Assembly (NCBI RefSeq): GCF_001717585.1
Contig: NZ_CP017042.1
Coordinates: 1,325,001 to 1,389,000, forward strand
Length of the DNA: 64,000 nt
Origin: Selenomonas sp. oral taxon 920
GTDB taxonomy: Bacteria; Bacillota; Negativicutes; Selenomonadales; Selenomonadaceae
Reading direction: 5' to 3'
Below, piece after piece: positions 1 to 64,000 of the stretch. Each line of letters begins with the position of its first letter. Within the stretch, counting starts at the first letter, position 1. The notes beneath the pieces were generated by a model. That model saw only the letters and a list, made by a program, of their open reading frames with translations. It was not told where the DNA came from and searched no databases. The position numbers were made by a program, and so were the translations under genes.

Positions 1-740
1 CTTTCCGAAGTATGGGATTCCCCTGTAACAGAGTCTCTTGACGTTGTTTTAGTTTTCTCCATCCAAGGCTCAAGATTGCTGCCGTCGAAGAACACATATC
101 GGTCTGTGCTGACATGGCTTCCGTCTCCCCCATGCTCTGATACAGAGTGCCATATCATCACTTTGAATTTTCCCGTTTTATCCACCCGTCCACCTACTGT
201 TTGGCAGCTATAGAGGTCAGTAGGACCGGATACAGCGGGAGGACCAAACATCGGCACAAGATCGTAGGCGGCGATGACCTCTCCGTTGCATTTGACAGAG
301 AGAATACTGTCACGCTGATCTGCCCCGATGAGCGGGAACACGAGGACATTCACTGCTTCGAGGGTATAGAGATTTCCCCGCTCATCCATTTCGGCATCGA
401 GCATTCCATAGCCCGAGACATACGCGAAGTAGCGACTGCTGTTGACCATCCATATGTCCTCTTTGGAAAAGCCCAGCGGATGAATCTTTCCTTTTGCATA
501 GTACGAATGGAGCATCTGGTTTTTTTGATCCTTCCACTTTATTTGGAGGAGAGGTATGCCGGAGAGGACATTCGTCGGAACATAGCTGCTGTCTCCTTCG
601 GATTCATGCCCATAGACGCAGCGACCGTCCGTCCAGATCCACTCTCCTTCTCGAACGGATCGGTTTCCAATGCAGGTAAGCCATGCGCCATTCGCAAGCA
701 CCCGATTCCCACTCACAGCTTTCACTCTCGCCCTGTGCAT
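1..740 (-). CDS. Phage tail-tip/fibre protein (3' end cut by window edge)
   Basis: The first 246 codons of the gene whose complete version lies at 47,122-48,195. The frame is open from the ATG at 740 to the window edge. The start is supported by GGGAGCG about 8 nt upstream and by the conserved N-terminus MHRARVKAV. It is the last tail gene before the holin, a position usual for tail-fibre or tip proteins. No named domain is recognised; a structural virion role is inferred from position and from conservation between the two prophages. Confidence 0.7.
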   Translation of the reverse strand, partial: MHRARVKAVSGNRVLANGAWLTCIGNRSVREGEWIWTDGRCVYGHESEGDSSYVPTNVLSGIPLLQIKWKDQKNQMLHSYYAKGKIHPLGFSKEDIWMVNSSRYFAYVSGYGMLDAEMDERGNLYTLEAVNVLVFPLIGADQRDSILSVKCNGEVIAAYDLVPMFGPPAVSGPTDLYSCQTVGGRVDKTGKFKVMIWHSVSEHGGDGSHVSTDRYVFFDGSNLEPWMEKTKTTSRDSVTGESHTSE

Positions 741-744
741 AAGC

Positions 745-975
745 TCACGCTCCCACGATAACGGCAGTGCCGCCCTTTGAAATCTGTACCCACACCAAAC
801 TGCCGTCTGACGTATTGCAGTCCACTGCCGCACGAAATGGATAGGATCGCTCGCCGATATGAACACGCCCATTCTGAATCCTTCCGCGCTGTGCCTTGAA
901 CTCATCCATCTGCGCGTGCTTTATTCCCGCTCGAATGGCCGCCGCAAGCCCCATAACGCCGTGTATCAAAACCAC
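745..975 (-). CDS. Small phage tail-region protein
   Basis: 76-residue protein between two large tail genes. It starts at a GTG overlapping the end of the upstream gene (stop at 966-968), which suggests translational coupling; an internal ATG seven codons in is an alternative. The middle of the protein (GRVHIGERSYPFRAAVDC) resembles short domains that tie to tail-tip proteins, but I cannot name a family. The ortholog at 48,200-48,430 is well conserved, including the C-terminus, which supports a real gene. Confidence 0.75.
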   Translation of the reverse strand: MVLIHGVMGLAAAIRAGIKHAQMDEFKAQRGRIQNGRVHIGERSYPFRAAVDCNTSDGSLVWVQISKGGTAVIVGA

Positions 976-2654
976 CTCACCATCTTGATTGTCTGCCGCA
1001 AAAGACGCGGCGTGAGTTCCACCGTATTGGACTGAAGGAAATACTCGTACCCCTCGAAGCGGATGCGCTCGGTGAAATCAACGATGTGGTCAATGTCGGG
1101 AACGCCGTTTTGAATCCGTGCGCGAATTTCCACCGTAACTGTTTCCTGCGTTTTGCGGTTGAGCCACTCTATTTCTCGTGTCAAGGCACGCAGATAGTCC
1201 GTACCCACAACGGGAAACTCGGTGTCGATGAGGGAAGAATACGGAAGCGCATCGTCACTCGCGTAACTTGCACCAAGGCTGAGATTCGACTGCTCGACGG
1301 TGAACTGGCTTGCCTTGCCGCCGGGCTTTCCCTGCGACAAACTGCTCCCCTCCAATACGCCATCGACGTAAACCGTGGTTGCATACCAGCCATAGCCGAG
1401 CGGCGCGTGGTAGGTGATGCGCTCCGTTCCCTTCTCGTTGCTCCAATCCTCCCAGTCATATTCCGTATGCTTTTTCCCGTCATTGACCGCCTCTGTGGTA
1501 CGCTCCCATTCCTTGAAGAGATACACGTCACGCCCCGTAGTGGCGTATGCGTAATCCGTGCGGCTTGTGGATCCGTCCACATTATGCGTGCGCTTCTCCG
1601 CGAGATACTCCCCATCGTAGGTATAGGTGCTGTAGCCGTTCTCATTCGTCTCACGGACGAGAAAGCCGTTGGAGTAAGTGCGGCTGATCTCTTTGAAGGA
1701 AATCGTGCCGGTGAAGGGAACGGGTACAGTGTCCTCCTCGTTGTGCGCCCCGGTGGAATCGTTGTGTGAGCTGTGCCAGACAGAACGCAGAAGTTTCCGC
1801 TCGATGGTCGGCTGTGCGTGCGGCCAGTTCGTAATGTCAATGACGGATTCCTCCATGCCGCGCTGAATGATATGGAGCGTATCTCCTCGAATAAAGACGT
1901 TGATCTGCCGCTGCGGCAGTTTCGCTGTCCAGCCGAAGATCGCGGAGATGAAGTCATGGTAGGTCATTCCGCTGCCCTCAAAGTTCTGGGATGGTGTGAA
2001 ATCATCGGTCAGATGATGAAGCCGAAGCCCGAGTGCCGATGCAATTTCTGCCGTATAGCGCGACACCTTTGCCCGTTCGACGTAGATATGGATGGGTGTG
2101 TAGAGCAACACATCCCTGCTATACGTTCCCTTGACAGACTGCACAATGCCGCGCTGACTGGTTTCCTCCACGAGAAAGCGAAAGGCATAGTCCATCACCC
2201 TCCCTTCTACACACGCGCCGACAGACAGCGGTTGAACGGTTTCAAGTTGGATGTTGTCGGAAAGAGAGAGTTCCCCAAGCGTCACAGAGAACGAGCGAAT
2301 GCCACGGTTTTTGAAGTCTGCGTAGGTAAGCGTGTGGGGAATCTCAATCCTAGTATCTGCAAGAATCCGCGACTGCCTAATGAGTCTGCGCTTCGTATCT
2401 CCAAGAGCCATATCGCAGCGACCGATGCGTCGCTGTGTGTCGCTCGTTACCGTAATTTTCTTGACGATCCGAATATCGCGCAGGGTATCTGTACGCATGG
2501 CGATGGATGTGTTGAGACTGCGCGACGTATCTCCGCGCACCTTCACAGATTGTCGAAAAACGGGAATCACCGTGGCGTATATGAGCGATTTTAGATGAAT
2601 GCGCCCGAACGGCAGCCACGCAATGCAGACATGGGGTTTCAGCTTGATGCTCAT
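966..2654 (-). CDS. Phage tail protein, 562 aa (baseplate/tip)
   Basis: Large structural protein encoded after the tape measure, so probably part of the tail tip or baseplate. The ATG at 2654 is preferred over an ATG five codons upstream because GGAGAG precedes it and it overlaps the previous stop as ATGA. The C-terminal half is rich in short beta-type repeats with tyrosine and threonine (YTYDGEYLAEKRTHN, TDYAYATTG), reminiscent of RHS/YD-like strands; the N-terminal half is charged. The ortholog at 48,421-50,112 is highly similar throughout. Confidence 0.8.
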   Translation of the reverse strand: MSIKLKPHVCIAWLPFGRIHLKSLIYATVIPVFRQSVKVRGDTSRSLNTSIAMRTDTLRDIRIVKKITVTSDTQRRIGRCDMALGDTKRRLIRQSRILADTRIEIPHTLTYADFKNRGIRSFSVTLGELSLSDNIQLETVQPLSVGACVEGRVMDYAFRFLVEETSQRGIVQSVKGTYSRDVLLYTPIHIYVERAKVSRYTAEIASALGLRLHHLTDDFTPSQNFEGSGMTYHDFISAIFGWTAKLPQRQINVFIRGDTLHIIQRGMEESVIDITNWPHAQPTIERKLLRSVWHSSHNDSTGAHNEEDTVPVPFTGTISFKEISRTYSNGFLVRETNENGYSTYTYDGEYLAEKRTHNVDGSTSRTDYAYATTGRDVYLFKEWERTTEAVNDGKKHTEYDWEDWSNEKGTERITYHAPLGYGWYATTVYVDGVLEGSSLSQGKPGGKASQFTVEQSNLSLGASYASDDALPYSSLIDTEFPVVGTDYLRALTREIEWLNRKTQETVTVEIRARIQNGVPDIDHIVDFTERIRFEGYEYFLQSNTVELTPRLLRQTIKMVRWF

Positions 2655-3559
2655 GTCCCCGCTCTCCATCCGAACTGCTGTCCCGTGAGTTCTGCAATCG
2701 TCATAGAGGCGGATCGTGCGTCCATGACAACGGAAGTCGGATTCTGCTCTACAATGTGCCTTCCGTATTCCGTGATATTCCCGCCGCTCTTTTCAATCGC
2801 CGTCAAAGCACACAGCCCTTCTGCCGTGCGATAGGCAGGATTCCCGATGAGGGAAATCCCCGTCACACGCGAGTCTGTGCCATACTTCGCGGACAGGGCG
2901 GCAACATCGACAGATTGCAGAATCTCCTGATTCGCAGCCGTCGCCTCATAACTCCCGTCCCCACAGTCGGTCATATTTGTTTGCGTTTCCTTGACAGGAA
3001 GCGTAATGACCTGTTCCCTCGGGCTGATTTCCTCATCTGAGAGGATGAGATTTGAGATAAGAATATCGTCATTATTCGTGAGAATGGCGATAGTTTTTGC
3101 ATCCGAGTTCGTGAGATAGCCAACATACGCATTCGACATATTGCAAACCTCACGTTCGTCTATCAAGGCATGAAAAACACCGTTACCGTTCTCTCCCGGC
3201 TTGATGTGAAACCACACACTACAGATTTCTTTGACACGAACAGCATCGCCTACGGCAAGCATCTCGTTGTTGTTGCTCCCACGAATCTTCCATGTGCTCC
3301 AGAATTTCTCTGCTTCAATAATTTTGTAGCCGCCGATTGCAAATGAAAGTTTAGCATTGCCCCCTTGTTCTGTGTCCTTGATGTACATATCAAATCTGCC
3401 GTAAAGCTCCGGCGGCACTTCGGAAAGGTTGAGTCCCTTGTAATAGGTCGGCTGCCAGAAGGATACGCCTGTTTTACTGTACTGCTCCCCGATGACCGTT
3501 GCACCGTCTTTGACCGAAAGCAGCTCCGCATAGCCCGGATTGATATATTTGAACGCCAT
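2651..3559 (-). CDS. Phage tail protein with variable central domain (candidate receptor-binding)
   Basis: 302-residue tail protein beginning MAFKYINPGYAEL, with GAGGAGG upstream of the ATG. The first 40 and last 120 residues almost match the ortholog at 50,109-51,026. The central part (about 40-165) differs strongly yet keeps an anchor pattern (WFHIK, DDILISNLI) that fits a beta-sandwich, laminin-G or lectin-like domain. Conserved ends around a divergent core suggest a target-binding module fixed to a conserved tail-tip scaffold. This function is inferred, not shown by a known motif. Confidence 0.7.
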   Translation of the reverse strand: MAFKYINPGYAELLSVKDGATVIGEQYSKTGVSFWQPTYYKGLNLSEVPPELYGRFDMYIKDTEQGGNAKLSFAIGGYKIIEAEKFWSTWKIRGSNNNEMLAVGDAVRVKEICSVWFHIKPGENGNGVFHALIDEREVCNMSNAYVGYLTNSDAKTIAILTNNDDILISNLILSDEEISPREQVITLPVKETQTNMTDCGDGSYEATAANQEILQSVDVAALSAKYGTDSRVTGISLIGNPAYRTAEGLCALTAIEKSGGNITEYGRHIVEQNPTSVVMDARSASMTIAELTGQQFGWRAGT

Positions 3560-3569
3560 ACGAACCTCC

Positions 3570-3983
3570 TCAATTCGACACAAGTAGCCCCTCTGCCTGA
3601 ATGTCCACGCTCGTATCCTGTTGCGGTTTTTCGTCTGCTGTGCTGACTGCCTTGACCCAGAATACGGTATTCGTGTCGCGGACGTTCTGCAGCGAAATAA
3701 CATCCTTCCATTCGGCAGAATCCAACACCGTTTCAGCAGTGTATTTGTTATCTAGTGCCACTTTCCACTTGTCCGCATGCTCGCCAATGAACTTGACCGT
3801 AAGTGTTCCGTCAATATGGAAGCCGTTCTCGCAGCGCACAGCGCACTTGACGGCTTTCTGCTCGCCCTTGCCCGCATCGAGCAGGATGGAGATAGGCGCG
3901 AGTTCCGTCCCTGAGCTGACCTCCGTTCCGTCCTTACCGCCCTCGGTCGGATTGTTCATATAGATATGCAGCAGTTCTGCCAT
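3570..3983 (-). CDS. Phage tail-region structural protein, 137 aa
   Basis: Short protein starting MAELLHIYMNN, with GGAGGGTG upstream. It contains no membrane segment or known catalytic motif. It lies between the post-tape-measure protein and the variable tail protein, with only a few bases between genes. The ortholog at 51,037-51,450 is conserved along its whole length. A minor tail or baseplate role is likely; no family is recognised. Confidence 0.75.
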   Translation of the reverse strand: MAELLHIYMNNPTEGGKDGTEVSSGTELAPISILLDAGKGEQKAVKCAVRCENGFHIDGTLTVKFIGEHADKWKVALDNKYTAETVLDSAEWKDVISLQNVRDTNTVFWVKAVSTADEKPQQDTSVDIQAEGLLVSN

Positions 3984-3985
3984 TT

Positions 3986-4327
3986 TCACACCCTCCAAAA
4001 TTCCAGTGAAACCTTATAGACCTTCGGGAAATGCGCCATATACTCGTAGGACTTCACCACAACACGCATCGAGGGCAGGACGCTCCCGCTCTCGTCCGTT
4101 ACGGACACCCTTGCCCGGCTATCCCAATATGCCTTGATTTTCTCCCAGTCAGCGGCAGTTACAACAACGGTGCAAGAGATACGGTCTCCCTCTGCAATAT
4201 GCCCGAAATCCTGCACGACCACACCGCCGACGATCTCCAAGAGCTGCTGACGGTCATCAGGAACGATCTGCCAGTTCTCGACACTCAGTGTTTTAACCTC
4301 ACCAATGTGAATATGAATTGGAATCAC
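3986..4327 (-). CDS. Phage tail protein, 113 aa
   Basis: Protein beginning (V/M)IPIHIHIGE from a GTG that overlaps the last 29 bases of the tape-measure gene. The same start is forced in prophage 2 because an in-frame TAG lies just upstream there. The C-terminus (FPKVYKVSLEFWRV) resembles small beta-rich tail proteins encoded directly after the tape measure. It probably caps or connects the tail tip. Function is inferred from position only. Confidence 0.72.
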   Translation of the reverse strand: MIPIHIHIGEVKTLSVENWQIVPDDRQQLLEIVGGVVVQDFGHIAEGDRISCTVVVTAADWEKIKAYWDSRARVSVTDESGSVLPSMRVVVKSYEYMAHFPKVYKVSLEFWRV

Positions 4328-6851
4328 CTCCAAGGGCATTTTCAACGGCAGGACGGATGCGGTCGGCGACATGATCGGCAAGCATACGCATTCCCTCGTT
4401 GTCCTCCGTGACGGCGTTCTCGATTTGCACCTGTATGTGAATCTGCCGATTGTCCGTCATGGATGGCGCGGACTGCGCAGTATTTGGGGAGGACGGGATA
4501 TTTTGTCTCCCTCCCTGCACAATTTGTGCCTGTTGTCCAAGCCCTGCCATCATCTGTGCATACGAGAACTCCTGCCCATTGACACGGATGCGGGAACTGT
4601 CTTCACGCTTCTCGGGAGCAAAATTCGGCAGGAGGTTTTCCATCGCCCATTTCCGTCCCGATTGGAACTGCTGCAAGAGTTCCGGTGTCAGCCCCAAGTC
4701 CTCCGCTGTGAACTTATTCTTCTTGCGAAGGTACTCCATCAACCCAACTTGCCCGGATTTCTTGAACACCTGCAGTTCCTCTTTCTGGGAGCGGAGGACT
4801 TCCAGAGCGGCGTTGCGTTTGGCATCTAGCTTCTGCTTCTCCGCCCAGCGCGTCGCTTCGACCTCGTCCAGTCCCTTCTGTACCCACGCTTCTTTCTCAC
4901 GCTCAATCTCCGCAAGGCGATTCTCAAGTTCGGTCTTCCAGATGGAGTCAATGTTTGACGCGACATCCCGCTCCCACTGCTCCATCACACGCGCCTTGCT
5001 CTCACTGAGCCACGCCTGTGTCTGCACCTCATCCAAGCCCTTCTGCCGAAAGGCATCGGCTTCACGGGCGATGGAATCCAGTTTGTTTTGGAGGTCAGTC
5101 TTGTAAAGCGCGTTCGCCTTATCCACAACGTCGCGCTGAAAGTCGGCGTAGATTTTCGCTTCCTTTGCCAGACGATATTCGTCGATGAGGTGCGGATCGG
5201 CACCCTTCTGGAAAAACTGGAAGGATTCACGATTCAATGCATGAAGGCTGTTCTGGATGTCCGTATGTGTCAGTGTATATAGGCTGTCCGTCAGTTGTTC
5301 GGTCGCCTTTGCGGATTCACTGACGGTTTTTGCGGCATCCTTCTCAGCCGCTGCACGGATTTGTGCCGCTTTGGCATTCTGCTCCTGTGCCTTGGCATTC
5401 TTTTCTGCCTCTGCACGCGCCTGCTCCTCTGCCGCAGCCTTCTCTTTGGCAATCTTCTGCTGTTCCAGATATTGTTTGTACTCATCGCCGTAAATAGCGT
5501 CAAGAACCGTACCGCCAAGAAAGGGGATCGCAATCAGCGGAGATGCCACGGGGTGATTCTTTACGAGCCACGAATTTGCCTCGGCGTGTTCATTGACCTT
5601 ATGAATCTGTTCGCCCACAAAGCCCGCAAGCTCTGCAACGGTCTTGAGTGCTTCACCCCAACCAAGGACGGCATCCTTGATCTCGTCCTTGTTGTCGCTA
5701 ATTGTCTCGATGAACGTCTGGAAACCATCGTTGATCTCAGGCATCAGCTCTTCGGCGGCAGGAAGGAGAGCCGCGCCGAGGGCAAGTTTCAGCTGTCCCG
5801 CTTCCATCTCCATTTCGCGCCATTTGAGATACGTCTCGTGCGCCTGTTCTGGGTCGAGCAGTCCCGTAGTCTTTACACGTGAGGAAATGGTCATCAGATC
5901 GTCATACTGTTCAAGAATCGGAATGAGTGCCGCGCCACGCGCACCGAGGACTTCGGCGGTATACGCTTCCTCCATTCCTGCTTCGCTTGCTGTCTTGTAG
6001 CCCTTGGCAAGCTGCGCCAGCTGCTCATTGAGCGGCAGGAGATTGCCCTGCTGATCTTTGAGCGCAATACCAAAACGCGAGAGTGCGCGTGTGGTATCGT
6101 TACCCGAATTTCCCGCAGCGGATACCTGTTTGTCAAGACGAGCGATCAGAGGTATGACGCTCTTGATGTCCGTATCCGCAAGCTGAAACACTCGATTGAG
6201 TGTCGCCGCCTCACCTGCCGAGACGTGAAGCCGCTGTGTGAGTTTGTAGACGTTCTCGCCCGCAAGCATTGCGTCCTTGGTAATGTTGAACAGTCCTGCG
6301 CCGGTTGCTGCAACAGCCATAACGGCAGCCATCTTTGTCGAGAGAACATTGAATCCACTCGTTAGGTTTTTGACACCCGCCTGTGCCGCCGTCATTCCCG
6401 AGGCGATGCGCCCGCCGAGCGTGCCGGAAAGCACTGCGCTCTCCTTGAGGCGGTTATTCAGTTTTCGCACCTCTGCTTCGGTCTGCGCGACGGTTCGTTG
6501 CTGACGCAGAAGATTGCTCTCGGCACGCCGATAGGACGCACTATCCGCGCCGTCATTCTTCTTTGCGGATTGGAGGACAGCGGCAAGAATCTGTTCCTTC
6601 TGCCGCTGAATATCCAGTTCGCGATTGATTGCCTGATGGCGTACCTTGATCTTGTCTAGCTCCGTACCCACGCCGTCAAGTTTGGCGAGGTCGGCATCGA
6701 GTTTCAGGTGAATGTTGTTTGCCTTGCTGTTCAGCCGCGCGATGGAATCCGAGACAGTCTTGCCCGCCGTATCGAAATCCAGCTGCAGCTGTGCGATGTT
6801 GAGACCGATGTCGAGATAGAGTTCGTCGATCTTCTGTCCCCGTTTTGCCAC
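4299..6851 (-). CDS. Phage tail tape measure protein
   Basis: 850 residues; sets tail length and travels in the tail tube. The N-terminal 150 residues are heptad-rich, with many K, Q, E and L. A hydrophobic Ala/Gly/Val-rich stretch follows (about 160-185, containing MAAVMAVAATGAGLF). A second long coiled coil runs from about 460 to 720 (KEKAAAEEQARAEAEKNAK). The start at 6851 follows GGAGGGGATAGGGTGG. It lies directly after the tail assembly chaperone, as expected. The ortholog at 51,766-54,306 is four residues shorter. Confidence 0.95.
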   Translation of the reverse strand: MAKRGQKIDELYLDIGLNIAQLQLDFDTAGKTVSDSIARLNSKANNIHLKLDADLAKLDGVGTELDKIKVRHQAINRELDIQRQKEQILAAVLQSAKKNDGADSASYRRAESNLLRQQRTVAQTEAEVRKLNNRLKESAVLSGTLGGRIASGMTAAQAGVKNLTSGFNVLSTKMAAVMAVAATGAGLFNITKDAMLAGENVYKLTQRLHVSAGEAATLNRVFQLADTDIKSVIPLIARLDKQVSAAGNSGNDTTRALSRFGIALKDQQGNLLPLNEQLAQLAKGYKTASEAGMEEAYTAEVLGARGAALIPILEQYDDLMTISSRVKTTGLLDPEQAHETYLKWREMEMEAGQLKLALGAALLPAAEELMPEINDGFQTFIETISDNKDEIKDAVLGWGEALKTVAELAGFVGEQIHKVNEHAEANSWLVKNHPVASPLIAIPFLGGTVLDAIYGDEYKQYLEQQKIAKEKAAAEEQARAEAEKNAKAQEQNAKAAQIRAAAEKDAAKTVSESAKATEQLTDSLYTLTHTDIQNSLHALNRESFQFFQKGADPHLIDEYRLAKEAKIYADFQRDVVDKANALYKTDLQNKLDSIAREADAFRQKGLDEVQTQAWLSESKARVMEQWERDVASNIDSIWKTELENRLAEIEREKEAWVQKGLDEVEATRWAEKQKLDAKRNAALEVLRSQKEELQVFKKSGQVGLMEYLRKKNKFTAEDLGLTPELLQQFQSGRKWAMENLLPNFAPEKREDSSRIRVNGQEFSYAQMMAGLGQQAQIVQGGRQNIPSSPNTAQSAPSMTDNRQIHIQVQIENAVTEDNEGMRMLADHVADRIRPAVENALGGDSNSYSHW

Positions 6852-6863
6852 CCTATCCCCTCC

Positions 6864-7067
6864 CTACATCACGTCATCAATAAATCGCTCGGACAATCTT
6901 TCTTCGCAGATCGCCGTTACAACAAGCTGATTGAGCAAAAACGTAATCTCATGTGAATCAATCTCGTACATCGTCCACCCATATGCGGACTGCAGCCGCT
7001 CGTAGTAACGCAGTAGATTCTGGTACGGAGAAAGAACTACGCCTCTTTCCCCATCTCCTCGTTTGGG
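6864..7067 (-). CDS. Tail assembly chaperone, -1 frameshift extension (GT-like)
   Basis: This is not an independent gene. It is the continuation of the chaperone at 7037-7351 after a -1 ribosomal frameshift at the heptamer C CCA AAC (minus strand, 7067-7061). After slippage the frame reads PKRGDGERGVVLSPYQN and runs 60-odd residues to the stop at 6864. No ribosome-binding site serves it. The arrangement matches the lambda G/GT strategy, in which the longer product helps load the tape measure. The site and extension are conserved at 54,320-54,523. Confidence 0.8.
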   Translation of the reverse strand, partial: PKRGDGERGVVLSPYQNLLRYYERLQSAYGWTMYEIDSHEITFLLNQLVVTAICEERLSERFIDDVM

Positions 7068-7351
7068 AGGTTCACCAGTTTGGAAAACGTCAGTGACTGA
7101 ATCCATCGAAAGAGTGCACGAGTGAGCGGCACAATGTCCGCAACGTCTACATTCTCCTCCACGGATTCCCTTGTCACTTCCTCCCGTCCGAATCCAAGGA
7201 CGATCAGACGAACGTGCGCGTCCAGAAAATCTTCAAGGCTCAATCCTTCCTTGTCGGCATCAAAAAAGGCAAGGAACTCGCGCCACACCTTCATCTTCGG
7301 AGGATGCGGCGTAATCTCCCTGCCCGCAATATGCAGCATCGGTGTTTCCAT
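7037..7351 (-). CDS. Phage tail assembly chaperone (gpG-like)
   Basis: 104-residue acidic protein between the major tail protein and the tape measure, the canonical place for a tail chaperone. The ATG at 7351 follows GGGAGGTCACG. The core (MKVWREFLAFFDADKEGL) is helical. The zero-frame product ends 12 codons after the slippery heptamer. Assignment rests on gene order, size and the frameshift arrangement rather than a diagnostic motif. Confidence 0.85.
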   Translation of the reverse strand: METPMLHIAGREITPHPPKMKVWREFLAFFDADKEGLSLEDFLDAHVRLIVLGFGREEVTRESVEENVDVADIVPLTRALFRWIQSLTFSKLVNLPNEEMGKEA

Positions 7352-7362
7352 CGTGACCTCCC

Positions 7363-7962
7363 TCAGACCTGCTCGTACCACTTCGATCCTGTCTCTGCGG
7401 CAAATCCCGCCGCCTCTTCGTCCGCCTTGGCATAGGACAACCCGTCCGAGAGACGGTAAATTGCCTTTGCCGTCAGTGTCGGCGTGTCGAACTGGATGCT
7501 CTCCTGCTTCGAGTTGCCGGACTCCGAGGGTTCCGTGAATTGGACTTTGTAAAACTTGGTGAACCTCTTCTTCCCATTGCGCTTGTCCGACTGGAAGAGC
7601 ACAGCGAAGTACGATGCAACATCGTCCTTGCTTGCTTTCATCACGCCGTTCTCGATACTGTGCCCCAAAAGATAGGCTGTGTATTCCAAAGGAAGTGCGG
7701 CGGTATCGAAGGTCAGATCGTAGGATGCGGTATTGGATGCCGTATCCACGGGCTGCCCGTCGGCAAAAAGCTCCGCCTGATTCGTCTGCGGCTTGATGTC
7801 CACCTTGCGCAGAAGTTTCCCAAGGGGAATCGGCTTCTCGTAGGTCGCCGTACCGCCCGCCTCATCGGTGAGCATCTTGGCGATATGAAGTTTCTGGATG
7901 TTGATGAACTGCCCGCTTGTAAGATTCCCTGCGGGCTTTCCTGTTGGTGTTGGACTTGGCAT
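7363..7962 (-). CDS. Major tail tube protein
   Basis: 199-residue protein beginning MPSPTPTGKPAGN, one base after the DUF3168 stop. Size, beta-rich composition and place (between tail terminator and tail chaperone) fit the tube-forming tail protein of siphoviruses. The ATG at 7962 is preferred to an upstream in-frame ATG because it matches the start of the prophage 2 ortholog (54,819-55,418). The two copies are nearly identical in sequence. Confidence 0.88.
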   Translation of the reverse strand: MPSPTPTGKPAGNLTSGQFINIQKLHIAKMLTDEAGGTATYEKPIPLGKLLRKVDIKPQTNQAELFADGQPVDTASNTASYDLTFDTAALPLEYTAYLLGHSIENGVMKASKDDVASYFAVLFQSDKRNGKKRFTKFYKVQFTEPSESGNSKQESIQFDTPTLTAKAIYRLSDGLSYAKADEEAAGFAAETGSKWYEQV

Positions 7963-7963
7963 T

Positions 7964-8326
7964 TTATTCTCCCTCCATTGCTGTTCTGTAATCTGTAATT
8001 TCCACAAAAATATCTTTCTCGACAAGTTCCTGCGTCTGCGCCCGCACAAATCCGAGCGGCAAAAGCGTGTTCTGCACGGCTTTATGAATCTCCCGAAACC
8101 GTCCGTCCTTCGTCAGAATGTGGATACGCACTGTCACACGCCGTTCCAGTTCCGTGCCGTCTGCCGATAGTGCGGGAACATCCGAGATCACCGAATAGAC
8201 GATTATCGGATACGTCCCCGCATCAGGACTGCGCCCATGGTAGATGCTCTTCTTCCCATGTGCAAGAAGCTGAGACAGTGTTTTGGAGCGCACAAGTGCC
8301 TGATACACCATCCGCGCCGTGCTCAT
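7964..8326 (-). CDS. Tail completion/terminator protein, DUF3168 family
   Basis: 120-residue protein (MSTARMVYQALVRS) with the features of DUF3168/HK97 gp10-neighbour tail proteins: a central YPIIVYSVISD strand and an RVHILTKDG strand-turn. It overlaps the upstream gp10-like gene by four bases. It probably forms the ring that ends tail polymerisation and joins tail to head. The ortholog is at 55,420-55,782. Confidence 0.85.
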   Translation of the reverse strand: MSTARMVYQALVRSKTLSQLLAHGKKSIYHGRSPDAGTYPIIVYSVISDVPALSADGTELERRVTVRIHILTKDGRFREIHKAVQNTLLPLGFVRAQTQELVEKDIFVEITDYRTAMEGE

Positions 8327-8721
8327 TTCCCTCGCCTCCGTATCGCCGCTCGGACAGCATCAACGATGGCAGAACGGATACCGTCCTTCTTGGCATCGAG
8401 TGCAGGGTAGAGAAACGGTCGGTTGATCCTTGGGCTGAACTCAACGAGCACGCCGTAAAACACACCGTCACTGGATTCTGCATCCGCCGCAATCCTCCAA
8501 ACAGAGCCGTCCTTCCTGCGCAGCCGCTTGTGGATGGAATCCCGCAGTGCGCCTTTCACCACGCGCTTATCTGTTCCCGTATAGACGGGACAGCGGTTCT
8601 TTGCCTCTGCGACCACATCGTCCGCGCCATGCGCGAGGGCTTCCTTTGCCGCAGCCGTCGCCTCCGCGCCAAGCTCTGACAATATTTTCTCAGCAGAAAC
8701 GAAACCTCGGTATCTAGCCAT
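8323..8721 (-). CDS. HK97 gp10-like phage morphogenesis protein
   Basis: 132 residues with the family pattern: a helical N-terminus rich in Ala (ATAAAKEALAHGADDVVAEAK), a CPVYTGT turn leading to RDSIHKR, and a C-terminal FLYPALDAKKD helix. It acts at the head-tail junction. It overlaps both neighbouring genes by a few bases (ATGA-type coupling). The prophage 2 ortholog at 55,779-56,177 differs at only a few residues. Confidence 0.88.
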   Translation of the reverse strand: MARYRGFVSAEKILSELGAEATAAAKEALAHGADDVVAEAKNRCPVYTGTDKRVVKGALRDSIHKRLRRKDGSVWRIAADAESSDGVFYGVLVEFSPRINRPFLYPALDAKKDGIRSAIVDAVRAAIRRRGK

Positions 8722-9052
8722 CTTCCACCAACTCCCTGCATTCTATGACAAGCCACCGTTTCTTCCCGCCGAGCGGATACGGCGGCGCAATCGGCGTGAG
8801 TATTTTGTCGCCCCAACGGATACGATCCGTCACTCGCACATCCATGCGGTAACGGATCACAATGCGGTAATCCACCTCCTGCACCTTCTCCGCATAACCG
8901 TCGGAGATTTTCGCCGCAAAGGGCAGAACGAGTGCCCACGCTTTACCGACTTCCTGTGTTGTTTGCGCGAGAATATTTCCCTCATCGTCCGTATCCGTCA
9001 CAGGGCGTAGGATGGAAATTCGATGGCGTAGTTCACTCATGGACACTCTCAC
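8714..9052 (-). CDS. Phage head closure protein
   Basis: 112-residue head closure/connector protein (MSELRHRISILRP, typical of the SPP1 gp16/HK97 gp7-like family). The GTG at 9052 is chosen because AGGAGG lies 8 nt upstream and the prophage 2 copy has ATG at the same place; an ATG four codons later is possible. The protein seals the connector after DNA packaging and binds the tail. Confidence 0.87.
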   Translation of the reverse strand: MRVSMSELRHRISILRPVTDTDDEGNILAQTTQEVGKAWALVLPFAAKISDGYAEKVQEVDYRIVIRYRMDVRVTDRIRWGDKILTPIAPPYPLGGKKRWLVIECRELVEDG

Positions 9053-9328
9053 CTAAAAGACCTCCTTCCTCACACCAAAGAGCAGCGACCGCAATGTCAG
9101 CGCAAGACCTCGATGGTCGGCTTCCTCTCTGTGTTCATAGAGATAGGACACAGCGTAAAGCACCGCAACGCGCACAATCGCCTGATCTTCAACCTTGGAC
9201 AGCTTCTTCACGCGCAGTAATGCAGTACAAATCTGTTCTGCCGTTTCCGTAAAGTGCGTGAGGAGATCGTCCTCCTCATCTCCATCAATCCTAAGATACT
9301 GCTTGACTGCTGCAAGCGGCACAAGCAT
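9053..9328 (-). CDS. Head-tail connector protein (gp6-like)
   Basis: 91 residues (MLVPLAAVKQYLRIDGDEEDD...) with the all-helical pattern of gp6/gp15-type connectors: LAAVKQYLRI, followed by a DDLL acidic turn and VRVAVLYAVSYLYEHRE. It forms the ring below the portal. It lies between the capsid gene and head closure, but here a reverse-oriented cargo gene (9438-9980) separates it from the capsid gene. Confidence 0.9.
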   Translation of the reverse strand: MLVPLAAVKQYLRIDGDEEDDLLTHFTETAEQICTALLRVKKLSKVEDQAIVRVAVLYAVSYLYEHREEADHRGLALTLRSLLFGVRKEVF

Positions 9329-9359
9329 AGAACCACCTCCCTTTCTATTCTCATAGTGT

Positions 9360-9388
9360 TTGCAGGATATTTTCTAATGTTATAGAAA
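9360..9388 (+). promoter_or_regulatory. Candidate promoter of secreted cargo gene
   Basis: TTGCAG (9360-9365), 17 bases, TAGAAA (9383-9388), in an AT-rich gap upstream of the plus-strand cargo gene. It is a moderate match to a housekeeping promoter and would allow expression in the lysogen independently of late genes. Confidence 0.4.
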
Positions 9389-9437
9389 TATTTTACATAA
9401 GCACATAGGGATTTTTTTACATGAAAGGAGTACTCTC

Positions 9438-9980
9438 ATGCGAAAAACACTGCAAACCTTGTCGCTAACCATGCTTATCATACTTCCATGCATGATTGCC
9501 AATGCCGAAGATATCTATCCAGAAACAATGGACACTGGCAATTATGTTCTTGTGGATGGTGGTATGGGGGAAGGCATTTATGCAGATAAATCGTCTGTAT
9601 CGGTCCAAACCTACGATCCTCCCAACTATCAAATTGCCATAAATGTTGTCTTTGTCGACTTTTCTGATGATTTCTGGCGACAACATCAAACATATATAGG
9701 TGGCCCCTATAAAATAAAAGGACCATCCACACTGTATTTCCGCTACAACTGGGATAGGAAGTCTGTATCTTATCTTACGAGAAACGGTTGGATGGACTGG
9801 AATATAAATCGTGATTATTGTCACGCAGACGGAAATCCATTAATCCCCCTATGTGCAGAAGTCGCTTTTGTGTCTGCCTACAATATGCGCTTTTATAACG
9901 ATAAAATGGGCTACAGCCCCTTACTCAAACGACAACGCCGTGTCATCGAAGAAAGTTTCTATCGAACATTGGGGATCTAG
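9438..9980 (+). CDS. Secreted prophage cargo protein (moron) 1
   Basis: 180 residues with a clear signal peptide (MRKTLQTLSLTMLIILPCMIANA, cleavage after ANA). The mature part is rich in aromatic residues and has a late cysteine pair (YCHADGNPLIPLC). AAAGGAG lies 7 nt before the ATG. It runs against the surrounding late operon, is more AT-rich than its neighbours, and has its own promoter candidate and terminator. Prophage 2 lacks it: there only about 75 bases separate the flanking genes. Likely lysogenic-conversion cargo; no family named. Confidence 0.8.
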   Translation: MRKTLQTLSLTMLIILPCMIANAEDIYPETMDTGNYVLVDGGMGEGIYADKSSVSVQTYDPPNYQIAINVVFVDFSDDFWRQHQTYIGGPYKIKGPSTLYFRYNWDRKSVSYLTRNGWMDWNINRDYCHADGNPLIPLCAEVAFVSAYNMRFYNDKMGYSPLLKRQRRVIEESFYRTLGI

Positions 9981-10022
9981 TCCGACAAATTTTTTTCACG
10001 TCAAATAGCAGACAGATACTTT

Positions 10023-10055
10023 AGAGGAGCAACGCTATGTATTGCCCCTCTTTTC
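10023..10055 (+). terminator. Terminator of cargo gene 1
   Basis: Inverted repeat AGAGGAGCAA/TTGCCCCTCT (10,023-10,032 with 10,042-10,051, about 10 bp with one mismatch) followed by TTTTC. It lies after the plus-strand cargo gene, before the capsid gene ends from the other side. Confidence 0.65.
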
Positions 10056-10063
10056 ATTGTATA

Positions 10064-11239
10064 TCAGCCCTTCATCTTGAGTGTCTGTACAGCTTCCTCG
10101 AGGACAAGCTTGCCGTCCACACGCTCCTTCATGACGTAGCCGACCATGCCGTTGCCCGCAAACAGCTCCTTGAGTTCCTGTAGGGCGCGGGTGCCGCGAT
10201 CTCCGATGTTGTAGTAGGAGTAATCGCCGAACGCGATAACGGTCTTACCCGCCGCAATAGCGGGCATATATGCAGAAGAGTAGACGGGGTAGCCGAGCAG
10301 ACGGTCGGGTTCACCCATCTGGTACGACGGCTGCCAGAAGTACGCTCCGTTGGCATCCTTGAGTTTGCGGATGCTTGCAAGCGTCTGGTCGTTGACGATG
10401 AACGCCGCATTCTTGCGGTAGGGACGCTTGAGACTGTAGACGAGTGTCACGAGTTCGTCTGCCTTGAGGTCGGCTGCCGCCGTAGTGACGGATGTCTTTG
10501 CCGAGGTGAGAAGCCCCTTCGGCTTGTGCGTCCCGTCGCCGTTCAGGAACGCATCCTCCTCAGCATTGCCGAGTGCCTTGCCGAACTGCTCGATGAGATA
10601 GTTCTCAAGGTTGAAGGCATTGTCGTAGAGCAGTTCCTCCGTCACCTTGACCGCAACGTGGAGTTTGTGTGCGTCGAGGACAACCTGGTCAAAGGTCGCC
10701 TCACCAAAGGTAAGAGGTGCGCCCTCCTCAATCCACGATGCTGCGGGCTTCGTAGCAGCGATGTTGATCTTGTGCTCCCCGCTCGTGGTAATCACCGTCG
10801 CAAGCGGACGCAGGACGTTCTCTTCGCTGAGTACGTCAATGAGACGCTGATCGTATTCCTCGGGAACGAGATAGCCGCCGTTTGCATCCACGCCCTCCTG
10901 CAGGACGTTCTCCACCTGACGGAAGTTCGTACGGAGTGCCCTCAGCATTGCCGCACGGTATGCCTCGCTTGCACGTCCCGTCTTTTCAGCGTTGAGCGCA
11001 GCCCCCGGAATGTTGGTGATTGCTGCCGTCACGGGCTTTGCAAGCTGCGCGTCGAGAATCGCCTGACGCTCCATGCGCTCGATGTCCTTGCCGAGCGCAA
11101 GCACCTCGCTTTCCATCTGCTCGTATGCTTTGGCATCTTCGGCTGTAAGACGACCGTCCTTTTCGTGAGAATCCAGAAACTGCTTTGCCTGTTCCCACAT
11201 TTCTGCACGCTTCTCGCGCATTGCCATGATCTTATCCAT
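10064..11239 (-). CDS. Major capsid protein, HK97 family
   Basis: 391 residues. The N-terminal 80-90 residues are a charged helical delta/scaffold domain (MDKIMAMREKRAEMWEQAK...). The HK97 fold follows, with the E-loop/N-arm region (GGYLVPEEYDQRLIDVLSEENVLRPLATVI) and the C-terminal YYNIGDRGTR and YVMKERVDGKLV segments typical of the family. The ATG at 11,239 follows GGAGGG. The protease gene lies upstream, in the usual protease-capsid order. The scaffold is presumably removed by that protease. Confidence 0.95.
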   Translation of the reverse strand: MDKIMAMREKRAEMWEQAKQFLDSHEKDGRLTAEDAKAYEQMESEVLALGKDIERMERQAILDAQLAKPVTAAITNIPGAALNAEKTGRASEAYRAAMLRALRTNFRQVENVLQEGVDANGGYLVPEEYDQRLIDVLSEENVLRPLATVITTSGEHKINIAATKPAASWIEEGAPLTFGEATFDQVVLDAHKLHVAVKVTEELLYDNAFNLENYLIEQFGKALGNAEEDAFLNGDGTHKPKGLLTSAKTSVTTAAADLKADELVTLVYSLKRPYRKNAAFIVNDQTLASIRKLKDANGAYFWQPSYQMGEPDRLLGYPVYSSAYMPAIAAGKTVIAFGDYSYYNIGDRGTRALQELKELFAGNGMVGYVMKERVDGKLVLEEAVQTLKMKG

Positions 11240-11255
11240 GATCTTTTTCCCTCCG

Positions 11256-11945
11256 TTAGTGTGAAATAGAAAAGAGCCGTCTTTTGAGTGGCTCTGCATC
11301 GACATTGTGTGTTCCCTGCCCGAATTTTGAGAGCAGAGAGTTGGTGACGGCGGCACGGGAGAAGATCAGCCCATCTGCCGCCTCGCCTGTGAGATGTTCC
11401 CTATTTTCATAGAGAACGGAATCCGCGAAGCCGAGTTCCACGGCTTTCTTTGCATTCATCCATGTCTCGGCATCCATCAGCCGTGAAATCTTCGCACGGG
11501 ACAGCCCCGTCTTGATCTCATAAGCGTTGATTATGCTCTCCTTGATTTCGGCAAGGAACGTAATCGTCCGCTCCATCTCATGCGTGTCTCCGATAGAGAC
11601 GGTCATCGGGTTGTGGATCATCAACATCCCCAAGGGAGAAATCTCAACGGTCGTTCCTGCCATCGCAACAACGGATGCAGCAGAAGCGGCAATCCCGTCA
11701 ATCTTGACCGTGACCTCGCCGGGATATTCCATGAGCATATTGTAGATCTGTGCCGCTGCATAGCAGTCACCGCCCGGCGAGTTGATCCAGAGGTCAATAT
11801 CTCCCTCTGCGGCGTTCAGCTCAGAGCGAAAAATCGCAGGCGTGACCTCATCTCCCCACCACGTTTCATCTGAGATTTCACCGTCCAGAAGCAAAACACG
11901 CTTCTCTCCCTCATTCCGTACCCAGTTCCAAAATTTACGTTTCAT
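11256..11945 (-). CDS. Head maturation protease, ClpP-like (S14/S49 fold)
   Basis: 229 residues. Recognisable ClpP-type elements are the oxyanion/dimer segment INSPGGDCYAAAQIYN, the nucleophile helix GIAASAASVVAMAG and the histidine segment MLMIHNPMTV. It cleaves the capsid scaffold domain during head maturation. It starts at 11,945 (AAAGGAG upstream) and overlaps the portal stop. A hairpin with a following T-rich stretch (11,268-11,295) lies inside its last codons. Confidence 0.93.
   Translation of the reverse strand: MKRKFWNWVRNEGEKRVLLLDGEISDETWWGDEVTPAIFRSELNAAEGDIDLWINSPGGDCYAAAQIYNMLMEYPGEVTVKIDGIAASAASVVAMAGTTVEISPLGMLMIHNPMTVSIGDTHEMERTITFLAEIKESIINAYEIKTGLSRAKISRLMDAETWMNAKKAVELGFADSVLYENREHLTGEAADGLIFSRAAVTNSLLSKFGQGTHNVDAEPLKRRLFSISH
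11268..11295 (-). terminator. Terminator-like hairpin at protease/capsid junction
   Basis: On the minus strand AGAGCC and GGCTCT (11,290-11,295 and 11,273-11,278) pair around an 11-base loop, followed by TTTTCTATTT. The hairpin is kept in prophage 2 (58,074-58,096) with a longer stem although the loop differs. It may set the capsid mRNA level or stabilise a processed 3' end. Confidence 0.5.
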
Positions 11946-13185
11946 CGCCGTCTCCTTTCTTGTTGGCGAATAATCCTGCATCCCTCAGTTTTGTCATATT
12001 CCCGTTGATGAGATAAAGATTGCCGCCCTCCTCCGCTGCGATTGGGTTCATGTCCTCAAGACTTCGGATGTCGTTCGCGGAGAGCCATCCGTTCTGCCGA
12101 CCAATGGCATATCCCTCCATACGGCTCTTGTAATCCCCGCGCAGCAGCCCGTCCACGTTGAAGCGGATGAAATAAGCCTTCCGCTCCTTCTCTGTCAGAA
12201 GTGCTTTCTGCAGCGACTGCTCCCATCGCATTACCCATGGATTCAAAGTGTATTTGACGAACTCCAAGGACTGTTGCTCGATGTTCGAAAACGAGGATTT
12301 CTCCAAATCTCCGACCATATGCGGCGGCACACGGTAGAGCCGTGCAATCTCGTCGATCTGAAACTTCCTCGTTTCAAGGAACTGTGCCTCCTCGGGCGGT
12401 ATGGCAATCTGCTGATACTTCACACCTTCCTCGAGGACGGCAATCCTGCCCGTGTTCATCGTACCACCGTAGACGGCGTGCCAGCTCTCACGGAGCTTCG
12501 ACGGGTCTTTGAGGACACCGGGATGCTCCAAGACACCACCCGGACGTGCACCGTTTTTGAAGAACGCCGCGCCATATTCTTCCGTCGCAAGAGCAATGCC
12601 GATGGCGTTCTTTGCCATAGCGATGGGAGAATAGCCGACCAAGCCGTCGAAGCCAAGTCCCGGAATATGCAGCACATCCTCACGCCGCAGCCGAATCTGT
12701 CCCTTGTCCGCAAAATTTGGATTCTCCTCCGTAGTTCTCGCGTAGGTGTAGTAAAGCTCACCCGTGCGGCTGTCACGGCTGACTTCCATCTTGTCCGGGA
12801 GAAGCGGATAGAGTCCGATGACCGAACCTCTGCCATCCCGCAAAATTTGTGCGTAGGCATTCCCCCACAGGAGGAGATGACTCATCATGGTTTCGCGAAA
12901 TATAAAGGAGGTCATCTCGGGATTCGGTGCATCGTGGAGCAGAAAGTATAGCGGGTGCTCCGACACACGCTCCTTGCCCTGTCCTTTGTATGCGTAAACG
13001 TGAAGCGGCAATCCTGCGATGGATTCGGCGAGGATGCGCACACAAGCATAGACTGCCGTTGTCTGCATTGCCGTTCGCTCGTTGACCGCCTTGCCCGCCG
13101 CAGTCTGCCCAAACAAAAAGGACAAGCCGCCAAGATGATTTCTGGGCTTGTCCCGCGAACGGAAGAGTTTGCTGAATAGATTCAT
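11935..13185 (-). CDS. Phage portal protein, HK97 family
   Basis: 416 residues, forming the dodecameric DNA channel of the head. The family pattern is clear: VYACVRILAESIAGLPLHVY, YFLLHDAPNPEMTSFIFRE, RRNGARPGGVLEHPG-type turn and the IPPEEAQFLETRKFQIDEIARLYRVPPHMVGD segment. The ATG at 13,185 follows GGATGG. Its first codons contain a terminator-like hairpin (13,114-13,153). It lies directly before the protease and just after a cargo insertion that separates it from the terminase. Confidence 0.95.
   Translation of the reverse strand: MNLFSKLFRSRDKPRNHLGGLSFLFGQTAAGKAVNERTAMQTTAVYACVRILAESIAGLPLHVYAYKGQGKERVSEHPLYFLLHDAPNPEMTSFIFRETMMSHLLLWGNAYAQILRDGRGSVIGLYPLLPDKMEVSRDSRTGELYYTYARTTEENPNFADKGQIRLRREDVLHIPGLGFDGLVGYSPIAMAKNAIGIALATEEYGAAFFKNGARPGGVLEHPGVLKDPSKLRESWHAVYGGTMNTGRIAVLEEGVKYQQIAIPPEEAQFLETRKFQIDEIARLYRVPPHMVGDLEKSSFSNIEQQSLEFVKYTLNPWVMRWEQSLQKALLTEKERKAYFIRFNVDGLLRGDYKSRMEGYAIGRQNGWLSANDIRSLEDMNPIAAEEGGNLYLINGNMTKLRDAGLFANKKGDGDET
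13114..13153 (-). terminator. Terminator-like hairpin inside portal 5' coding region
   Basis: On the minus strand GGACAAGCC (13,153-13,144 arm) pairs with GGCTTGTCC (13,128-13,120) and is followed by TTTTTGTTT. It lies within the first 25 codons of the portal gene and is identical in prophage 2 (59,930-59,963). Confidence 0.6.
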
Positions 13186-13258
13186 ATACACCATCCATTC
13201 TTTATAAAAAGGATTTTTTTCCTGTTTAACGAAATCTCTCCATAAAGGAGATGATCTT

Positions 13259-13750
13259 ATGAACAAATTACTCCGATACCCATTCTTGCTCGTTATCTTT
13301 TCGCTTATTTCTGTGTCCGCTCATGTCGAGGCTATCCCCCAATATCTGGATAACAATCCAAACTATCGGCTCTCTTATGCCCATGCCAACTATTGCGAAT
13401 ACGTAGATTTAATTTCCTGTACCTACAACGATGAGGATGAAACATACGAGACCTGCTCATCTGGATATATTGCGTATACGATGGATATAACCGGTGATAC
13501 CAGCACATATCAAACACGAACATTTCGCTTTAGGAAAAATCGAACGCAACCTCCACAAGTTTATGAAAATGGAGAATGGATCACACTCCAATCCTATAGT
13601 GAGTCCGAAGGTCAGAGATATATTGAGCAATATGGCTATACAGAATATATAGAGCACTACCATCTTTACGCGCGAAGTATGTTCAACATTGTTTATGAGC
13701 AAATATCCGGAATGCCATATCCTAGCGATCAAAAAGAAACGATACAATAG
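13259..13750 (+). CDS. Secreted prophage cargo protein (moron) 2
   Basis: 163 residues with a signal peptide (about 1-25, ending HVEA) and a mature part rich in Tyr, Glu and Ser with three closely spaced cysteines (NYCEYVDLISCTYNDEDETYETC). AAAGGAG lies 7 nt before the ATG. Its stop is 20 bases before the HNH gene start, so the two probably form an operon that runs against the late genes. Differences from the prophage 2 copy are confined to the first 36 codons. Function unknown; a cell-envelope or exported role is inferred. Confidence 0.8.
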   Translation: MNKLLRYPFLLVIFSLISVSAHVEAIPQYLDNNPNYRLSYAHANYCEYVDLISCTYNDEDETYETCSSGYIAYTMDITGDTSTYQTRTFRFRKNRTQPPQVYENGEWITLQSYSESEGQRYIEQYGYTEYIEHYHLYARSMFNIVYEQISGMPYPSDQKETIQ

Positions 13751-13770
13751 CTATTTTCAGGAGGGTAATC

Positions 13771-14754
13771 ATGGCTGTCTTTTATGTGTTTCAAGGGGAA
13801 ACGTATAATGAAGAATGTTCTGGAGGATATGTATGGTCCCCGCAAAGAAATAAATCCGGTAAAAATAATGCTGGCTATACAACGATGACGCATGTAAAAA
13901 AAGGAGATTTTATTCTACATAACTCAAACACAAAGATTATGGCAATCAGTATTGCTCAGGTCGATTGTTATGAAGCGATGCAACCAGCGGCACTAAAAGC
14001 AGCAAATACATCTGTAGATTGGGATAACGAAGGGTATCGGATCGATACAAGTTACTTCACTTTTGATACACCTCTAAAAATTACCAACTATAAAGAATGG
14101 TTCAGCCAGCATTACCAAAAAGACAGTGCGTTCATGGTCAGTGGAAGAGGCAAGCAACAGTACATGTGTCACCTTGCACCTGAACATGCAGTATTTATTC
14201 TTGAGAAAGCTGCTGCAATTCAAAAGGAGACGGGCCTACTTAAAACGATTCAAGCCGCATTAACAGAAATTCTAGGCGATAAAGATCCTGAATATAATGT
14301 CATAGAGCAAGAAGAGATCAACAGCTTACTTGACGATGAAACAGAGCCCCCTGAATGGTCCGGTGAAATGGCCCCACAGGAAACTACAACATCATCCACG
14401 ACAGGAAGGGAGCTGCCAAAAAGAGATCCAAAACGAGCAGCCGATGCATTAAAGCGTGCTGGCTATATTTGTGAAGTAAATGCTGAGGATAGAATCTTCC
14501 TAAGAAAAAATGGCAAGGGTTATACTGAGCCACATCATCTCATCCCTATTAGCAGATACAAAGATTTTAACTATAGTCTGGATGTAATGGAAAACATTGT
14601 ATCTCTTTGTAGCCATTGTCATAATTTGCTTCATTATGGTAGATTCGAGGATAAAGAACCTATTTTGGAGAAGCTATATTATGAGCGCATTGAAGCCCTT
14701 AGAAAATGTGGCCTTGACTTAAGTTTGGATCAGCTAAAGGAGTATTATCGATAA
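13771..14754 (+). CDS. HNH endonuclease with EVE/PUA-like N-terminal domain
   Basis: 327 residues. The N-terminal 130 residues (FYVFQG...GGYVWSPQ, VKKGDFILHN, GYRIDTSYFTF) resemble the EVE/PUA-like reader domains that sit in front of nucleases in modification-dependent restriction enzymes. A helical and acidic linker (140-215) follows. A typical HNH module ends the protein: HH 255-256, N275, C280, C283 and H284/H288. GGAGGG precedes the ATG. It probably cuts DNA carrying modified bases, so I read it as prophage-borne defence. The reader assignment is by resemblance only. Confidence 0.8.
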   Translation: MAVFYVFQGETYNEECSGGYVWSPQRNKSGKNNAGYTTMTHVKKGDFILHNSNTKIMAISIAQVDCYEAMQPAALKAANTSVDWDNEGYRIDTSYFTFDTPLKITNYKEWFSQHYQKDSAFMVSGRGKQQYMCHLAPEHAVFILEKAAAIQKETGLLKTIQAALTEILGDKDPEYNVIEQEEINSLLDDETEPPEWSGEMAPQETTTSSTTGRELPKRDPKRAADALKRAGYICEVNAEDRIFLRKNGKGYTEPHHLIPISRYKDFNYSLDVMENIVSLCSHCHNLLHYGRFEDKEPILEKLYYERIEALRKCGLDLSLDQLKEYYR

Positions 14755-14790
14755 GCATAGAACGTGCTCAAAGCCCTCGCTCCTGCACAT

Positions 14791-14821
14791 AAAAACAACG
14801 TCTACCAAGATCGGTAGACGT
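14791..14821 (-). terminator. Terminator between terminase and HNH cargo
   Basis: Perfect 9-bp stem ACGTCTACC/GGTAGACGT (14,798-14,806 with 14,813-14,821), followed on the minus strand by TGTTTTTATG. It would end minus-strand transcription coming from the terminase side or from the small RNA promoter at 15,071-15,099. Confidence 0.7.
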
Positions 14822-15064
14822 CAAAGTGCGATTTTGTGATGGGTCGCTCGGTCCCCTTATTTCAGGGCGGAGACAAGAGCACGCATACGCAGACATGCAA
14901 GGCTTCCACAATGAACGCCTCCCATCACGCGCAAGTGCGCATCAAAGAAAATGATCCGCCCGGTCAACTCAACAGAGGCTCTATTGTGGCGGTCGCGGTC
15001 ATTATGCATTACTGCAAAAACAGGAGGGAAAGTGGAGCTGCCCCTTGCCCATCTATTCTTTGAC
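14798..15064 (-). ncRNA. Candidate small RNA downstream of terminase
   Basis: A gap of over 300 bases holds a good promoter (TTGCTC, 17 bases, TATTCT at 15,099-15,071) and the terminator above, which predicts a transcript of about 270 nt. The only sizeable minus-strand frame (69 codons, ATG at 15,066) would begin at or before the predicted first base, so it lacks a leader and ribosome-binding site. The region appears identical in prophage 2 (61,608-61,874). Target and role are unknown. Confidence 0.4.
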
Positions 15065-15070
15065 ATTCTC

Positions 15071-15099
15071 AGAATAACACGATTCAGACATCAGAGCAA
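15071..15099 (-). promoter_or_regulatory. Promoter at end of terminase gene
   Basis: -35 TTGCTC (15,099-15,094), spacer of 17, -10 TATTCT (15,076-15,071). It overlaps the last codons of the large terminase and points into the candidate small RNA region. Confidence 0.5.
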
Positions 15100-16692
15100 C
15101 AAAATTCCTCGCTCATCATAAACAGACGCGGAGGTATCATTCCCACAGCGAATCGCACGATCCAGAGCCATGATGAGGGCAATTACGCCGTCGATCTTCT
15201 CGGTGGACTTCTCCTTGTCCGCCTTGATGTTCCCCGCAGGGTCAGTGCGAATGAAGATGTTGTCTGCCATCCAGCGCATGACGGGATTCCCGCCGTGCGC
15301 TATTTTCTTTTCCAAGGTCAGCTTCATCAGCTCCTTGGTCGGCGGACTCATATCCTTGAAGCCCTGCCCGAATGGAACAACGGTGAAGCCCATCCCTTCG
15401 AGATTCTGTACCATCTGCACTGCGCCCCAGCGGTCGAAGGCAATCTCGCGAATGTTGTACTTCTCACCAAGTCGCTCAATGAACGCCTCGATAAATCCGT
15501 AGTGAACTACATTTCCCTCTGTCGTTTGCAGGTAGCCCTGCCTCTCCCACACGTCATAGGGAACATGGTCGCGCTGTACACGCAGGTCGATATTCTCCTC
15601 GGGAATCCAGAAGTACGGAAGCACGGCAAACGGATCATCCTCCTCCGTCGGAGGGAACACGAGTACAAACGCCGTAATGTCCATCGTAGAGGAAAGGTCA
15701 AGACCGCCGTAGCAGACACGGCCCTCTAAGGACTCAGCGTCAACAGGGGCGGAACACGCATCCCACTTATCCATCGGCATCCACCGAACGGACTGCTTCA
15801 CCCACTGATTCAGGCGCAGCTGACGGAAGCTGTTCTCCTCGGCAGGATTCTGCCGTGCAGAGTCACAAGCCGCCTGTACCTTGTCGATACCGACCGTGAT
15901 GCCGAGCGACGGATTCGAGCGCTTCCAGACCTCCGGGTCTGTCCAGTCCTCATCCTCCTTCGCTCCGTAAATTACAGGATAGAAGGTCGGATCAATCTTT
16001 CTCCCTTCCAGAATGTCTTTTGCTTTCTGGTGCGTCTCGTAGCAGATGGACTGCGTATCCGTCCCTGCTGTGGTGATGAGAAAGTAGAGCGGCTGCATAC
16101 GCGCATCGCCGGATCCTTTTGTCATGACATCAAAGAGCTTGCGGTTCGGCTGCGTGTGCAGCTCATCAAACACAACGCCGTGAATATTGAAGCCGTGCTT
16201 CGAGTATGCCTCTGCCGAAAGTACCTGATAGAAACTGTTCGTCGGCAGATACACCATCCGCTTCTGGGAGGCAAGGATCTTCACCCGCTTGCTGAGTGCG
16301 GGACACATACGCACCATATCTGCTGCGACCTCGAATACGATACTCGCCTGCTGACGATCAGCGGCACAGCCGTACACCTCGGCACGCTCCTCGCCATCGC
16401 CACAACAGAGAAGCAGTGCAACGGCGGCGGCAAGCTCTGATTTTCCTTGCTTCTTGGGCAGCTCAACATACGCCGTGTTGAACTGACGATAGCCATTCGG
16501 CTTCAAAATTCCAAAGATGTCTCGGATAATGCGCTCCTGCCAGTCGATGAGTTCGAAGGGCTTTCCTGCCCACGTCCCCTTCGTATGGCGCAGACACTCG
16601 ATAAAGCCTACGGCATAATCCGCAGCGGCTTTGTCATAGTGCGCGTCCTCTGCCATGAACTTCGTTGGTGTGTAGTCCGTCAGTTTTCGCAA
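15091..16692 (-). CDS. Phage terminase large subunit
   Basis: 533 residues: the ATP-driven packaging motor and nuclease. The ATPase P-loop variant is ELPKKQGKS (77-85) and Walker B is VVFDE (173-177), followed by a TTAG coupling motif (207-210). The RNase H-like nuclease begins at YGGLDLSS (D332), and a late acidic residue is in IDGVIALIMALDRA near the C-terminus. It normally adjoins the portal; here the HNH/secreted cargo pair and a possible small RNA sit between. I see no difference from the copy at 61,901-63,502. Confidence 0.95.
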   Translation of the reverse strand: MRKLTDYTPTKFMAEDAHYDKAAADYAVGFIECLRHTKGTWAGKPFELIDWQERIIRDIFGILKPNGYRQFNTAYVELPKKQGKSELAAAVALLLCCGDGEERAEVYGCAADRQQASIVFEVAADMVRMCPALSKRVKILASQKRMVYLPTNSFYQVLSAEAYSKHGFNIHGVVFDELHTQPNRKLFDVMTKGSGDARMQPLYFLITTAGTDTQSICYETHQKAKDILEGRKIDPTFYPVIYGAKEDEDWTDPEVWKRSNPSLGITVGIDKVQAACDSARQNPAEENSFRQLRLNQWVKQSVRWMPMDKWDACSAPVDAESLEGRVCYGGLDLSSTMDITAFVLVFPPTEEDDPFAVLPYFWIPEENIDLRVQRDHVPYDVWERQGYLQTTEGNVVHYGFIEAFIERLGEKYNIREIAFDRWGAVQMVQNLEGMGFTVVPFGQGFKDMSPPTKELMKLTLEKKIAHGGNPVMRWMADNIFIRTDPAGNIKADKEKSTEKIDGVIALIMALDRAIRCGNDTSASVYDERGILLL

Positions 16693-16707
16693 GCAATCAC
16701 CCCCATC

Positions 16708-16732
16708 AAAAAAGAGCCGCTGTCAGCGACTC
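16708..16732 (-). terminator. Terminator-like hairpin just upstream of large terminase
   Basis: On the minus strand GAGTCGC and GCGGCTC (16,732-16,726 and 16,720-16,714) form a 7-bp stem with one G-T pair, followed by TTTTTT. It lies 16 bases before the terminase ATG, inside the late operon. A second GC-rich hairpin at about 16,762-16,777 has its T-tract on the other strand. Confidence 0.65.
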
Positions 16733-16787
16733 AAAAACACAGAAACGAGAAGCAGCCCCGAAGGGCTGTTTTGTTGTTTGGTGCGGC

Positions 16788-17066
16788 TTAGATGCGCTTC
16801 ATGCACCAAGCCATCGCGTGTCCGCCGTCCTCGAAAAGCTCCGTGGCGGCTTCGACGAGGTTCAGGCGGCATTCGATGTCCGCAAGTCCCGTCTCCTCCG
16901 GCGTTTCGACCATCTCGTAGATGGCTGCGTGGAAGCCCCAGCACTCCATCCCGACGACAAGGATCTGCTCGCCGTAGCAAAGGATCGCGCCGCTCGTTCC
17001 GAACCGCATCTCATCGAGGTGCTCCATCGTGGTGGTCTTCGGCCATCTTGCTTCTGCTTTTCTCAT
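16788..17066 (-). CDS. Small phage protein, 92 aa
   Basis: Begins MRKAEARWPKTTTMEHLDEM, with GCGAGGAA before the ATG. It has a mixed helical composition with two central cysteines. It is one of several small genes ahead of the large terminase and is identical in prophage 2 (63,598-63,876). No family is recognised. Confidence 0.7.
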   Translation of the reverse strand: MRKAEARWPKTTTMEHLDEMRFGTSGAILCYGEQILVVGMECWGFHAAIYEMVETPEETGLADIECRLNLVEAATELFEDGGHAMAWCMKRI

Positions 17067-17189
17067 TTTGTGTTCCTCGCTTTCTGTGTGTAGGTTGTTC
17101 CCTTCGGTCATGTACATATATGTCTCTAAACGCAGGATATAGCAAGTCATATTTTGGATAAACTACACTTATTTTTCGAGAGAAACACA

Positions 17190-17213
17190 GCCCCGAAAGG
17201 CTGTGCTGAATCG
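17190..17213 (-). repeat. GC-rich hairpin after DUF5049 gene
   Basis: CACAGCC and GGCTGTG arms surround a short loop, with TTTCTCTC following on the minus strand. The T-tract is weak, so it may be an mRNA-stabilising or partly terminating hairpin. Confidence 0.4.
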
Positions 17214-17226
17214 CTAGAATCATCGG

Positions 17227-17403
17227 CTATTTTCCACCCATGAGGATAAATCGTACATACGCCGCACGGTCTTCCTCGATGAAGCAGACCAGTTCGTAGA
17301 AGCCCTTCTCAAATGCAATGCGCTGAACACCGGGAACGTCGAACATATTCACTCGCCCCGAATTGCAGATGTCTATGATCTGTGCGAAAACCTTCTCGTT
17401 CAT
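17227..17403 (-). CDS. DUF5049 family phage protein
   Basis: 58 residues (MNEKVFAQIIDICNSGRVNMFDVPGVQRIAFEKG...). This closely fits DUF5049, a short protein found in firmicute phage late operons, often beside DUF4314 as here. The ATG at 17,403 overlaps the DUF4314 stop, so the pair is translationally coupled. Role unknown. Confidence 0.85.
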   Translation of the reverse strand: MNEKVFAQIIDICNSGRVNMFDVPGVQRIAFEKGFYELVCFIEEDRAAYVRFILMGGK

Positions 17404-17636
17404 GACTGACCGCCCTTCTGCATAATGCGGAATAAGTCCACGCCGGGGATCAAACTGAGCGAGGAGCCCGTCTCCCATCGGACAAGAAGCTGCCCCGCAT
17501 CGTCAATGCCCATAATCTCGCCCATCGTTCTCATCGGTGGAGCTTGCGGATCGTCCATCGCAAGGAGTTCCACCTTCGTCCCGCGCGGATACCGCTCTCG
17601 AAGTGCGGCGATCTGCTCCCTACTCGGAAATCGCAT
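17400..17636 (-). CDS. DUF4314 family phage protein
   Basis: 78 residues starting MRFPSREQIAALRERYPRGTKVELLAMDDP, the DUF4314 signature, and ending in a small beta-barrel-like segment (TMGEIMGIDDAGQLLVRWETG). GGAAGGAGG precedes the ATG at 17,636, which overlaps the preceding gene's end by 17 bases. Common in Clostridia and Negativicutes prophages; function unknown. Confidence 0.87.
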   Translation of the reverse strand: MRFPSREQIAALRERYPRGTKVELLAMDDPQAPPMRTMGEIMGIDDAGQLLVRWETGSSLSLIPGVDLFRIMQKGGQS

Positions 17637-18510
17637 GATCCACAACCTCCTTCCGATGTCCACTTTTGAATGCACTGCTGCCCGTAAGGTTCTGCAGGAG
17701 AATCTTACGCGACTGTTTGTAGGCGTTTCCGATCATACCAAGGCGCAGGAGAAAGCAGCGGAAAGCGTATTTCTCATTGTCCACAATCTTCTTCTTCGCC
17801 GTGACGCGCTTCTGCGTACGCGCCATCTGGCAGAACTTACTGATGAATTCAGCATAAGCCTTTGCCGTCTCGTCGGTGATTGTGCCGTGCAGCCACGCGA
17901 AGGTGATGCGGTCGTCGGTCAGCGTATAGGTTGCCTCTTTGATGTCGAAGGCGTGACGAATGAGCCGCCCCTTGCTCAGAAGGAGTGCGTCGAGATTCTG
18001 CAGTGCCGTTTCGGTGAAAAGGCTACGTGGAAGGCTGATGGAAAGGCTGTCCTCGCCGGATTCCGCGACGGCTTCCTCAGTCGGAGCAACTTCTGCTGCC
18101 GTTTCCGTCTGAATCTGCTTGTCTGCTTCCGTTTCTACTACGGTCGGCTCATCCGCAGCTGTTTTCGTCTGGCTCGGCTCGATCTCTGCCGTTTCTACTG
18201 CGGCGAGTTCATCCTCTGCCGCTTCCGTCTGGATCGGCTTGTCTTCCCCTGTGTCCGCGCAGGAAGCCTTGTTCTCGCCGTCCTCGGACATGAAGCCCGC
18301 CTCACGCAGTGCCGTGCGCACACGCGCAACAGTCGCTTCGTCGGTGGCATCGTCGAAGCAAAGGATGCCCGCCTTCGTGATCTCGAACGCGCCGACCTTG
18401 TAGGAAAAGCTCGGTGCGCCGCAGTAGGCGGGCTTTGTCTCGAGCACCTTTCCCACAATCCCGACCATCGCCTTGCGCTCTTCCTTCTGGATGTTGTAAT
18501 TGACCTTCAT
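17620..18510 (-). CDS. Phage 'virulence-associated' family protein
   Basis: 296 residues. The N-terminus (MKVNYNIQKEERKAMVGIVGKVLE...GAPSFSYKVG) and C-terminus (SLSISLPRSLFTETALQNLDALLLSKGRLI) match a family often labelled virulence-related in firmicute prophages, although no such activity is established. Between them (about 85-150) lies a low-complexity acidic linker of Glu-Thr-Ala-rich repeats. A strong AAAGGAGG precedes the ATG. It lies in the same operon as DUF4314 and DUF5049. Confidence 0.75.
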   Translation of the reverse strand: MKVNYNIQKEERKAMVGIVGKVLETKPAYCGAPSFSYKVGAFEITKAGILCFDDATDEATVARVRTALREAGFMSEDGENKASCADTGEDKPIQTEAAEDELAAVETAEIEPSQTKTAADEPTVVETEADKQIQTETAAEVAPTEEAVAESGEDSLSISLPRSLFTETALQNLDALLLSKGRLIRHAFDIKEATYTLTDDRITFAWLHGTITDETAKAYAEFISKFCQMARTQKRVTAKKKIVDNEKYAFRCFLLRLGMIGNAYKQSRKILLQNLTGSSAFKSGHRKEVVDHAISE

Positions 18511-18627
18511 TTTGAAAACCTCCTTTATGAACTTTGGTCATTACATTCATCACTCTAGCCGGGATAATTAGCAAGCAAATTGTGTTGTATACACCATAGC
18601 CTCAGTGAGATAAACCACAGCGTGTCA

Positions 18628-18909
18628 TCATTTCACAGAATGAGGAGTGGTCATGCGCTCGAGCATCTTGCCCGTCATCCAGATCGCGCCGTCAATGACG
18701 AGCGGCAGGAAGATGCGGTCGCGGAATCTGCACCATCCCGTCTCCTTCTCCGCGCTCTCCTTCAGTGCTGCCGTGTATGCCGCCGACACCTCACGCGCTG
18801 CCGGGAGTCCTTTCTCATGCAGCCAGAGGACGGTCGCTTCCTTTGCCTCCGTCCGTACAAAATCCCCCACATGATTCTTCAGTTCGTTTTGAATGTGTTC
18901 CAGTTTCAT
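18628..18909 (-). CDS. Small phage protein with C-terminal hydrophobic segment
   Basis: 93 residues. The ATG at 18,909 (GGAGAG 8 nt upstream) lies just after the amidase stop. The N-terminal half is charged and helical; the C-terminus has a short amphipathic/hydrophobic run (FLPLVIDGAIWMTGKML). Its place beside the endolysin makes a lysis-accessory role possible, but there is no true membrane helix pair as in holins. Function unknown. Confidence 0.65.
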   Translation of the reverse strand: MKLEHIQNELKNHVGDFVRTEAKEATVLWLHEKGLPAAREVSAAYTAALKESAEKETGWCRFRDRIFLPLVIDGAIWMTGKMLERMTTPHSVK

Positions 18910-18911
18910 CT

Positions 18912-19451
18912 TCAACACTCTCCTTCATAGTCCGTTATCCCACGCGCAATGGCACGGGCAAATTCATCCTGCCGGCTGCGAAGCAATCCTGCATCCCCTT
19001 CATGGTCAATAAACGCAAGCTCCACGAGCACAGCGACCGCATCCGTGTTGCTCAGAACGTACAAACCGTTGACACCGGGCTTCGCTCCCTTTGTACCTCG
19101 ATCCACAGTTCCGAGCGCATCCACAATTTGGTTCTGGATGCACTGTGCCAGTTTCTCCCCCTCGCCGCTACCGTAGTGGTGCCAGACCTCCGTCCCCTGT
19201 GCCACACCGTTGCACGCATTGCAGTGGATGGAGATAAACACATCGGCTTCCGCACAGTTGGAAACCGAAACGACCTCATGCAGACTATCGGACTGCAAGT
19301 TGCTGACCACCTCAACACCTGCGGCACTCAAATAGTCCGCCGCAAGATCAGCGACATTCTTTGCCACATCACATTCCCGCAGCCCATACCCGCACGCACC
19401 GGGATCTGGATTCCCGTCCGGCGCATGACCCGGATTCAAAAACACACGCAT
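18912..19451 (-). CDS. N-acetylmuramoyl-L-alanine amidase (endolysin)
   Basis: 179 residues, a single Amidase_3 (zinc) domain. Visible elements are the first zinc His in FLNPGHAPD (H9), RECDVAKNVADLAADYL with the Glu, SIHCNA with the second His, and the catalytic Glu in LVELAFIDH. It cleaves the amide bond between muramic acid and the stem peptide, so it is the probable endolysin. It has no signal peptide or wall-binding domain. It lies near the start of the late operon, far from the holin end. Confidence 0.9.
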   Translation of the reverse strand: MRVFLNPGHAPDGNPDPGACGYGLRECDVAKNVADLAADYLSAAGVEVVSNLQSDSLHEVVSVSNCAEADVFISIHCNACNGVAQGTEVWHHYGSGEGEKLAQCIQNQIVDALGTVDRGTKGAKPGVNGLYVLSNTDAVAVLVELAFIDHEGDAGLLRSRQDEFARAIARGITDYEGEC

Positions 19452-20710
19452 TATGCTCCCTCCTTTGGCACATCCGCATACGGAATGCGCTCACCATCAC
19501 GTTCCAAAAATACATCTTCTGCATTGCCGTCCTTGCTCTGGATGTACCGCTCAACAGCGACATCCACGAACTTCGGCTCAAGTTCCACACCATAGCAGAT
19601 ACGCCCCAACTGGTCACACGCAATCAGCGTTGAAGCAGAGCCAAGGAATCCGTCGAGAACGATACCGTTCGTCTGCGTACACTGTTTGACAAGGTAGGCG
19701 ATGAGCGGCACGGGCTTCGAGGACGGATGTCCGCAGCCATCCTTCTTCGAGTCCTTAATGCGGTCGAATGCAAAAACGGTGGTCTGCTTCTGATCGCCAT
19801 ACCATCTGTGCCGACCGTCCTTCTTCCATCCCCAGATAATCGGCTCGTGAATGTACTTCCAGTCCGTCCGTGTAAGAACGAGACGATCTTTCTTCCACAC
19901 CAGACCTGCGCCAACTTTAAAGCCCGCATCCTCATAAGCGTCATGAAAGATGCGGGCTTTTGCTGTTGCGTAGAAAACGTAGATGGAAGCATCGGTCGCC
20001 ATCACCGAGTGGAAGGCAATAAAGGCAGATTTCAGGAACTCGTAGGCATCCTTGTCATTCAGATCATCGTTCTTGATTTTCCCGGAGGAACTTTCCAGAG
20101 CCACAAAATATGGCGGGTCCGTGCAGACGAGATTTACCTTTTCTCCGCCGAGCAGCCGCTCGTATGTCTCCGAAAGAGTGGAATCTCCGCAGATAATACG
20201 GTGCTTGCCGAGATGCCAGACATCGCCCGATCGAGCAACACAAGGCTTTTGCAGTTCTGCATCCACATCGAAGTCATCTTCCTGTGCTTCACCGTCATCC
20301 AGTGAGAGTAGGTCAGCGATTTCAGCTTCGTCGAAGCCTGTGAGCGAGAGGTCAAAGTCCATGCCTTGTAGGGCTTCCATCTCGATACGCAGCATATCTT
20401 CGTCCCACCCTGCGTCAAGTGCGAAACGGTTGTCCGCGAGGATGTATGCCTTCTTCTGTGCCTCCGTCAGATGATCCACAAAGACGCACGGTACGCTCTC
20501 CATCCCCTCCGCCCGTGCCGCCGCAACACGTCCGTGTCCTGCGAGAATGCCATACTTCTTGTCGATAATGACTGGACTGACGAACCCGAACTCGCGCAGA
20601 CTTCCGCGCAGCTTATTAATCTGCTCGGGCGAATGCGTCCTCGCATTGTTGGCATACGGCACGAGTTTGGCAATCGGAACGAGCTTCATCTCTGATGTTG
20701 TTTTGTTCAA
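19451..20710 (-). CDS. ParB-like nuclease/DNA methyltransferase fusion
   Basis: 419 residues. Residues 10-100 form a ParB/Srx-type domain (LVPYANNARTHSPEQ, GILAGHGRVAAARAEGM). The C-terminal 270 residues are a beta-class amino-methyltransferase, with catalytic DPPY (VCTDPPYF) before the SAM site (DGFLGSAST). This fusion is common in phage late operons upstream of the terminase and probably methylates phage DNA. The start is a TTG at 20,710 with AGGAGG 7 nt upstream; an ATG seven codons later is the alternative. Confidence 0.9.
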   Translation of the reverse strand: MNKTTSEMKLVPIAKLVPYANNARTHSPEQINKLRGSLREFGFVSPVIIDKKYGILAGHGRVAAARAEGMESVPCVFVDHLTEAQKKAYILADNRFALDAGWDEDMLRIEMEALQGMDFDLSLTGFDEAEIADLLSLDDGEAQEDDFDVDAELQKPCVARSGDVWHLGKHRIICGDSTLSETYERLLGGEKVNLVCTDPPYFVALESSSGKIKNDDLNDKDAYEFLKSAFIAFHSVMATDASIYVFYATAKARIFHDAYEDAGFKVGAGLVWKKDRLVLTRTDWKYIHEPIIWGWKKDGRHRWYGDQKQTTVFAFDRIKDSKKDGCGHPSSKPVPLIAYLVKQCTQTNGIVLDGFLGSASTLIACDQLGRICYGVELEPKFVDVAVERYIQSKDGNAEDVFLERDGERIPYADVPKEGA

Positions 20711-20801
20711 TGTTTAACCTCCTCAACTAAGCAGGATTTTTTATATGTTTTACCGAATCAACTAAATAGAGTTGAGAGTTTGGAAAGAGAGGGATTATGT
20801 G

Positions 20802-21326
20802 ATGAAAAAGATAGTACTTTCTTTGATTGCCGGTTGGATTCTTTTTATTGCAACAGCATATGCTAGTCCATATGACGGCTATGACATTACAAACAAAGTC
20901 GAACAATATGGTGATGACGTACGGACTGTTGCCGCATTGCCAAAGCCCAACAAACCTCCAAAGCAGAATTATATGTTTGGGGACACAAACTATCCTCTTG
21001 TTGGACTCACTACATATGGCGCTATCTTTCTTGATAAGACAAGTTGCAAGTACGAGATTGCAGATGGTGTAGCAATTATTTCTTGCCTTGTTTATTATGG
21101 CAGTGGAGGTGCTGACGGTAACGGAAATGCCGCGAAACATTCTCCGACGATCATTCGGTTCAGCACTTACAAGACAGATAAACGGGTCATAAAATTCTTG
21201 AGTTCTGTTTCTCCAAATACCGGAAAGAATGATACCGAAAGCACATACCGATCTGACAACGGCTTTTTGAATGGTCTGTTTTGGTATTGTGCCGGAGTCC
21301 TTGATCTGAGCCAGTATCTCGATTAA
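20802..21326 (+). CDS. Secreted prophage cargo protein (moron) 3
   Basis: 174 residues with a clean signal peptide (MKKIVLSLIAGWILFIATAYA, cleavage before SPYDG). The mature part has three cysteines and a GAIFLDKTSCKYEIADGVAIISC strand pair. GAGAGGG precedes the ATG at 20,802; the in-frame TTG ten codons earlier lacks a good site. It points against the late operon between the small terminase and the methyltransferase and has its own terminator. No family recognised; likely exported lysogeny cargo. Confidence 0.78.
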   Translation: MKKIVLSLIAGWILFIATAYASPYDGYDITNKVEQYGDDVRTVAALPKPNKPPKQNYMFGDTNYPLVGLTTYGAIFLDKTSCKYEIADGVAIISCLVYYGSGGADGNGNAAKHSPTIIRFSTYKTDKRVIKFLSSVSPNTGKNDTESTYRSDNGFLNGLFWYCAGVLDLSQYLD

Positions 21327-21343
21327 CCTAAACTAAAAATACG

Positions 21344-21376
21344 GAGCATCTATCTATGGATGCTTCTTTTATTTTC
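21344..21376 (+). terminator. Terminator of cargo gene 3
   Basis: GAGCATC (21,344-21,350) pairs with GATGCTTC (21,359-21,366) around an 8-base loop, followed by TTTTATTTT. It lies directly downstream of the plus-strand cargo gene and runs into the 3' end of the small terminase gene. Confidence 0.75.
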
Positions 21377-21929
21377 TTGACCTCAGCAGCCGCTCCATAC
21401 GATCTTCCTGCGGCGAGCCGCTGAATGTCGTGGTGCAGTTTTGCTTTACGATGTCGAAAATTTCATACCAAAGCAGATTGGACTGCTTCTGAAACGCCTG
21501 TCCCATTTGGACGAAGGGGCTTGCAATCGCCCCGCCTGTAGTCGGATGCTTGCCAATGAGCCCGTATTGACTCATTGCTTCCTCACATTGGATGAAACGG
21601 GCAAATGCCTGTGCGTAGCTTTCGATGAGACGAGGATTCACGAGACGCTCACAGCCGCGCTCCTTCAGCCACAACCATGTCTCGCGGAAAATCTCATCCG
21701 CACCGAGCGGCTTTCCGTTCCTCTGCCGTGCGGACAGGAATTCGCTCGGGGTTGGCATTTCCTCGCCGTAGAGGTCGGCGGCATCCACAAGGTTTGTGCC
21801 ATCCAACTCCGTCGTTGGGAACTCCATGATGTGCGCCGTGCGCCCGCCCGCAATTTTATCTGTCAGTGGTTCAGGTTTATCTCCCGCCCGGATACGCCGC
21901 CCTCCGCGATTTGTTCCGTCACGCGCCAT
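21369..21929 (-). CDS. Phage terminase small subunit, P27 family
   Basis: 186 residues. The P27-type pattern is visible: a basic N-terminus, FRETWLWLKERG, then LIESYAQAFARFIQCEEAMSQYGLIGKHPTTGGAIASPFVQMGQAFQKQ. It binds the packaging site and recruits the large subunit. In most P27 phages the large terminase follows directly; here about 4.7 kb with methyltransferase, endolysin and small genes intervene. Confidence 0.92.
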   Translation of the reverse strand: MARDGTNRGGRRIRAGDKPEPLTDKIAGGRTAHIMEFPTTELDGTNLVDAADLYGEEMPTPSEFLSARQRNGKPLGADEIFRETWLWLKERGCERLVNPRLIESYAQAFARFIQCEEAMSQYGLIGKHPTTGGAIASPFVQMGQAFQKQSNLLWYEIFDIVKQNCTTTFSGSPQEDRMERLLRSRK

Positions 21930-22041
21930 CTTCTCGCCCCCATTCCTTTAATACCCCGTTTGAACTGACGTTTTTGTGCGTGCGCCCCCTCCCCGGTCCA
22001 GTAACGGCGCGGTTTTAGAGATTTGACCTCCCCCTAGGGGT

Positions 22042-22398
22042 CTATCTGTCGCCACTGCCACGTTGGTGAATCCGCTCATGGCACGATACGCAGAGCGACA
22101 TCAAATTGCTCTCATCATGTGTGCCTCCCTCAGAAATCGGTCGGATATGATGCACGAGTGTCGCAAGGACGTATCTCCCCCGTTCTTTGCATTGCTCGCA
22201 GAGCGGATGCCCTGCCAAATGACGATCACGAATCCTGCGCCATGCACTGCCGTATCTCTCGTGCTGATCGTAGCCGCGCGTGAAGTGGTCATAGTGCCGC
22301 TGCATCGTTTTCTCGTGCGTCTCGCAGTAGCAGCTCTTTCGATCCGTAAGGTTCGGACACCCCGTCATGCGGCAGGGTCGCTTCGGCTTTCTCGGCAT
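22042..22398 (-). CDS. Phage HNH endonuclease
   Basis: 118 residues, starting MPRKPKRPCRMTGC with GAGGAGGTG before the ATG at 22,398. The N-terminal zinc-ribbon cysteines (CRMTGCPN...CYCETH) precede the HNH core: LCEQCKERGR, LVHHIRPISEGGTHDESNLMSLCVSCHERIH. Phage HNH proteins at this position, before the small terminase, assist terminase cleavage in cos-type HK97-like phages. It is the first gene after the late promoter/terminator region. Confidence 0.92.
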   Translation of the reverse strand: MPRKPKRPCRMTGCPNLTDRKSCYCETHEKTMQRHYDHFTRGYDQHERYGSAWRRIRDRHLAGHPLCEQCKERGRYVLATLVHHIRPISEGGTHDESNLMSLCVSCHERIHQRGSGDR

Positions 22399-22416
22399 CG
22401 CGCACCTCCTCGTGGC

Positions 22417-22460
22417 ATCAAAAAAGCCCTCGCGGAGAATTTCTTCTCCGAGAAGGCTGA
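22417..22460 (-). terminator. Strong terminator between late promoter and first late gene
   Basis: On the minus strand AGCCTTCTCGGAGAA pairs with TTCTCCGCGAGGGCT (15 bp, one mismatch and one G-T) across a 4-base loop, followed by TTTTTT. It lies about 20 bases after the predicted late transcription start and 19 bases before the HNH gene. Confidence 0.85.
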
Positions 22461-22486
22461 TTCCATATCCTATTTTTGCTGAGTCT

Positions 22487-22495
22487 ATCATATCA
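22487..22495 (-). promoter_or_regulatory. Late promoter, extended -10
   Basis: The minus strand reads TGATATGAT (22,495-22,487), a near-perfect extended -10. No good -35 lies 17 bases upstream; that space is instead filled by the first TGACAT-type repeats (22,508 onward), as in an activator-dependent promoter. Confidence 0.6.
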
Positions 22496-22507
22496 CATTG
22501 GTCATAC

Positions 22508-22592
22508 TGACATCAATCTGACATTCACTGACATTTTGTGACATTTTTCCGCTTTTTGACATTTCATGACATTCCCTGACATTTCATGACAT
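22508..22592. repeat. Eight helically phased TGACAT repeats (late control region)
   Basis: TGACAT begins at 22,508, 22,519, 22,529, 22,539, 22,557, 22,567, 22,577 and 22,587, at intervals of 11, 10, 10, 18, 10, 10 and 10 bases. All copies point the same way, so they lie on one face of the helix. They stand between the DUF1492 regulator gene and the late promoter, a likely multimeric binding site for that regulator. Confidence 0.8.
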
Positions 22593-22602
22593 TTCCTTCT
22601 CT

Positions 22603-23013
22603 TCACGAAGGAACGACCACACTTTGCAGACCGCGCTCATGGATACGGTATATCTGCCGTTCCCCGACTTCCATGCGCCTGGCAATCTCCGTGACCGTGT
22701 GATACCCCATGTAGCGCATCTCCAAGACCAACCGCTCATCCATATCCTCCACAGCCTGTATCACGCCATAGATTTCGGCGCGGAGGCTTACCAAGCGATC
22801 AATCTCACGATCAATCTCTTCCTCCTGCTCCACCAACTTCACCACCACATCGGAGAGCTTGTGCGGATTCTTTGTTGCACGCCCCGGCATATCGCTAAGA
22901 ACGGTGGTGGTCTTGGTGGCCATGCTGCGCAGCCGCACGGACTGTTCCAGCATGCTGTCTATTTTTCTGTCAATCTTGAATGCCTGGCTCAGATATTCCT
23001 TAGCGGTCATCAT
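22603..23013 (-). CDS. DUF1492/ArpU-type late transcription regulator
   Basis: 136 residues. The N-terminal coiled coil (MMTAKEYLSQAFKIDRKIDSMLEQ..., EEIDREIDRLVSLRAEI) is followed by a sigma-70 region-4-like helix-turn-helix (DERLVLEMRYMGYHTVTEIARRMEVGERQIYRIHERGL). This is the DUF1492 pattern found before the late genes of firmicute phages. The ATG pair at 23,013/23,010 follows AGAAGGG; its stop is 11 bases from the TGACAT array. It probably activates the late promoter. Confidence 0.88.
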   Translation of the reverse strand: MMTAKEYLSQAFKIDRKIDSMLEQSVRLRSMATKTTTVLSDMPGRATKNPHKLSDVVVKLVEQEEEIDREIDRLVSLRAEIYGVIQAVEDMDERLVLEMRYMGYHTVTEIARRMEVGERQIYRIHERGLQSVVVPS

Positions 23014-23015
23014 GA

Positions 23016-23528
23016 TCAGCCCTTCTTTTCGTAGCGGGAGCAGCCCGGCTGCCAAACGTCGCCACCTGTATATCCTATGGGAACAGTCTGCCCCGCCTCC
23101 TGCACACAGTCGTTGCAGTTCCAGCATGTAAGTCGATGGGCGCAGGATGTGCAGATACATTTTTTGCAAGACGCGTGCGTTCCGCAGCGGTCATGGGGCA
23201 TGACTTCCTCGCTGTCAAATTCCTCTGTACCTTCCCAAATTGTCAGCCGATGATGAACGGCGTACAGATATTCCTCCATGCAGCCGTTGCTGTTCTTCCA
23301 GTTGCCTGCCATGATCACACCGTTGCATTTGCCGAGAAGCGTCTTGCACTGTTCCAAGACCGTATCGTAGGGAATCTTGGCGGCCTTCAAGTGCCGCATG
23401 CCATCGAGCGGATTAACGAACAAGATATGCGGATATTTCTTGGAAAACTCTGCTGCAATCGCCGCTGCTGCCTTGCGGTTCTCTTTTTCAGCCCCCGTGT
23501 AGGGATGGGAAATATAAATCATGTTCAT
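23016..23528 (-). CDS. DUF4406 protein with cysteine-rich C-terminus
   Basis: 170 residues. The first 105 residues (MIYISHPYTG...NRKAAAAIAAEFSKKYPHILFVNPL...CNGVIMAGNWKNSNGC) match DUF4406, a nucleoside 2-deoxyribosyltransferase-like fold. The tail (115-165) has about ten cysteines (CGTHASCKKCICTSCAHRLTCWNCNDC), probably zinc-binding. AAAGGAG precedes the ATG. It is encoded between RusA and the late regulator; substrate unknown. Confidence 0.82.
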   Translation of the reverse strand: MNMIYISHPYTGAEKENRKAAAAIAAEFSKKYPHILFVNPLDGMRHLKAAKIPYDTVLEQCKTLLGKCNGVIMAGNWKNSNGCMEEYLYAVHHRLTIWEGTEEFDSEEVMPHDRCGTHASCKKCICTSCAHRLTCWNCNDCVQEAGQTVPIGYTGGDVWQPGCSRYEKKG

Positions 23529-23545
23529 AGCGATCTGCTCCTTTC

Positions 23546-24013
23546 TTACTTGCAGTGCCTCAGCGCGTCTCTTGCCGTAGGGTCGCTGTAGCCTTCTCCA
23601 TTGCGGTTCGAGGTACGCTGCAAGCCCAGCTGCTTGATCTCAATGTGAATCCCCGGCTCTGCCGCCCACTGTTTTTCCACGATCTCCCGCACGACTTGGG
23701 CATCGTCCTTCCAGTAGCCGCACCTGGTCATGCAGTCCTTGAGCATTTTCTGCAGATTGTCGGTGTCCGGGCGGGTCGTGCGCCACTCGCCGCTTTTATG
23801 GGATTTGCCCACCGAGAAGAGCCATGTGGTGCGAAGCTCTAAGGCTCCGTCCAGAGGTGCGGTCGGACGATATTTCCCCAGATGTGCGGTCAGAAGCACC
23901 TTTGCCTTCTTTAGGGGAGTCGGGTCATAAAATATCGGTCTGCCGCCCACGATCCGCACGGATTTCTCCTGCGCGGTCACCGTAGGAGGATTGATGTCGA
24001 GGAAAAATATCAT
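23546..24013 (-). CDS. rusA: RusA-family Holliday junction resolvase
   Basis: 155 residues. The RusA core is visible: NPPTVTAQ near the start, KAKVLLTAHL, and the metal-binding stretch RPDTDNLQKMLKDCMTRCGYWKDDAQV with the essential aspartates. It resolves branched DNA during phage replication and recombination, probably freeing concatemers for packaging. It lies after the helicase/primase genes across a palindrome-rich gap. Confidence 0.9.
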   Translation of the reverse strand: MIFFLDINPPTVTAQEKSVRIVGGRPIFYDPTPLKKAKVLLTAHLGKYRPTAPLDGALELRTTWLFSVGKSHKSGEWRTTRPDTDNLQKMLKDCMTRCGYWKDDAQVVREIVEKQWAAEPGIHIEIKQLGLQRTSNRNGEGYSDPTARDALRHCK

Positions 24014-24055
24014 TTTCTAAACCTGCCTTTCTTTTGGTTCCTCTCGGCTGTTTTG

Positions 24056-24158
24056 TCACGTTACTCTCCTCAAAGGGGAAGGACAGGACGTAGTACGTCC
24101 TTCCCACTTTGGGAGGGTAACGACGTTTCTTCTGTTTATATGTATATATAAACAGCGT
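24056..24158. repeat. Palindrome cluster between primase and RusA genes (candidate origin)
   Basis: Arms of about 25 bases at 24,060-24,084 and 24,097-24,121 (GTTAC...GGAC and GTCC...GTAAC) form an imperfect inverted repeat; inside it GGACGTA/TACGTCC (24,086-24,100) is a second palindrome. An AT-rich hairpin, CTGTTTATAT/ATATAAACAG, follows (24,132-24,155). There is no T-tract, so these are not ordinary terminators. Position beside the replication genes suggests an origin or recombination site. Confidence 0.5.
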
Positions 24159-24169
24159 AGAAGAAGAAT

Positions 24170-26179
24170 TTACTCAAAATCCTTGGAAGCCCCGTCATTC
24201 CTTAAAATACGACCTTTTTTGAGGATGAATTCGCCGTCCAATTTTTTGAGCCTTGCGTAGACGGTTTTGTCCGATACATTGAGATAACCCATCATGTCGG
24301 AAACCGTCACGTTTCCGTCCATATTGAGTGCCTGGTAGGCGTTTCGGAATTCCTCCGCACACGCCTCGGCAGTCTTTGAGTGACTGTTCTTCATGCGTCC
24401 CGCCTCCAGTGTTCCCTGCGCGGGCATCTCACCGAGATTTCCATTCGTGTCCAACCGATGAATGGGATACTCGAACCAGAAGTTCACCGACTCGATGTTC
24501 TCGAATTCGCGAAGGCTCGACTCCAATCGCCAAGCGGTAGCCTTGCCATCGCGCAGGTTGTTCTTGATGTCGTCATCAAGTTCCAACTGGATCATGTCGA
24601 GCTGGGCGTCGGGGTCGCGGGCAAATACGCCGGAGCCGGAAGCCCTGTCCATCGCTCGCTTGTTTCCCTGTGCGCCCTTGCTGTGATGATGACAGTAAAT
24701 CGTGGAGCAGCCGGTTTCCGTGCAAATCTTGTCAAACTGGTTGCAGAACTGCCCCATCTCGGATGCCTTGTTCTCGTCCCCGGTGATGACCTTGTAGATG
24801 GGGTCGATGACGATCGCATCAAAGTGCAGGTCACGAACACGGCGGACGAGTTTTGGCACAAGCTGGTCGAGCGGAACGGCATGTCCGCGCAAATTCCAGA
24901 TGACGATGTTTTCCGATTTGTTCATAGACAGATGAAGGGCATCGTAAATTTTGAGGAAGCGGGTGATGCAGCTTGCCGGATCAATTTCGAGATTGACATA
25001 CAGTACCCGCCCTTGGCGGCAAGCGAACCCCAGCCACGGGATTCCCTCGGCGATGGAGACGCAAAGCTCCATGAGGAGAAACGACTTTCCTGCCTTGGAC
25101 GATCCGGAAATGAGCATCTTATGCCCGCGCCGCAGGATTCCGTGGATCAACTCTTCGGGGAGCAAAGGTGGATTGTCCTTGTACGCCGAGAGTGGGGTCA
25201 TCGGTGGAAGTTCATCCGTCACGCCCTCCACGAAATCCATCCAGTCCGTCCATGACTTCCTGCCGATGTTCGTTGCGGCGAGGTACTGGCGATTGCCGTT
25301 TCGAGTAAGCCCCGGCATCCGGGAAAGCCGTGAGGGATTGCGGTTCTGCTTGTCGATGGGTACGCCCTGCTTTTCCATGAAGTCATAGAGGAACTCCACC
25401 CGCTTTCGGTACTCCTCATAGTCAATGGCATCCACATGCACAATGGCGTGGAGGCTCTTGCCCCCGCTATGAACGAGCGCTGCAATCGGCAGTTCCAGCT
25501 TGCGGAAGAGGACATCCTGCTCGGCGATGGGAAGTGTGTCGGATTCCACCAAGGCATACTTGAACTTGGTGACGTTGTCGTTTTTCACGCCCTCACCATC
25601 CAGCGGATTGAACCGAATCCAACCGCCCACCTCGGGTTTCCAGTCACCCACGGTTGCTCCGATGTCATTGGCGTGCTTCTTGAGGGATGCGATCAGCTCC
25701 CCTGCCGTGCGGTCATACACGCCCTTACTGGGCAGCCACTTACCCTCGCCATCCTGCCATACGTCACCCGTGACATAGCCCACTCGGTCAGCAGGATCAA
25801 ATAGCAGAGAAAGATAGTCGATCAAATCCTGCACGGGATTCCACGCATCAGGCGGAGAAAATCCATTGAAGCCGTCGTTGCCGTCATATTCGATGGTGTC
25901 GTCCCATGCCATTGCTCCCTCAGCGCAGGGCATCCAGCCGCGCTCTTTCGCCATCTGCACAATCGTGCCACCCTTGACGGGAGTGGCCGTGCCGCTAAAG
26001 CCCGCCCACTTCTTTTCGCATTCGCCGGGATGGTAACGAGGATCTCTCTGACTCCAATCATCCCAGATGGAGCATGGATAACCTTCCTCCTTGAGTGCCA
26101 TGCCTACCTGAATCCAGTCGGCGCGGTCAACCTCCGCAACGTTGATGTACTTCAAAGCCGACAAGATATTCTTGTCCAT
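24170..26179 (-). CDS. Primase/RecA-type helicase (PriCT-2 and RepA-like ATPase)
   Basis: 669 residues. The N-terminus (about 1-75: ALKYINVAEVDRADWIQVGMALKEEG...YHPGECEKKWAGF) is a PriCT-2-type domain. A primase-like middle follows (SLHAIVHVDAIDYEEYRKRVEF). A RecA/RepA-type ATPase occupies about 345-560, with Walker A ISGSSKAGKS, Walker B-type FDAIVIDPIYK and a YCHHHSKGA segment. A winged helix closes the C-terminus. It probably unwinds and primes phage DNA. It lies just after the SF2 helicase. Confidence 0.88.
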   Translation of the reverse strand: MDKNILSALKYINVAEVDRADWIQVGMALKEEGYPCSIWDDWSQRDPRYHPGECEKKWAGFSGTATPVKGGTIVQMAKERGWMPCAEGAMAWDDTIEYDGNDGFNGFSPPDAWNPVQDLIDYLSLLFDPADRVGYVTGDVWQDGEGKWLPSKGVYDRTAGELIASLKKHANDIGATVGDWKPEVGGWIRFNPLDGEGVKNDNVTKFKYALVESDTLPIAEQDVLFRKLELPIAALVHSGGKSLHAIVHVDAIDYEEYRKRVEFLYDFMEKQGVPIDKQNRNPSRLSRMPGLTRNGNRQYLAATNIGRKSWTDWMDFVEGVTDELPPMTPLSAYKDNPPLLPEELIHGILRRGHKMLISGSSKAGKSFLLMELCVSIAEGIPWLGFACRQGRVLYVNLEIDPASCITRFLKIYDALHLSMNKSENIVIWNLRGHAVPLDQLVPKLVRRVRDLHFDAIVIDPIYKVITGDENKASEMGQFCNQFDKICTETGCSTIYCHHHSKGAQGNKRAMDRASGSGVFARDPDAQLDMIQLELDDDIKNNLRDGKATAWRLESSLREFENIESVNFWFEYPIHRLDTNGNLGEMPAQGTLEAGRMKNSHSKTAEACAEEFRNAYQALNMDGNVTVSDMMGYLNVSDKTVYARLKKLDGEFILKKGRILRNDGASKDFE

Positions 26180-26195
26180 GAAAAATCACGTCCTT

Positions 26196-27770
26196 TCACG
26201 GTGTATATACGGACGGCGTCATCCCCTGGGGGACGCGCCAATGATTCATCGCCAAGCGAGAGATCAGAGCACTGGCGGTGTCGAACTGCCATGTGCCTAC
26301 GCGCCGAAAGCCGTAACGCTCCAAACAGCGGATCTGCTTGGGTGTGGCGAGTCCTTCCTCCTGTCGCCGTTTCAGACGGTCGATGAGGAGAGAGGCAAGA
26401 CCGGCATTTTCCACGGTATCGGGCAGGATGCCGCGATTCTCGAGGAAAGCAAGCTGTTTTTCGGACGGCGGTCCCATTTCCCAAGGGAAGGTCGGTGCAT
26501 AGCTGGTGAGATCCTCGGCGGCGATGGAGAGCGCATACTGGATGGGATCGACAAGTTTTTTCTTCTTGCTCCGCATCGCGGCAAGTTCCCGCGCCAGTGC
26601 CTCCTCCCGTTCACGCAGCACGTCCCGCTCCGCTTCCTCTTCAGCTTCGAGAATGTCCACTTCCTCGTCATTTCGGAGGTTTTCATCCATCATTGCGGCG
26701 ATGTTCGCGTCCTTGGCAATGAGAGACGACGGTCTGCAGAGATCGTGACGCTCCGTCAGCCAGAGAAAGTCCAACAACAGCAAGTTCTCCTTGCCCGGAA
26801 AGAGCCGCATACCCCGTCCCACCATCTGCTGATAGAGGCTCCGCACTTTGGTGGGGCGCAAAATTACAATGCAGTCCACAGCGGGACAGTCCCAACCTTC
26901 TGTAAGGAGCATGGAGTTGCACAGCACGTCGTACATGCCATGCTCAAACTCTGCGAGGATTTTCGAACGGTCATCGCTCATGCCATTGACTTCCGCCGCC
27001 CTCATGCCGATGTCATTCAGCATCCGACAGAACTTCTGCGATGTGGCGATGAGCGGTAGGAAGACTACGGTCTTTCTGCCCCTGCAGTAACGCGCCATCT
27101 CGTCTGCAATCTGATGGAGATACGGCTCCAAGGCGCAGCCAATGTCCGCCGCGTTGTAATCCACACCGGAGATTCCGGCCTTGCTGATGTCCAGCTGCAA
27201 AGGAATCATCCGTGCCTTGACGGGAGAGAGATACCCCTCCCGAATGGCGCGGCTCATGGAATACTCATAAGCCTGTGAGTCAAAAAATGTGCCGAGCGTC
27301 TGCTTGTCTCCACGGTCGGGTGTTGCCGTTACGCCGAGGACATTGGCGTTTGGAAAATGCGAAAGCACACGCTGATAGCTCTCCGACAAACAATGATGGG
27401 CTTCGTCCACGATGATGTCCTGAAAGTAATCCCTGGGGAACATCGAGAGCCGTTTTTCTTGGCAAAGAGACTGCACCGATCCTACCGTCACGGGAAAGAA
27501 ACTGCCGAGGCTGCGGTTTTCCCCCTGCTCAAAGGCAGCGTCAAGTCCTGTGAGCATCTTCAGCTTGTCGGCGGCTTGGGTGAGAAGCTCCCCACGATGC
27601 GCCATGATGAGGACTCTGTGTCCCAACTTCACTTGATGTTCTGTCACCGAGGAAAACACAATCGTCTTTCCAAGCCCTGTGGAGAGGACGAGGAGCGTCT
27701 TTCGATGCCCCTCGCTCCATGCGGAAAGGATTGCCTGCTTCGCCTCGACCTGGTACGGTCTAAGTTCCAC
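26196..27770 (-). CDS. SF2 DEAD/DEAH-box helicase
   Basis: 524 residues. Motifs in order: Q-like LRPYQVEA, motif I STGLGKTIV, Ia IMAHRGEL, II DEAH, III VTATPDR, V-region LLTEGWDCPAVDCIVI, VI QMVGRGMRL. The C-terminal 150 residues are charged and may contact partners. It starts at GTG 27,770 with GGAGAAG upstream. It belongs to the replication module with the AAA ATPase, DUF669 and primase genes. Confidence 0.93.
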   Translation of the reverse strand: MELRPYQVEAKQAILSAWSEGHRKTLLVLSTGLGKTIVFSSVTEHQVKLGHRVLIMAHRGELLTQAADKLKMLTGLDAAFEQGENRSLGSFFPVTVGSVQSLCQEKRLSMFPRDYFQDIIVDEAHHCLSESYQRVLSHFPNANVLGVTATPDRGDKQTLGTFFDSQAYEYSMSRAIREGYLSPVKARMIPLQLDISKAGISGVDYNAADIGCALEPYLHQIADEMARYCRGRKTVVFLPLIATSQKFCRMLNDIGMRAAEVNGMSDDRSKILAEFEHGMYDVLCNSMLLTEGWDCPAVDCIVILRPTKVRSLYQQMVGRGMRLFPGKENLLLLDFLWLTERHDLCRPSSLIAKDANIAAMMDENLRNDEEVDILEAEEEAERDVLREREEALARELAAMRSKKKKLVDPIQYALSIAAEDLTSYAPTFPWEMGPPSEKQLAFLENRGILPDTVENAGLASLLIDRLKRRQEEGLATPKQIRCLERYGFRRVGTWQFDTASALISRLAMNHWRVPQGMTPSVYTP

Positions 27771-27785
27771 TTGCTTCTCCTCCCA

Positions 27786-28286
27786 TCAGAACGGAATGTC
27801 CGCCGCGCTGACGGGAATCCCGCCGAAGTCCGCAGAGTCCTCGACCGGAAAGAACTTCTCGTCATAATCGTAGAAGCGATCCACATCGTTAGTCTGTTTC
27901 TCGTTGCCGTCCCGGTCTGTATATTTGCGGGGCTTGAAGTGCGCCCGCCCCTTTGCGCCTTCGAGATTGTTCCAGTTCATCGCCAGCCGCTCGCCGTGCT
28001 TCTTCCAGCCGATGCACCGAAAGAACGCTGAAATGCGCCACTCCACGAGGCGGTTCAAAATGAGGTCGGTGCGGACACTGGCGACGCCCTGCTTCGTTTC
28101 CACCTGCAGGGTCAGCGTAGCCTTGTTGCAGGCCTGCATCTTGGCGCTCCCCGGAAAACGCCCCCGCTCAAAGGCGGACACCACGAAATTGTAATCCCCT
28201 TCGGGCAGGAGAATGAATTCCTGACCATCGCTCTCGATGGTGTCAGACCAATCCATACCCACGTTGTTGTTGACAAATTCTGCCAT
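27786..28286 (-). CDS. DUF669 protein (probable ssDNA-binding)
   Basis: 166 residues with the DUF669 pattern: LLPEGDYNFVVSAFERG, LTLQVET, WRISAFFRCIGWKKHG and a final GGIPVSAADIPF tail like that of SSB proteins. In many phages this gene lies between the AAA_24 ATPase and a helicase, as here, and is thought to work with them on single strands. AGGGAGG precedes the ATG. Confidence 0.88.
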   Translation of the reverse strand: MAEFVNNNVGMDWSDTIESDGQEFILLPEGDYNFVVSAFERGRFPGSAKMQACNKATLTLQVETKQGVASVRTDLILNRLVEWRISAFFRCIGWKKHGERLAMNWNNLEGAKGRAHFKPRKYTDRDGNEKQTNDVDRFYDYDEKFFPVEDSADFGGIPVSAADIPF

Positions 28287-28301
28287 GATGTATTTCCTCC
28301 C

Positions 28302-29303
28302 TTAACCTTTCGCCTTACGGTTTTGCTGAATGATGTCAAAGATCTGATCCCAGTAACGGATGACGTAGCCGTACAAAAATTCGTCGGGGTAGTAGTCAAT
28401 CGGGGTCTCCACTGTGTATTTCCCACGCGCGGCGACCACCTGCCGCACCTCCTCCTCGGTGACACCCTTCTCCTTCAAAATGCTGCGAAACACATCGACA
28501 GCGCTTTCTTCCTCCGGCAGGTTCTGCTGCTGCGGTGCCAGTGTCTCCTGCATTGCTGTCTGCCTGACGGTTGTGGCTGCCGGAGTCTGCCCCCGCGAGA
28601 AGATATGAGCGATGTGTTTGTAGTCCAGATCCAAGACCTCCGGCAGCGGCACACGGCTTTTTGCGTCCCATGCGGGATGATGGGATGTGTACATGACACG
28701 CTTGCCACCCTGTGCCTTCTGCGTGTTGTTCTCCGAGGTGACCACAAAGGTCTGGTAGTTGCAAAAGAGCAGAATGTCGCACCACTCCTTGAGAAGCGGC
28801 GCTACCTGCTTGCTGAGTTTCATTTCCCAGCGGTCGTATGCCCCCATCTCGTCCGGCTGTTCAAACTTCCGCATCTTGGCGTGTGCCGTGACCACCACAT
28901 GAACTCCAGAAGTCAGAACCATATCCAATGCGCCGAGAAGCCGCGAAAACTCCTCGCCCAAATAGGTATAGCCCTTGCCGTAGCCGAAGGACTCGATGGA
29001 GTTCTGCTTGTACTTTGTGCAGAGGTAGCTAACGATCAACTGCTCTGCCCAATCGGCGGTATCCAGCACCAGCGTCCTGCACACATCCTTGGTCGCTGCC
29101 ACTTCCTTGACCACGGAGAGCATTTCCTCCCACGACTGCGGTTTCTCGATGCGTCGCACATCCATGTGCGCCGTGCCGCCCTCGGTGTCGATGAAGAGCG
29201 GATCGGGGAATTTTGCGGCAAGACCGGACTTTCCAATCCCCTCAGCCCCGTAGATGACCACCTTTTGGGCGCGGTCAATTTTCCCTTTCGTAATGTTCAG
29301 CAT
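28302..29303 (-). CDS. Phage AAA ATPase (AAA_24, Sak-type recombination)
   Basis: 333 residues: Walker A IYGAEGIGKSGLA near residue 20, an IDTEGG segment, Walker B-like TLVLDTADW, and VVVTAHAKMR. The C-terminal region is rich in Gln and Glu (ATTVRQTAMQETLAPQQQNL) and then helical. These ATPases pair with Gp157 and DUF669 proteins in phage recombination/replication. AGGGAGG precedes the ATG. Confidence 0.9.
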   Translation of the reverse strand: MLNITKGKIDRAQKVVIYGAEGIGKSGLAAKFPDPLFIDTEGGTAHMDVRRIEKPQSWEEMLSVVKEVAATKDVCRTLVLDTADWAEQLIVSYLCTKYKQNSIESFGYGKGYTYLGEEFSRLLGALDMVLTSGVHVVVTAHAKMRKFEQPDEMGAYDRWEMKLSKQVAPLLKEWCDILLFCNYQTFVVTSENNTQKAQGGKRVMYTSHHPAWDAKSRVPLPEVLDLDYKHIAHIFSRGQTPAATTVRQTAMQETLAPQQQNLPEEESAVDVFRSILKEKGVTEEEVRQVVAARGKYTVETPIDYYPDEFLYGYVIRYWDQIFDIIQQNRKAKG

Positions 29304-29317
29304 GATCTATTTCCTCC

Positions 29318-29827
29318 CTACTTGATCCGAAGACTCCGTCCTCTCGGCTCCAAACGTGCGCCGGGGACTTCCTCGCCGCCGCTTAATGCCTCATAGAGAG
29401 CCTCGCGATTCACTTCCTTATGCGCCGGCACAGTGACGAGGTATGCCTCCGGGATAAGAGCGGCATCGTCAATCTTGAGGGGCTGTTTGCCGCCGTTCTT
29501 CTGAACGCTCATGACACCATACTTGGTGGGAACTTTGGTTTTCCCCATCGCATCGAGGTTCTGCCGGTACCACTCCTTGATTCGTTTGATGCGGTTCTCT
29601 AAAATCTGCCGCTGCGCTTCAAAGCGTTTCTCTTCCTTCCTGTATGCCTCCGCATACGCTTCCAGCGATTTGATGAGCGCGATGCCGCCCGCGCATTTCT
29701 CCTCAAGGGCGCACTCGATGGACTGCAGCCCCTCTTCCAAAAGTTCCAAGTCCATCGTTTCATCCAAGACGAGGTCAAAGAGCGCGTTGAAACCTGCAGC
29801 AAGCTCATAAAGCGGTCGTGCCGGCAT
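29318..29827 (-). CDS. Siphovirus Gp157 family protein
   Basis: 169 residues. Helical coiled coil (LEEGLQSIECALEEKCAGGIALIKSLEAYAEAYRKEEKRFEAQRQ, then NRIKRIKEWYRQNLDAMG) and a small C-terminal beta domain: the Gp157 pattern, linked to phage resistance/recombination in streptococcal phages. The ATG at 29,827 has GGAGGG 6 nt upstream and lies inside the end of the previous gene. Confidence 0.88.
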   Translation of the reverse strand: MPARPLYELAAGFNALFDLVLDETMDLELLEEGLQSIECALEEKCAGGIALIKSLEAYAEAYRKEEKRFEAQRQILENRIKRIKEWYRQNLDAMGKTKVPTKYGVMSVQKNGGKQPLKIDDAALIPEAYLVTVPAHKEVNREALYEALSGGEEVPGARLEPRGRSLRIK

Positions 29828-30017
29828 ATGCACCCTCCTTCCCCTTCTCGAAGATGGCTACCTCGTCCACGGAATCTCCCGGCACGATCACCGTGAGCTT
29901 CACGGGACAACCAAGGAAGAAGCGAAGCAGACGCTCCCGCACTGTGAGCCGGTGGCAGGCCATGATCCCACCGCTCTGGCGCTCCCTGGATACCTTGATG
30001 TTGAGTGTGTGATGCAT
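29805..30017 (-). CDS. Small early phage protein, 70 aa
   Basis: Short basic N-terminus and acidic C-terminus (VDEVAIFEKGKEGAYAG) with a hydrophobic middle (LLRFFLGCPVKLTVIV). AAAGGA precedes the ATG. It overlaps the Gp157 gene by 23 bases. Coupling and a good start site argue that it is real; the family is not recognised. Confidence 0.65.
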   Translation of the reverse strand: MHHTLNIKVSRERQSGGIMACHRLTVRERLLRFFLGCPVKLTVIVPGDSVDEVAIFEKGKEGAYAGTTAL

Positions 30018-30096
30018 CGTGATTCATCCTTTCCGAAGGGCGGTTTGATGTTGCCCTTCACCTAAGAGCCACGGAAAATGCAAAACTTCATGGTTT

Positions 30097-30591
30097 TTAG
30101 AGAAAATTTTTCTTGTCGGGCAAGAATTTCCTGAGCCGCTGATAGATGCGCCGCATCCGCTCCGATATGGTGCTTTCCAATACGCCCTCCTGACGCGCAA
30201 TCTCCGACTGGCGCACGCCTTCCCAGAACACACGCCGCAGAAGCTCCCGTTGCTGCGGACGAAGCTGCGCAATGGCGTGATGAAGCTCCGAATAATCCGC
30301 GCCGAGCAAAGCCGTCGACACATCGGGCATGGCATCCGCCCTCCGGCGGTCAAGATCATCGGCAGACAAGTGGACATGACGGCGCGTCTCGGTGCGATTC
30401 CTTCGGAAGGTTGGAGCATTGACCTCGGCATCCAAAATCTCCTGTGCCGTGCGCCGCTGAACTGCGTTCTTGTCCTCGGCTTCATCCAGACGCTGCCGAT
30501 AGTCCGTCTCCACCATGACGGTGCATTCCTCCTCGGGAACTTCCAAAACAGTCGGATGGAGCTTGTCTTCGTAATACAGAGTGATTTTCAT
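30097..30591 (-). CDS. Sigma-70 region-4-like early phage regulator
   Basis: 164 residues. The N-terminus (MKITLYYEDKLHPTVLEVPEEECTVMVETDYRQRL) is a known start of firmicute phage sigma-like proteins. The C-terminal 70 residues are a sigma region-4 helix-turn-helix (LRPQQRELLRRVFWEGVRQSEIARQEGVLESTISERMRRIYQRL). GGAAAGGA precedes the ATG at 30,591; upstream in-frame ATGs lack sites. It is the first gene of the early minus-strand block. Confidence 0.85.
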   Translation of the reverse strand: MKITLYYEDKLHPTVLEVPEEECTVMVETDYRQRLDEAEDKNAVQRRTAQEILDAEVNAPTFRRNRTETRRHVHLSADDLDRRRADAMPDVSTALLGADYSELHHAIAQLRPQQRELLRRVFWEGVRQSEIARQEGVLESTISERMRRIYQRLRKFLPDKKNFL

Positions 30592-30811
30592 GGTCGTGTC
30601 CTTTCCGCCTTGGATGCGGGCGGCAGGAACACAAAAGGCCGATGCACGCGATGTACACCGGCCTCTTTCGCCTGAAAATGGGCGCAAAAAGTCACGGTGG
30701 AAACACCGAAGTGCCAATACTGCTCGTGCAGTTCGTCTCTTCGTGCGTTCCCGCCGCCCCTAATGGCCATCTCAAGGCATTGAGAAATTTACAAGATTTA
30801 CGATTACGGCT

Positions 30812-30831
30812 TGTGAATGTTCACATTCACA
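30812..30831. promoter_or_regulatory. Operator-like palindrome
   Basis: TGTGAATG, four bases, CATTCACA: 8-bp perfect arms. It lies about 45 bases upstream of the defence promoter and between the two divergent transcription units. The size fits a dimeric HTH repressor site; the small HTH protein at 34,307 is one candidate ligand. Confidence 0.5.
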
Positions 30832-30873
30832 TAAATTCCATTAACAAAAATGTAGATTTTTCCCCCTTACTGC

Positions 30874-30882
30874 TGATATAAT
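30874..30882 (+). promoter_or_regulatory. Defence operon promoter, extended -10
   Basis: TGATATAAT with consensus TATAAT at 30,877-30,882; the -35 region is T-rich and not consensus, which an extended -10 can tolerate. It gives a leader of about 130 bases before the first gene. Confidence 0.65.
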
Positions 30883-30940
30883 AGAAACTGTGTTTTATGT
30901 GCGATGATGTTCTCTCACCATCCGGGTAAAGCATACCAAA

Positions 30941-30993
30941 TCCGCTCCCTCAAAAATTGGACTCCGATGGACGGGAGCGGACAGACTCTGTCC
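30941..30993 (+). promoter_or_regulatory. Overlapping hairpins in defence operon leader
   Basis: TCCGCTCCC (30,941-30,949) pairs with GGGAGCGGA (30,973-30,981). GGACAGA/TCTGTCC (30,979-30,993) forms a second hairpin that shares GGA with the first and is followed by ACTTTTC. The two cannot form fully together, as in an attenuator. Confidence 0.45.
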
Positions 30994-31016
30994 ACTTTTC
31001 GCGAAGGGGGAGTTTT

Positions 31017-32030
31017 GTGTTAACCATCAGTCTGTTTTTACAGATCATGAGAAAGTACGTTGGTGCGGAGAACAAATCGATACCGAGTTTCTGCGCCTAC
31101 TTCTTTGCCCTCTTTATGAAGGAACCGATCTCTTCTCGCGAGGTTGGTCTGGACGATGATGACAAGTACTACCCTTTCGGCAAGGAATCTGAGAAAAGTG
31201 CCGCCTACAAAATGTACAAGGGAAAGAGAGACATCCCGGAATCTGTCCTGCGGGCGGTTCATGCCAATCTTGACAAGAGCCGCTTCTTGGAAGCAGCCGC
31301 AGATATCCCCTTCGATGCCCGCAAAAATCTGTGCACCGACCTCTCTCAATACAGGGTAGATTGCACCACAGACAATGTGGACGAGACGTGCGCCGAGATT
31401 TTCTGCAGCATCATCAAAGCGGAACTGCAAAAACTCCCCGGCGCCCAAATTGATCTCTTTGAGGGAAGGAACGAAGTCGGCGAAGCTGTTCCTCCTGTGC
31501 CGATTCAACCCGCCCGCTTTGTGGATGGAGCGGTCTATCTTCCCGACGGCGATGTCATTAAACTGTCTGTCGCCCTGAAACCCTACAAGAATATCAACGA
31601 AGCCACGCTCCCGTATATCCATGCGCTCTGCGAGGTATATACGGAGCGGCTCGCAAAGGAAGTCACGCCCAAGACCACAGGCGAATTGCCGGAAAAACTG
31701 CAACGGCATTTAGAGCTGCAGCGGCAGGCATATTTCGATGCAAAAAGCATCGAACGCAGCGTGCGGGATGCCTTTGTGGATGGAGAGCGGCAATTTGATG
31801 CACTGAAGGACGATGCCTATGACGGCATCGAAATGGTGTATTTCGACGAGAATCATGAGACAGGCTATGACCGACTGCAGGAAGTATTGAAGAAAATCAC
31901 CAGTACGGAACTTGCCAAGTCGAACCTCGTCAATATCAAGGGTTTTATCACAAACAAAACCCGAAAGGGCATCTGTCATATCTTGGTGGACGATGCGCGA
32001 ATCAAATCGTGGGTGAACACCGATGCCTAA
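31017..32030 (+). CDS. ABC three-component system, effector/C-terminal-domain protein
   Basis: 337 residues. The chosen start is GTG 31,017 (MLTISLFLQIMRKYVG), with GGGGGAG four bases upstream; an ATG ten codons later lacks a site. No nuclease or protease motif is recognised. It is helical and charged, with a C-terminal part (VNIKGFITNKTRKGICHILVDD) of the type that couples to the middle component. Gene order (this, middle component, SMC-like ATPase) matches ABC-3C systems, proposed prokaryotic conflict systems. Its toxic activity is unknown. Confidence 0.7.
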   Translation: MLTISLFLQIMRKYVGAENKSIPSFCAYFFALFMKEPISSREVGLDDDDKYYPFGKESEKSAAYKMYKGKRDIPESVLRAVHANLDKSRFLEAAADIPFDARKNLCTDLSQYRVDCTTDNVDETCAEIFCSIIKAELQKLPGAQIDLFEGRNEVGEAVPPVPIQPARFVDGAVYLPDGDVIKLSVALKPYKNINEATLPYIHALCEVYTERLAKEVTPKTTGELPEKLQRHLELQRQAYFDAKSIERSVRDAFVDGERQFDALKDDAYDGIEMVYFDENHETGYDRLQEVLKKITSTELAKSNLVNIKGFITNKTRKGICHILVDDARIKSWVNTDA

Positions 32031-32472
32031 ACTGTTCAATACGTCCTTTGAGGTGTCACTTCGCATTTTGCTCATCCTCTCTGCCGTAAAGCCCCGTTCC
32101 ATAACCATTGACCGCATCGCGGCGTATGACCTTATGACAGTCTATGGACGGGATTTCGGTATGGCAGAACAAAACCTGCATGGCGAAAACCAGTTCAGCT
32201 TCAGCGAATTCTCCGCCAAACGGGAGCAATTGAACGGCGCATTGAAATCCCTCCTGCTGGACGGCTTTGCTGCCGTAGAGCATTCCCCCAGAGGATTCTT
32301 GTTCGGACTGAATGAGCGCGGCCGTGAGTTCGTGAAATCCATGCAGTCCGAATACGCTGCAGCATATATGGAGACAGTAAAAAAGACACACCGGATGCTT
32401 GGAAAAACATCCGATGCGTCTTTGCTTTCAAAGATTACGCGACAGGCGATGGACGCGCTAAAGAGGAGATAA
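32023..32472 (+). CDS. ABC three-component system, middle component
   Basis: 149 residues, overlapping the previous gene by 8 bases. Residues 5-110 look like a winged-helix middle component: FNTSFEVSLRILLILSAVKPRSITIDRIAAYDLMTVYGRDFG, then LNGALKSLLLDGFAAVEHSPRGFLFGLNERG. This family links the effector to the ATPase. Its length and position are typical. The ATPase gene follows four bases later. Confidence 0.8.
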   Translation: MPKLFNTSFEVSLRILLILSAVKPRSITIDRIAAYDLMTVYGRDFGMAEQNLHGENQFSFSEFSAKREQLNGALKSLLLDGFAAVEHSPRGFLFGLNERGREFVKSMQSEYAAAYMETVKKTHRMLGKTSDASLLSKITRQAMDALKRR

Positions 32473-32476
32473 ATGG

Positions 32477-34294
32477 ATGGCCGGAATATATTTTAGCCGT
32501 GTCACGGCAAGAGGCATAGGCAAGTGCGACTCTTTCGTGGATTTCACCCCCGGTCTGAATATCATCTGCGGGCGATCAAATACTGGGAAGACCGCCATTG
32601 CTCGGTGCATTGATTTTGCGCTTGGCAAAATGGGCGAACCTCCCATAGACGAGCCCTTGGGTTACGACCAAGTGGAACTTCTGGTGCAGGCGGCCGCAGG
32701 AACGATCGGCATCACACGCAATTTTGGCAAAAATCAAGTGGACGTTAAGACCGACATCCCGGGTGTGTACAGTGGCAAATACAATCTGAACCACAGTCAG
32801 AGTAAAACCACCGCTTTACCGGTGCTGAGTGATCTGCTCCTGAACGTGATGGGGATTCCCACCCCCTGCATGGTGATCAAGAACATCGATTTCAAGCGGG
32901 CGCCGCTGACACTCCGAACCTTCCTCCATATGCTGATCTTCCTCAACAATGACATTGGCAATGTGAAATCCGTGTTGGAGCCGAAGGAAAGTATTCAAAA
33001 GACCGTCTTCTTTTCCTCCCTGCTGTTTCTGATGACCGGCTTCAATTTTCCCGAGCAGGATGAGCAGACCAAAAAGGAAATCCGCATTGCAGAGCAAAAT
33101 GCCGTTACAAGATATGTGAACAGGCAAATCAGCAACGTCGCCGAGAAAAAGAAGGTACTGCAAAAACAGATGACGGCATTTCAGGGCATTGATGTGGAGC
33201 AGCAGATGACTTCCCTTATTGCAGGGATTGAGCAGACGGAATCTGCAATCTCTGCAGCACTCTCCCGCCGGCAGGATCTGGTGCAGGAAATGAGTGACCT
33301 GCAGGAGAAAGTTACCGAGGCGGAGCTGATGAAGTCTCGGTACGCCACCCTCAAAAGTCAGTACACAGCCGACATTAAACGGCTGACCTTCATTGCTGAC
33401 GGCGAGATGAGCCGGAGTGTTCACGATAAGAACAACGTCTGCCCCTTTTGCGAGAGTCATTTCACGCCCAAGGATGATGAAACCTACATCGAGTCTGCCC
33501 GTGGAGAACTGTCCCGCATACTGGCTCAGATGAATGATTTGACGAAAGCAGAACAGTCGCTCGCCGAGGAAATGAACTGGATGTCGGTGGAAATGGCGAA
33601 ACTTGATGCCGAGAAGGACAGCATCGAAAACCTCATTCAGCAGGAACTTCGCCCTAAGGCAGAGGAAATGCGTAAATCCCTCGCAGTCTACAAAAGTTTC
33701 CTGCAGTTAAAACGTGAGATGAGCGTGATCGATGATTTTGCAGCCGTCTGGGAGAAAGATTTACGGAATCCTCCGGTCGAAACAGAAAATGTGCGGCAAT
33801 ATCATCCCAGAGAGCATTTTGACGATGATTTCAAAAGGCTCATCAACCAATATTACATGGAAATCCTCCGTGAATGCAGCTATTCGCCAGAACCTACTTC
33901 TGCCAATTTCAACATCTCCGATTTTGACATAGAGATTGATGGGCATAAAAAATCTACCCATGAAGGGCAGGGATATACGTCCTTTGTCAACAGCGTAACT
34001 GCACTTACCTTCCGACACTATCTTGCTCACCATGGAAAATATTATCCGGGCTTCCTCATCATTGACACGCCCCTTCTTGGTCTTGACCAAGGCGTAGCGG
34101 ATTCTGCGCCGGAAAGTATGTGTTCCGGACTCTTCCGCTATTTCATGAACCACCAAGAAGAGGGACAGCTGATTATCATTGAGAACTCCAAGAATCTGCC
34201 GGATTTGGACTACGAGGCAGCAGGTGCCAATGTCATCACCTTCACCAAGGGGCTGACGGAAGGCCGTCCCGGTTTTCTGCATGGCGTAGAGTAA
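32477..34294 (+). CDS. ABC three-component system, DUF3732 SMC-like ATPase
   Basis: 605 residues. Walker A GRSNTGKTA is at 32-40 and Walker B LIIDTP at 527-532. Between them run coiled coils (about 200-300 and 335-410), interrupted by a zinc-hook-like CPFC (near 321). This is the RecN/SMC-like ATPase of the system, expected to sense DNA or invading replication and to drive the effector. GGAGAT precedes the ATG. All catalytic motifs are intact. Confidence 0.87.
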   Translation: MAGIYFSRVTARGIGKCDSFVDFTPGLNIICGRSNTGKTAIARCIDFALGKMGEPPIDEPLGYDQVELLVQAAAGTIGITRNFGKNQVDVKTDIPGVYSGKYNLNHSQSKTTALPVLSDLLLNVMGIPTPCMVIKNIDFKRAPLTLRTFLHMLIFLNNDIGNVKSVLEPKESIQKTVFFSSLLFLMTGFNFPEQDEQTKKEIRIAEQNAVTRYVNRQISNVAEKKKVLQKQMTAFQGIDVEQQMTSLIAGIEQTESAISAALSRRQDLVQEMSDLQEKVTEAELMKSRYATLKSQYTADIKRLTFIADGEMSRSVHDKNNVCPFCESHFTPKDDETYIESARGELSRILAQMNDLTKAEQSLAEEMNWMSVEMAKLDAEKDSIENLIQQELRPKAEEMRKSLAVYKSFLQLKREMSVIDDFAAVWEKDLRNPPVETENVRQYHPREHFDDDFKRLINQYYMEILRECSYSPEPTSANFNISDFDIEIDGHKKSTHEGQGYTSFVNSVTALTFRHYLAHHGKYYPGFLIIDTPLLGLDQGVADSAPESMCSGLFRYFMNHQEEGQLIIIENSKNLPDLDYEAAGANVITFTKGLTEGRPGFLHGVE

Positions 34295-34306
34295 GCGGAG
34301 ACGGAT

Positions 34307-34510
34307 ATGCGAATAACTTATAACAGGCTGTGGAAGCTCCTGATCGACAAAGGCATGAATCGGCAGGATCTCAGGCGCATAACGGGCATCAGCCCCGCCT
34401 CCATCGCCAAGCTGGGCAAGGGCGAGAATATCACCACTGACATCCTGCTGAAGATATGCGTGGCTCTCGACTGCAATATTGAAGATATTATGGAGTCCGT
34501 GAAGGAGTAA
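34307..34510 (+). CDS. Small HTH (XRE-type) regulator
   Basis: 67 residues: one Cro/XRE helix-turn-helix (MNRQDLRRITGISPASIAKLGKGENITTDILLKICVALDC). GGAGACGG precedes the ATG. This compact family is often found beside restriction-modification genes. Here it ends the ABC-3C operon and precedes the R-M pair, so it could regulate either. No other repressor is visible in this prophage. Confidence 0.85.
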   Translation: MRITYNRLWKLLIDKGMNRQDLRRITGISPASIAKLGKGENITTDILLKICVALDCNIEDIMESVKE

Positions 34511-34620
34511 GCTCATGCAGGATTCGATCCCCCCTCGATATGAACACGCCCTCCATCCAATATCTATGCCGTAAGGATAAGCAGCTGGCAAAGGTCACAG
34601 CAATAGTCGGTCGGTGCATG
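34511..34620 (+). pseudogene. Gene remnant, possibly DNA glycosylase
   Basis: A short frame after the HTH gene reads IQYLCRKDKQLAKVTAIVGRC and stops. It resembles the N-terminus of DNA-3-methyladenine glycosylases, but only about 25 codons remain. A second short frame (MQDSIPPRYEHALHPISMP) overlaps it. This looks like decay at the junction of two defence modules. Confidence 0.3.
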
Positions 34621-34635
34621 AGATGATTGAACAGA

Positions 34636-34686
34636 TGCTTTCCATGAAGGTCAGTTAGAATATATACGCATGGAAAGCACATTTTT
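34636..34686 (+). terminator. Terminator of ABC-3C/HTH operon
   Basis: TGCTTTCCATG (34,636-34,646) pairs perfectly over 11 bp with CATGGAAAGCA (34,669-34,679); CATTTTT follows. It separates the ABC-3C operon from the restriction-modification genes. Confidence 0.65.
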
Positions 34687-34771
34687 ACTGACTGCGTCAA
34701 GTCTTGTCTCTCCCCCACCCCATTAGGTTTGCTCAGCTAACACATTAGTTTACCTGAAAGTAGGAGTTACG

Positions 34772-36367
34772 ATGGCTGGTAATAACGGAGTAATATATAC
34801 AAAAAAATGGGTAGTAAAACTTGTCTTGGATATTGCAGGCTACACGTCTGATCTTCCTCTTTGGAAAAACGTTGTGGTTGAGCCTTCTTGTGGTCATGGT
34901 TCTTTTGTTAGAGAGATTGTAGAGAGACTGATTGAATCTGCCAAAAGAGATGGTAAATTTAATGCTAATACACTGCAAAATTGCGTTGTCTGCTATGAGT
35001 TAGACGAAAACTCCGTCACCATTTCGCATTCGATTGCCAAAGAGATTCTTATTTTGAACGGGATGAACCATGAAGAAGCTGAAAAACTTTCAAGCATGTG
35101 GGTAATACATGGAGATTATCTTTTAGCAGATACAGTTCCTTGCGATTATGTGATAGGAAACCCGCCATATCTAAGAGCGACCGATATACCTGCAGAAGCA
35201 AGAGAAAAATACTGCTATCAGCTATCAACGATGACAAAAGGGTGCGATATATTCGTCGGCTTTATTGAAAAGGGAATAAAGTCACTTAAGGACAAAAATG
35301 GAGTCCTTGGCTTCATTTGTGCGGATAGATGGATGCAGAATCAGTATGGAAAAAAATTAAGAGGTTTGATTTCTAAGAAATATCATCTGGATACTATTGT
35401 CAGAATGCATGGGATAGATGCTTTTGAAACCGAGGTTTCGGCGTATCCTTCAATTATCCGCATTGATAAACTAGAGGGCAAAATCAAATATGCAGATTGT
35501 AAGCAAGCCTTCAGCAGTGATGATGCTCCGGAATTAAAGATGTGGCTTCAAAGCGGAGATAGTGATTATGTGGGTACAAATTTCTCCGCAATGAAACTTA
35601 ACAGTCCAAAGGGAACTGCTATGATTCCGCTATCGGAGCCAAATAAGATTAAAAACATTCTCAACCTGATGAACCAGTTCCCATCTCTTGAGGATTCCGG
35701 GGTAAAACTTGGTATTGGTCTTGCCACCGGTAAAGACGATGTGTATATCGTAAAATCACCAAATCTTGTTGAAGAAGAGAGAATGCTGCCCATGTTCAAT
35801 ATGAGAGATTGGAGAAGGCGCGGCAACACAGATTCAAATTGGTTAGTTAATCCATGGAATCAGGATGGTTCATTAGTTGATTTGTCAGACTTCCCAAGAT
35901 TAAAACTATATTTTGAAACCCATAAATCCGATATTACAAGAAGGCATGTAGCAAAGAAAAACCAGAAAGCATGGTACAGGACGATAGACAAAATAAACTG
36001 GCAGATCCTTGGAGCACCAATGCTGTTATTCCCTGATATGGCTATGAGTGCTGACCCTGTATATAGTGATGGAACAAGATATCCATGCCACAATTGCTAC
36101 TGGCTGGTATCGGATCATTGGGATATAAAGGTACTCGGCGGTTTATTAATGAGTGACATAGCCGAATCCTTTATTGACGCATTGGGCGTAAAGATGAGAG
36201 GTGGTACAAAACGTTTCCAAGCGCAATATCTTCGTTTGATTCATGTTCCGAATCCAAAGGATATTCCTGATGAAACCGCCGAGGAGTTAAAACTTGCATT
36301 TGAAACGAATGATAGAGCTGCGGCAAGCCGTGCAGCCCTTGTTGCATATGGTTTGGAGGGTAAATAA
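34772..36367 (+). CDS. Type II DNA adenine-N6 methyltransferase (M.XhoI/PaeR7I-like)
   Basis: 531 residues. SAM-binding motif I is VEPSCGHGSF (36-45) and catalytic motif IV is NPPY (130-133), in gamma-class order, with a long C-terminal target-recognition part (about 260-500). Its stop overlaps the start of the PaeR7I-like nuclease by one base (TAATG), so it should protect against that enzyme by methylating adenine in CTCGAG. This specificity is inferred from the nuclease family. The gene is more AT-rich than the phage genes. Confidence 0.88.
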   Translation: MAGNNGVIYTKKWVVKLVLDIAGYTSDLPLWKNVVVEPSCGHGSFVREIVERLIESAKRDGKFNANTLQNCVVCYELDENSVTISHSIAKEILILNGMNHEEAEKLSSMWVIHGDYLLADTVPCDYVIGNPPYLRATDIPAEAREKYCYQLSTMTKGCDIFVGFIEKGIKSLKDKNGVLGFICADRWMQNQYGKKLRGLISKKYHLDTIVRMHGIDAFETEVSAYPSIIRIDKLEGKIKYADCKQAFSSDDAPELKMWLQSGDSDYVGTNFSAMKLNSPKGTAMIPLSEPNKIKNILNLMNQFPSLEDSGVKLGIGLATGKDDVYIVKSPNLVEEERMLPMFNMRDWRRRGNTDSNWLVNPWNQDGSLVDLSDFPRLKLYFETHKSDITRRHVAKKNQKAWYRTIDKINWQILGAPMLLFPDMAMSADPVYSDGTRYPCHNCYWLVSDHWDIKVLGGLLMSDIAESFIDALGVKMRGGTKRFQAQYLRLIHVPNPKDIPDETAEELKLAFETNDRAAASRAALVAYGLEGK

Positions 36368-37071
36368 TGAATCAGAAAGTGAAAGATGCGCTTCTTCAAA
36401 TGTACAGAAATCTGAATGAGGCTGAAACGAGACAAGCTGAACGCGGTGTCCATGATCAGGGCGAACGGAGCAAAGTAACAGGTGGAAAACATATGAATCC
36501 TATTGCAGAAGCAATTCGGCAGGATCTTATTTCATGTGGCTTTGTGGATAAAGATGTTTACTATAAAGGTGGATGCTTGCGGCTCCCAGGATGGTTCAGG
36601 CCATCGAAAGATTGGGATCTGTTGGCTTTTGGAGATGACGAGTTATTGGCAGCGGTTGAGCTGAAAAGCATTAATAGCTCATTCGGAAACAATGCTAATA
36701 ACCGATCAGAAGAGTCACTTGGTAGTGCTATAGATTTGGATCATGCTGTAAAGAATTCACTCATTCCGTTCAATACACAGCCGCCTGTTATAGGTTATGT
36801 TCTTGTAGTCAAAATGTGTAATGAGAGTCTTAAGAAAAGCGGAGAGCCACATAAGAGTGTTTATCCAATAGACAAAGTGTTTTTGCATGCATCCTATTTC
36901 GAGAGATTGAGAATACTGTGTAAAAGACTGTTATCAGAAAGACTTTATCAGGCTGTTTGGATTGTCGGAGTAGATCCGAAAAGCGGTGAAATAGTTGAAC
37001 CTGATAAGGATTTGACTTATGACAAATTCATCGCTGCCATCCAGTCTAGATTGACAGTTCATATGGCATAG
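36367..37071 (+). CDS. Type II restriction endonuclease, XhoI/PaeR7I family
   Basis: 234 residues. The core LRLPGWFRPSKDWDLLAFGDDELLAAVELKSINSSFGNN has the PD-(D/E)xK catalytic residues D84, E98 and K100, and the NANNRSEESLGSAIDLDH segment is typical of PaeR7I. Known members cut CTCGAG, and the family is uniform enough to expect the same here. The first 40 residues may start further in: an ATG at codon 43 follows GGTGG. Translation is coupled to the methyltransferase. Confidence 0.88.
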   Translation: MNQKVKDALLQMYRNLNEAETRQAERGVHDQGERSKVTGGKHMNPIAEAIRQDLISCGFVDKDVYYKGGCLRLPGWFRPSKDWDLLAFGDDELLAAVELKSINSSFGNNANNRSEESLGSAIDLDHAVKNSLIPFNTQPPVIGYVLVVKMCNESLKKSGEPHKSVYPIDKVFLHASYFERLRILCKRLLSERLYQAVWIVGVDPKSGEIVEPDKDLTYDKFIAAIQSRLTVHMA

Positions 37072-37253
37072 CAAAATGGATTGCTTTATTCAAGAGAAGA
37101 GACATGTTTCTTCGAGTGTGAAGTTTTTACAGAGTGTCTTTCACACACTCACCCCCCCCGAGAGACGCTTCGATCAAACTCTTTATTTCACCATGAGAGG
37201 GAATCGTTAAATCCTTATTGTGGGACAGTATCTTCATTAAATTCTTCCATATG
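37072..37253. other. Non-coding gap after restriction gene
   Basis: No gene is supported. It contains a GTGTGAA/TTCACAC inverted repeat (about 37,117-37,150) beside a run of nine C residues. Confidence 0.5.
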
Positions 37254-37301
37254 AAAAATCCTCCCAGTGTGGCTTTATACCACAACAGGAGGATTTTTTT
37301 A
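37254..37301. terminator. Bidirectional terminator between convergent defence genes
   Basis: AAAATCCTCC (within 37,254-37,264) pairs with GGAGGATTTT (37,288-37,297), with an inner GTGTGG/CCACAAC stem; T-runs flank both sides. It serves the R-M operon and perhaps the oppositely oriented AbiU2-like gene. Confidence 0.85.
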
Positions 37302-37427
37302 TCTATCTGAGTATTCGTAGAAATCGATTGTAGCCCCTCTATATCGTCAATAGTAAATCTAAGTTTTCATTACCTCATCCCCTCTTTTTTGACATATTCG
37401 AGGTCTTTAGCAAAGCAGAGCCATTGT

Positions 37428-38030
37428 TTATTCCTTATCATTTATACTCGATGACTGTTTTTTGAATATTTTCTTTAAATCATTGTCATATTTTACTTTA
37501 TTCATCACCTCTGAACTTAACTGAGAAAAAATATATGTTAATATTCTCTCTGTAAAATCAACTAGAATTTGTATGTGGAATGTTTTCAAATATGTCTTAT
37601 CTTCTTCTATTTTATATCCAAAGTATTTACTGTCATTATGTGCATAAATGGTATCACGACGCTCTCTAAGAACATTTACCGTATGAGAAATAAATTCGTC
37701 CTTTTCAAGTTCATCTTGAAATTCATCAATCTTAGATAGAACATCCTTTTTATTTTTAAATAGAAAACTATTTTTCTTACATTTTTCAATTAACGAATAT
37801 ATGTTTTTGCTTTTCTTTGATTTATCGTACAGTCTCATCAACACCAACATATAGCTATCTGATAAAGCACATTCTGTAATTAAGGTGAAATTAGGTGCAG
37901 CAGCCATTTTATGCTCTAGGTCTCTAATATCCTTGAGCACAGAAATAAGATCCTGTGTGTATAATAATTGTAAAATATACCCTTCCACTTCTTTCAGGAA
38001 ATCATTTTTCATCTTTTCTTGTTGACTCAT
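37428..38030 (-). CDS. AbiU2-type HEPN protein (abortive infection)
   Basis: 200 residues, all helical, Lys-rich and AT-rich. The HEPN signature R-x5-H is present in RERRDTIYAHND (R125 and H131 counting from the ATG at 38,030). The overall layout (CALSDSYMLVLMRLYDKS early, then the RxH helix) is that of AbiU2-like HEPN proteins, which act as RNases in abortive infection. AGGTGG precedes the ATG. It is the last prophage 1 gene before the comM junction. Confidence 0.75.
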   Translation of the reverse strand: MSQQEKMKNDFLKEVEGYILQLLYTQDLISVLKDIRDLEHKMAAAPNFTLITECALSDSYMLVLMRLYDKSKKSKNIYSLIEKCKKNSFLFKNKKDVLSKIDEFQDELEKDEFISHTVNVLRERRDTIYAHNDSKYFGYKIEEDKTYLKTFHIQILVDFTERILTYIFSQLSSEVMNKVKYDNDLKKIFKKQSSSINDKE

Positions 38031-38079
38031 TACGTCCACCTACATAACAGTTACTCGTATATCATGTTTTTATCATTGT

Positions 38080-38110
38080 ATCGTTATTGACGTTACGTCG
38101 TTCATTGCCG
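38080..38110. other. Prophage 1 attachment junction in comM
   Basis: On the minus strand comM sequence is conserved through the codons for VAAMN and then departs to GACGTAACGTCAATAACG. The break lies at about 38,099/38,100. The family normally continues PCPCG, so this is an insertion boundary. GACGT-AACGTC-type symmetry on the phage side fits a recombinase core. The partner junction is outside the window. Confidence 0.65.
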
Positions 38111-39146
38111 CTACCAAAATGATACTAGAGGGAAAGGTCAGTGTTGCGTTCGCACGCGACACCGTAATCTGACGATCCTCGATTGGCTCACGCAGCACCT
38201 CAAGCGTCTTCTTGCTGAACTCCGGCAGCTCGTCGAGAAAGAGCACGCCGTGATGGGCAAGCGTCACCTCGCCCGGACGCGGAATGCTCCCGCCGCCGAT
38301 CATCGCCACCGTCGAGGACGTATGATGCGGACTGCGGAAGGGGCGCGTGGTCACAAGCCCTGTATCCTTTCCGAGCAGCCCCGAGATGCTGTAAATCTTC
38401 GTGATCTCGATGGCTTCTTCCTTCGTCAGCTCCGGCAGAATCGAAGGCATCCGACGTGCCAGCATCGTCTTGCCCGAGCCGGGAACGCCAACCATGAGGA
38501 CATTGTGCCCTCCTGCTGCCGCAATCTCAAGCGCACGTTTCGCCTGATACTGCCCCTGTACGTCCGCAAAGTCATCGGTAAACGCAGCGTCCTTTTTCTG
38601 TTCTGTTGCTTGTGGCTCAGCGGGAGTCAGTGTTTCTGCCCCTGTCAAATGACGCACAAGCTGCGCCAGATTCTCGACCGCATAGACCTTCAGTCCGTCA
38701 ATCAGGAGTGCCTCATCTGCATTGGAGGGAGCAACGTAAAACTCTGTCAACCCATGTTCCCGCGCCGTGATTGCCATTGGGAGAATCCCGCTGATCGGTC
38801 GACAGTTTCCATCGAGGGAAAGCTCCGCAGAGAAGAGCGCATTCTGCACCGCCGCCTCTGGAACCATACCGTAGGATGCAAGGAGTCCGACGGCGATCGG
38901 CAGATCAAGCCCTGAACTGTCCTTTCGCACATCAGCAGGTGCAAGATTCACCGTCACCCGTTCCTGCCGCAGCTGGATGCCGGAGTTACGAATCGCCGTC
39001 CGTACCCGCTCCTTTGACTCCTTTACCGACGTATCGGGAAGACCGACCAGCTCAAAGCCCGGCAGCCCGGGCGACACATCCACCTCAACGTCGATAATCC
39101 GTCCATCTATCCCGAGGGTCGTCGCACCATAGGTCTTTGCAAACAA
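38100..39146 (-). pseudogene. comM: comM/yifB Mg-chelatase-like AAA ATPase, 5' part (split by prophage 1)
   Basis: The N-terminal 350 of about 510 residues. The ATP-dependent protease-like N-domain (1-170) and the start of the AAA module are intact: Walker [10 protein letters not shown], Walker [10 protein letters not shown]. The frame then runs into DVTSITIQ and stops at 38,073. ComM helps process incoming DNA in natural transformation, so prophage insertion probably impairs it. The start is TTG with GGGAGGG upstream. The 3' part should lie left of the window. Confidence 0.9.
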
Positions 39147-39223
39147 CGGCCTTCCCTCCCACGTTTCAAATATAAGAAAATTATAACACAGGATAGGGGA
39201 AGATGGCTAATGATTCTTTGCAA

Positions 39224-39270
39224 CAAAAAAGAGAGATTCCAGACGTCCAGGTAGAGCGAATGGAATCTCT
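39224..39270 (-). terminator. Terminator of cupin gene
   Basis: AGAGATTCCA and TGGAATCTCT (39,232-39,241 and 39,261-39,270) form a 10-bp stem; the minus strand continues CTTTTTTG. Confidence 0.75.
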
Positions 39271-39383
39271 GTGGTGAGAAATCTTAGTAAAATACTGATA
39301 ATAAAGTTCAACCTTGCTATTTGAACGCTCTACTACTCCCACTGGAGAATTTTCCACAGAAAATTAAGCGATTAAAATAATAG

Positions 39384-39755
39384 CTATTTTTCGATAGGAA
39401 AGTAGTCTGCCGGAACGGGGGCAAGGATGCCAACGAAAATGAAGTCCTCTGTGCCCGTGTTCTTCATGCCGTGGCACATCCCCTTTGCAGAGACGATGAC
39501 ATCCCCCTTTTCGATAGGGCGTTCCTCGCCGATTGCTGGATAGAAAACGCCCTCACCTTGAATGCAGATCCAGATATCGTCCGCTTTGGCGTGTCCGTGC
39601 GGCTTGATTGTTTGCCCCGGCTTTAGCACCCAAACAACCCCGCTCGTCGACTCCGTCGCGTAGATCGGTGTGCGCGTCGCGACATCGCCCGATTTCGCCA
39701 CTTCGGCGAGACGATAACGGCGTGTCTCGAAATCGTTTGTAATCGCCTTGCTCAT
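39384..39755 (-). CDS. Cupin-domain protein
   Basis: 123 residues, one cupin barrel: motif 1 around KPHGHAKADDIWICIQGEG and motif 2 around KGDVIVSAKGMCHGMKNTG, with three or four candidate metal-binding histidines. The ATG at 39,755 follows GAGAGGAG, and a TATAAT box lies about 50 bases upstream. Such stand-alone cupins are often sugar isomerase-like or small-molecule binders; the substrate cannot be told. It is an ordinary bacterial gene between mobile elements. Confidence 0.85.
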   Translation of the reverse strand: MSKAITNDFETRRYRLAEVAKSGDVATRTPIYATESTSGVVWVLKPGQTIKPHGHAKADDIWICIQGEGVFYPAIGEERPIEKGDVIVSAKGMCHGMKNTGTEDFIFVGILAPVPADYFPIEK

Positions 39756-39841
39756 CACGTTTTCTCCTCTCGTACAATCATTGGTTGAAATATTCCATGT
39801 TATTATAATTCGGTTCGTTGTAAAATGAAGTTGAACAGCTA

Positions 39842-39960
39842 AACAAAAACAAAATCCATAGTGACATCCCGTGCTATAATGGTTCTGCTACAAAACATCA
39901 GCAAAGGAGCACTATGGATTACCCCCATTCTACCACAACGGATGATATTGTCAAGAACAG
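39842..39960 (+). mobile_element. Remnant of another insertion sequence (5' end)
   Basis: A promoter-like TATAAT, a GGAG site and the start of a reading frame (MDYPHSTTTDDIVKN) are followed at once by the IS3 end. The frame start looks like that of an IS transposase, but too little remains to name the family. It was presumably cut when the IS3 element arrived or by later deletion. Confidence 0.4.
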
Positions 39961-39990
39961 TTGACAAATTTCTCACAAGGGAATGAACGC

Positions 39991-40899
39991 TTAAGTAGCT
40001 GCGGCAATAGAGTCATAGAACTGACGCCGCTTCACCATCGGAGGAAGCCCCCCGTTTGTTGAACAAATCCGACGGTTGTTCCAATAGCTCATGAAGTATC
40101 GCCAAACCAGTACCTTCAACTCTTCGATTGTCATCTTCTTTGTGTCATAGCGTCCATAGAGCAGCTCGGACTTCATGCGCGCCCACATACTCTCACAGCG
40201 CGCATTATCATGACAGCGTCCACCGGCACTGTTCATGCTTTGACGAATCCCATAGGTATGAATTGCCTCCCGATACAGCTGACTCGTATACTGGCTGCCG
40301 CGATCCGAGTGCAGGATTGCTCCCCTGAGCTTTGGGTAGGAGAGCATAGCGTTATCCAGCATCCTTACGCATAGAGAAGCCTTCATGTTCGTGTCCATAG
40401 ACAGTCCGAGCACGCTGGCATCATAACAGTCAAAGAGTGCTGAAATGTAGAGTTTTCCGTCATACGCCGGAATCTTTGTCATGTCAGTGACACACTTGGA
40501 AAGAGGTGTGTCGGCAGTAAAATCGCGCCCCATGAGATCCTCTGACATCTGTGCCTTATGATCTGTTTTGGTGATACCGTTCGGTCTATGATTGGGGCGA
40601 TGACTTAAGCCAATCTCTTCCATAACACGGTAAACAGTTCGTTCACTCGGAATACGGACGCCTTCCGGCTGTTTGATCTTGAGTGCCTGATACATGCGGA
40701 TTCTTCCGTAGGTGTCGTTGCATTCGTCCTCTGCATGAATCTGCATCATGGCGTCGGCAAGTTCCTGATATTTCCATGGGCGGTCTTTGCTCGTCAAATA
40801 CTGATAAAATCCCTGTCTCGTGACATGGAGCATCTTGCAGCAGAAGCTGATATTTCCTTTGAGGGCGCCATCTGAGGTCTTGAACGCAATCAACTTCAT
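39991..40899 (-). CDS. IS3-family transposase OrfB
   Basis: 302 residues with the retroviral-type catalytic core: D in CVTDMTK, D in ILHSDRGSQY, E in CESMWARMKSE (DDE with the usual 35-residue spacing), preceded by an HTH_21 segment (SHRPNHRPNG). Its ATG overlaps the OrfA stop by ATGA. Intact, so the element may still be active, usually via an OrfAB fusion. Confidence 0.93.
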   Translation of the reverse strand: MKLIAFKTSDGALKGNISFCCKMLHVTRQGFYQYLTSKDRPWKYQELADAMMQIHAEDECNDTYGRIRMYQALKIKQPEGVRIPSERTVYRVMEEIGLSHRPNHRPNGITKTDHKAQMSEDLMGRDFTADTPLSKCVTDMTKIPAYDGKLYISALFDCYDASVLGLSMDTNMKASLCVRMLDNAMLSYPKLRGAILHSDRGSQYTSQLYREAIHTYGIRQSMNSAGGRCHDNARCESMWARMKSELLYGRYDTKKMTIEELKVLVWRYFMSYWNNRRICSTNGGLPPMVKRRQFYDSIAAAT

Positions 40900-41234
40900 G
40901 CGTTCGTTTTTGTTGACTTCAGACGGCTCGCGGCGAAAAAAGCGCTTGCTTCCTCCAGAAAGTCATTCTCTTTCTTTAGCCGTCGAATTTCCTTCTCCTG
41001 TGCTTTGAGTTGTGCACGAAGCTGTACGAGTTCCTCGTGCAGACTTAGGGCACTCTGCGGTGTTTGCGTGCCACACCCAAGATCCAAATATCCAAGCCGA
41101 TGAGCACGCATCCATGTATACATTGTGTTCTTGGAAATTCCCAGCTCTTTGGCGGCTTTCGCCTGACCGATTTCCTGCGCCAGCTTGATTGCCTGCACCT
41201 TAAATTCGTGATCGTATTGTCTGTTTGTTGCCAT
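40896..41234 (-). CDS. IS3-family transposase OrfA
   Basis: 112 residues: helix-turn-helix (YDHEFKVQAIKLAQEIGQAKAAKELGISKNTMYTWMRAH) followed by a leucine-zipper coiled coil (EELVQLRAQLKAQEKEIRRLKKENDFLEEA). It binds the IS ends and dimerises. It overlaps OrfB by four bases. Confidence 0.93.
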   Translation of the reverse strand: MATNRQYDHEFKVQAIKLAQEIGQAKAAKELGISKNTMYTWMRAHRLGYLDLGCGTQTPQSALSLHEELVQLRAQLKAQEKEIRRLKKENDFLEEASAFFAASRLKSTKTNA

Positions 41235-41305
41235 TTTGATCTCTCCTTCTCCTCTTTGACTTTATCTAAAATCCTTGCAGAGAAGTTGTCAACTTTATTT
41301 ATACA

Positions 41306-41990
41306 ACATCATCTTGCCCGAGCCGGGTACACCCACCATAAGGACGTTATGCCCTCCTGCCGCTGCAATCTCAAGCGCACGCTTCGCCTGATACTATCCC
41401 TGCACATCCGCAAAGTCATCGGTAAAGGCATTGTCTTTTGTGTCTTTGATTGGTTTTGGCGCAGAAGGAGTCAACTTCTCCGTACCCGTCAAATGACGCA
41501 CAAGTTGTGCCAAATTCTCAACCGCATAGACCTTCAGTCCGTCAATCAGGAGTGCCTCGTCTGCATTGGACGGTGCAACGTAGAACTCCGTCAGACCGTT
41601 CTCCCGTGCCGTAATCGCCATCGGAAGGATGCCGCTGATCGGACGGCAGTTCCCATCGAGAGAGAGTTCTGCCGAGAACAGTGCGCTCTGCACTGCCGCC
41701 TCGGGAACCATACCGTAGGATGCAAGGAGTCCGACGGCAATCGGCAGATCAAGCCCGGAGCTGTCCTTTCGCACATCGGCGGGCGCAAGATTCACCGTCA
41801 CCCTCTCCTGCCGCAGCTGAATGCCGGAGTTCCGAATCGCCGTGCGTACCCGCTCCTTCGACTCCTTCACCGACGTATCGGGAAGCCCCACCAGTTCAAA
41901 GCCCGGCAGCCCCGGCGACACATCCACCTCAACGTCGATAATCTGTCCATCTATCCCGAGGGTCGTCGCACCATAGGTCTTTGCAAACAA
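41306..41990 (-). pseudogene. comM: Second comM/yifB 5' fragment, with nonsense mutation
   Basis: The first 198 codons match the N-terminus of the copy at 38.1-39.1 kb but with scattered differences (for example TGTEKLTPSAPKPIKDTKD against [19 protein letters not shown]). A CAG-to-TAG change stops the frame at 41,394, and the sequence remains recognisable to GSGK before the IS3 side cuts it. The TTG start and about 70 bases of upstream DNA are shared by both copies. It is a diverged duplicate, not a recent copy. Confidence 0.9.
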
Positions 41991-42120
41991 GGGCCTTCCC
42001 TCCTACGTTTCAAATATAAGAAAATTATAACACAGGATAGGGGAAGATGGCTAATGATTCTTTGTGAAAAAATCTGCCTGTAGCAGCCCCCATGCGGGAG
42101 GCTCTACACATAATGAAGAA

Positions 42121-42552
42121 TTACGTTATCTCCTTATAATGCACCGTCAACGTATGCAGTCTTGTGCGGATCACATCTCTGAGTGCCAAAGGCTCGACTG
42201 TTTGCACTGCATCCCCATAGTGGATAAAGTAATCCGCGATGAACTCCTCCTCGCCCACATTGTAAAATCCATGGATATAGTACCGCCCATTCTCCTCCAC
42301 AAGTCGCATGGATGGATAGTGTTCTTTATAAAAGAAATCCCGTCCCTGTGCCGTAATCTCGACGACAAAGGAGAGTGCATCGACACGGCAATAGAGATCC
42401 TCTGCGGGATGAGCAAAGGATAAAAGTGGCATCCCCGTCACATCCGTACACTCCTCCACCACAGTGATGCGGCCACACCGAAAGACACGCGCCTGCTCCA
42501 TCTCGAAATCATGCGTTGTGTCATACCATAAATGTGATATAATGATAGACAT
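42121..42552 (-). pseudogene. WYL-domain regulator, probable C-terminal remnant
   Basis: 143 residues: a WYL/WCX-type region (ARVFRCGRITVVEECTD, VVEITAQGRDFFYKEHYP, YYIHGFYNVGEEEFIADYFIHYGDAVQTVEPLALRDVIRTRL). Intact proteins of this family carry an N-terminal HTH and are about 300 residues. There is no HTH and only a weak start site, so this is probably a truncated gene next to the comM fragment. A complete short protein cannot be excluded. Confidence 0.6.
42516..42543 (+). promoter_or_regulatory. Promoter of SAP-domain gene
   Basis: TTGTGT (42,516-42,521), 16 bases, TATAAT (42,538-42,543) with an upstream TG, so it is also an extended -10. It is about 48 bases before the start codon. Confidence 0.7.
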
Positions 42553-42590
42553 CTATTCGTCTGACCTGCTATTTACGAGGAGATGTCATT

Positions 42591-43199
42591 ATGACACAGC
42601 GTCCTGCATTTGATGAGATTCGCTCATATGAGGAGTTTATAAAATATTATTGGTATCGAACAGAACTCGTAGAGATTTGCAAAAAGCTTGGAATTGCACA
42701 CAGGGGGGTAAAAAAAGATCTCAATCACAACATTGCAGAATACTTTAAAGGGAACATAGTCAAAGCCACTCCCCAAAAAGAGCAGATGATATCATCTGGA
42801 GCGATTTCCTTGGACACACCATTACTTGCTTGCAACTTTTCGTTCAACACAAAGTTTAGAACATATTTCTCAAATCTGACGAGGGTTTCTCCCTTTAAAT
42901 TTACAGCAGATATGGCGACCGCATGGCGAAAGGTGAAAGCGGATCACGACACATCGTTTACTATACAGGACATGTTGAATGTATATAAGGGGATATCGAC
43001 GTATGCAAAGTATGATTCTTCTGTATGCGAATGGAACCGCTTCTTAAAAGATTTCTGCGCTGATCCCATAAATGACAAGTTCAAATCAAAATTAAAGGCA
43101 GCTGCTATCCTATGGCGAATTGTTCGTGATTCCGATCAACCTAAAATGTATTCACGCACATTAGTGCAAGATCATTTAAAACAACTCGAAAAGCTTTAA
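42591..43199 (+). CDS. SAP-domain protein (DUF6434-like)
   Basis: 202 residues. The first 55 residues (IRSYEEFIKYYWYRTELVEICKKLGIAHRGVKKDLNHNIAEYFKG) form a SAP-type helix-turn-helix DNA-binding motif. The later part (FTADMATAWRKVKADHD, YAKYDSSVCEWNRFLKDFCAD) resembles DUF6434. GAGGAG precedes the ATG and a good promoter lies upstream. Genomic role unknown. It is the last non-phage gene before prophage 2, though it could be prophage cargo. Confidence 0.75.
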   Translation: MTQRPAFDEIRSYEEFIKYYWYRTELVEICKKLGIAHRGVKKDLNHNIAEYFKGNIVKATPQKEQMISSGAISLDTPLLACNFSFNTKFRTYFSNLTRVSPFKFTADMATAWRKVKADHDTSFTIQDMLNVYKGISTYAKYDSSVCEWNRFLKDFCADPINDKFKSKLKAAAILWRIVRDSDQPKMYSRTLVQDHLKQLEKL

Positions 43200-43314
43200 G
43201 GATAACACTTCCTAATTAATTTGTTGACTGTATTGTAAGAAACGCTGATAACTGTAGTCCAACTTCTCTCAGCGCATCTTTTCCCTGCCAATGTCCCCCT
43301 TAGAGTACCAATCT
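43200..43314. other. Probable prophage 2 left attachment region
   Basis: No gene fits between the SAP gene and the recombinase stop. It contains an imperfect inverted repeat (CGCTGA...TCAGCG, about 43,242-43,275), as is common at serine-integrase sites. Placement is by position only. Confidence 0.35.
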
Positions 43315-44922
43315 TCATCCGCTTTGTTTCCTTAAATAGAACAAACCTCTACATCCATCAACGCCGCTCTCAATCCCGCCCTTGAAAACAACAACTACCG
43401 CGCCGTCCTCCTTAACTACAATGTGATCGAGCAGTCCACTCCATAGCTCCTCGTCAAACGCAAGCTGCTCCCCGTCGATACCACATACCACTTGAATCAT
43501 GGTCTCCAAGGTCTTTCTCTTGCCCTCCCTCTCGGCAATTTGCTCGTCCAACCTCGCTAGATGCCCCTGCTTTTCCACATAGAGTGCGCGAATCTCATTT
43601 TCCTGTTTCAGATACGCATTCTGATCCTGTGCCACCCGTGCATTCTCACGAATCAGTGTTTCAAGCCGTTCTGCCAAAACACCGAGTTCCTGCTCTGCTC
43701 TGTTACGTTCCTCCGTCAGCTCTACCGTTTGGCAAACGTCGTCAATCAGGGATCGGAGTTCCGCAATTACGTTCTCTTTCACGTCCACCAAGGAGTTCAG
43801 TGCTTTGACGAAAATCTGTTTGATCTCATCCTCTGTCAGATGTCTTGTATTGCATGGCTTTCCCTTGTGGGTATATTTCTTGTTGCAGCGGTAGATGACT
43901 CTGCGGTACTTATCCGTCGAATGCCATACCTTCGCCCCGTACCAACCGCCACAGCAGCCGCATTTGATTTTGTTCGCAAAGATGCTCACACCGCTGTGCT
44001 TGCCGTTCTGCTCTCTACGCTTTATCTCCGCTTGCACAAAGTCGAACAAGTCCGGCGGGATAATCGCCTCATGATGCTCCTCCACATAATACTGCGGAAT
44101 CTCGCCCGTATTCTTCCGTCGCGTCTTATCGAGGAAATCCGCCGTATACTCTTTCTGGATCAGTGCATCGCCACGATACTTCTCGTTGGTAAGAATGGAG
44201 CGCACTGTGGAGATGTACCACTTGTCCTTTCCCGACGGGGATTTGATTCCCCGCTTCTCCAACTCCTTGGTAATGGCATAAAAGGATCGCCCGCCAAGGA
44301 AGAGTTTGTAGATGAGCCTTACGATTTTCGCCTGCTCCTCGTTGATTTCGAAGTCCTTGTCATAGCCGAGGAACGCGCTGTAGCCCACACTGGTCTTGCC
44401 CTCGGCGAACTGCTTCCGCTTGCCCCATGTGGTGTTTTCCGAGATGCTGCGGCTCTCCTCCTGAGCCAGGCTGGACATAATCGTGATAAGGAGTTCTCCG
44501 CGCGAATCGAACGTCCATATGTTCTCCTTTTCGAAGTAAATTTCTACGCCATGTTCCTTGAGCTTTCGGACGTTCTGAAGTGAATCCACAGTGTTTCTTG
44601 CAAAGCGGCTGACAGACTTTGTGATGATGAGGTCAATCTCACCGGCAAGGGCATCCTCGATCATCTGGTTGAACCCATCCCGCTTCTTTGTGTTGGTTCC
44701 ACTGATCCCTTCATCCGAATACATGCCGACGAAATCCCAGTCTGCACGGCTCTCGATGTAGTTCTTATAATGCGCCATCTGCATCTCATAACTGGAAGCC
44801 TGTTCTTCATGGTCAGTGGAAACTCTGGCATATCCTGCCGTTCTGCGCCGCCTTGGTTCTGCCGTAACCTCAGAACGAAAGATTTTAGGGCTTGCTGGGA
44901 TGACCCTCACTGTCTTTGCCAT
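43315..44922 (-). CDS. Large serine recombinase B
   Basis: 535 residues. Resolvase domain with the catalytic Ser in YARVSTDHEEQ (S35) and the Arg cluster (SVSRFARNTVDSLQ, EESRSISENTTWGKR); recombinase domain (GYSAFLGY to about 290); zinc ribbon CGCCGGWYG...CNKK...CNTRHL; and a C-terminal coiled coil (about 400-480). Integrates or excises the prophage. It overlaps recombinase A by 16 bases, so the pair is co-translated and probably acts together. Confidence 0.93.
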   Translation of the reverse strand: MAKTVRVIPASPKIFRSEVTAEPRRRRTAGYARVSTDHEEQASSYEMQMAHYKNYIESRADWDFVGMYSDEGISGTNTKKRDGFNQMIEDALAGEIDLIITKSVSRFARNTVDSLQNVRKLKEHGVEIYFEKENIWTFDSRGELLITIMSSLAQEESRSISENTTWGKRKQFAEGKTSVGYSAFLGYDKDFEINEEQAKIVRLIYKLFLGGRSFYAITKELEKRGIKSPSGKDKWYISTVRSILTNEKYRGDALIQKEYTADFLDKTRRKNTGEIPQYYVEEHHEAIIPPDLFDFVQAEIKRREQNGKHSGVSIFANKIKCGCCGGWYGAKVWHSTDKYRRVIYRCNKKYTHKGKPCNTRHLTEDEIKQIFVKALNSLVDVKENVIAELRSLIDDVCQTVELTEERNRAEQELGVLAERLETLIRENARVAQDQNAYLKQENEIRALYVEKQGHLARLDEQIAEREGKRKTLETMIQVVCGIDGEQLAFDEELWSGLLDHIVVKEDGAVVVVFKGGIESGVDGCRGLFYLRKQSG

Positions 44923-46397
44923 CGGTATGCGCCTCCTTCTTTGAGGTGAAATATGACTTCATCATCGGATATGGCAATCCACTCGACGTTCTGCACAATC
45001 TTTCCCTCGTAGCCATCGCCGAACAAGGATTCTGCCGCTTCTTTGAGTTCGGATTCGGGCAGCCGCTTCAGTCGACACTTTGTTCGCGGCTGACTGCAAG
45101 ACCACACCTTAGTTCTCTTTGTCCATGTATCGCGCTCACACTTGCTGTCGCAGGAAGCGCAATACACTTTGTTCGTGAAGGGATTGCTGCCGCGCTGCCC
45201 GTTGTAGATTCGGGCAGTCTTTTTTATGCGACCATTGGTTAGGTGAAATTCCACACAGTCATTGTGAATGACGATCTTAGAGACTTTGCGTCTGAGTTCT
45301 GCGGCATCAAACTCATCCTTCTGCATGACGGTTCTGACCGCAGCCACAAGTTCCTCTTCCTTGATTGGACGGCTACCACAGGATTCCCTACCCTTCCGCT
45401 CTCTCGTATTGCAGCCCCACCGTCTGTACTTCCCGGCGGTTCTTCTGCTGAAGCCGCCTCCGCAACATCCGCATTTCACCATTCCGGAGAACGGAAGAAC
45501 AGGATTCCGATTCACAGCCCGTTCGGCTCTCCGTTTCCGTATCTCCTGCGCCTTATCGAAGTCTGTCTTTGACACCAGAGGCTCGAACGTCCCCTCCACC
45601 AGATACATGGGAAGTTCCCCTTTATTCCGCTTGCGGATATGACCTTCTGTGATGTAGTTCTTCTGCAACGCCATCGTGCCCGTGTAGGAGCAATTTGAGA
45701 GGATGTCCTTTACCGTGGTCTGCTCGATGGGTCTCCCCTGCCGTCCCATAATTCCATGCTCTGCGAGACTATTTGCGATGGCATAGGCAGATTCCCCGGC
45801 AAGGTATCTTCGGTAAATCTCCTTGACGACCTTGCCCTCGGCAGGAACAATGCGAAACATCTCTCCGTCCCATGTGTAGCCGTACGGTGCTTTATGTCCG
45901 TTCGGAATCCCCTCTGCGAACCGTCGCCGCACGCCCCACCGAATGTTGTCACCAATGCTTCTGCTCTCTTCCTGCGCAAAAGATGCGAGCAGCGTCAAGA
46001 GGAGTTCTCCGTCCTCGGATGTGGAATCAATGTTCTCGCGCTCAAAGCGGACGGCAATCCCCTTCTCTTTCAGTCGTCGAACGGTATGAAGGCAATCCAC
46101 GGTATCTCTGGCAAAACGGCTGATGCTTTTGACGAGCACCAAATCAATCTTCCCGGCGTTGCAGTCGGCGATCAGTCGCTTGAACTCATCTCGGTGTGTA
46201 GTGCTTGTCCCTGTGATTCCTTCGTCTGCGTACACGCCGGCATATTCCCACGCAGGATTGTTTTGGATGAGAGCACTGTAGTAACTGACCTGCGCCGCAA
46301 GGGAGTGGTGAAGCGTATCCACAGAAACGCGCGCATAAGCAGCCACACGCAGCTTTTTCTGCAATACAGTGCTTGGTTGAACCCGTCGTATCTTCAT
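44907..46397 (-). CDS. Large serine recombinase A
   Basis: 496 residues from the ATG at 46,397 (GGAGGGA upstream; the longer upstream frame has no start site). Catalytic Ser in AAYARVSVDT (S25); SISRFARDTVDCLH and QEESRSIGDNIRWGVR; recombinase domain starting GHKAPYGYTWDG; zinc ribbon CGCCGGGFSRR...C...RESCGSRPI; then a second Cys-rich part (YCASCDSKCERDTW). It differs clearly from recombinase B, so this is not a recent duplication. Confidence 0.93.
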   Translation of the reverse strand: MKIRRVQPSTVLQKKLRVAAYARVSVDTLHHSLAAQVSYYSALIQNNPAWEYAGVYADEGITGTSTTHRDEFKRLIADCNAGKIDLVLVKSISRFARDTVDCLHTVRRLKEKGIAVRFERENIDSTSEDGELLLTLLASFAQEESRSIGDNIRWGVRRRFAEGIPNGHKAPYGYTWDGEMFRIVPAEGKVVKEIYRRYLAGESAYAIANSLAEHGIMGRQGRPIEQTTVKDILSNCSYTGTMALQKNYITEGHIRKRNKGELPMYLVEGTFEPLVSKTDFDKAQEIRKRRAERAVNRNPVLPFSGMVKCGCCGGGFSRRTAGKYRRWGCNTRERKGRESCGSRPIKEEELVAAVRTVMQKDEFDAAELRRKVSKIVIHNDCVEFHLTNGRIKKTARIYNGQRGSNPFTNKVYCASCDSKCERDTWTKRTKVWSCSQPRTKCRLKRLPESELKEAAESLFGDGYEGKIVQNVEWIAISDDEVIFHLKEGGAYRWQRQ

Positions 46398-46431
46398 GCT
46401 AGTCCCTCCTTTCCACTCCCATATTCCCGTA

Positions 46432-46617
46432 CTATCCGCACGATAGCAAGTCAATATCTGAAAATAGAAGCCCGATGACGGGACGATATTTCTCGCGCAT
46501 TTTCGCTTCAAACGCAAGATACTCGTCCTCTGACAAAAGCCCGCTCTGCAGCATTTTCCATGAAGCACGCATCACCATCTGATACGTCATTTCCCGAAGC
46601 CCTTCTTCCTTGCTCAT
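46432..46617 (-). CDS. SHOCT-domain protein
   Basis: 61 residues; the ATG at 46,617 follows GGGAGAT. The core WKMLQSGLLSEDEYLAFEAKMREKY is a SHOCT domain, a short oligomerisation/nucleic-acid-associated motif. It is the first gene of the recombinase operon and is often seen there in firmicute phages, so a recombination-accessory (directionality) role is possible but unproven. Confidence 0.85.
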   Translation of the reverse strand: MSKEEGLREMTYQMVMRASWKMLQSGLLSEDEYLAFEAKMREKYRPVIGLLFSDIDLLSCG

Positions 46618-46675
46618 CTCAACATCTCCCTTCATGAAGCAGCGGACAAAACCGGCTCTTGTGGTCACCCAAAAA

Positions 46676-46708
46676 GTAAAAAAATAACCCGACGATCATT
46701 CGCCGGGC
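46676..46708 (-). terminator. Late operon terminator after holin
   Basis: CCCGGCGA and TCGTCGGG (46,707-46,700 and 46,695-46,688) form an 8-bp stem with one G-T; TTATTTTTTTAC follows on the minus strand. It ends late transcription before the recombinase operon. Confidence 0.85.
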
Positions 46709-46727
46709 GTTGAGGTTGTTATGTATC

Positions 46728-47120
46728 TTACTGATTTTTAAGACTATGCATCATGTCCTGCAATTTCTGTGGGACGGGAAGCCCCATCCGTGCTGCGTTC
46801 TCGATGATCGAGATTCCTTCGTTCGAGATGTAGAAGAAGATCACCGCAGAGCGCAGGACGCATCCGCTTCCAATGATGTGAACATCTAACACATTCGCCA
46901 CACCCACAAGAGTAAAGATGCAGACCTTCTTGCAGATCCCCTTGAAGCCGATGGTACTGGACAGTTTCTTTTCCACAATCGCACGGAGAACTCCCGTGAT
47001 GTAGTCCGTCGCAACAAATACGACGAGGGCATAGAGCAGATCGTCAAAGCTGCCGAGGAACTCCCCGACTACGATGCCGATGCCCGCCGCATAGAGACGT
47101 ATTGTCAAAATCTGATCCAT
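46728..47120 (-). CDS. Phage holin (holin 4/TcdE-like)
   Basis: 130 residues. Membrane-type segments are LYAAGIGIVVGEFL, LLYALVVFVATDYITGVL and VCIFTLVGVANVL, followed by a charged C-terminus: the layout of the phage_holin_4/TcdE group. It would form holes that let the amidase reach the wall. The ATG at 47,120 is preferred (AGGAGG 8 nt upstream) over a GTG three codons earlier that would sit on the ribosome site. No endolysin is adjacent. Confidence 0.88.
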   Translation of the reverse strand: MDQILTIRLYAAGIGIVVGEFLGSFDDLLYALVVFVATDYITGVLRAIVEKKLSSTIGFKGICKKVCIFTLVGVANVLDVHIIGSGCVLRSAVIFFYISNEGISIIENAARMGLPVPQKLQDMMHSLKNQ

Positions 47121-47121
47121 A

Positions 47122-48195
47122 TCAGACACCTCCTGCTTTCTTCCATTTATTGAGATTGCTCATCCTGCGCAGACGGTAGTTATAGCATCCACGCATTAGT
47201 TCTGTAAACTGACCGTCTTTCCATAAATATAATGGCGATCCCGTGCTGACAAGATATTTCCCCTGTCCCAGAGGGCAGAGACTTGTACGGGCAGTCGGAT
47301 TCGTTTCCAGTTCCATGAGCAGCTCGTCCTTTGCACTGTAAATCTTTGAAATGTACTTTTTCCCAGAGATAAGATAGTCAAGATTTGCAGGAAAGCGCAT
47401 ATACATGCCGTCATGGAGAGGATAGCGGATGCTGTAATCCGGTGCGCTCCATCTGCTTTCCGAAGTATGAGATTCCCCTGTAACAGAGTCTCTTGACGTT
47501 GTTTTGGTTTTCTCCATCCAAGGCTCAAGATTGCTGCCATCGAAGAACACATAACGGTCTGTGCTGACATGACTTCCGCCTCCCCCATGCTCTGATGTTG
47601 CGTGCCATATCATCACTTTGAAGTTCCCAGCTTTATCCACCCGCCCGCCTTCTGTTTGACAGCTATAGAGGTCAGTGGGACCGGATACGGCGGGAGCACC
47701 AAACATCTGCACAAGATCGTATGCGGCGATGATCTCTCCGTTGCGTTTGACAGAGAGAATACTGTCACGCTGATCTGCCCCGATGAGCGGGAACACGAGA
47801 GCATTGACAGCTTCAAGGGTATAGAGATTTCCCCGCTCATCCATTTCGGCATCAAGCATTCCATAGCCTGTAACATACGCGAAGTGGCGACTGCTGTTGA
47901 CCATCCATATATCCTCTTGGGAAAAACCGAGCGGATGAATCTTTCCTTTTGCATAGTATGAATGGAGCATCTGGTTTTTTTGATCCTTCCACTTTATCTG
48001 GAGGAGCGGTATGCCGGAAAGGACATTCGTCGGAACATAACTGCCGCCGCCCTCGGCTTCATGCCCGTAGACGCAGCGACCATCCGTCCAGATCCATTCA
48101 CCCGGATAAACAGAACGATTCCCTATGCAGGTAAGCCACGATCCGTCAGCAAGCACTTTATTTCCGCTCACAGCTTTCACTCTAGCCCTGTGCAT
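47122..48195 (-). CDS. Phage tail-tip/fibre protein, complete copy
   Basis: 357 residues (MHRARVKAVSGNKVLADGSWLTC...). It begins with a beta-type domain, then has propeller-like strands (DIWMVNSSRHFAYVTGYGMLDAEMDERGNLYTLEAV, LVSTGSPLYLWKDG). The last virion gene before the holin, so a tip or fibre is likely. The N-terminal 246 residues can be compared with prophage 1 (1-740) and are similar throughout. Confidence 0.78.
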   Translation of the reverse strand: MHRARVKAVSGNKVLADGSWLTCIGNRSVYPGEWIWTDGRCVYGHEAEGGGSYVPTNVLSGIPLLQIKWKDQKNQMLHSYYAKGKIHPLGFSQEDIWMVNSSRHFAYVTGYGMLDAEMDERGNLYTLEAVNALVFPLIGADQRDSILSVKRNGEIIAAYDLVQMFGAPAVSGPTDLYSCQTEGGRVDKAGNFKVMIWHATSEHGGGGSHVSTDRYVFFDGSNLEPWMEKTKTTSRDSVTGESHTSESRWSAPDYSIRYPLHDGMYMRFPANLDYLISGKKYISKIYSAKDELLMELETNPTARTSLCPLGQGKYLVSTGSPLYLWKDGQFTELMRGCYNYRLRRMSNLNKWKKAGGV

Positions 48196-48199
48196 CGTC

Positions 48200-48430
48200 T
48201 CACGCTCCCACGATAACGGCGGTACCGCCCCTAGAAATCTGTACCCACACAAGACATCCGTCACTGGTGTTGCAGTCTACTGCCGCACGGAAAGGATACG
48301 ACCGCTCGCCGATATGAACACGTCCATTCTGAATCCTGCCGCGCCGCGCCTGTGATTCACCCACTTGTGCGTTCTTTATCCCCGTCCGTATTGCTGACGC
48401 AAGCCCCATAACGCCGTGCATCAAAACCAC
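48200..48430 (-). CDS. Small phage tail-region protein (prophage 2)
   Basis: 76 residues, ortholog of the gene at 745-975. Differences are concentrated at residues 12-28 (SAIRTGIKNAQVGESQARR), while the GRVHIGERSYPFRAAVDCNTSDG core is unchanged. It overlaps the end of the upstream tail gene. Confidence 0.75.
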   Translation of the reverse strand: MVLMHGVMGLASAIRTGIKNAQVGESQARRGRIQNGRVHIGERSYPFRAAVDCNTSDGCLVWVQISRGGTAVIVGA

Positions 48431-50112
48431 CTCACCATCTTGATGGTCTGCCGCAGAAGGCGCGGCGTAAGCTCCACCGTATTGGACTGCAAAAAATACT
48501 CGTGTCCTTCGAAGCGGATGCGCTCGGTGAAATCAACGATGTGGTCAATATCCGGAACGCCGCTACGAATCCGTGCGTGAATCTCCACCGTAACCGTCTC
48601 CTGTGTTTTGCGATTGAGCCATTCGATCTCGCTCGTCAGCATCCGTAAATATTCTGCGCCCACAACGGGAAACTCGGTGTCGATGAGCGAGGAATACGGC
48701 AGCGTATCATCACTGGCATAATGAGCACCAAGGCTGAGATTCGACTGTTCGACGGTGAACTGACTTGCCTTGCCGCCGGGCTTGCCCTGCGACAAGCTGC
48801 TGCCCTCCAATACGCCGTCCACATAGACGGTAGTCGCATACCATCCGTAGCCGAGCGGCGCGTGGTAGGTGATGCGTTCCGTTCCCTTTTCTCTGTTCCA
48901 GTCCTCCCAGTCATATTCATTGTGCTTCTTCCCATCATTGACCGCCTCGGTGGTACGTTCCCACTCCTTGAAGAGATAGACATCGCGCCCCGTAGTGGCG
49001 TAGGCGTAATCTGTGCGGCTTGTCGAGCCGTCCGTGTTGTGCGTGCGTTTCTCGGCAAGATATTCGCCATCATAGGAGTATGTGCTGTATCCGTTCTCAT
49101 TCGTCTCGCGCACGAGGAAGCCGTTGGAATACGTTCTGCTGATTTCTTTGAATGAAATCGTACCTGTGAAGGGAACAGGCGTGGCATCCTCCTCATTGTG
49201 CGCTCCACTTTCATGATTGTTGTTCGCGCTGTGCCAGACGGAGCGCAGGAGTTTTCGCTCTACGGTCGGCTGTGCGTGCGGCCAGTTCGTAATATCGACC
49301 ACGGATTCCTCCATACCGCGCTGAATGATATGGAGTGTGTCGCCCCGTATGAACACATTGATCTGACGCTGCGGCAGTTTTGCCGTCCATCCGAAGAGTG
49401 CGGAGATAAAGTCATGATACGTCATTCCACTCCCCTCGAAGTTCTGCGACGGTGTGAAATCATCGGTCAGACGATGAAGCCGAAGCCCGAGTGCCGATGC
49501 AATTTCCGCCGCATAGCGCGAGACCTTCGCCCGCTCGACGTAGATATGGATGGGCGTGTAGAGGAGTGTGTCTTTACTGTACGTTCCCTTGACAGACTGC
49601 ACGATTCCGCGCTGACTCGTTTCCTCCACGAGAAAGCGAAAGGCATAGTCCATCACCCGCCCCTCTACAGTCGCGCCAATGGAGAGAGGATTCACCGTTT
49701 CGAGTTGAATGTTATCCGAGAGACTGAGTTCGCCGAGCGTCACGGAGAATGAGCGAATGCCGCGCTCTCTAAACTCTGCATAGGTCAGTGTATGAGGAAT
49801 CTCTATCCTCGTATCTGCAACAATACGTGACTGCTTAATGAGCGCCCGCTTCGTATCTGCCAACGCTGCTTCGCAATGACCGATGCGCCGCTGTGTGTCA
49901 CTCGTTACTGTGATTTTCTTGACAATCCGAATATCGCGCAGGGTATCTGCACGCATGGCGATGGATGTGTTGAGACGGCGCGACGTATCTCCGCTGACCT
50001 GCACGGGCTGACGGAATACGGGAATCACTGTGGCGTATATAATCGGTTTGAGGTGAATACGCCCCATCGGCAGCCACGAAATGCAGACGGCAGGTTTCAG
50101 CTTGATGCTCAT
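48421..50112 (-). CDS. Phage tail protein, 563 aa (prophage 2)
   Basis: Ortholog of the gene at 966-2654, with the same ATGA-type overlap at its start and the same YD-like beta-strand repeats. About nine in ten residues agree. The ATG at 50,112 follows GGAGAGCGGG. Confidence 0.8.
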   Translation of the reverse strand: MSIKLKPAVCISWLPMGRIHLKPIIYATVIPVFRQPVQVSGDTSRRLNTSIAMRADTLRDIRIVKKITVTSDTQRRIGHCEAALADTKRALIKQSRIVADTRIEIPHTLTYAEFRERGIRSFSVTLGELSLSDNIQLETVNPLSIGATVEGRVMDYAFRFLVEETSQRGIVQSVKGTYSKDTLLYTPIHIYVERAKVSRYAAEIASALGLRLHRLTDDFTPSQNFEGSGMTYHDFISALFGWTAKLPQRQINVFIRGDTLHIIQRGMEESVVDITNWPHAQPTVERKLLRSVWHSANNNHESGAHNEEDATPVPFTGTISFKEISRTYSNGFLVRETNENGYSTYSYDGEYLAEKRTHNTDGSTSRTDYAYATTGRDVYLFKEWERTTEAVNDGKKHNEYDWEDWNREKGTERITYHAPLGYGWYATTVYVDGVLEGSSLSQGKPGGKASQFTVEQSNLSLGAHYASDDTLPYSSLIDTEFPVVGAEYLRMLTSEIEWLNRKTQETVTVEIHARIRSGVPDIDHIVDFTERIRFEGHEYFLQSNTVELTPRLLRQTIKMVRWF

Positions 50113-51026
50113 GTTCCCGCTCTCCATCCAAACTGCCGCCCTGCGACTTCCGCAATCGTCATGGAGACAGTGCGCGTGTCCATAACGGTGGAATTCGGAT
50201 TCTGTTCGACAACGTGTCTCCTGTATTCGGTGACAGTGCCCCCGCTCTTTTCAATCGCCGTCAGAGCGCACAACCCTTCTGCCGTGCGGTAGGCAGGATT
50301 CCCAATGAGTGAAATCCCCGTCACACGCGAATCTGCGCCATACTGCGTGGACAGGGCGGCAATATCGACCGTTTGCAAAAGCTCCTGATTCGCAGCCGTC
50401 GCCTCATAACTCCCGTCCCCGCAGTCGGTCATATTTGTCTGCGTCTCTTTGACTGGCAGCATAACGACCTGCTCTTTCGGATTGATTTCCTCATCTGAGA
50501 AGATGAGATTCGAGATAAGGATGTCATCATTCTTACTGAGAACTGTGATGGTATTCGCATATGTATCATTGGCATACCAAAAATTTCTGTCCCGTTTGTT
50601 GCAAATTTCTCGCTCATTGACGATCACATGAAAGATGCCGTCATTGTTTCTTCCCTGTTTAATGTGAAACCACAGCGTATTGACTGCATCTGAGCGCACA
50701 AAATCGGCTGTTTCGTAAATATCAAATACGGTACTGGCATCGTGTCCCTCAATGTCCCATTTCCCTCGGTGCGGGTACACTCTGACCCAGTTGCCGAATC
50801 CAATACCAATCTCAAGGCGAACATCCGATGCGTTCTGTGGATTCTTGAGGTACATATCTAGTTTTGCATAAAACTCGGTGGGTACTTCAGAAAATGTGAG
50901 GCCCTTATGATCCTCCGGCTGCCAGAAGGATACACCCGTCTTGCTGTACTGCTTACCCGTCACCGTTGTACCGCCACTGGTCGAGAGCAGCTCTGCATAG
51001 CCTGGATTAATGTATCTGAACGCCAT
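50109..51026 (-). CDS. Phage tail protein with variable central domain (prophage 2)
   Basis: 305 residues, ortholog of 2651-3559. The ends are nearly identical, but residues 40-165 differ strongly (here NPQNASDVRLEIGIGFGNWVRVY; there a KLSFAIGGYKIIEAEKF core) while keeping WFHIK and DDILISNLI. This is the most diverged structural segment between the two phages, which supports a binding role for it. Confidence 0.72.
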   Translation of the reverse strand: MAFRYINPGYAELLSTSGGTTVTGKQYSKTGVSFWQPEDHKGLTFSEVPTEFYAKLDMYLKNPQNASDVRLEIGIGFGNWVRVYPHRGKWDIEGHDASTVFDIYETADFVRSDAVNTLWFHIKQGRNNDGIFHVIVNEREICNKRDRNFWYANDTYANTITVLSKNDDILISNLIFSDEEINPKEQVVMLPVKETQTNMTDCGDGSYEATAANQELLQTVDIAALSTQYGADSRVTGISLIGNPAYRTAEGLCALTAIEKSGGTVTEYRRHVVEQNPNSTVMDTRTVSMTIAEVAGRQFGWRAGT

Positions 51027-51036
51027 ACGAACCTCC

Positions 51037-51450
51037 TCAGTCCGACACCAAAAGGCCCTCTGCTTGAATGTCCACACTCACATCCTGCTGCGGTTTCTCG
51101 TCCGCTGTGCTGATTGCCTTTACCCAGAAAATCGTATTCCTGTCTGCAACATTGGATAATGAGATACTGTCTTTCCATTCGGCAGAATCCAACGCCGTCT
51201 GAGCAGTGTATTTGTTATCCATCGCGACCTTCCACTTATCCGCATGACCGCCGACGAATTTGATTGTAAGTGTTCCGTCAATATGGAATCCACTCTCGCA
51301 GCGTACGGCGCACTTGACGACTTTCTGCTCGCCCTTGCCCGCATCGAGCAGGACGAAGATGGGCGCAAGTTCCGTGCCGGAGCTGACCTCCGTCCCGTCC
51401 TTGCCGCCCTCGGTCGGATTGTTCATATAGATATGCAGCAGTTCTGCCAT
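51037..51450 (-). CDS. Phage tail-region structural protein (prophage 2)
   Basis: 137 residues, ortholog of 3570-3983. The ATG at 51,450 follows GGAGGGT. Differences lie mainly in residues 80-110. Confidence 0.75.
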   Translation of the reverse strand: MAELLHIYMNNPTEGGKDGTEVSSGTELAPIFVLLDAGKGEQKVVKCAVRCESGFHIDGTLTIKFVGGHADKWKVAMDNKYTAQTALDSAEWKDSISLSNVADRNTIFWVKAISTADEKPQQDVSVDIQAEGLLVSD

Positions 51451-51452
51451 TG

Positions 51453-51794
51453 TCATACCCTCCAAAATTCAAGAGACAGTTTATATACCTTCGGGAAATG
51501 AGCCATATACTCGTAAGACTTCACCACCACACGCATGGACGGCAGGATGTTCCCGCCCTCATCCGTGACGCTCACCATTGCACGGCTGTCCCAGTAGCCC
51601 TTGATCTTTTCCCATGCGGCAGAAGTGACCGTGACCGAACAGGAAATACGATCGCCCTCTGCAATATGCCCGAAATCCTGCACGACCGCTCCGCCGACAA
51701 TTTCCAAAAGCTGTTGACGGTCGTCGGGAATGGTCTGCCAGTTTTCAACGGATAATGTCCGTACCTCACCAATGTGAATATGAATTGGAATCAC
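51453..51794 (-). CDS. Phage tail protein, 113 aa (prophage 2)
   Basis: Ortholog of 3986-4327. An in-frame TAG just upstream fixes the start at GTG 51,794, inside the 3' end of the tape-measure gene. This is the clearest evidence for that start in both copies. Confidence 0.75.
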   Translation of the reverse strand: MIPIHIHIGEVRTLSVENWQTIPDDRQQLLEIVGGAVVQDFGHIAEGDRISCSVTVTSAAWEKIKGYWDSRAMVSVTDEGGNILPSMRVVVKSYEYMAHFPKVYKLSLEFWRV

Positions 51795-54306
51795 CCCCTA
51801 GGGCATTTTCAACGGCAGGACGGATGCGGTCGGCGACATGATCGGCGAGCATACGCATTCCCTCGTTATCCTCCGTGACGGCGTTCTCGATTTGCACCTG
51901 TATGTGAATCTGACGGTTGTCTGTCATGGATGGAGCAGTCTGACCGCTGTTCCGCGCGTCGGATGCGGAAGAAACGCCTTGCACCTGCCGCCCGAGTTCC
52001 GACATCATTCCCGCATAGGAGAACTCCTGTCCATTGACACGAATGCGTGAATTGTCCTCACGCTTCTCGGGGGCAAAATTCGGCAGGAGATTCTCCATCG
52101 CCCATTTACGCCCGGACTGAAACTGTTGGAGAAGCTCCGGTGTCAGCCCCAAGTCCTCTGCCGTAAACTTGTTCTTTTTGCGAAGGTACTGCATCAATCC
52201 GACCTGCCCGGACTTCTTGAACACCTGCAGTTCCTCTTTCTGGGAGCGGAGAACTTCCAAGGCGGCGTTACGTTTGGCATCGAGTTTTTCCTTCTCTGCC
52301 CACCGCGTCGCTTCGACCTCATCCAGCCCCTTCTGTACCCACGCATCCTTCTCACGCTCAATCTCGGCAAGACGGTTCTCGAGTTCTGTTTTCCAGATGG
52401 AGTCAATATTGGTGGCAACATCCCGCTCCCACTGCTCCATGACACGCGCCTTGCTCTCACTGAGCCACGTCTGCGTTTGGACTTCATCTAGTCCCTTCTG
52501 ACGAAAGGCATCGGCTTCGCGGGCGATGGAATCCAGCTTGTTTTGGAGATCCGTCTTGTAGAGAGCATTCGCCTTGTCCACAACATCCCGCTGAAAGTCG
52601 GAATAAATCTTCGCTTCCTTTGCCAAGCGGTATTCGTCGATCAGATGCGGATCGGCGCCCTTCCGGAAGAACTCAAAGGATTCACGATCCAGAGCGTGTA
52701 GAGTGTTCTGGATGTCCGTGTGTGTCAGTGCATACAGGTTGTCCGTCAATTGTGCGGTCGCCTTTGCAGATTCACTGACCATCTTTGCGGCATCTTTCTC
52801 GGCTGCCGCACGGATTTTCGCCGCCTTTGCATTCTGCTCCTGCGCCTTGGCGTTCTTCTCCGCCTCGACACGGGCGCTCTCCTCTGCCACAGCTTTCTCT
52901 TTGGCAATCTTCTGCTGTTCCAGATATTGCTTGTACTCATCGCCGTAAATAGCGTCAAGAACCGTACCGCCGAGGAACGGAACAGCAATCAGCGGAGATG
53001 CCACGGGGTGATTTTTCACAAGCCAGCTGTTCGCCTCAGCGTGCTCATTGACCTTATGAATCTGCTCACCAACAAAGCCCGCAAGTTCTGCAACGGTCTT
53101 GAGTGCTTCACCCCAACCAAGGACGGCATCCTTGATCTCGTCCTTGTTGTCGCGAATTGTCTCGATGAACGTCTGGAAACCGTCATTGATCTCCGGCATG
53201 AGTTCTTCGGCGGCAGGAAGCAGTGCCGCGCCAAGGGCAAGTTTCAACTGCCCCGCTTCCATCTCCATCGCACGCCACTTGAGATAGGTCTCATGCGCCT
53301 GTTCCGGGTCAAGCAGTCCCGTGGTCTTGACGCGAGAAGATATGGTCATCAGATCGTCATACTGTTCGAGAATGGGGATGAGCGCAGCCCCGCGTGCTCC
53401 GAGGACTTCGGCGGTATATGCTTCCTCCATCCCCGCTTCGCTTGCTGTCTTGTACCCTTTGGCGAGCTGTGCCAGCTGCTCGTTGAGCGGCAGGAGATTT
53501 CCCTGCTGGTCTTTGAGGGCAATCCCGAAACGAGAGAGGGCGCGAGAGGTGTCATTCCCGCTCTCCCCCGCAGCAGATACCTGCTTGTCCAGACGTGCAA
53601 TCAGAGGTATGACACTCTTAATGTCCGTATCCGCAAGCTGAAACACCCGATTGAGTGTCGCCGCCTCACCTGCCGAGACGTGAAGCCGCTGTGTGAGTTT
53701 GTAGACGTTCTCGCCCGCAAGCATCGCGTCTTTGGTGATATTGAACAATCCCGCACCTGTCGCAGCCACAACCATAACGGCAGCCATCTTTGCCGAGAGG
53801 ACGTTGAATCCGCTCGTAAGGTTTTTAACACCCGCTTGCGCCGCCGTCATTCCCGCTGAGATACGCCCACCGAGCGTGCCGGAAAGCACTGCGCTCTCCT
53901 TGAGGCGGTTATTCAGTTTCCGCACCTCGGCTTCGGTCTGCGCGACGGTTCTCTGCTGACGCAGGAGATTGCTTTCGGCACGCCGATAGGATGCGCTGTC
54001 CACGCCGTCATTCTTCTTGACAGACTGCAAAACAGCGGCAAGAATCTGTTCCTTTTGCCGCTGAATGTCCAACTCACGGTTGATCGCCTGATGACGAACC
54101 TTGATCTTGTCGAGTTCCGTACCCACACCGTCGAGTTTGGCGAGGTCGGCATCGAGTTTCAGATGGATGTTGTTTGCCTTGCTGTTGAGCCGTGCGATGG
54201 AATCCGAGACGGTCTTGCCCGCCGTGTCAAAGTCCAGCTGCAGCTGTGCAATGTTGAGACCGATGTCGAGATAGAGTTCATCAATCTTCTGTCCGCGCTT
54301 TGCCAC
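51766..54306 (-). CDS. Phage tail tape measure protein (prophage 2)
   Basis: 846 residues, ortholog of 4299-6851, with the same coiled-coil/hydrophobic/coiled-coil layout. The four-residue difference lies in the Gln/Ser-rich stretch near residue 780, where the two sequences also diverge most. Nearly equal length implies equal tail length. Confidence 0.95.
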   Translation of the reverse strand: MAKRGQKIDELYLDIGLNIAQLQLDFDTAGKTVSDSIARLNSKANNIHLKLDADLAKLDGVGTELDKIKVRHQAINRELDIQRQKEQILAAVLQSVKKNDGVDSASYRRAESNLLRQQRTVAQTEAEVRKLNNRLKESAVLSGTLGGRISAGMTAAQAGVKNLTSGFNVLSAKMAAVMVVAATGAGLFNITKDAMLAGENVYKLTQRLHVSAGEAATLNRVFQLADTDIKSVIPLIARLDKQVSAAGESGNDTSRALSRFGIALKDQQGNLLPLNEQLAQLAKGYKTASEAGMEEAYTAEVLGARGAALIPILEQYDDLMTISSRVKTTGLLDPEQAHETYLKWRAMEMEAGQLKLALGAALLPAAEELMPEINDGFQTFIETIRDNKDEIKDAVLGWGEALKTVAELAGFVGEQIHKVNEHAEANSWLVKNHPVASPLIAVPFLGGTVLDAIYGDEYKQYLEQQKIAKEKAVAEESARVEAEKNAKAQEQNAKAAKIRAAAEKDAAKMVSESAKATAQLTDNLYALTHTDIQNTLHALDRESFEFFRKGADPHLIDEYRLAKEAKIYSDFQRDVVDKANALYKTDLQNKLDSIAREADAFRQKGLDEVQTQTWLSESKARVMEQWERDVATNIDSIWKTELENRLAEIEREKDAWVQKGLDEVEATRWAEKEKLDAKRNAALEVLRSQKEELQVFKKSGQVGLMQYLRKKNKFTAEDLGLTPELLQQFQSGRKWAMENLLPNFAPEKREDNSRIRVNGQEFSYAGMMSELGRQVQGVSSASDARNSGQTAPSMTDNRQIHIQVQIENAVTEDNEGMRMLADHVADRIRPAVENALGGDSNSYSHW

Positions 54307-54319
54307 TCCATCTCCCTCC

Positions 54320-54523
54320 CTACATCACGTCGTCAATAAATCGCTCGGATTGCTGTTGCTCACAAAGAGCGGTCACAACAAGCTGATCGAGCAGGAAGCC
54401 AACCTCGTGTGCGTCAATTTCCTGCATCGTCCACCCATAGGCGGACTGCAGCCGCTCATAATAGCGCAGTAGATTCTGGTACGGAGAAAGAACTACGCCT
54501 CTTTCCCCGTCTCTCCGTTTGGG
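54320..54523 (-). CDS. Tail chaperone -1 frameshift extension (prophage 2)
   Basis: Continuation of the chaperone gene after slippage at C CCA AAC (minus strand 54,523-54,517), giving PKRRDGERGVVLSPYQN. The heptamer is unchanged from prophage 1, although the codons after it differ (GGAGAGACG against GAGGAGATG), which supports selection on the site. Confidence 0.8.
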   Translation of the reverse strand, partial: PKRRDGERGVVLSPYQNLLRYYERLQSAYGWTMQEIDAHEVGFLLDQLVVTALCEQQQSERFIDDVM

Positions 54524-54807
54524 AGGTTCACCAGTTTGGAAAACGTCAACGACTGAATCCATCGAAAGAGTGCACGGGTAAGCGGTACAATGTCTGCGAT
54601 ATCCACATTTTCGTCGATGACCTCTTTTGTGACATCATCACGTCCGAATCCGAGAACGATCAGACGGACGTGCTCGTCCAGAAAATCTTCAAGGCTCAGA
54701 CCTTCCTTGTCGGCATCAAAAAAGGCAAGGAACTCGCGCCACACCTTCATCTTCGGAGGTTTCGGCATGATCTCCCTGCCCGCAATATGCAGTATCGGTG
54801 TTTCCAT
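54493..54807 (-). CDS. Phage tail assembly chaperone (prophage 2)
   Basis: 104 residues, ortholog of 7037-7351. It starts at the second of two adjacent ATGs, after GGGAGGAC. The zero-frame product ends NGETGKEA. Confidence 0.85.
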   Translation of the reverse strand: METPILHIAGREIMPKPPKMKVWREFLAFFDADKEGLSLEDFLDEHVRLIVLGFGRDDVTKEVIDENVDIADIVPLTRALFRWIQSLTFSKLVNLPNGETGKEA

Positions 54808-54818
54808 CATGTCCTCCC

Positions 54819-55418
54819 TCAGACCTGCTCGTACCACTTCGTTCCTGTCTCTGCGGCAAATCCCGCCGCCTCCTCATCCGCCTTGGCGTAGGACAGCCCG
54901 TCCGAGAGACGATAGATTGCCTTTGCCGTCAGTGTCGGCGTGTCGAACTGGATGCTCTCCTGCTTCGAGTTGCCGGATTCCGAGGGTTCTGTGAATTGGA
55001 CTTTGTAGAACTTGGTGAACCTCTTCTTGCCGTTGCGCTTGTCCGACTGGAATAGGACGGCGAAGTATGGCGCAACATCGTCCTTGCCCGCCTTCATCAC
55101 ACCGTTCTCGATACTGTGTCCCAAAAGATAAGCCGTGTATTCCAAAGGAAGCGCGGCAGTGTCAAAGGTCAGATCGTAGGATGCGGTATTGGATGCCGTA
55201 TCCACGGACTGACCGTCGGCGAATAGTTCCGCCTGATTCGTCTGCGGCTTGATGTCTACCTTGCGCAGAAGTTTTCCGAGGGGAATCGGCTTCTCGTAGG
55301 TCGCTGTGCCGCCCGACTCGTCGGTGAGCATCTTGGCGATGTGAAGTTTCTGGATGTTGATGAACTGCCCGCTTGTCAGATTCCCTGCAGGCTTTGCTGT
55401 TGGTGTTGGACTTGGCAT
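54819..55418 (-). CDS. Major tail tube protein (prophage 2)
   Basis: 199 residues, only about six differences from the prophage 1 protein (7363-7962). This is the most conserved of the diverged virion proteins, as expected for a self-polymerising tube. Confidence 0.88.
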   Translation of the reverse strand: MPSPTPTAKPAGNLTSGQFINIQKLHIAKMLTDESGGTATYEKPIPLGKLLRKVDIKPQTNQAELFADGQSVDTASNTASYDLTFDTAALPLEYTAYLLGHSIENGVMKAGKDDVAPYFAVLFQSDKRNGKKRFTKFYKVQFTEPSESGNSKQESIQFDTPTLTAKAIYRLSDGLSYAKADEEAAGFAAETGTKWYEQV

Positions 55419-55419
55419 A

Positions 55420-55782
55420 TTATTCTCCCTCCATTGCTGTTTTATAGTCTGTGATTTCCACGAATATATCTTTCTCTGTCAGTTCCTGCGTCTGCACACG
55501 GACAAACCCGAGAGGCAGAAGCGCGTTCTGCACGGCTCTGTGAATCTCCCGAAACCGTCCGTCCTTCGTCAGGATGTGGATACGCACCGTGATTCGTCGT
55601 TCCATCTCCGTGCCATCTACCGAAAGGGCGGGAACATCCGAGATCACCGAATAGACGAGAATCGGATACGTCCCTGCGTCGGGACTGCACCCGTGGTAGA
55701 TGCTCTTCTTCCCGTGTGCGAGAAGCTGAGACAGTGCCTTGGAGCGCACAAGAGCCTGATACACCATCCTTGCGACACTCAT
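55420..55782 (-). CDS. Tail completion protein, DUF3168 (prophage 2)
   Basis: 120 residues, ortholog of 7964-8326 with a few conservative changes. It is coupled to the gp10-like gene by a four-base overlap. Confidence 0.85.
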   Translation of the reverse strand: MSVARMVYQALVRSKALSQLLAHGKKSIYHGCSPDAGTYPILVYSVISDVPALSVDGTEMERRITVRIHILTKDGRFREIHRAVQNALLPLGFVRVQTQELTEKDIFVEITDYKTAMEGE

Positions 55783-56177
55783 TTCCCTCGCCTCCGAATG
55801 GCAGACTGCACGGCATCGACGATGGCAGAGCGGATACCGTCCTTCTTGGCATCGAGTGCCGGATAGAGGAACGGTTTGTTAATCCTCGGGCTGAACTCGA
55901 CAAGCACGCCATAGAATACGCCGTCACTGGATTCTGCATCCGCTGCAATCCTCCAAACAGAGCCGTCTTTTCTGCGCAGTCGCTTGTGGATGGAATCTCG
56001 CAGTGCGCCTTTGACCACACGCTTATCTGTTCCCGTATAGACGGGACAGCGGTTCTTTGCCTCCGCGACCACATCATCCGCGCCATGTGCGAGTGCTGCC
56101 TTTGCTGCAGCCGTCGCCTCCGCGCCAAGCTCGGACAATATCTTCTCGGCAGAGACGAATCCTCTATATCTAGCCAT
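55779..56177 (-). CDS. HK97 gp10-like protein (prophage 2)
   Basis: 132 residues, ortholog of 8323-8721 with four or so changes (for example KAALAHG for KEALAHG). Confidence 0.88.
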   Translation of the reverse strand: MARYRGFVSAEKILSELGAEATAAAKAALAHGADDVVAEAKNRCPVYTGTDKRVVKGALRDSIHKRLRRKDGSVWRIAADAESSDGVFYGVLVEFSPRINKPFLYPALDAKKDGIRSAIVDAVQSAIRRRGK

Positions 56178-56508
56178 CTTCCACCAACTCCCTGCATTCT
56201 ATGACAAGCCACTGTTTCTTCCCGCCGAGCGGATACGGTGGCGCAATAGGTATGAGCCGCTTCCCACTCCACTCCACAATATCCGTCACACGTACATCCG
56301 CACGGTAACGAACAACGATGCGATAATCCACCTCCTGCACCTTCTCCGCATAACCGTCGGAGATTTTCGCGGCAAAGGGCAGAACGAGTGCCCAGGCTTT
56401 ACCGACTTCCTGCACCGACGATGAAAGGATATTCCCCTCATCGTCCGTATCCATCACGGGGCGCAGGATGGAAATTCGGTGACGCAGTTCGCTCATAGAC
56501 ACCTGCAT
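56170..56508 (-). CDS. Phage head closure protein (prophage 2)
   Basis: 112 residues, ortholog of 8714-9052. The start is ATG here where prophage 1 has GTG, with the same GGAGG spacing, which confirms the longer start in both. Confidence 0.87.
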   Translation of the reverse strand: MQVSMSELRHRISILRPVMDTDDEGNILSSSVQEVGKAWALVLPFAAKISDGYAEKVQEVDYRIVVRYRADVRVTDIVEWSGKRLIPIAPPYPLGGKKQWLVIECRELVEDG

Positions 56509-56784
56509 CTAAAAGACCTCCTTCCGCACACCAAAGAGGAGCGACCGCAGTGTCAAGGCAAGCCCTCTGTGATCCGCTTCCTCCCGATGTTCATAGAGAT
56601 AGGACACGGCATAGAGCACCGCGACACGCACAATTGCCTGATCTTCAACCTTGGACAGCTTCTTCACGCGCAGTAATGCAGTACAAATCTGCTCTGCCGT
56701 TTCCGTAAAATGTGTGAGGAGATCGTCCTCCTCATCCCCGTCAATCCGCAGATACTGCTTGACTGCTGCAAGCGGCACAAGCAT
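56509..56784 (-). CDS. Head-tail connector protein (prophage 2)
   Basis: 91 residues; the translated sequence is identical to 9053-9328, although the DNA differs at silent positions. Only about 75 bases separate it from the capsid gene because cargo gene 1 is absent. Confidence 0.9.
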   Translation of the reverse strand: MLVPLAAVKQYLRIDGDEEDDLLTHFTETAEQICTALLRVKKLSKVEDQAIVRVAVLYAVSYLYEHREEADHRGLALTLRSLLFGVRKEVF

Positions 56785-56858
56785 AGAACCACCTCCCTCT
56801 TTGCCGCAAAAACGAAAATCCATCAATTTGGTGCTGAATTTATCAGCGATTCCATACA

Positions 56859-58040
56859 TCAGCCCTTCATCTTGAGCGTCTGCACAGCCTCTTCGAGCAC
56901 GAGCTTCCCGTCCACGCGCTCCTTCATGACATATCCGACCATACCGTTGCCTGCAAACAGCTCCTTGAGTTCCTGCAGGGAGCGGGTGCCGCGATCCCCG
57001 ATGTTGTAGTAGGAGTAGTCACCGAATGCGATGACGGTCTTGCCTGCTGCAATAGCCGGCATATATGCCGAGGAGTACACTGGGTAGCCGAGCAGACGGT
57101 CGGGTTCGCCCATCTGGTACGACGGCTGCCAGAAATACGCTCCGTTCGCATCCTTGAGTTTGCGGATGCTTGCAAGCGTCTGGTCATTGACGATGAATGC
57201 CGCATTCTTGCGGTAGGGACGCTTGAGGCTGTAGACGAGCGTCACAAGTTCATCCGCCTTGAGGTCTGCCGCCGTCGTAGTGACGGATGTCTTTGCCGAA
57301 ATGAGAAGCCCCTTCGGCTTGTGCGTCCCATCGCCATTGAGAAACGCATCCTCCTCGGCGTTGCCCAGTGCCTTGCCGAACTGCTCGATGAGGTAGTTTT
57401 CGAGCTTGAAGGCATTGTCGTAGAGCAGTTCCTCCGTCACCTTGACTGCAACGTGGAGTTTGTGCGCATCGAGGACAATCTGGTCAAAGGTCGCCTCACC
57501 AAAGGTGAGCTGTGCCCCCTCCTCAATCCACGATGCCGCAGGCTTTGTAGCGGCAATGTTGATCTTGTGCTCCCCGCTCGTGGTAATCACCGTCGCAAGC
57601 GGACGCAGGACGTTCTCTTCGCTGAGTACGTCGATCAGACGCTGATCGTATTCCTCGGGAACGAGATAGCCGCCGTTTGCATCCACGCCTTCCTGCAGAA
57701 CATTCTCCACCTGCCGGAAATTCGTGCGAAGTGCTTTGAGCATTGCCGAGCGATAGCCTTCACTTGCACGCCCTGTCTTTTCAGGAGGCAATCCTGCACC
57801 TGCCCCCGGCATGTTGGTAATTGCCGCTGTCACAGGCTTTGCAAGCTGCGCGTCGAGGATCGCCTGACGCTCCATGCGCTCGATGTCCTTGCCGAGTGCG
57901 AGCACCTCATTCTCCATCTGCTCATACGCCTTGGCATCCTCTGCCGTAAGACGACCGTCCTTTTCGTGAGAAGCCAGAAACTGCTTTGCCTGTTCCCACA
58001 TTTCTGCACGCTTCTCGCGCATTGCCATGATCTTATCCAT
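56859..58040 (-). CDS. Major capsid protein, HK97 family (prophage 2)
   Basis: 393 residues, ortholog of 10,064-11,239. The main difference is at the scaffold/capsid border (MPGAGAGLPPEKTGRAS against IPGAALNAEKTGRAS), near the likely protease cleavage site. Confidence 0.95.
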   Translation of the reverse strand: MDKIMAMREKRAEMWEQAKQFLASHEKDGRLTAEDAKAYEQMENEVLALGKDIERMERQAILDAQLAKPVTAAITNMPGAGAGLPPEKTGRASEGYRSAMLKALRTNFRQVENVLQEGVDANGGYLVPEEYDQRLIDVLSEENVLRPLATVITTSGEHKINIAATKPAASWIEEGAQLTFGEATFDQIVLDAHKLHVAVKVTEELLYDNAFKLENYLIEQFGKALGNAEEDAFLNGDGTHKPKGLLISAKTSVTTTAADLKADELVTLVYSLKRPYRKNAAFIVNDQTLASIRKLKDANGAYFWQPSYQMGEPDRLLGYPVYSSAYMPAIAAGKTVIAFGDYSYYNIGDRGTRSLQELKELFAGNGMVGYVMKERVDGKLVLEEAVQTLKMKG

Positions 58041-58056
58041 GATCTTTTTCCCTCCG

Positions 58057-58752
58057 TTAATGTGAAATAGAAAAGAGCCGCTTCTTAAACGGCTCTGCAT
58101 CGACATTAGTATTTTGCGTTCCCTGCCCGAATTTCGAGAGCAGGGAGTTTGTGACGGCGGCGCGGGAGAAGATCAGCCCGTCTGCCGTATCCGTCATAGG
58201 ACGCTGAACGTCCGCATAGAGAACGGAATCCGCGAAGCCGAGTTCCACGGCTTTCTTTGCGTTCATCCACGTCTCGGCATCCATCAGCCGTGAAATCTTC
58301 GCACGGGAAAGTCCTGTCTTGATCTCGTAGGCGTTGATGATGCTCTCCTTGATCTCGGCAAGGAATGTGATTGTCCGCTCCATCTCGTGCGTGTCTCCGA
58401 TGGAAACAGTCATCGGGTTGTGGATCATCAACATCCCCAAGGGTGAAATCTCAACGGTTGATCCTGCCATCGCCACAACGGATGCGGCAGAAGCGGCAAT
58501 CCCGTCAATCTTGACCGTGACCTCGCCGGGATACTCCATGAGCATATTGTAGATTTGCGCCGCCGCATAACAGTCTCCGCCGGGTGAGTTGATCCAGAGG
58601 TCAATATCTCCCTCGGCGGCGTTCAGTTCAGCGCGAAACATCTGAGGTGTGACCTCATCTCCCCACCACGTTTCGTCCGAAATCTCACCGTCCAGGAGCA
58701 AGACACGCTTCTCTCCCTCGTTCCGTACCCAGTTCCAAAATTTACGTTTCAT
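58057..58752 (-). CDS. Head maturation protease, ClpP-like (prophage 2)
   Basis: 231 residues, ortholog of 11,256-11,945. All catalytic segments are conserved (INSPGGDCY, GIAASAASVVAMAG, MLMIHNPM). Changes are near the C-terminus (YADVQRPMTDTADG). Confidence 0.93.
   Translation of the reverse strand: MKRKFWNWVRNEGEKRVLLLDGEISDETWWGDEVTPQMFRAELNAAEGDIDLWINSPGGDCYAAAQIYNMLMEYPGEVTVKIDGIAASAASVVAMAGSTVEISPLGMLMIHNPMTVSIGDTHEMERTITFLAEIKESIINAYEIKTGLSRAKISRLMDAETWMNAKKAVELGFADSVLYADVQRPMTDTADGLIFSRAAVTNSLLSKFGQGTQNTNVDAEPFKKRLFSISH
58070..58096 (-). terminator. Terminator-like hairpin at protease/capsid junction (prophage 2)
   Basis: AGAGCCG and CGGCTCT arms (58,096-58,090 and 58,080-58,074; 7 bp) with TTTTCTATTT after them. 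The stem is one pair longer than in prophage 1, with an unrelated loop. Confidence 0.5.
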
Positions 58753-59995
58753 CACTTACTCCCTTCTGCCTAGCGGCAAACAGCCCTGCGTCCCTCAGTT
58801 TTGTCATATTTCCGTTGATAAGGTACAGATCGCCGCCCTCCTCCGCTTCGATGGGATTCATGTCCTCAAGACTGCGGATGTCGTTCGCGGAGAGCCATCC
58901 GTTCTGCCGCCCGATGGCGTATCCCTCCATACGGCTCTTGTAGTCCCCGCGCAGTAATCCATCGACGTTGAAGCGGATGAAGTAATCCTTCCGCTCCTTG
59001 TCCGTCAGCAGTGCTTTCTGCAGCGACTGCTCCCATCGAACCACCCACGGATTCAAGGTGTACTTTACGAACTCCAAAGACTGCTGCTCGATGTTGGAAA
59101 ACGAAGATTTCTCCAAATCTCCGACCATATGCGGCGGCACACGGTAGAGCCGAGCAATCTCGTCGATCTGAAACTTTCTCGTCTCAAGGAACTGCGCCTC
59201 CTCGGGCGGAATGGCAATCTGCTGATACTTCACGCCCTCCTCGAGGACAGCGATCTTTCCCGTGTTCATCGTACCGCCGTAGACGGCGTGCCAGCTCTCA
59301 CGGAGCTTCGACGGGTCTTTGAGGACACCGGGATGCTCCAAAACACCGCCCGGACGCGCACCGTTTTTGAAGAACGCCGCACCATATTCCTCCGTCGCAA
59401 GAGCAATGCCGATGGCATTCTTTGCCATAGCGATGGGTGAATAACCCACAAGTCCGTCAAAGCCGAGTCCCGGAATATGCAGCACATCCTCACGCCGCAG
59501 CCGAATCTGCCCCTTATCCGCAAAGTTTGGATTCTCCTCCGTACTTCTCGTGTAGGTGTAGTAGAGTTCGCACGTGCGGCTGTCGCGGCTGACCTCCATC
59601 TTGTCCGGAAGGAGCGGATAGAGTCCAAGGACACGTCCTCTGCCATCCCGCAAAATTTGTGCGTAAGCATTCCCCCACAGGAGGAGATGCGACATAAGCG
59701 TCTCACGAAAGACGAAACTCGTCATTTCGGGATTCGGCGCATCGTGAAGCAGGAAGTACAGCGGATGCTCCGGCACACGCTCCTTGCCCTGCCCTTGGTA
59801 GGCATAAACATGGAGCGGCAACCCTGCGATGGATTCGGCGAGGATGCGCACACAAGCATAAACTGCCGTTGTCTGCATTGCCGTTCGCTCGTTGACCGCC
59901 TTGCCCGCCGCAGTCTGCCCAAACAAAAAGGACAAGCCGCCAAGATGATTTCTGGGCTTGTCCCGCGAACGGAAGAGTTTGCTGAATAGATTCAT
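58742..59995 (-). CDS. Phage portal protein (prophage 2)
   Basis: 417 residues, ortholog of 11,935-13,185. The first 70 codons are almost identical in DNA to prophage 1, and divergence rises beyond them, which marks the edge of the shared block. Confidence 0.95.
   Translation of the reverse strand: MNLFSKLFRSRDKPRNHLGGLSFLFGQTAAGKAVNERTAMQTTAVYACVRILAESIAGLPLHVYAYQGQGKERVPEHPLYFLLHDAPNPEMTSFVFRETLMSHLLLWGNAYAQILRDGRGRVLGLYPLLPDKMEVSRDSRTCELYYTYTRSTEENPNFADKGQIRLRREDVLHIPGLGFDGLVGYSPIAMAKNAIGIALATEEYGAAFFKNGARPGGVLEHPGVLKDPSKLRESWHAVYGGTMNTGKIAVLEEGVKYQQIAIPPEEAQFLETRKFQIDEIARLYRVPPHMVGDLEKSSFSNIEQQSLEFVKYTLNPWVVRWEQSLQKALLTDKERKDYFIRFNVDGLLRGDYKSRMEGYAIGRQNGWLSANDIRSLEDMNPIEAEEGGDLYLINGNMTKLRDAGLFAARQKGVSDET
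59924..59963 (-). terminator. Terminator-like hairpin in portal 5' region (prophage 2)
   Basis: Same GGACAAGCC/GGCTTGTCC stem and T-tract as at 13,114-13,153, without change. Confidence 0.6.
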
Positions 59996-60068
59996 ATACA
60001 CCATCCATTCTTTATAAAAAGGATTTTTTTTCTGTTTAACGAAATCTCTCCATAAAGGAGATGATCTT

Positions 60069-60560
60069 ATGAATAAATTACTCCGATACCCATTCTTGCT
60101 CGTTATCTTGTCGCTTATTTCTATGTCCGTTCATGTCGAGGCTACCCCCCAATATCTGGATAACAATCCAAACTACCGGCTCTCTTATGCCCATGCCAAC
60201 TATTGCGAATACGTAGATTTAATTTCCTGTACCTACAACGATGAGGATGAAACATACGAGACCTGCTCATCTGGATATATTGCGTATACGATGGATATAA
60301 CCGGTGATACCAGCACATATCAAACACGAACATTTCGCTTTAGGAAAAATCGAACGCAACCTCCACAAGTTTATGAAAATGGAGAATGGATCACACTCCA
60401 ATCCTATAGTGAGTCCGAAGGTCAGAGATATATTGAGCAATATGGCTATACAGAATATATAGAGCACTACCATCTTTACGCGCGAAGTATGTTCAACATT
60501 GTTTATGAGCAAATATCCGGAATGCCATATCCTAGCGATCAAAAAGAAACGATACAATAG
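60069..60560 (+). CDS. Secreted cargo protein 2 (prophage 2)
   Basis: 163 residues. Five amino-acid changes from the copy at 13,259-13,750, all in the first 26 residues (the signal-peptide region); the rest is identical. It points against the late operon. Confidence 0.8.
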   Translation: MNKLLRYPFLLVILSLISMSVHVEATPQYLDNNPNYRLSYAHANYCEYVDLISCTYNDEDETYETCSSGYIAYTMDITGDTSTYQTRTFRFRKNRTQPPQVYENGEWITLQSYSESEGQRYIEQYGYTEYIEHYHLYARSMFNIVYEQISGMPYPSDQKETIQ

Positions 60561-60580
60561 CTATTTTCAGGAGGGTAATC

Positions 60581-61564
60581 ATGGCTGTCTTTTATGTGTT
60601 TCAAGGGGAAACGTATAATGAAGAATGTTCTGGAGGATATGTATGGTCCCCGCAAAGAAATAAATCCGGTAAAAATAATGCTGGCTATACAACGATGACG
60701 CATGTAAAAAAAGGAGATTTTATTCTACATAACTCAAACACAAAGATTATGGCAATCAGTATTGCTCAGGTCGATTGTTATGAAGCGATGCAACCAGCGG
60801 CACTAAAAGCAGCAAATACATCTGTAGATTGGGATAACGAAGGGTATCGGATCGATACAAGTTACTTCACTTTTGATACACCTCTAAAAATTACCAACTA
60901 TAAAGAATGGTTCAGCCAGCATTACCAAAAAGACAGTGCGTTCATGGTCAGTGGAAGAGGCAAGCAACAGTACATGTGTCACCTTGCACCTGAACATGCA
61001 GTATTTATTCTTGAGAAAGCTGCTGCAATTCAAAAGGAGACGGGCCTACTTAAAACGATTCAAGCCGCATTAACAGAAATTCTAGGCGATAAAGATCCTG
61101 AATATAATGTCATAGAGCAAGAAGAGATCAACAGCTTACTTGACGATGAAACAGAGCCCCCTGAATGGTCCGGTGAAATGGCCCCACAGGAAACTACAAC
61201 ATCATCCACGACAGGAAGGGAGCTGCCAAAAAGAGATCCAAAACGAGCAGCCGATGCATTAAAGCGTGCTGGCTATATTTGTGAAGTAAATGCTGAGGAT
61301 AGAATCTTCCTAAGAAAAAATGGCAAGGGTTATACTGAGCCACATCATCTCATCCCTATTAGCAGATACAAAGATTTTAACTATAGTCTGGATGTAATGG
61401 AAAACATTGTATCTCTTTGTAGCCATTGTCATAATTTGCTTCATTATGGTAGATTCGAGGATAAAGAACCTATTTTGGAGAAGCTATATTATGAGCGCAT
61501 TGAAGCCCTTAGAAAATGTGGCCTTGACTTAAGTTTGGATCAGCTAAAGGAGTATTATCGATAA
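60581..61564 (+). CDS. EVE-like/HNH endonuclease (prophage 2)
   Basis: 327 residues, identical in translation to the protein at 13,771-14,754, with the same intact HNH residues and the same 20-base spacing from the secreted gene. Confidence 0.8.
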   Translation: MAVFYVFQGETYNEECSGGYVWSPQRNKSGKNNAGYTTMTHVKKGDFILHNSNTKIMAISIAQVDCYEAMQPAALKAANTSVDWDNEGYRIDTSYFTFDTPLKITNYKEWFSQHYQKDSAFMVSGRGKQQYMCHLAPEHAVFILEKAAAIQKETGLLKTIQAALTEILGDKDPEYNVIEQEEINSLLDDETEPPEWSGEMAPQETTTSSTTGRELPKRDPKRAADALKRAGYICEVNAEDRIFLRKNGKGYTEPHHLIPISRYKDFNYSLDVMENIVSLCSHCHNLLHYGRFEDKEPILEKLYYERIEALRKCGLDLSLDQLKEYYR

Positions 61565-61600
61565 GCATAGAACGTGCTCAAAGCCCTCGCTCCTGCACAT

Positions 61601-61631
61601 AAAAACAACGTCTACCAAGATCGGTAGACGT
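61601..61631 (-). terminator. Terminator between terminase and HNH cargo (prophage 2)
   Basis: Same perfect 9-bp ACGTCTACC stem and TTTTT tract as at 14,791-14,821. Confidence 0.7.
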
Positions 61632-61874
61632 CAAAGTGCGATTTTGTGATGGGTCGCTCGGTCCCCTTATTTCAGGGCGGAGACAAGAGCACGCATACGC
61701 AGACATGCAAGGCTTCCACAATGAACGCCTCCCATCACGCGCAAGTGCGCATCAAAGAAAATGATCCGCCCGGTCAACTCAACAGAGGCTCTATTGTGGC
61801 GGTCGCGGTCATTATGCATTACTGCAAAAACAGGAGGGAAAGTGGAGCTGCCCCTTGCCCATCTATTCTTTGAC
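61608..61874 (-). ncRNA. Candidate small RNA (prophage 2)
   Basis: Second copy of the region at 14,798-15,064 with the same promoter (TTGCTC, 17, TATTCT at 61,909-61,881) and terminator. Apparently identical, so comparison gives no support for or against a folded RNA. Confidence 0.4.
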
Positions 61875-61900
61875 ATTCTCAGAATAACACGATTCAGACA

Positions 61901-63502
61901 TCAGAGCAACAAAATTCCTCGCTCATCATAAACAGACGCGGAGGTATCATTCCCACAGCGAATCGCACGATCCAGAGCCATGATGAGGGCAATTACGCCG
62001 TCGATCTTCTCGGTGGACTTCTCCTTGTCCGCCTTGATGTTCCCCGCAGGGTCAGTGCGAATGAAGATGTTGTCTGCCATCCAGCGCATGACGGGATTCC
62101 CGCCGTGCGCTATTTTCTTTTCCAAGGTCAGCTTCATCAGCTCCTTGGTCGGCGGACTCATATCCTTGAAGCCCTGCCCGAATGGAACAACGGTGAAGCC
62201 CATCCCTTCGAGATTCTGTACCATCTGCACTGCGCCCCAGCGGTCGAAGGCAATCTCGCGAATGTTGTACTTCTCACCAAGTCGCTCAATGAACGCCTCG
62301 ATAAATCCGTAGTGAACTACATTTCCCTCTGTCGTTTGCAGGTAGCCCTGCCTCTCCCACACGTCATAGGGAACATGGTCGCGCTGTACACGCAGGTCGA
62401 TATTCTCCTCGGGAATCCAGAAGTACGGAAGCACGGCAAACGGATCATCCTCCTCCGTCGGAGGGAACACGAGTACAAACGCCGTAATGTCCATCGTAGA
62501 GGAAAGGTCAAGACCGCCGTAGCAGACACGGCCCTCTAAGGACTCAGCGTCAACAGGGGCGGAACACGCATCCCACTTATCCATCGGCATCCACCGAACG
62601 GACTGCTTCACCCACTGATTCAGGCGCAGCTGACGGAAGCTGTTCTCCTCGGCAGGATTCTGCCGTGCAGAGTCACAAGCCGCCTGTACCTTGTCGATAC
62701 CGACCGTGATGCCGAGCGACGGATTCGAGCGCTTCCAGACCTCCGGGTCTGTCCAGTCCTCATCCTCCTTCGCTCCGTAAATTACAGGATAGAAGGTCGG
62801 ATCAATCTTTCTCCCTTCCAGAATGTCTTTTGCTTTCTGGTGCGTCTCGTAGCAGATGGACTGCGTATCCGTCCCTGCTGTGGTGATGAGAAAGTAGAGC
62901 GGCTGCATACGCGCATCGCCGGATCCTTTTGTCATGACATCAAAGAGCTTGCGGTTCGGCTGCGTGTGCAGCTCATCAAACACAACGCCGTGAATATTGA
63001 AGCCGTGCTTCGAGTATGCCTCTGCCGAAAGTACCTGATAGAAACTGTTCGTCGGCAGATACACCATCCGCTTCTGGGAGGCAAGGATCTTCACCCGCTT
63101 GCTGAGTGCGGGACACATACGCACCATATCTGCTGCGACCTCGAATACGATACTCGCCTGCTGACGATCAGCGGCACAGCCGTACACCTCGGCACGCTCC
63201 TCGCCATCGCCACAACAGAGAAGCAGTGCAACGGCGGCGGCAAGCTCTGATTTTCCTTGCTTCTTGGGCAGCTCAACATACGCCGTGTTGAACTGACGAT
63301 AGCCATTCGGCTTCAAAATTCCAAAGATGTCTCGGATAATGCGCTCCTGCCAGTCGATGAGTTCGAAGGGCTTTCCTGCCCACGTCCCCTTCGTATGGCG
63401 CAGACACTCGATAAAGCCTACGGCATAATCCGCAGCGGCTTTGTCATAGTGCGCGTCCTCTGCCATGAACTTCGTTGGTGTGTAGTCCGTCAGTTTTCGC
63501 AA
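61901..63502 (-). CDS. Phage terminase large subunit (prophage 2)
   Basis: 533 residues, identical in translation to 15,091-16,692. Identity also holds in the other reading frames, so the DNA itself appears unchanged. Confidence 0.95.
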   Translation of the reverse strand: MRKLTDYTPTKFMAEDAHYDKAAADYAVGFIECLRHTKGTWAGKPFELIDWQERIIRDIFGILKPNGYRQFNTAYVELPKKQGKSELAAAVALLLCCGDGEERAEVYGCAADRQQASIVFEVAADMVRMCPALSKRVKILASQKRMVYLPTNSFYQVLSAEAYSKHGFNIHGVVFDELHTQPNRKLFDVMTKGSGDARMQPLYFLITTAGTDTQSICYETHQKAKDILEGRKIDPTFYPVIYGAKEDEDWTDPEVWKRSNPSLGITVGIDKVQAACDSARQNPAEENSFRQLRLNQWVKQSVRWMPMDKWDACSAPVDAESLEGRVCYGGLDLSSTMDITAFVLVFPPTEEDDPFAVLPYFWIPEENIDLRVQRDHVPYDVWERQGYLQTTEGNVVHYGFIEAFIERLGEKYNIREIAFDRWGAVQMVQNLEGMGFTVVPFGQGFKDMSPPTKELMKLTLEKKIAHGGNPVMRWMADNIFIRTDPAGNIKADKEKSTEKIDGVIALIMALDRAIRCGNDTSASVYDERGILLL

Positions 63503-63517
63503 GCAATCACCCCCATC

Positions 63518-63542
63518 AAAAAAGAGCCGCTGTCAGCGACTC
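63518..63542 (-). terminator. Terminator-like hairpin upstream of terminase (prophage 2)
   Basis: Same GAGTCGC/GCGGCTC stem and T6 tract as at 16,708-16,732. Confidence 0.65.
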
Positions 63543-63597
63543 AAAAACACAGAAACGAGAAGCAGCCCCGAAGGGCTGTTTTGTTGTTTGGTGCGGC

Positions 63598-63876
63598 TTA
63601 GATGCGCTTCATGCACCAAGCCATCGCGTGTCCGCCGTCCTCGAAAAGCTCCGTGGCGGCTTCGACGAGGTTCAGGCGGCATTCGATGTCCGCAAGTCCC
63701 GTCTCCTCCGGCGTTTCGACCATCTCGTAGATGGCTGCGTGGAAGCCCCAGCACTCCATCCCGACGACAAGGATCTGCTCGCCGTAGCAAAGGATCGCGC
63801 CGCTCGTTCCGAACCGCATCTCATCGAGGTGCTCCATCGTGGTGGTCTTCGGCCATCTTGCTTCTGCTTTTCTCAT
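63598..63876 (-). CDS. Small phage protein, 92 aa (prophage 2)
   Basis: Identical to the protein at 16,788-17,066. The last gene of prophage 2 visible before the window ends. Confidence 0.7.
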   Translation of the reverse strand: MRKAEARWPKTTTMEHLDEMRFGTSGAILCYGEQILVVGMECWGFHAAIYEMVETPEETGLADIECRLNLVEAATELFEDGGHAMAWCMKRI

Positions 63877-64000
63877 TTTGTGTTCCTCGCTTTCTGTGTG
63901 TAGGTTGTTCCCTTCGGTCATGTACATATATGTCTCTAAACGCAGGATATAGCAAGTCATATTTTGGATAAACTACACTTATTTTTCGAGAGAAACACAG

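Follow-up and report, generated by a model that had tools for sequence, protein, structure and literature searches.

A phased repeat array, an extended -10 promoter and a promoter-proximal terminator behind a DUF1492 (LtrB-type) gene: a candidate two-step late switch in a Selenomonas prophage

What does RNA polymerase have to pass in order to reach the late genes of this Selenomonas prophage? The question is raised by a short intergenic segment in the stretch of DNA analysed here (64,000 nt of Selenomonas sp. oral taxon 920, whose genome size is 2.44 Mb; hereafter the window), which a preliminary description had read as a late switch combining activation from a phased repeat array with release from an immediately following terminator. 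The prophage region of the window is transcribed on the minus strand, and the whole structure has to be read in that orientation (a correction to the original reading), with the repeats given as TGACAT reading ATGTCA. Along this strand, genes for RusA and a DUF4406 protein precede the DUF1492 regulator gene, and behind that gene lie eight ATGTCA repeats, an extended -10 element, the predicted start, a hairpin with T6, and the genes for an HNH protein and the terminase small subunit. The features are as follows.

22603..23013, minus strand: DUF1492 (LtrB-type) late regulator, 136 aa, with a C-terminal sigma region 4-like helix-turn-helix (HTH) (profile matches)
22557..22592, minus strand: distal block of four ATGTCA repeats in 10-bp steps (motif count)
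22508..22544, minus strand: proximal block, again four ATGTCA repeats, with its nearest site at about -33 to -28 (motif count, register)
22487..22495, minus strand: extended -10, TGATATGAT (sequence reading, consensus scan, matrix)
22480, minus strand: predicted transcription start (+1), inferred from the spacing to the -10
22474..22476, minus strand: A-tract at +5 to +7, kept in relatives (two or more A residues in 61 of the 74 loci that were aligned by their -10 only)
22420..22458, minus strand: promoter-proximal intrinsic terminator, hairpin 22458-22425 and T6 22425-22420 (hairpin search, folding energy)
22042..22398, minus strand: HNH endonuclease, first late gene (profile matches)
21369..21929, minus strand: terminase small subunit (TerS), P27/Terminase_4 type (profile matches)
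15091..16692, minus strand: terminase large subunit (TerL) (profile matches)

The assignment of the gene next to the array as a DUF1492 sigma-like regulator, made in the preliminary description, is borne out by profile searches (Pfam DUF1492 at 7.6e-8, above the curated cut-off, and Sigma70_r4 at 2.8e-6); 51 of 66 aligned relatives also match DUF1492. Sigma region 2 gave no match among the families listed and region 4 alone matches, so that the protein does not classify as a sigma-70 factor. A profile search against solved structures pointed to sigma region 4 as well (FliA, 1.1e-4). The structure model (mean pLDDT 91.9) consists of a long helical hairpin followed by the HTH. Foldseek returned no match for it in the PDB at E≤0.001, the best matches below significance being sigma factors, in most cases paired with an anti-sigma partner or part of a polymerase complex (e.g. 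region 4 of SigF aligned over 48 columns at 1.3 A, also below Foldseek significance), and the VIA structural list was filled by unrelated helical hairpins. As to the ArpU-like logic initially suggested, the ArpU model (TIGR01637), matched by 17 of the 66 relatives at E≤0.001, is absent from the NCBIfam matches of the window regulator at the same threshold. A scan of the regulator against Pfam, PHROGs and NCBIfam gave no match to any Q family. As a separate observation, a second protein with sigma region 4 (phrog_11138, 5e-23) is encoded at 30097-30717 on the minus strand, close to the upstream limit of the run of same-strand genes.

DUF1492 is LtrB, a described late-activator family that reportedly goes back to Quiles-Puchalt 2013. 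The equation of the two names is found in the available part of PMC5601072. Features of this family present in the window are the DUF1492 match, a gene position immediately before the late promoter and the packaging genes, and direct repeats upstream of the promoter. The array with its activator is a known kind of arrangement and not a new combination.

Relatives of the regulator were collected from viral contigs (16 loci in one search, the best 80 in another), genome contigs (the best 80 of 142), 41 related genomes (a match in 15) and 398 genomes of the phylum; in the last set matches were listed in 343 genomes, the weaker ones resembling host sigma factors, and only the returned loci of the best matches were used. 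One profile search applied to all of them recovered the regulator from 231 loci (near full length in 228), and 113 representatives (80% identity, at least 300 nt downstream) were analysed. A 26-nt matrix, trained on the same sequences that it scored, places an extended -10 (TRTGnTAtaaT) behind 101 of the 113 regulators at 6 bits or more and behind 94 of them at 10 bits or more, thresholds reached by 6.2% and 1.2% of shuffles, respectively (n=565). The element starts at a median of 28 nt after the regulator stop codon (94 loci). The 12 representatives scoring below 6 bits (L007, L010, L027, L044, L062, L073, L076, L084, L102, L119, L134 and L141) were excluded from the promoter-anchored counts; among them, L044 and L141 have a repeat array and a terminator visible by eye, L062 has a longer leader, and in L084 and L102 the array-promoter-terminator module is located further downstream. 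In the window, a consensus scan finds the same -10, paired only with a -35-like hexamer that agrees at 4 of 6 positions; the preliminary description had given the extended -10 as lacking a -35.

Does the array belong to this regulator? The eight TGACAT copies (at 22508, 22519, 22529, 22539, 22557, 22567, 22577 and 22587) are separated by steps of 11, 10, 10, 18, 10, 10 and 10, confirming the initial count. The hexamer occurs in the window 40 times versus 38.9 expected, and a 16-nt pattern with two repeats has two occurrences genome-wide, each within this array. A chance origin was rejected, with none of 2000 dinucleotide shuffles of a 200-nt stretch at the array holding at least four copies. 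The proposal that all repeats lie on one helix face holds within each block of four and fails across the blocks, which the 18-bp step sets about 100 degrees apart on a 10.5-bp helix.

Relatives carrying the same regulator have repeats too, so that the absence named in the preliminary description as a refutation was not observed. In the 70 nt upstream of the 101 promoters, repeated 5-mers peak at a lag of 10 (3.21 versus 0.11 in shuffled sequences) and again at 20 (2.05 versus 0.08), with lags 9 and 11 near background. Their register is fixed with respect to the -10 (one core spans -32 to -27 and a second -42 to -37, with a third that is weaker), a result reproduced with a regex-only alignment of 74 loci. 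Most phages have two to four repeats by eye, and the window two blocks of four. The period seems, as far as these sequences go, to be a property of each late-regulator family (loci L249-L546 for the others): 10 bp for DUF1492, 9 and 18 bp for phi13-type Ltr (six regions), 11 bp for both A118 gp66 (10 regions) and Alt (15 regions), and 11-12 bp for RinA (two regions only).

The sequence of the repeat differs among phages (e.g. ATGTCAC, ATGAGAG, ATTACAG, AAGACAC, GTTCAC) along with the recognition helix of the regulator. This covariation was quantified over 4078 protein pairs less than 55% identical, with motif similarity scored out of 6: the mean similarity was 3.92 for pairs with an identical recognition triplet (37 pairs), 3.17 with two of the three residues shared (325 pairs), 3.02 with one (1521 pairs) and 2.81 with none (2195 pairs). 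The difference was reached in none of 2000 permutations, which remove kinship only partly. The single strongest position is not a triplet residue but index 21 of the HTH stretch.

A second, related prophage in the same window provides a natural experiment. The two were noted at 1-22496 and 47456-64000, continuing outside the window, the late region of the second beginning at 47,456 and running beyond the window end. Their late regions share 83-94% DNA identity by segment, and this similarity stops at 22,496 (promoter position -16). On the far side of that point, the regulators are 42% identical and the arrays differ (ATGTCA versus GTTCAC). Such a breakpoint indicates that regulator and array form one unit, and the -10, leader, terminator and late genes another. 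Overall, the 10-bp period, the fixed register, the covariation with the recognition helix and the breakpoint at -16 make the array very probably the operator of the regulator, and the same comparative evidence lends strong support to the originally proposed activation via a cooperative array. With the register fixed at 10 bp, operator specificity would be partly predictable from the recognition helix, and the register suggests how two resident prophages whose late genes are nearly identical may keep their late switches separate.

Two further differences and likenesses between these prophages were noticed. An accessory gene with a signal-peptide-like start (20711-21368, plus strand) is located between TerS and a methylase gene, where the second prophage has 13 nt. 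Directly before TerL, both prophages carry two adjacent hairpins, identical in the two and the second with T6 (16690-16790 and 63500-63600), at which a late transcript may meet further terminators.

The remaining element of the locus is the hairpin behind the promoter. It spans +23 to +61 with T6 at +56 to +61, and the preliminary description was right to place a T6 terminator about 20 bases past the start and before the first late gene; its unbroken 15-bp stem is in fact two 7-bp segments around one mismatch (14 pairs, GAAA loop, -22.5 kcal/mol). Counting as strong any terminator whose hairpin reaches at least -15 kcal/mol and is accompanied by a T-tract, we found one in 73 of 101 loci in the 100 nt that follow the -10, versus none of 101 in the upstream 100 nt, 17 of 101 on the antisense strand, 5 of 494 at random same-strand positions and 1 of 303 in shuffles. 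At a laxer -8 kcal/mol the counts were 86 of 101 after the -10, 50 of 101 antisense, 9 of 101 upstream, 67 of 494 at random positions and 24 of 303 in shuffles; over 200 nt they rose to 98 of 101, with 76 of 101 antisense and 25% of shuffles. Some of these hits lie inside the next gene (e.g. in L074), so that not all are leader terminators. The median U-tract start is +50.5, and 67 of 98 fall in the range +40 to +60 (positions quoted as printed, one base too small on recount). The loop is often GNRA-like among the relatives.

In 13 of the 101 loci the best terminator within 200 nt is weaker than -8 kcal/mol or lies beyond +110; these include L055, L056, L057, L058 and L061, with longer leaders and a terminator at +114 to +143, as well as L045 and L096, in which a nearer one is seen by eye. 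No clear promoter-near terminator was found in L080 (a hairpin without a U-tract) and L110. Some duplicated or moved modules retain theirs (L096, L084, L102 and L213); none was found in L187 or in the first two of the three modules of L077. In the latter locus, the array-promoter modules lie 39, 308 and 398 nt past the regulator stop, and the third has another motif and the sole terminator. Genes of opposite orientation directly follow the late regulator in L102 (2981-3739) and L119 (2976-3545), as if this were an accessory-gene insertion site.

A structured RNA of about 70 nt is conserved between the late promoter and the terminator in ten loci (L055:1320-1420, L056:1338-1438, L057:1963-2063, L058:1986-2086, L059-L062, L242:232-332 and L247:10709-10809). 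It has no Rfam match in L055-L062, and its core pattern was found in 5 of 398 genomes, with a DUF1492 gene adjacent in every case. It is a candidate leader regulator or RNA antiterminator. Known RNA families were likewise rejected: the window gave no match at gathering cut-offs, and 14 relatives gave none even at E values as high as 1.

Since the terminator follows rather than precedes the late promoter, late transcripts must read through it. The highest-rated account of the locus, to which we give an even chance, is a two-step late switch composed of an LtrB-activated promoter and a Q-like termination checkpoint. In the first step, the sigma region 4-like LtrB would bind tandem sites 10 bp apart, the nearest adjoining the would-be -35, and recruit RNA polymerase to an extended -10 promoter that has no good -35. 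In the second, about 50 nt past the start, the polymerase would reach the intrinsic terminator: leaky starts and early-gene read-through would stop there before induction, and late transcripts would pass in the lytic cycle. Most likely, polymerase loaded at the LtrB array would be altered and stay resistant, like the Q-loaded polymerase at lambda pR'-tR'. Activation of the promoter by LtrB from the array is well supported by the comparative data; the anatomy of the second step is plain from the conserved terminator after, and not before, the promoter, and the agent and mechanism of read-through are inferred. It is to this anatomy that the release from termination proposed in the preliminary description is reduced. 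The simplest account is a gate, at which basal starts and early read-through end and which activated polymerase passes. Several observations count against a two-step switch: the relatives with no clear terminator near the promoter (e.g. L187, L080, L110 and the first two modules of L077), the many weaker antisense hairpins with T-tracts (50 of 101 at -8 kcal/mol), the -10-like pause element that is not conserved, and the A118 group, in which no clear promoter-proximal terminator was found in 10 distinct regions. Terminator-like sites also lack special enrichment on the sense strand of late regions (0.72 per kb, versus 1.35 late antisense, 0.41 early sense and 1.07 early antisense), although as a sign of processive antitermination this density comparison did not discriminate.

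A hairpin at this place is also seen in phages whose late activators have been studied. A hairpin with a T- or U-tract follows the repeats and the -10 in phi11 (RinA; TATGAT, before terS) and in phi13 (Ltr; TATAAT, before the first late gene), and one is located soon after the regulator gene of Sfi21 (DUF1492 match at 2.8e-13); TP901-1 (Alt) has a terminator-like hairpin just before terS. A terminator is present in 6 of 6 distinct phi13-type regions (-12.1 to -17.6, five different hairpins) and in both of two RinA-type regions (-13.2 and -12.9). The A118 group has 11-bp repeats and an annotated terminator before terS. Among Alt-type phages (15 distinct regions), a clear terminator within 260 nt was found in few of the 14 regions listed, e.g. 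in L523, and by eye further downstream in L505 and L513. By analogy with Q, one may tentatively generalize, at somewhat less than even weight, that in temperate phages of Gram-positive hosts a sigma region 4-like Ltr commonly does more than start late transcription: travelling with the polymerase, it would act as an antiterminator at a termination site near +50 and so be a convergent counterpart to the Q switch; this would amount to a second, so far unrecognised late checkpoint, with Ltr loaded from a phase-locked operator array.

The available parts of PMC13123087 and PMC5601072 treat Ltr-type proteins as promoter activators. In the former, the TATA box, the repeats and Ltr were all needed for activity of the phi13 promoter P23, assayed with a reporter reaching 50 bp downstream of the predicted start. 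Provided that the mutated box is the presumed 11-bp stretch, the reporter would stop at the second U-tract base. None of the words terminator, antiterminat, termination and hairpin occurs in the accessible text of that study (PMC13123087). Among the titles and abstract openings listed in our literature search, none concerned a terminator in Ltr late leaders, and an earlier mention is possible, e.g. in the founding papers on RinA and the Ltr superfamily. The terminator after the late promoter may be a new part. If a terminator regularly lies between promoter and first late gene, half of the switch would have escaped promoter fusions ending at about +50, and an extra control point would apply to induction, transduction and satellite hijacking.

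Alternatively, LtrB may activate initiation only, with the terminator a boundary that stops early transcripts arriving from the regulator gene and reduces basal late transcription, and with activated transcription passing by virtue of a strong promoter and incomplete termination. We regard this as the main rival, though less likely than not. There is little room upstream of the promoter (given the 28-nt median above), and a boundary may need a downstream place; Ltr work has, in the available part of PMC13123087, reported promoter activation without invoking antitermination. On the other hand, a boundary upstream of the array would cost nothing, yet that is where strong terminators are absent from all 101 loci. 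In L102 an oppositely oriented gene lies between the regulator and the module, which keeps its terminator, and the two tandem modules of L096 have one each.

It is improbable that the hairpin serves as RNA, either protecting or processing the 5' end of the late mRNA or yielding a short terminated regulator of the lambda 6S type. Its proximity to the 5' end, its often GNRA-like loop and the phage group with the structured RNA fit such a role. When hairpins were picked regardless of their tail, however, 71 of 101 loci had one at -10 kcal/mol or better, and the next six bases contained 4.0 T on average, a feature needed by a terminator and not by a protective hairpin. Least of all do we favor a passenger hairpin inherited with the HNH-terminase module and having no switch role, which is very unlikely: leader, terminator and HNH start are indeed near-identical in same-genus relatives with different regulators, and 90 of 98 hairpins fell into one cluster under single linkage at 60% (a limit on their independence), yet Sfi21, phi11, TP901-1 and phi13-type phages have differing hairpins at the same place.

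Returning to the two-step switch, its parts can be set against known systems. As in the LtrB family, a DUF1492 protein is encoded directly upstream of the HNH and terminase genes; the window differs in having eight repeats instead of the usual few and a terminator after the promoter, of which the available part of PMC5601072 makes no mention. With phi13 Ltr/P23 it shares repeats at the 3' end of the regulator gene, a TATA box, a late operon behind it and a hairpin with a U-tract, whereas phi13 has a 9/18-bp period, another Ltr family and a terminator that is undiscussed in the available part of PMC13123087. The same source cites four imperfect repeats at -76 to -32 for TP901-1 Alt. That system is also alike in its activator upstream of terS, direct repeats and terminator-like hairpin before terS, and differs in its period of about 11 bp and in its leader, which is several hundred nt long and contains tRNA-like stretches.

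Lambda Q acts from DNA at pR', a late promoter closely followed by the intrinsic terminator tR'. The switch described here is not a lambda Q system, because its regulator matches no Q family in Pfam, PHROGs or NCBIfam and the -10-like pause element of the lambda type is not conserved (18 of 101 loci versus 14% in shuffles). Moreover, the window promoter appears to depend on an activator, in contrast to the constitutive pR'. The Q-like logic of the preliminary description thus survives as an analogy and not as membership, and the analogy resides in the likeness that both systems display, a late promoter followed by a promoter-proximal intrinsic terminator that has to be passed.
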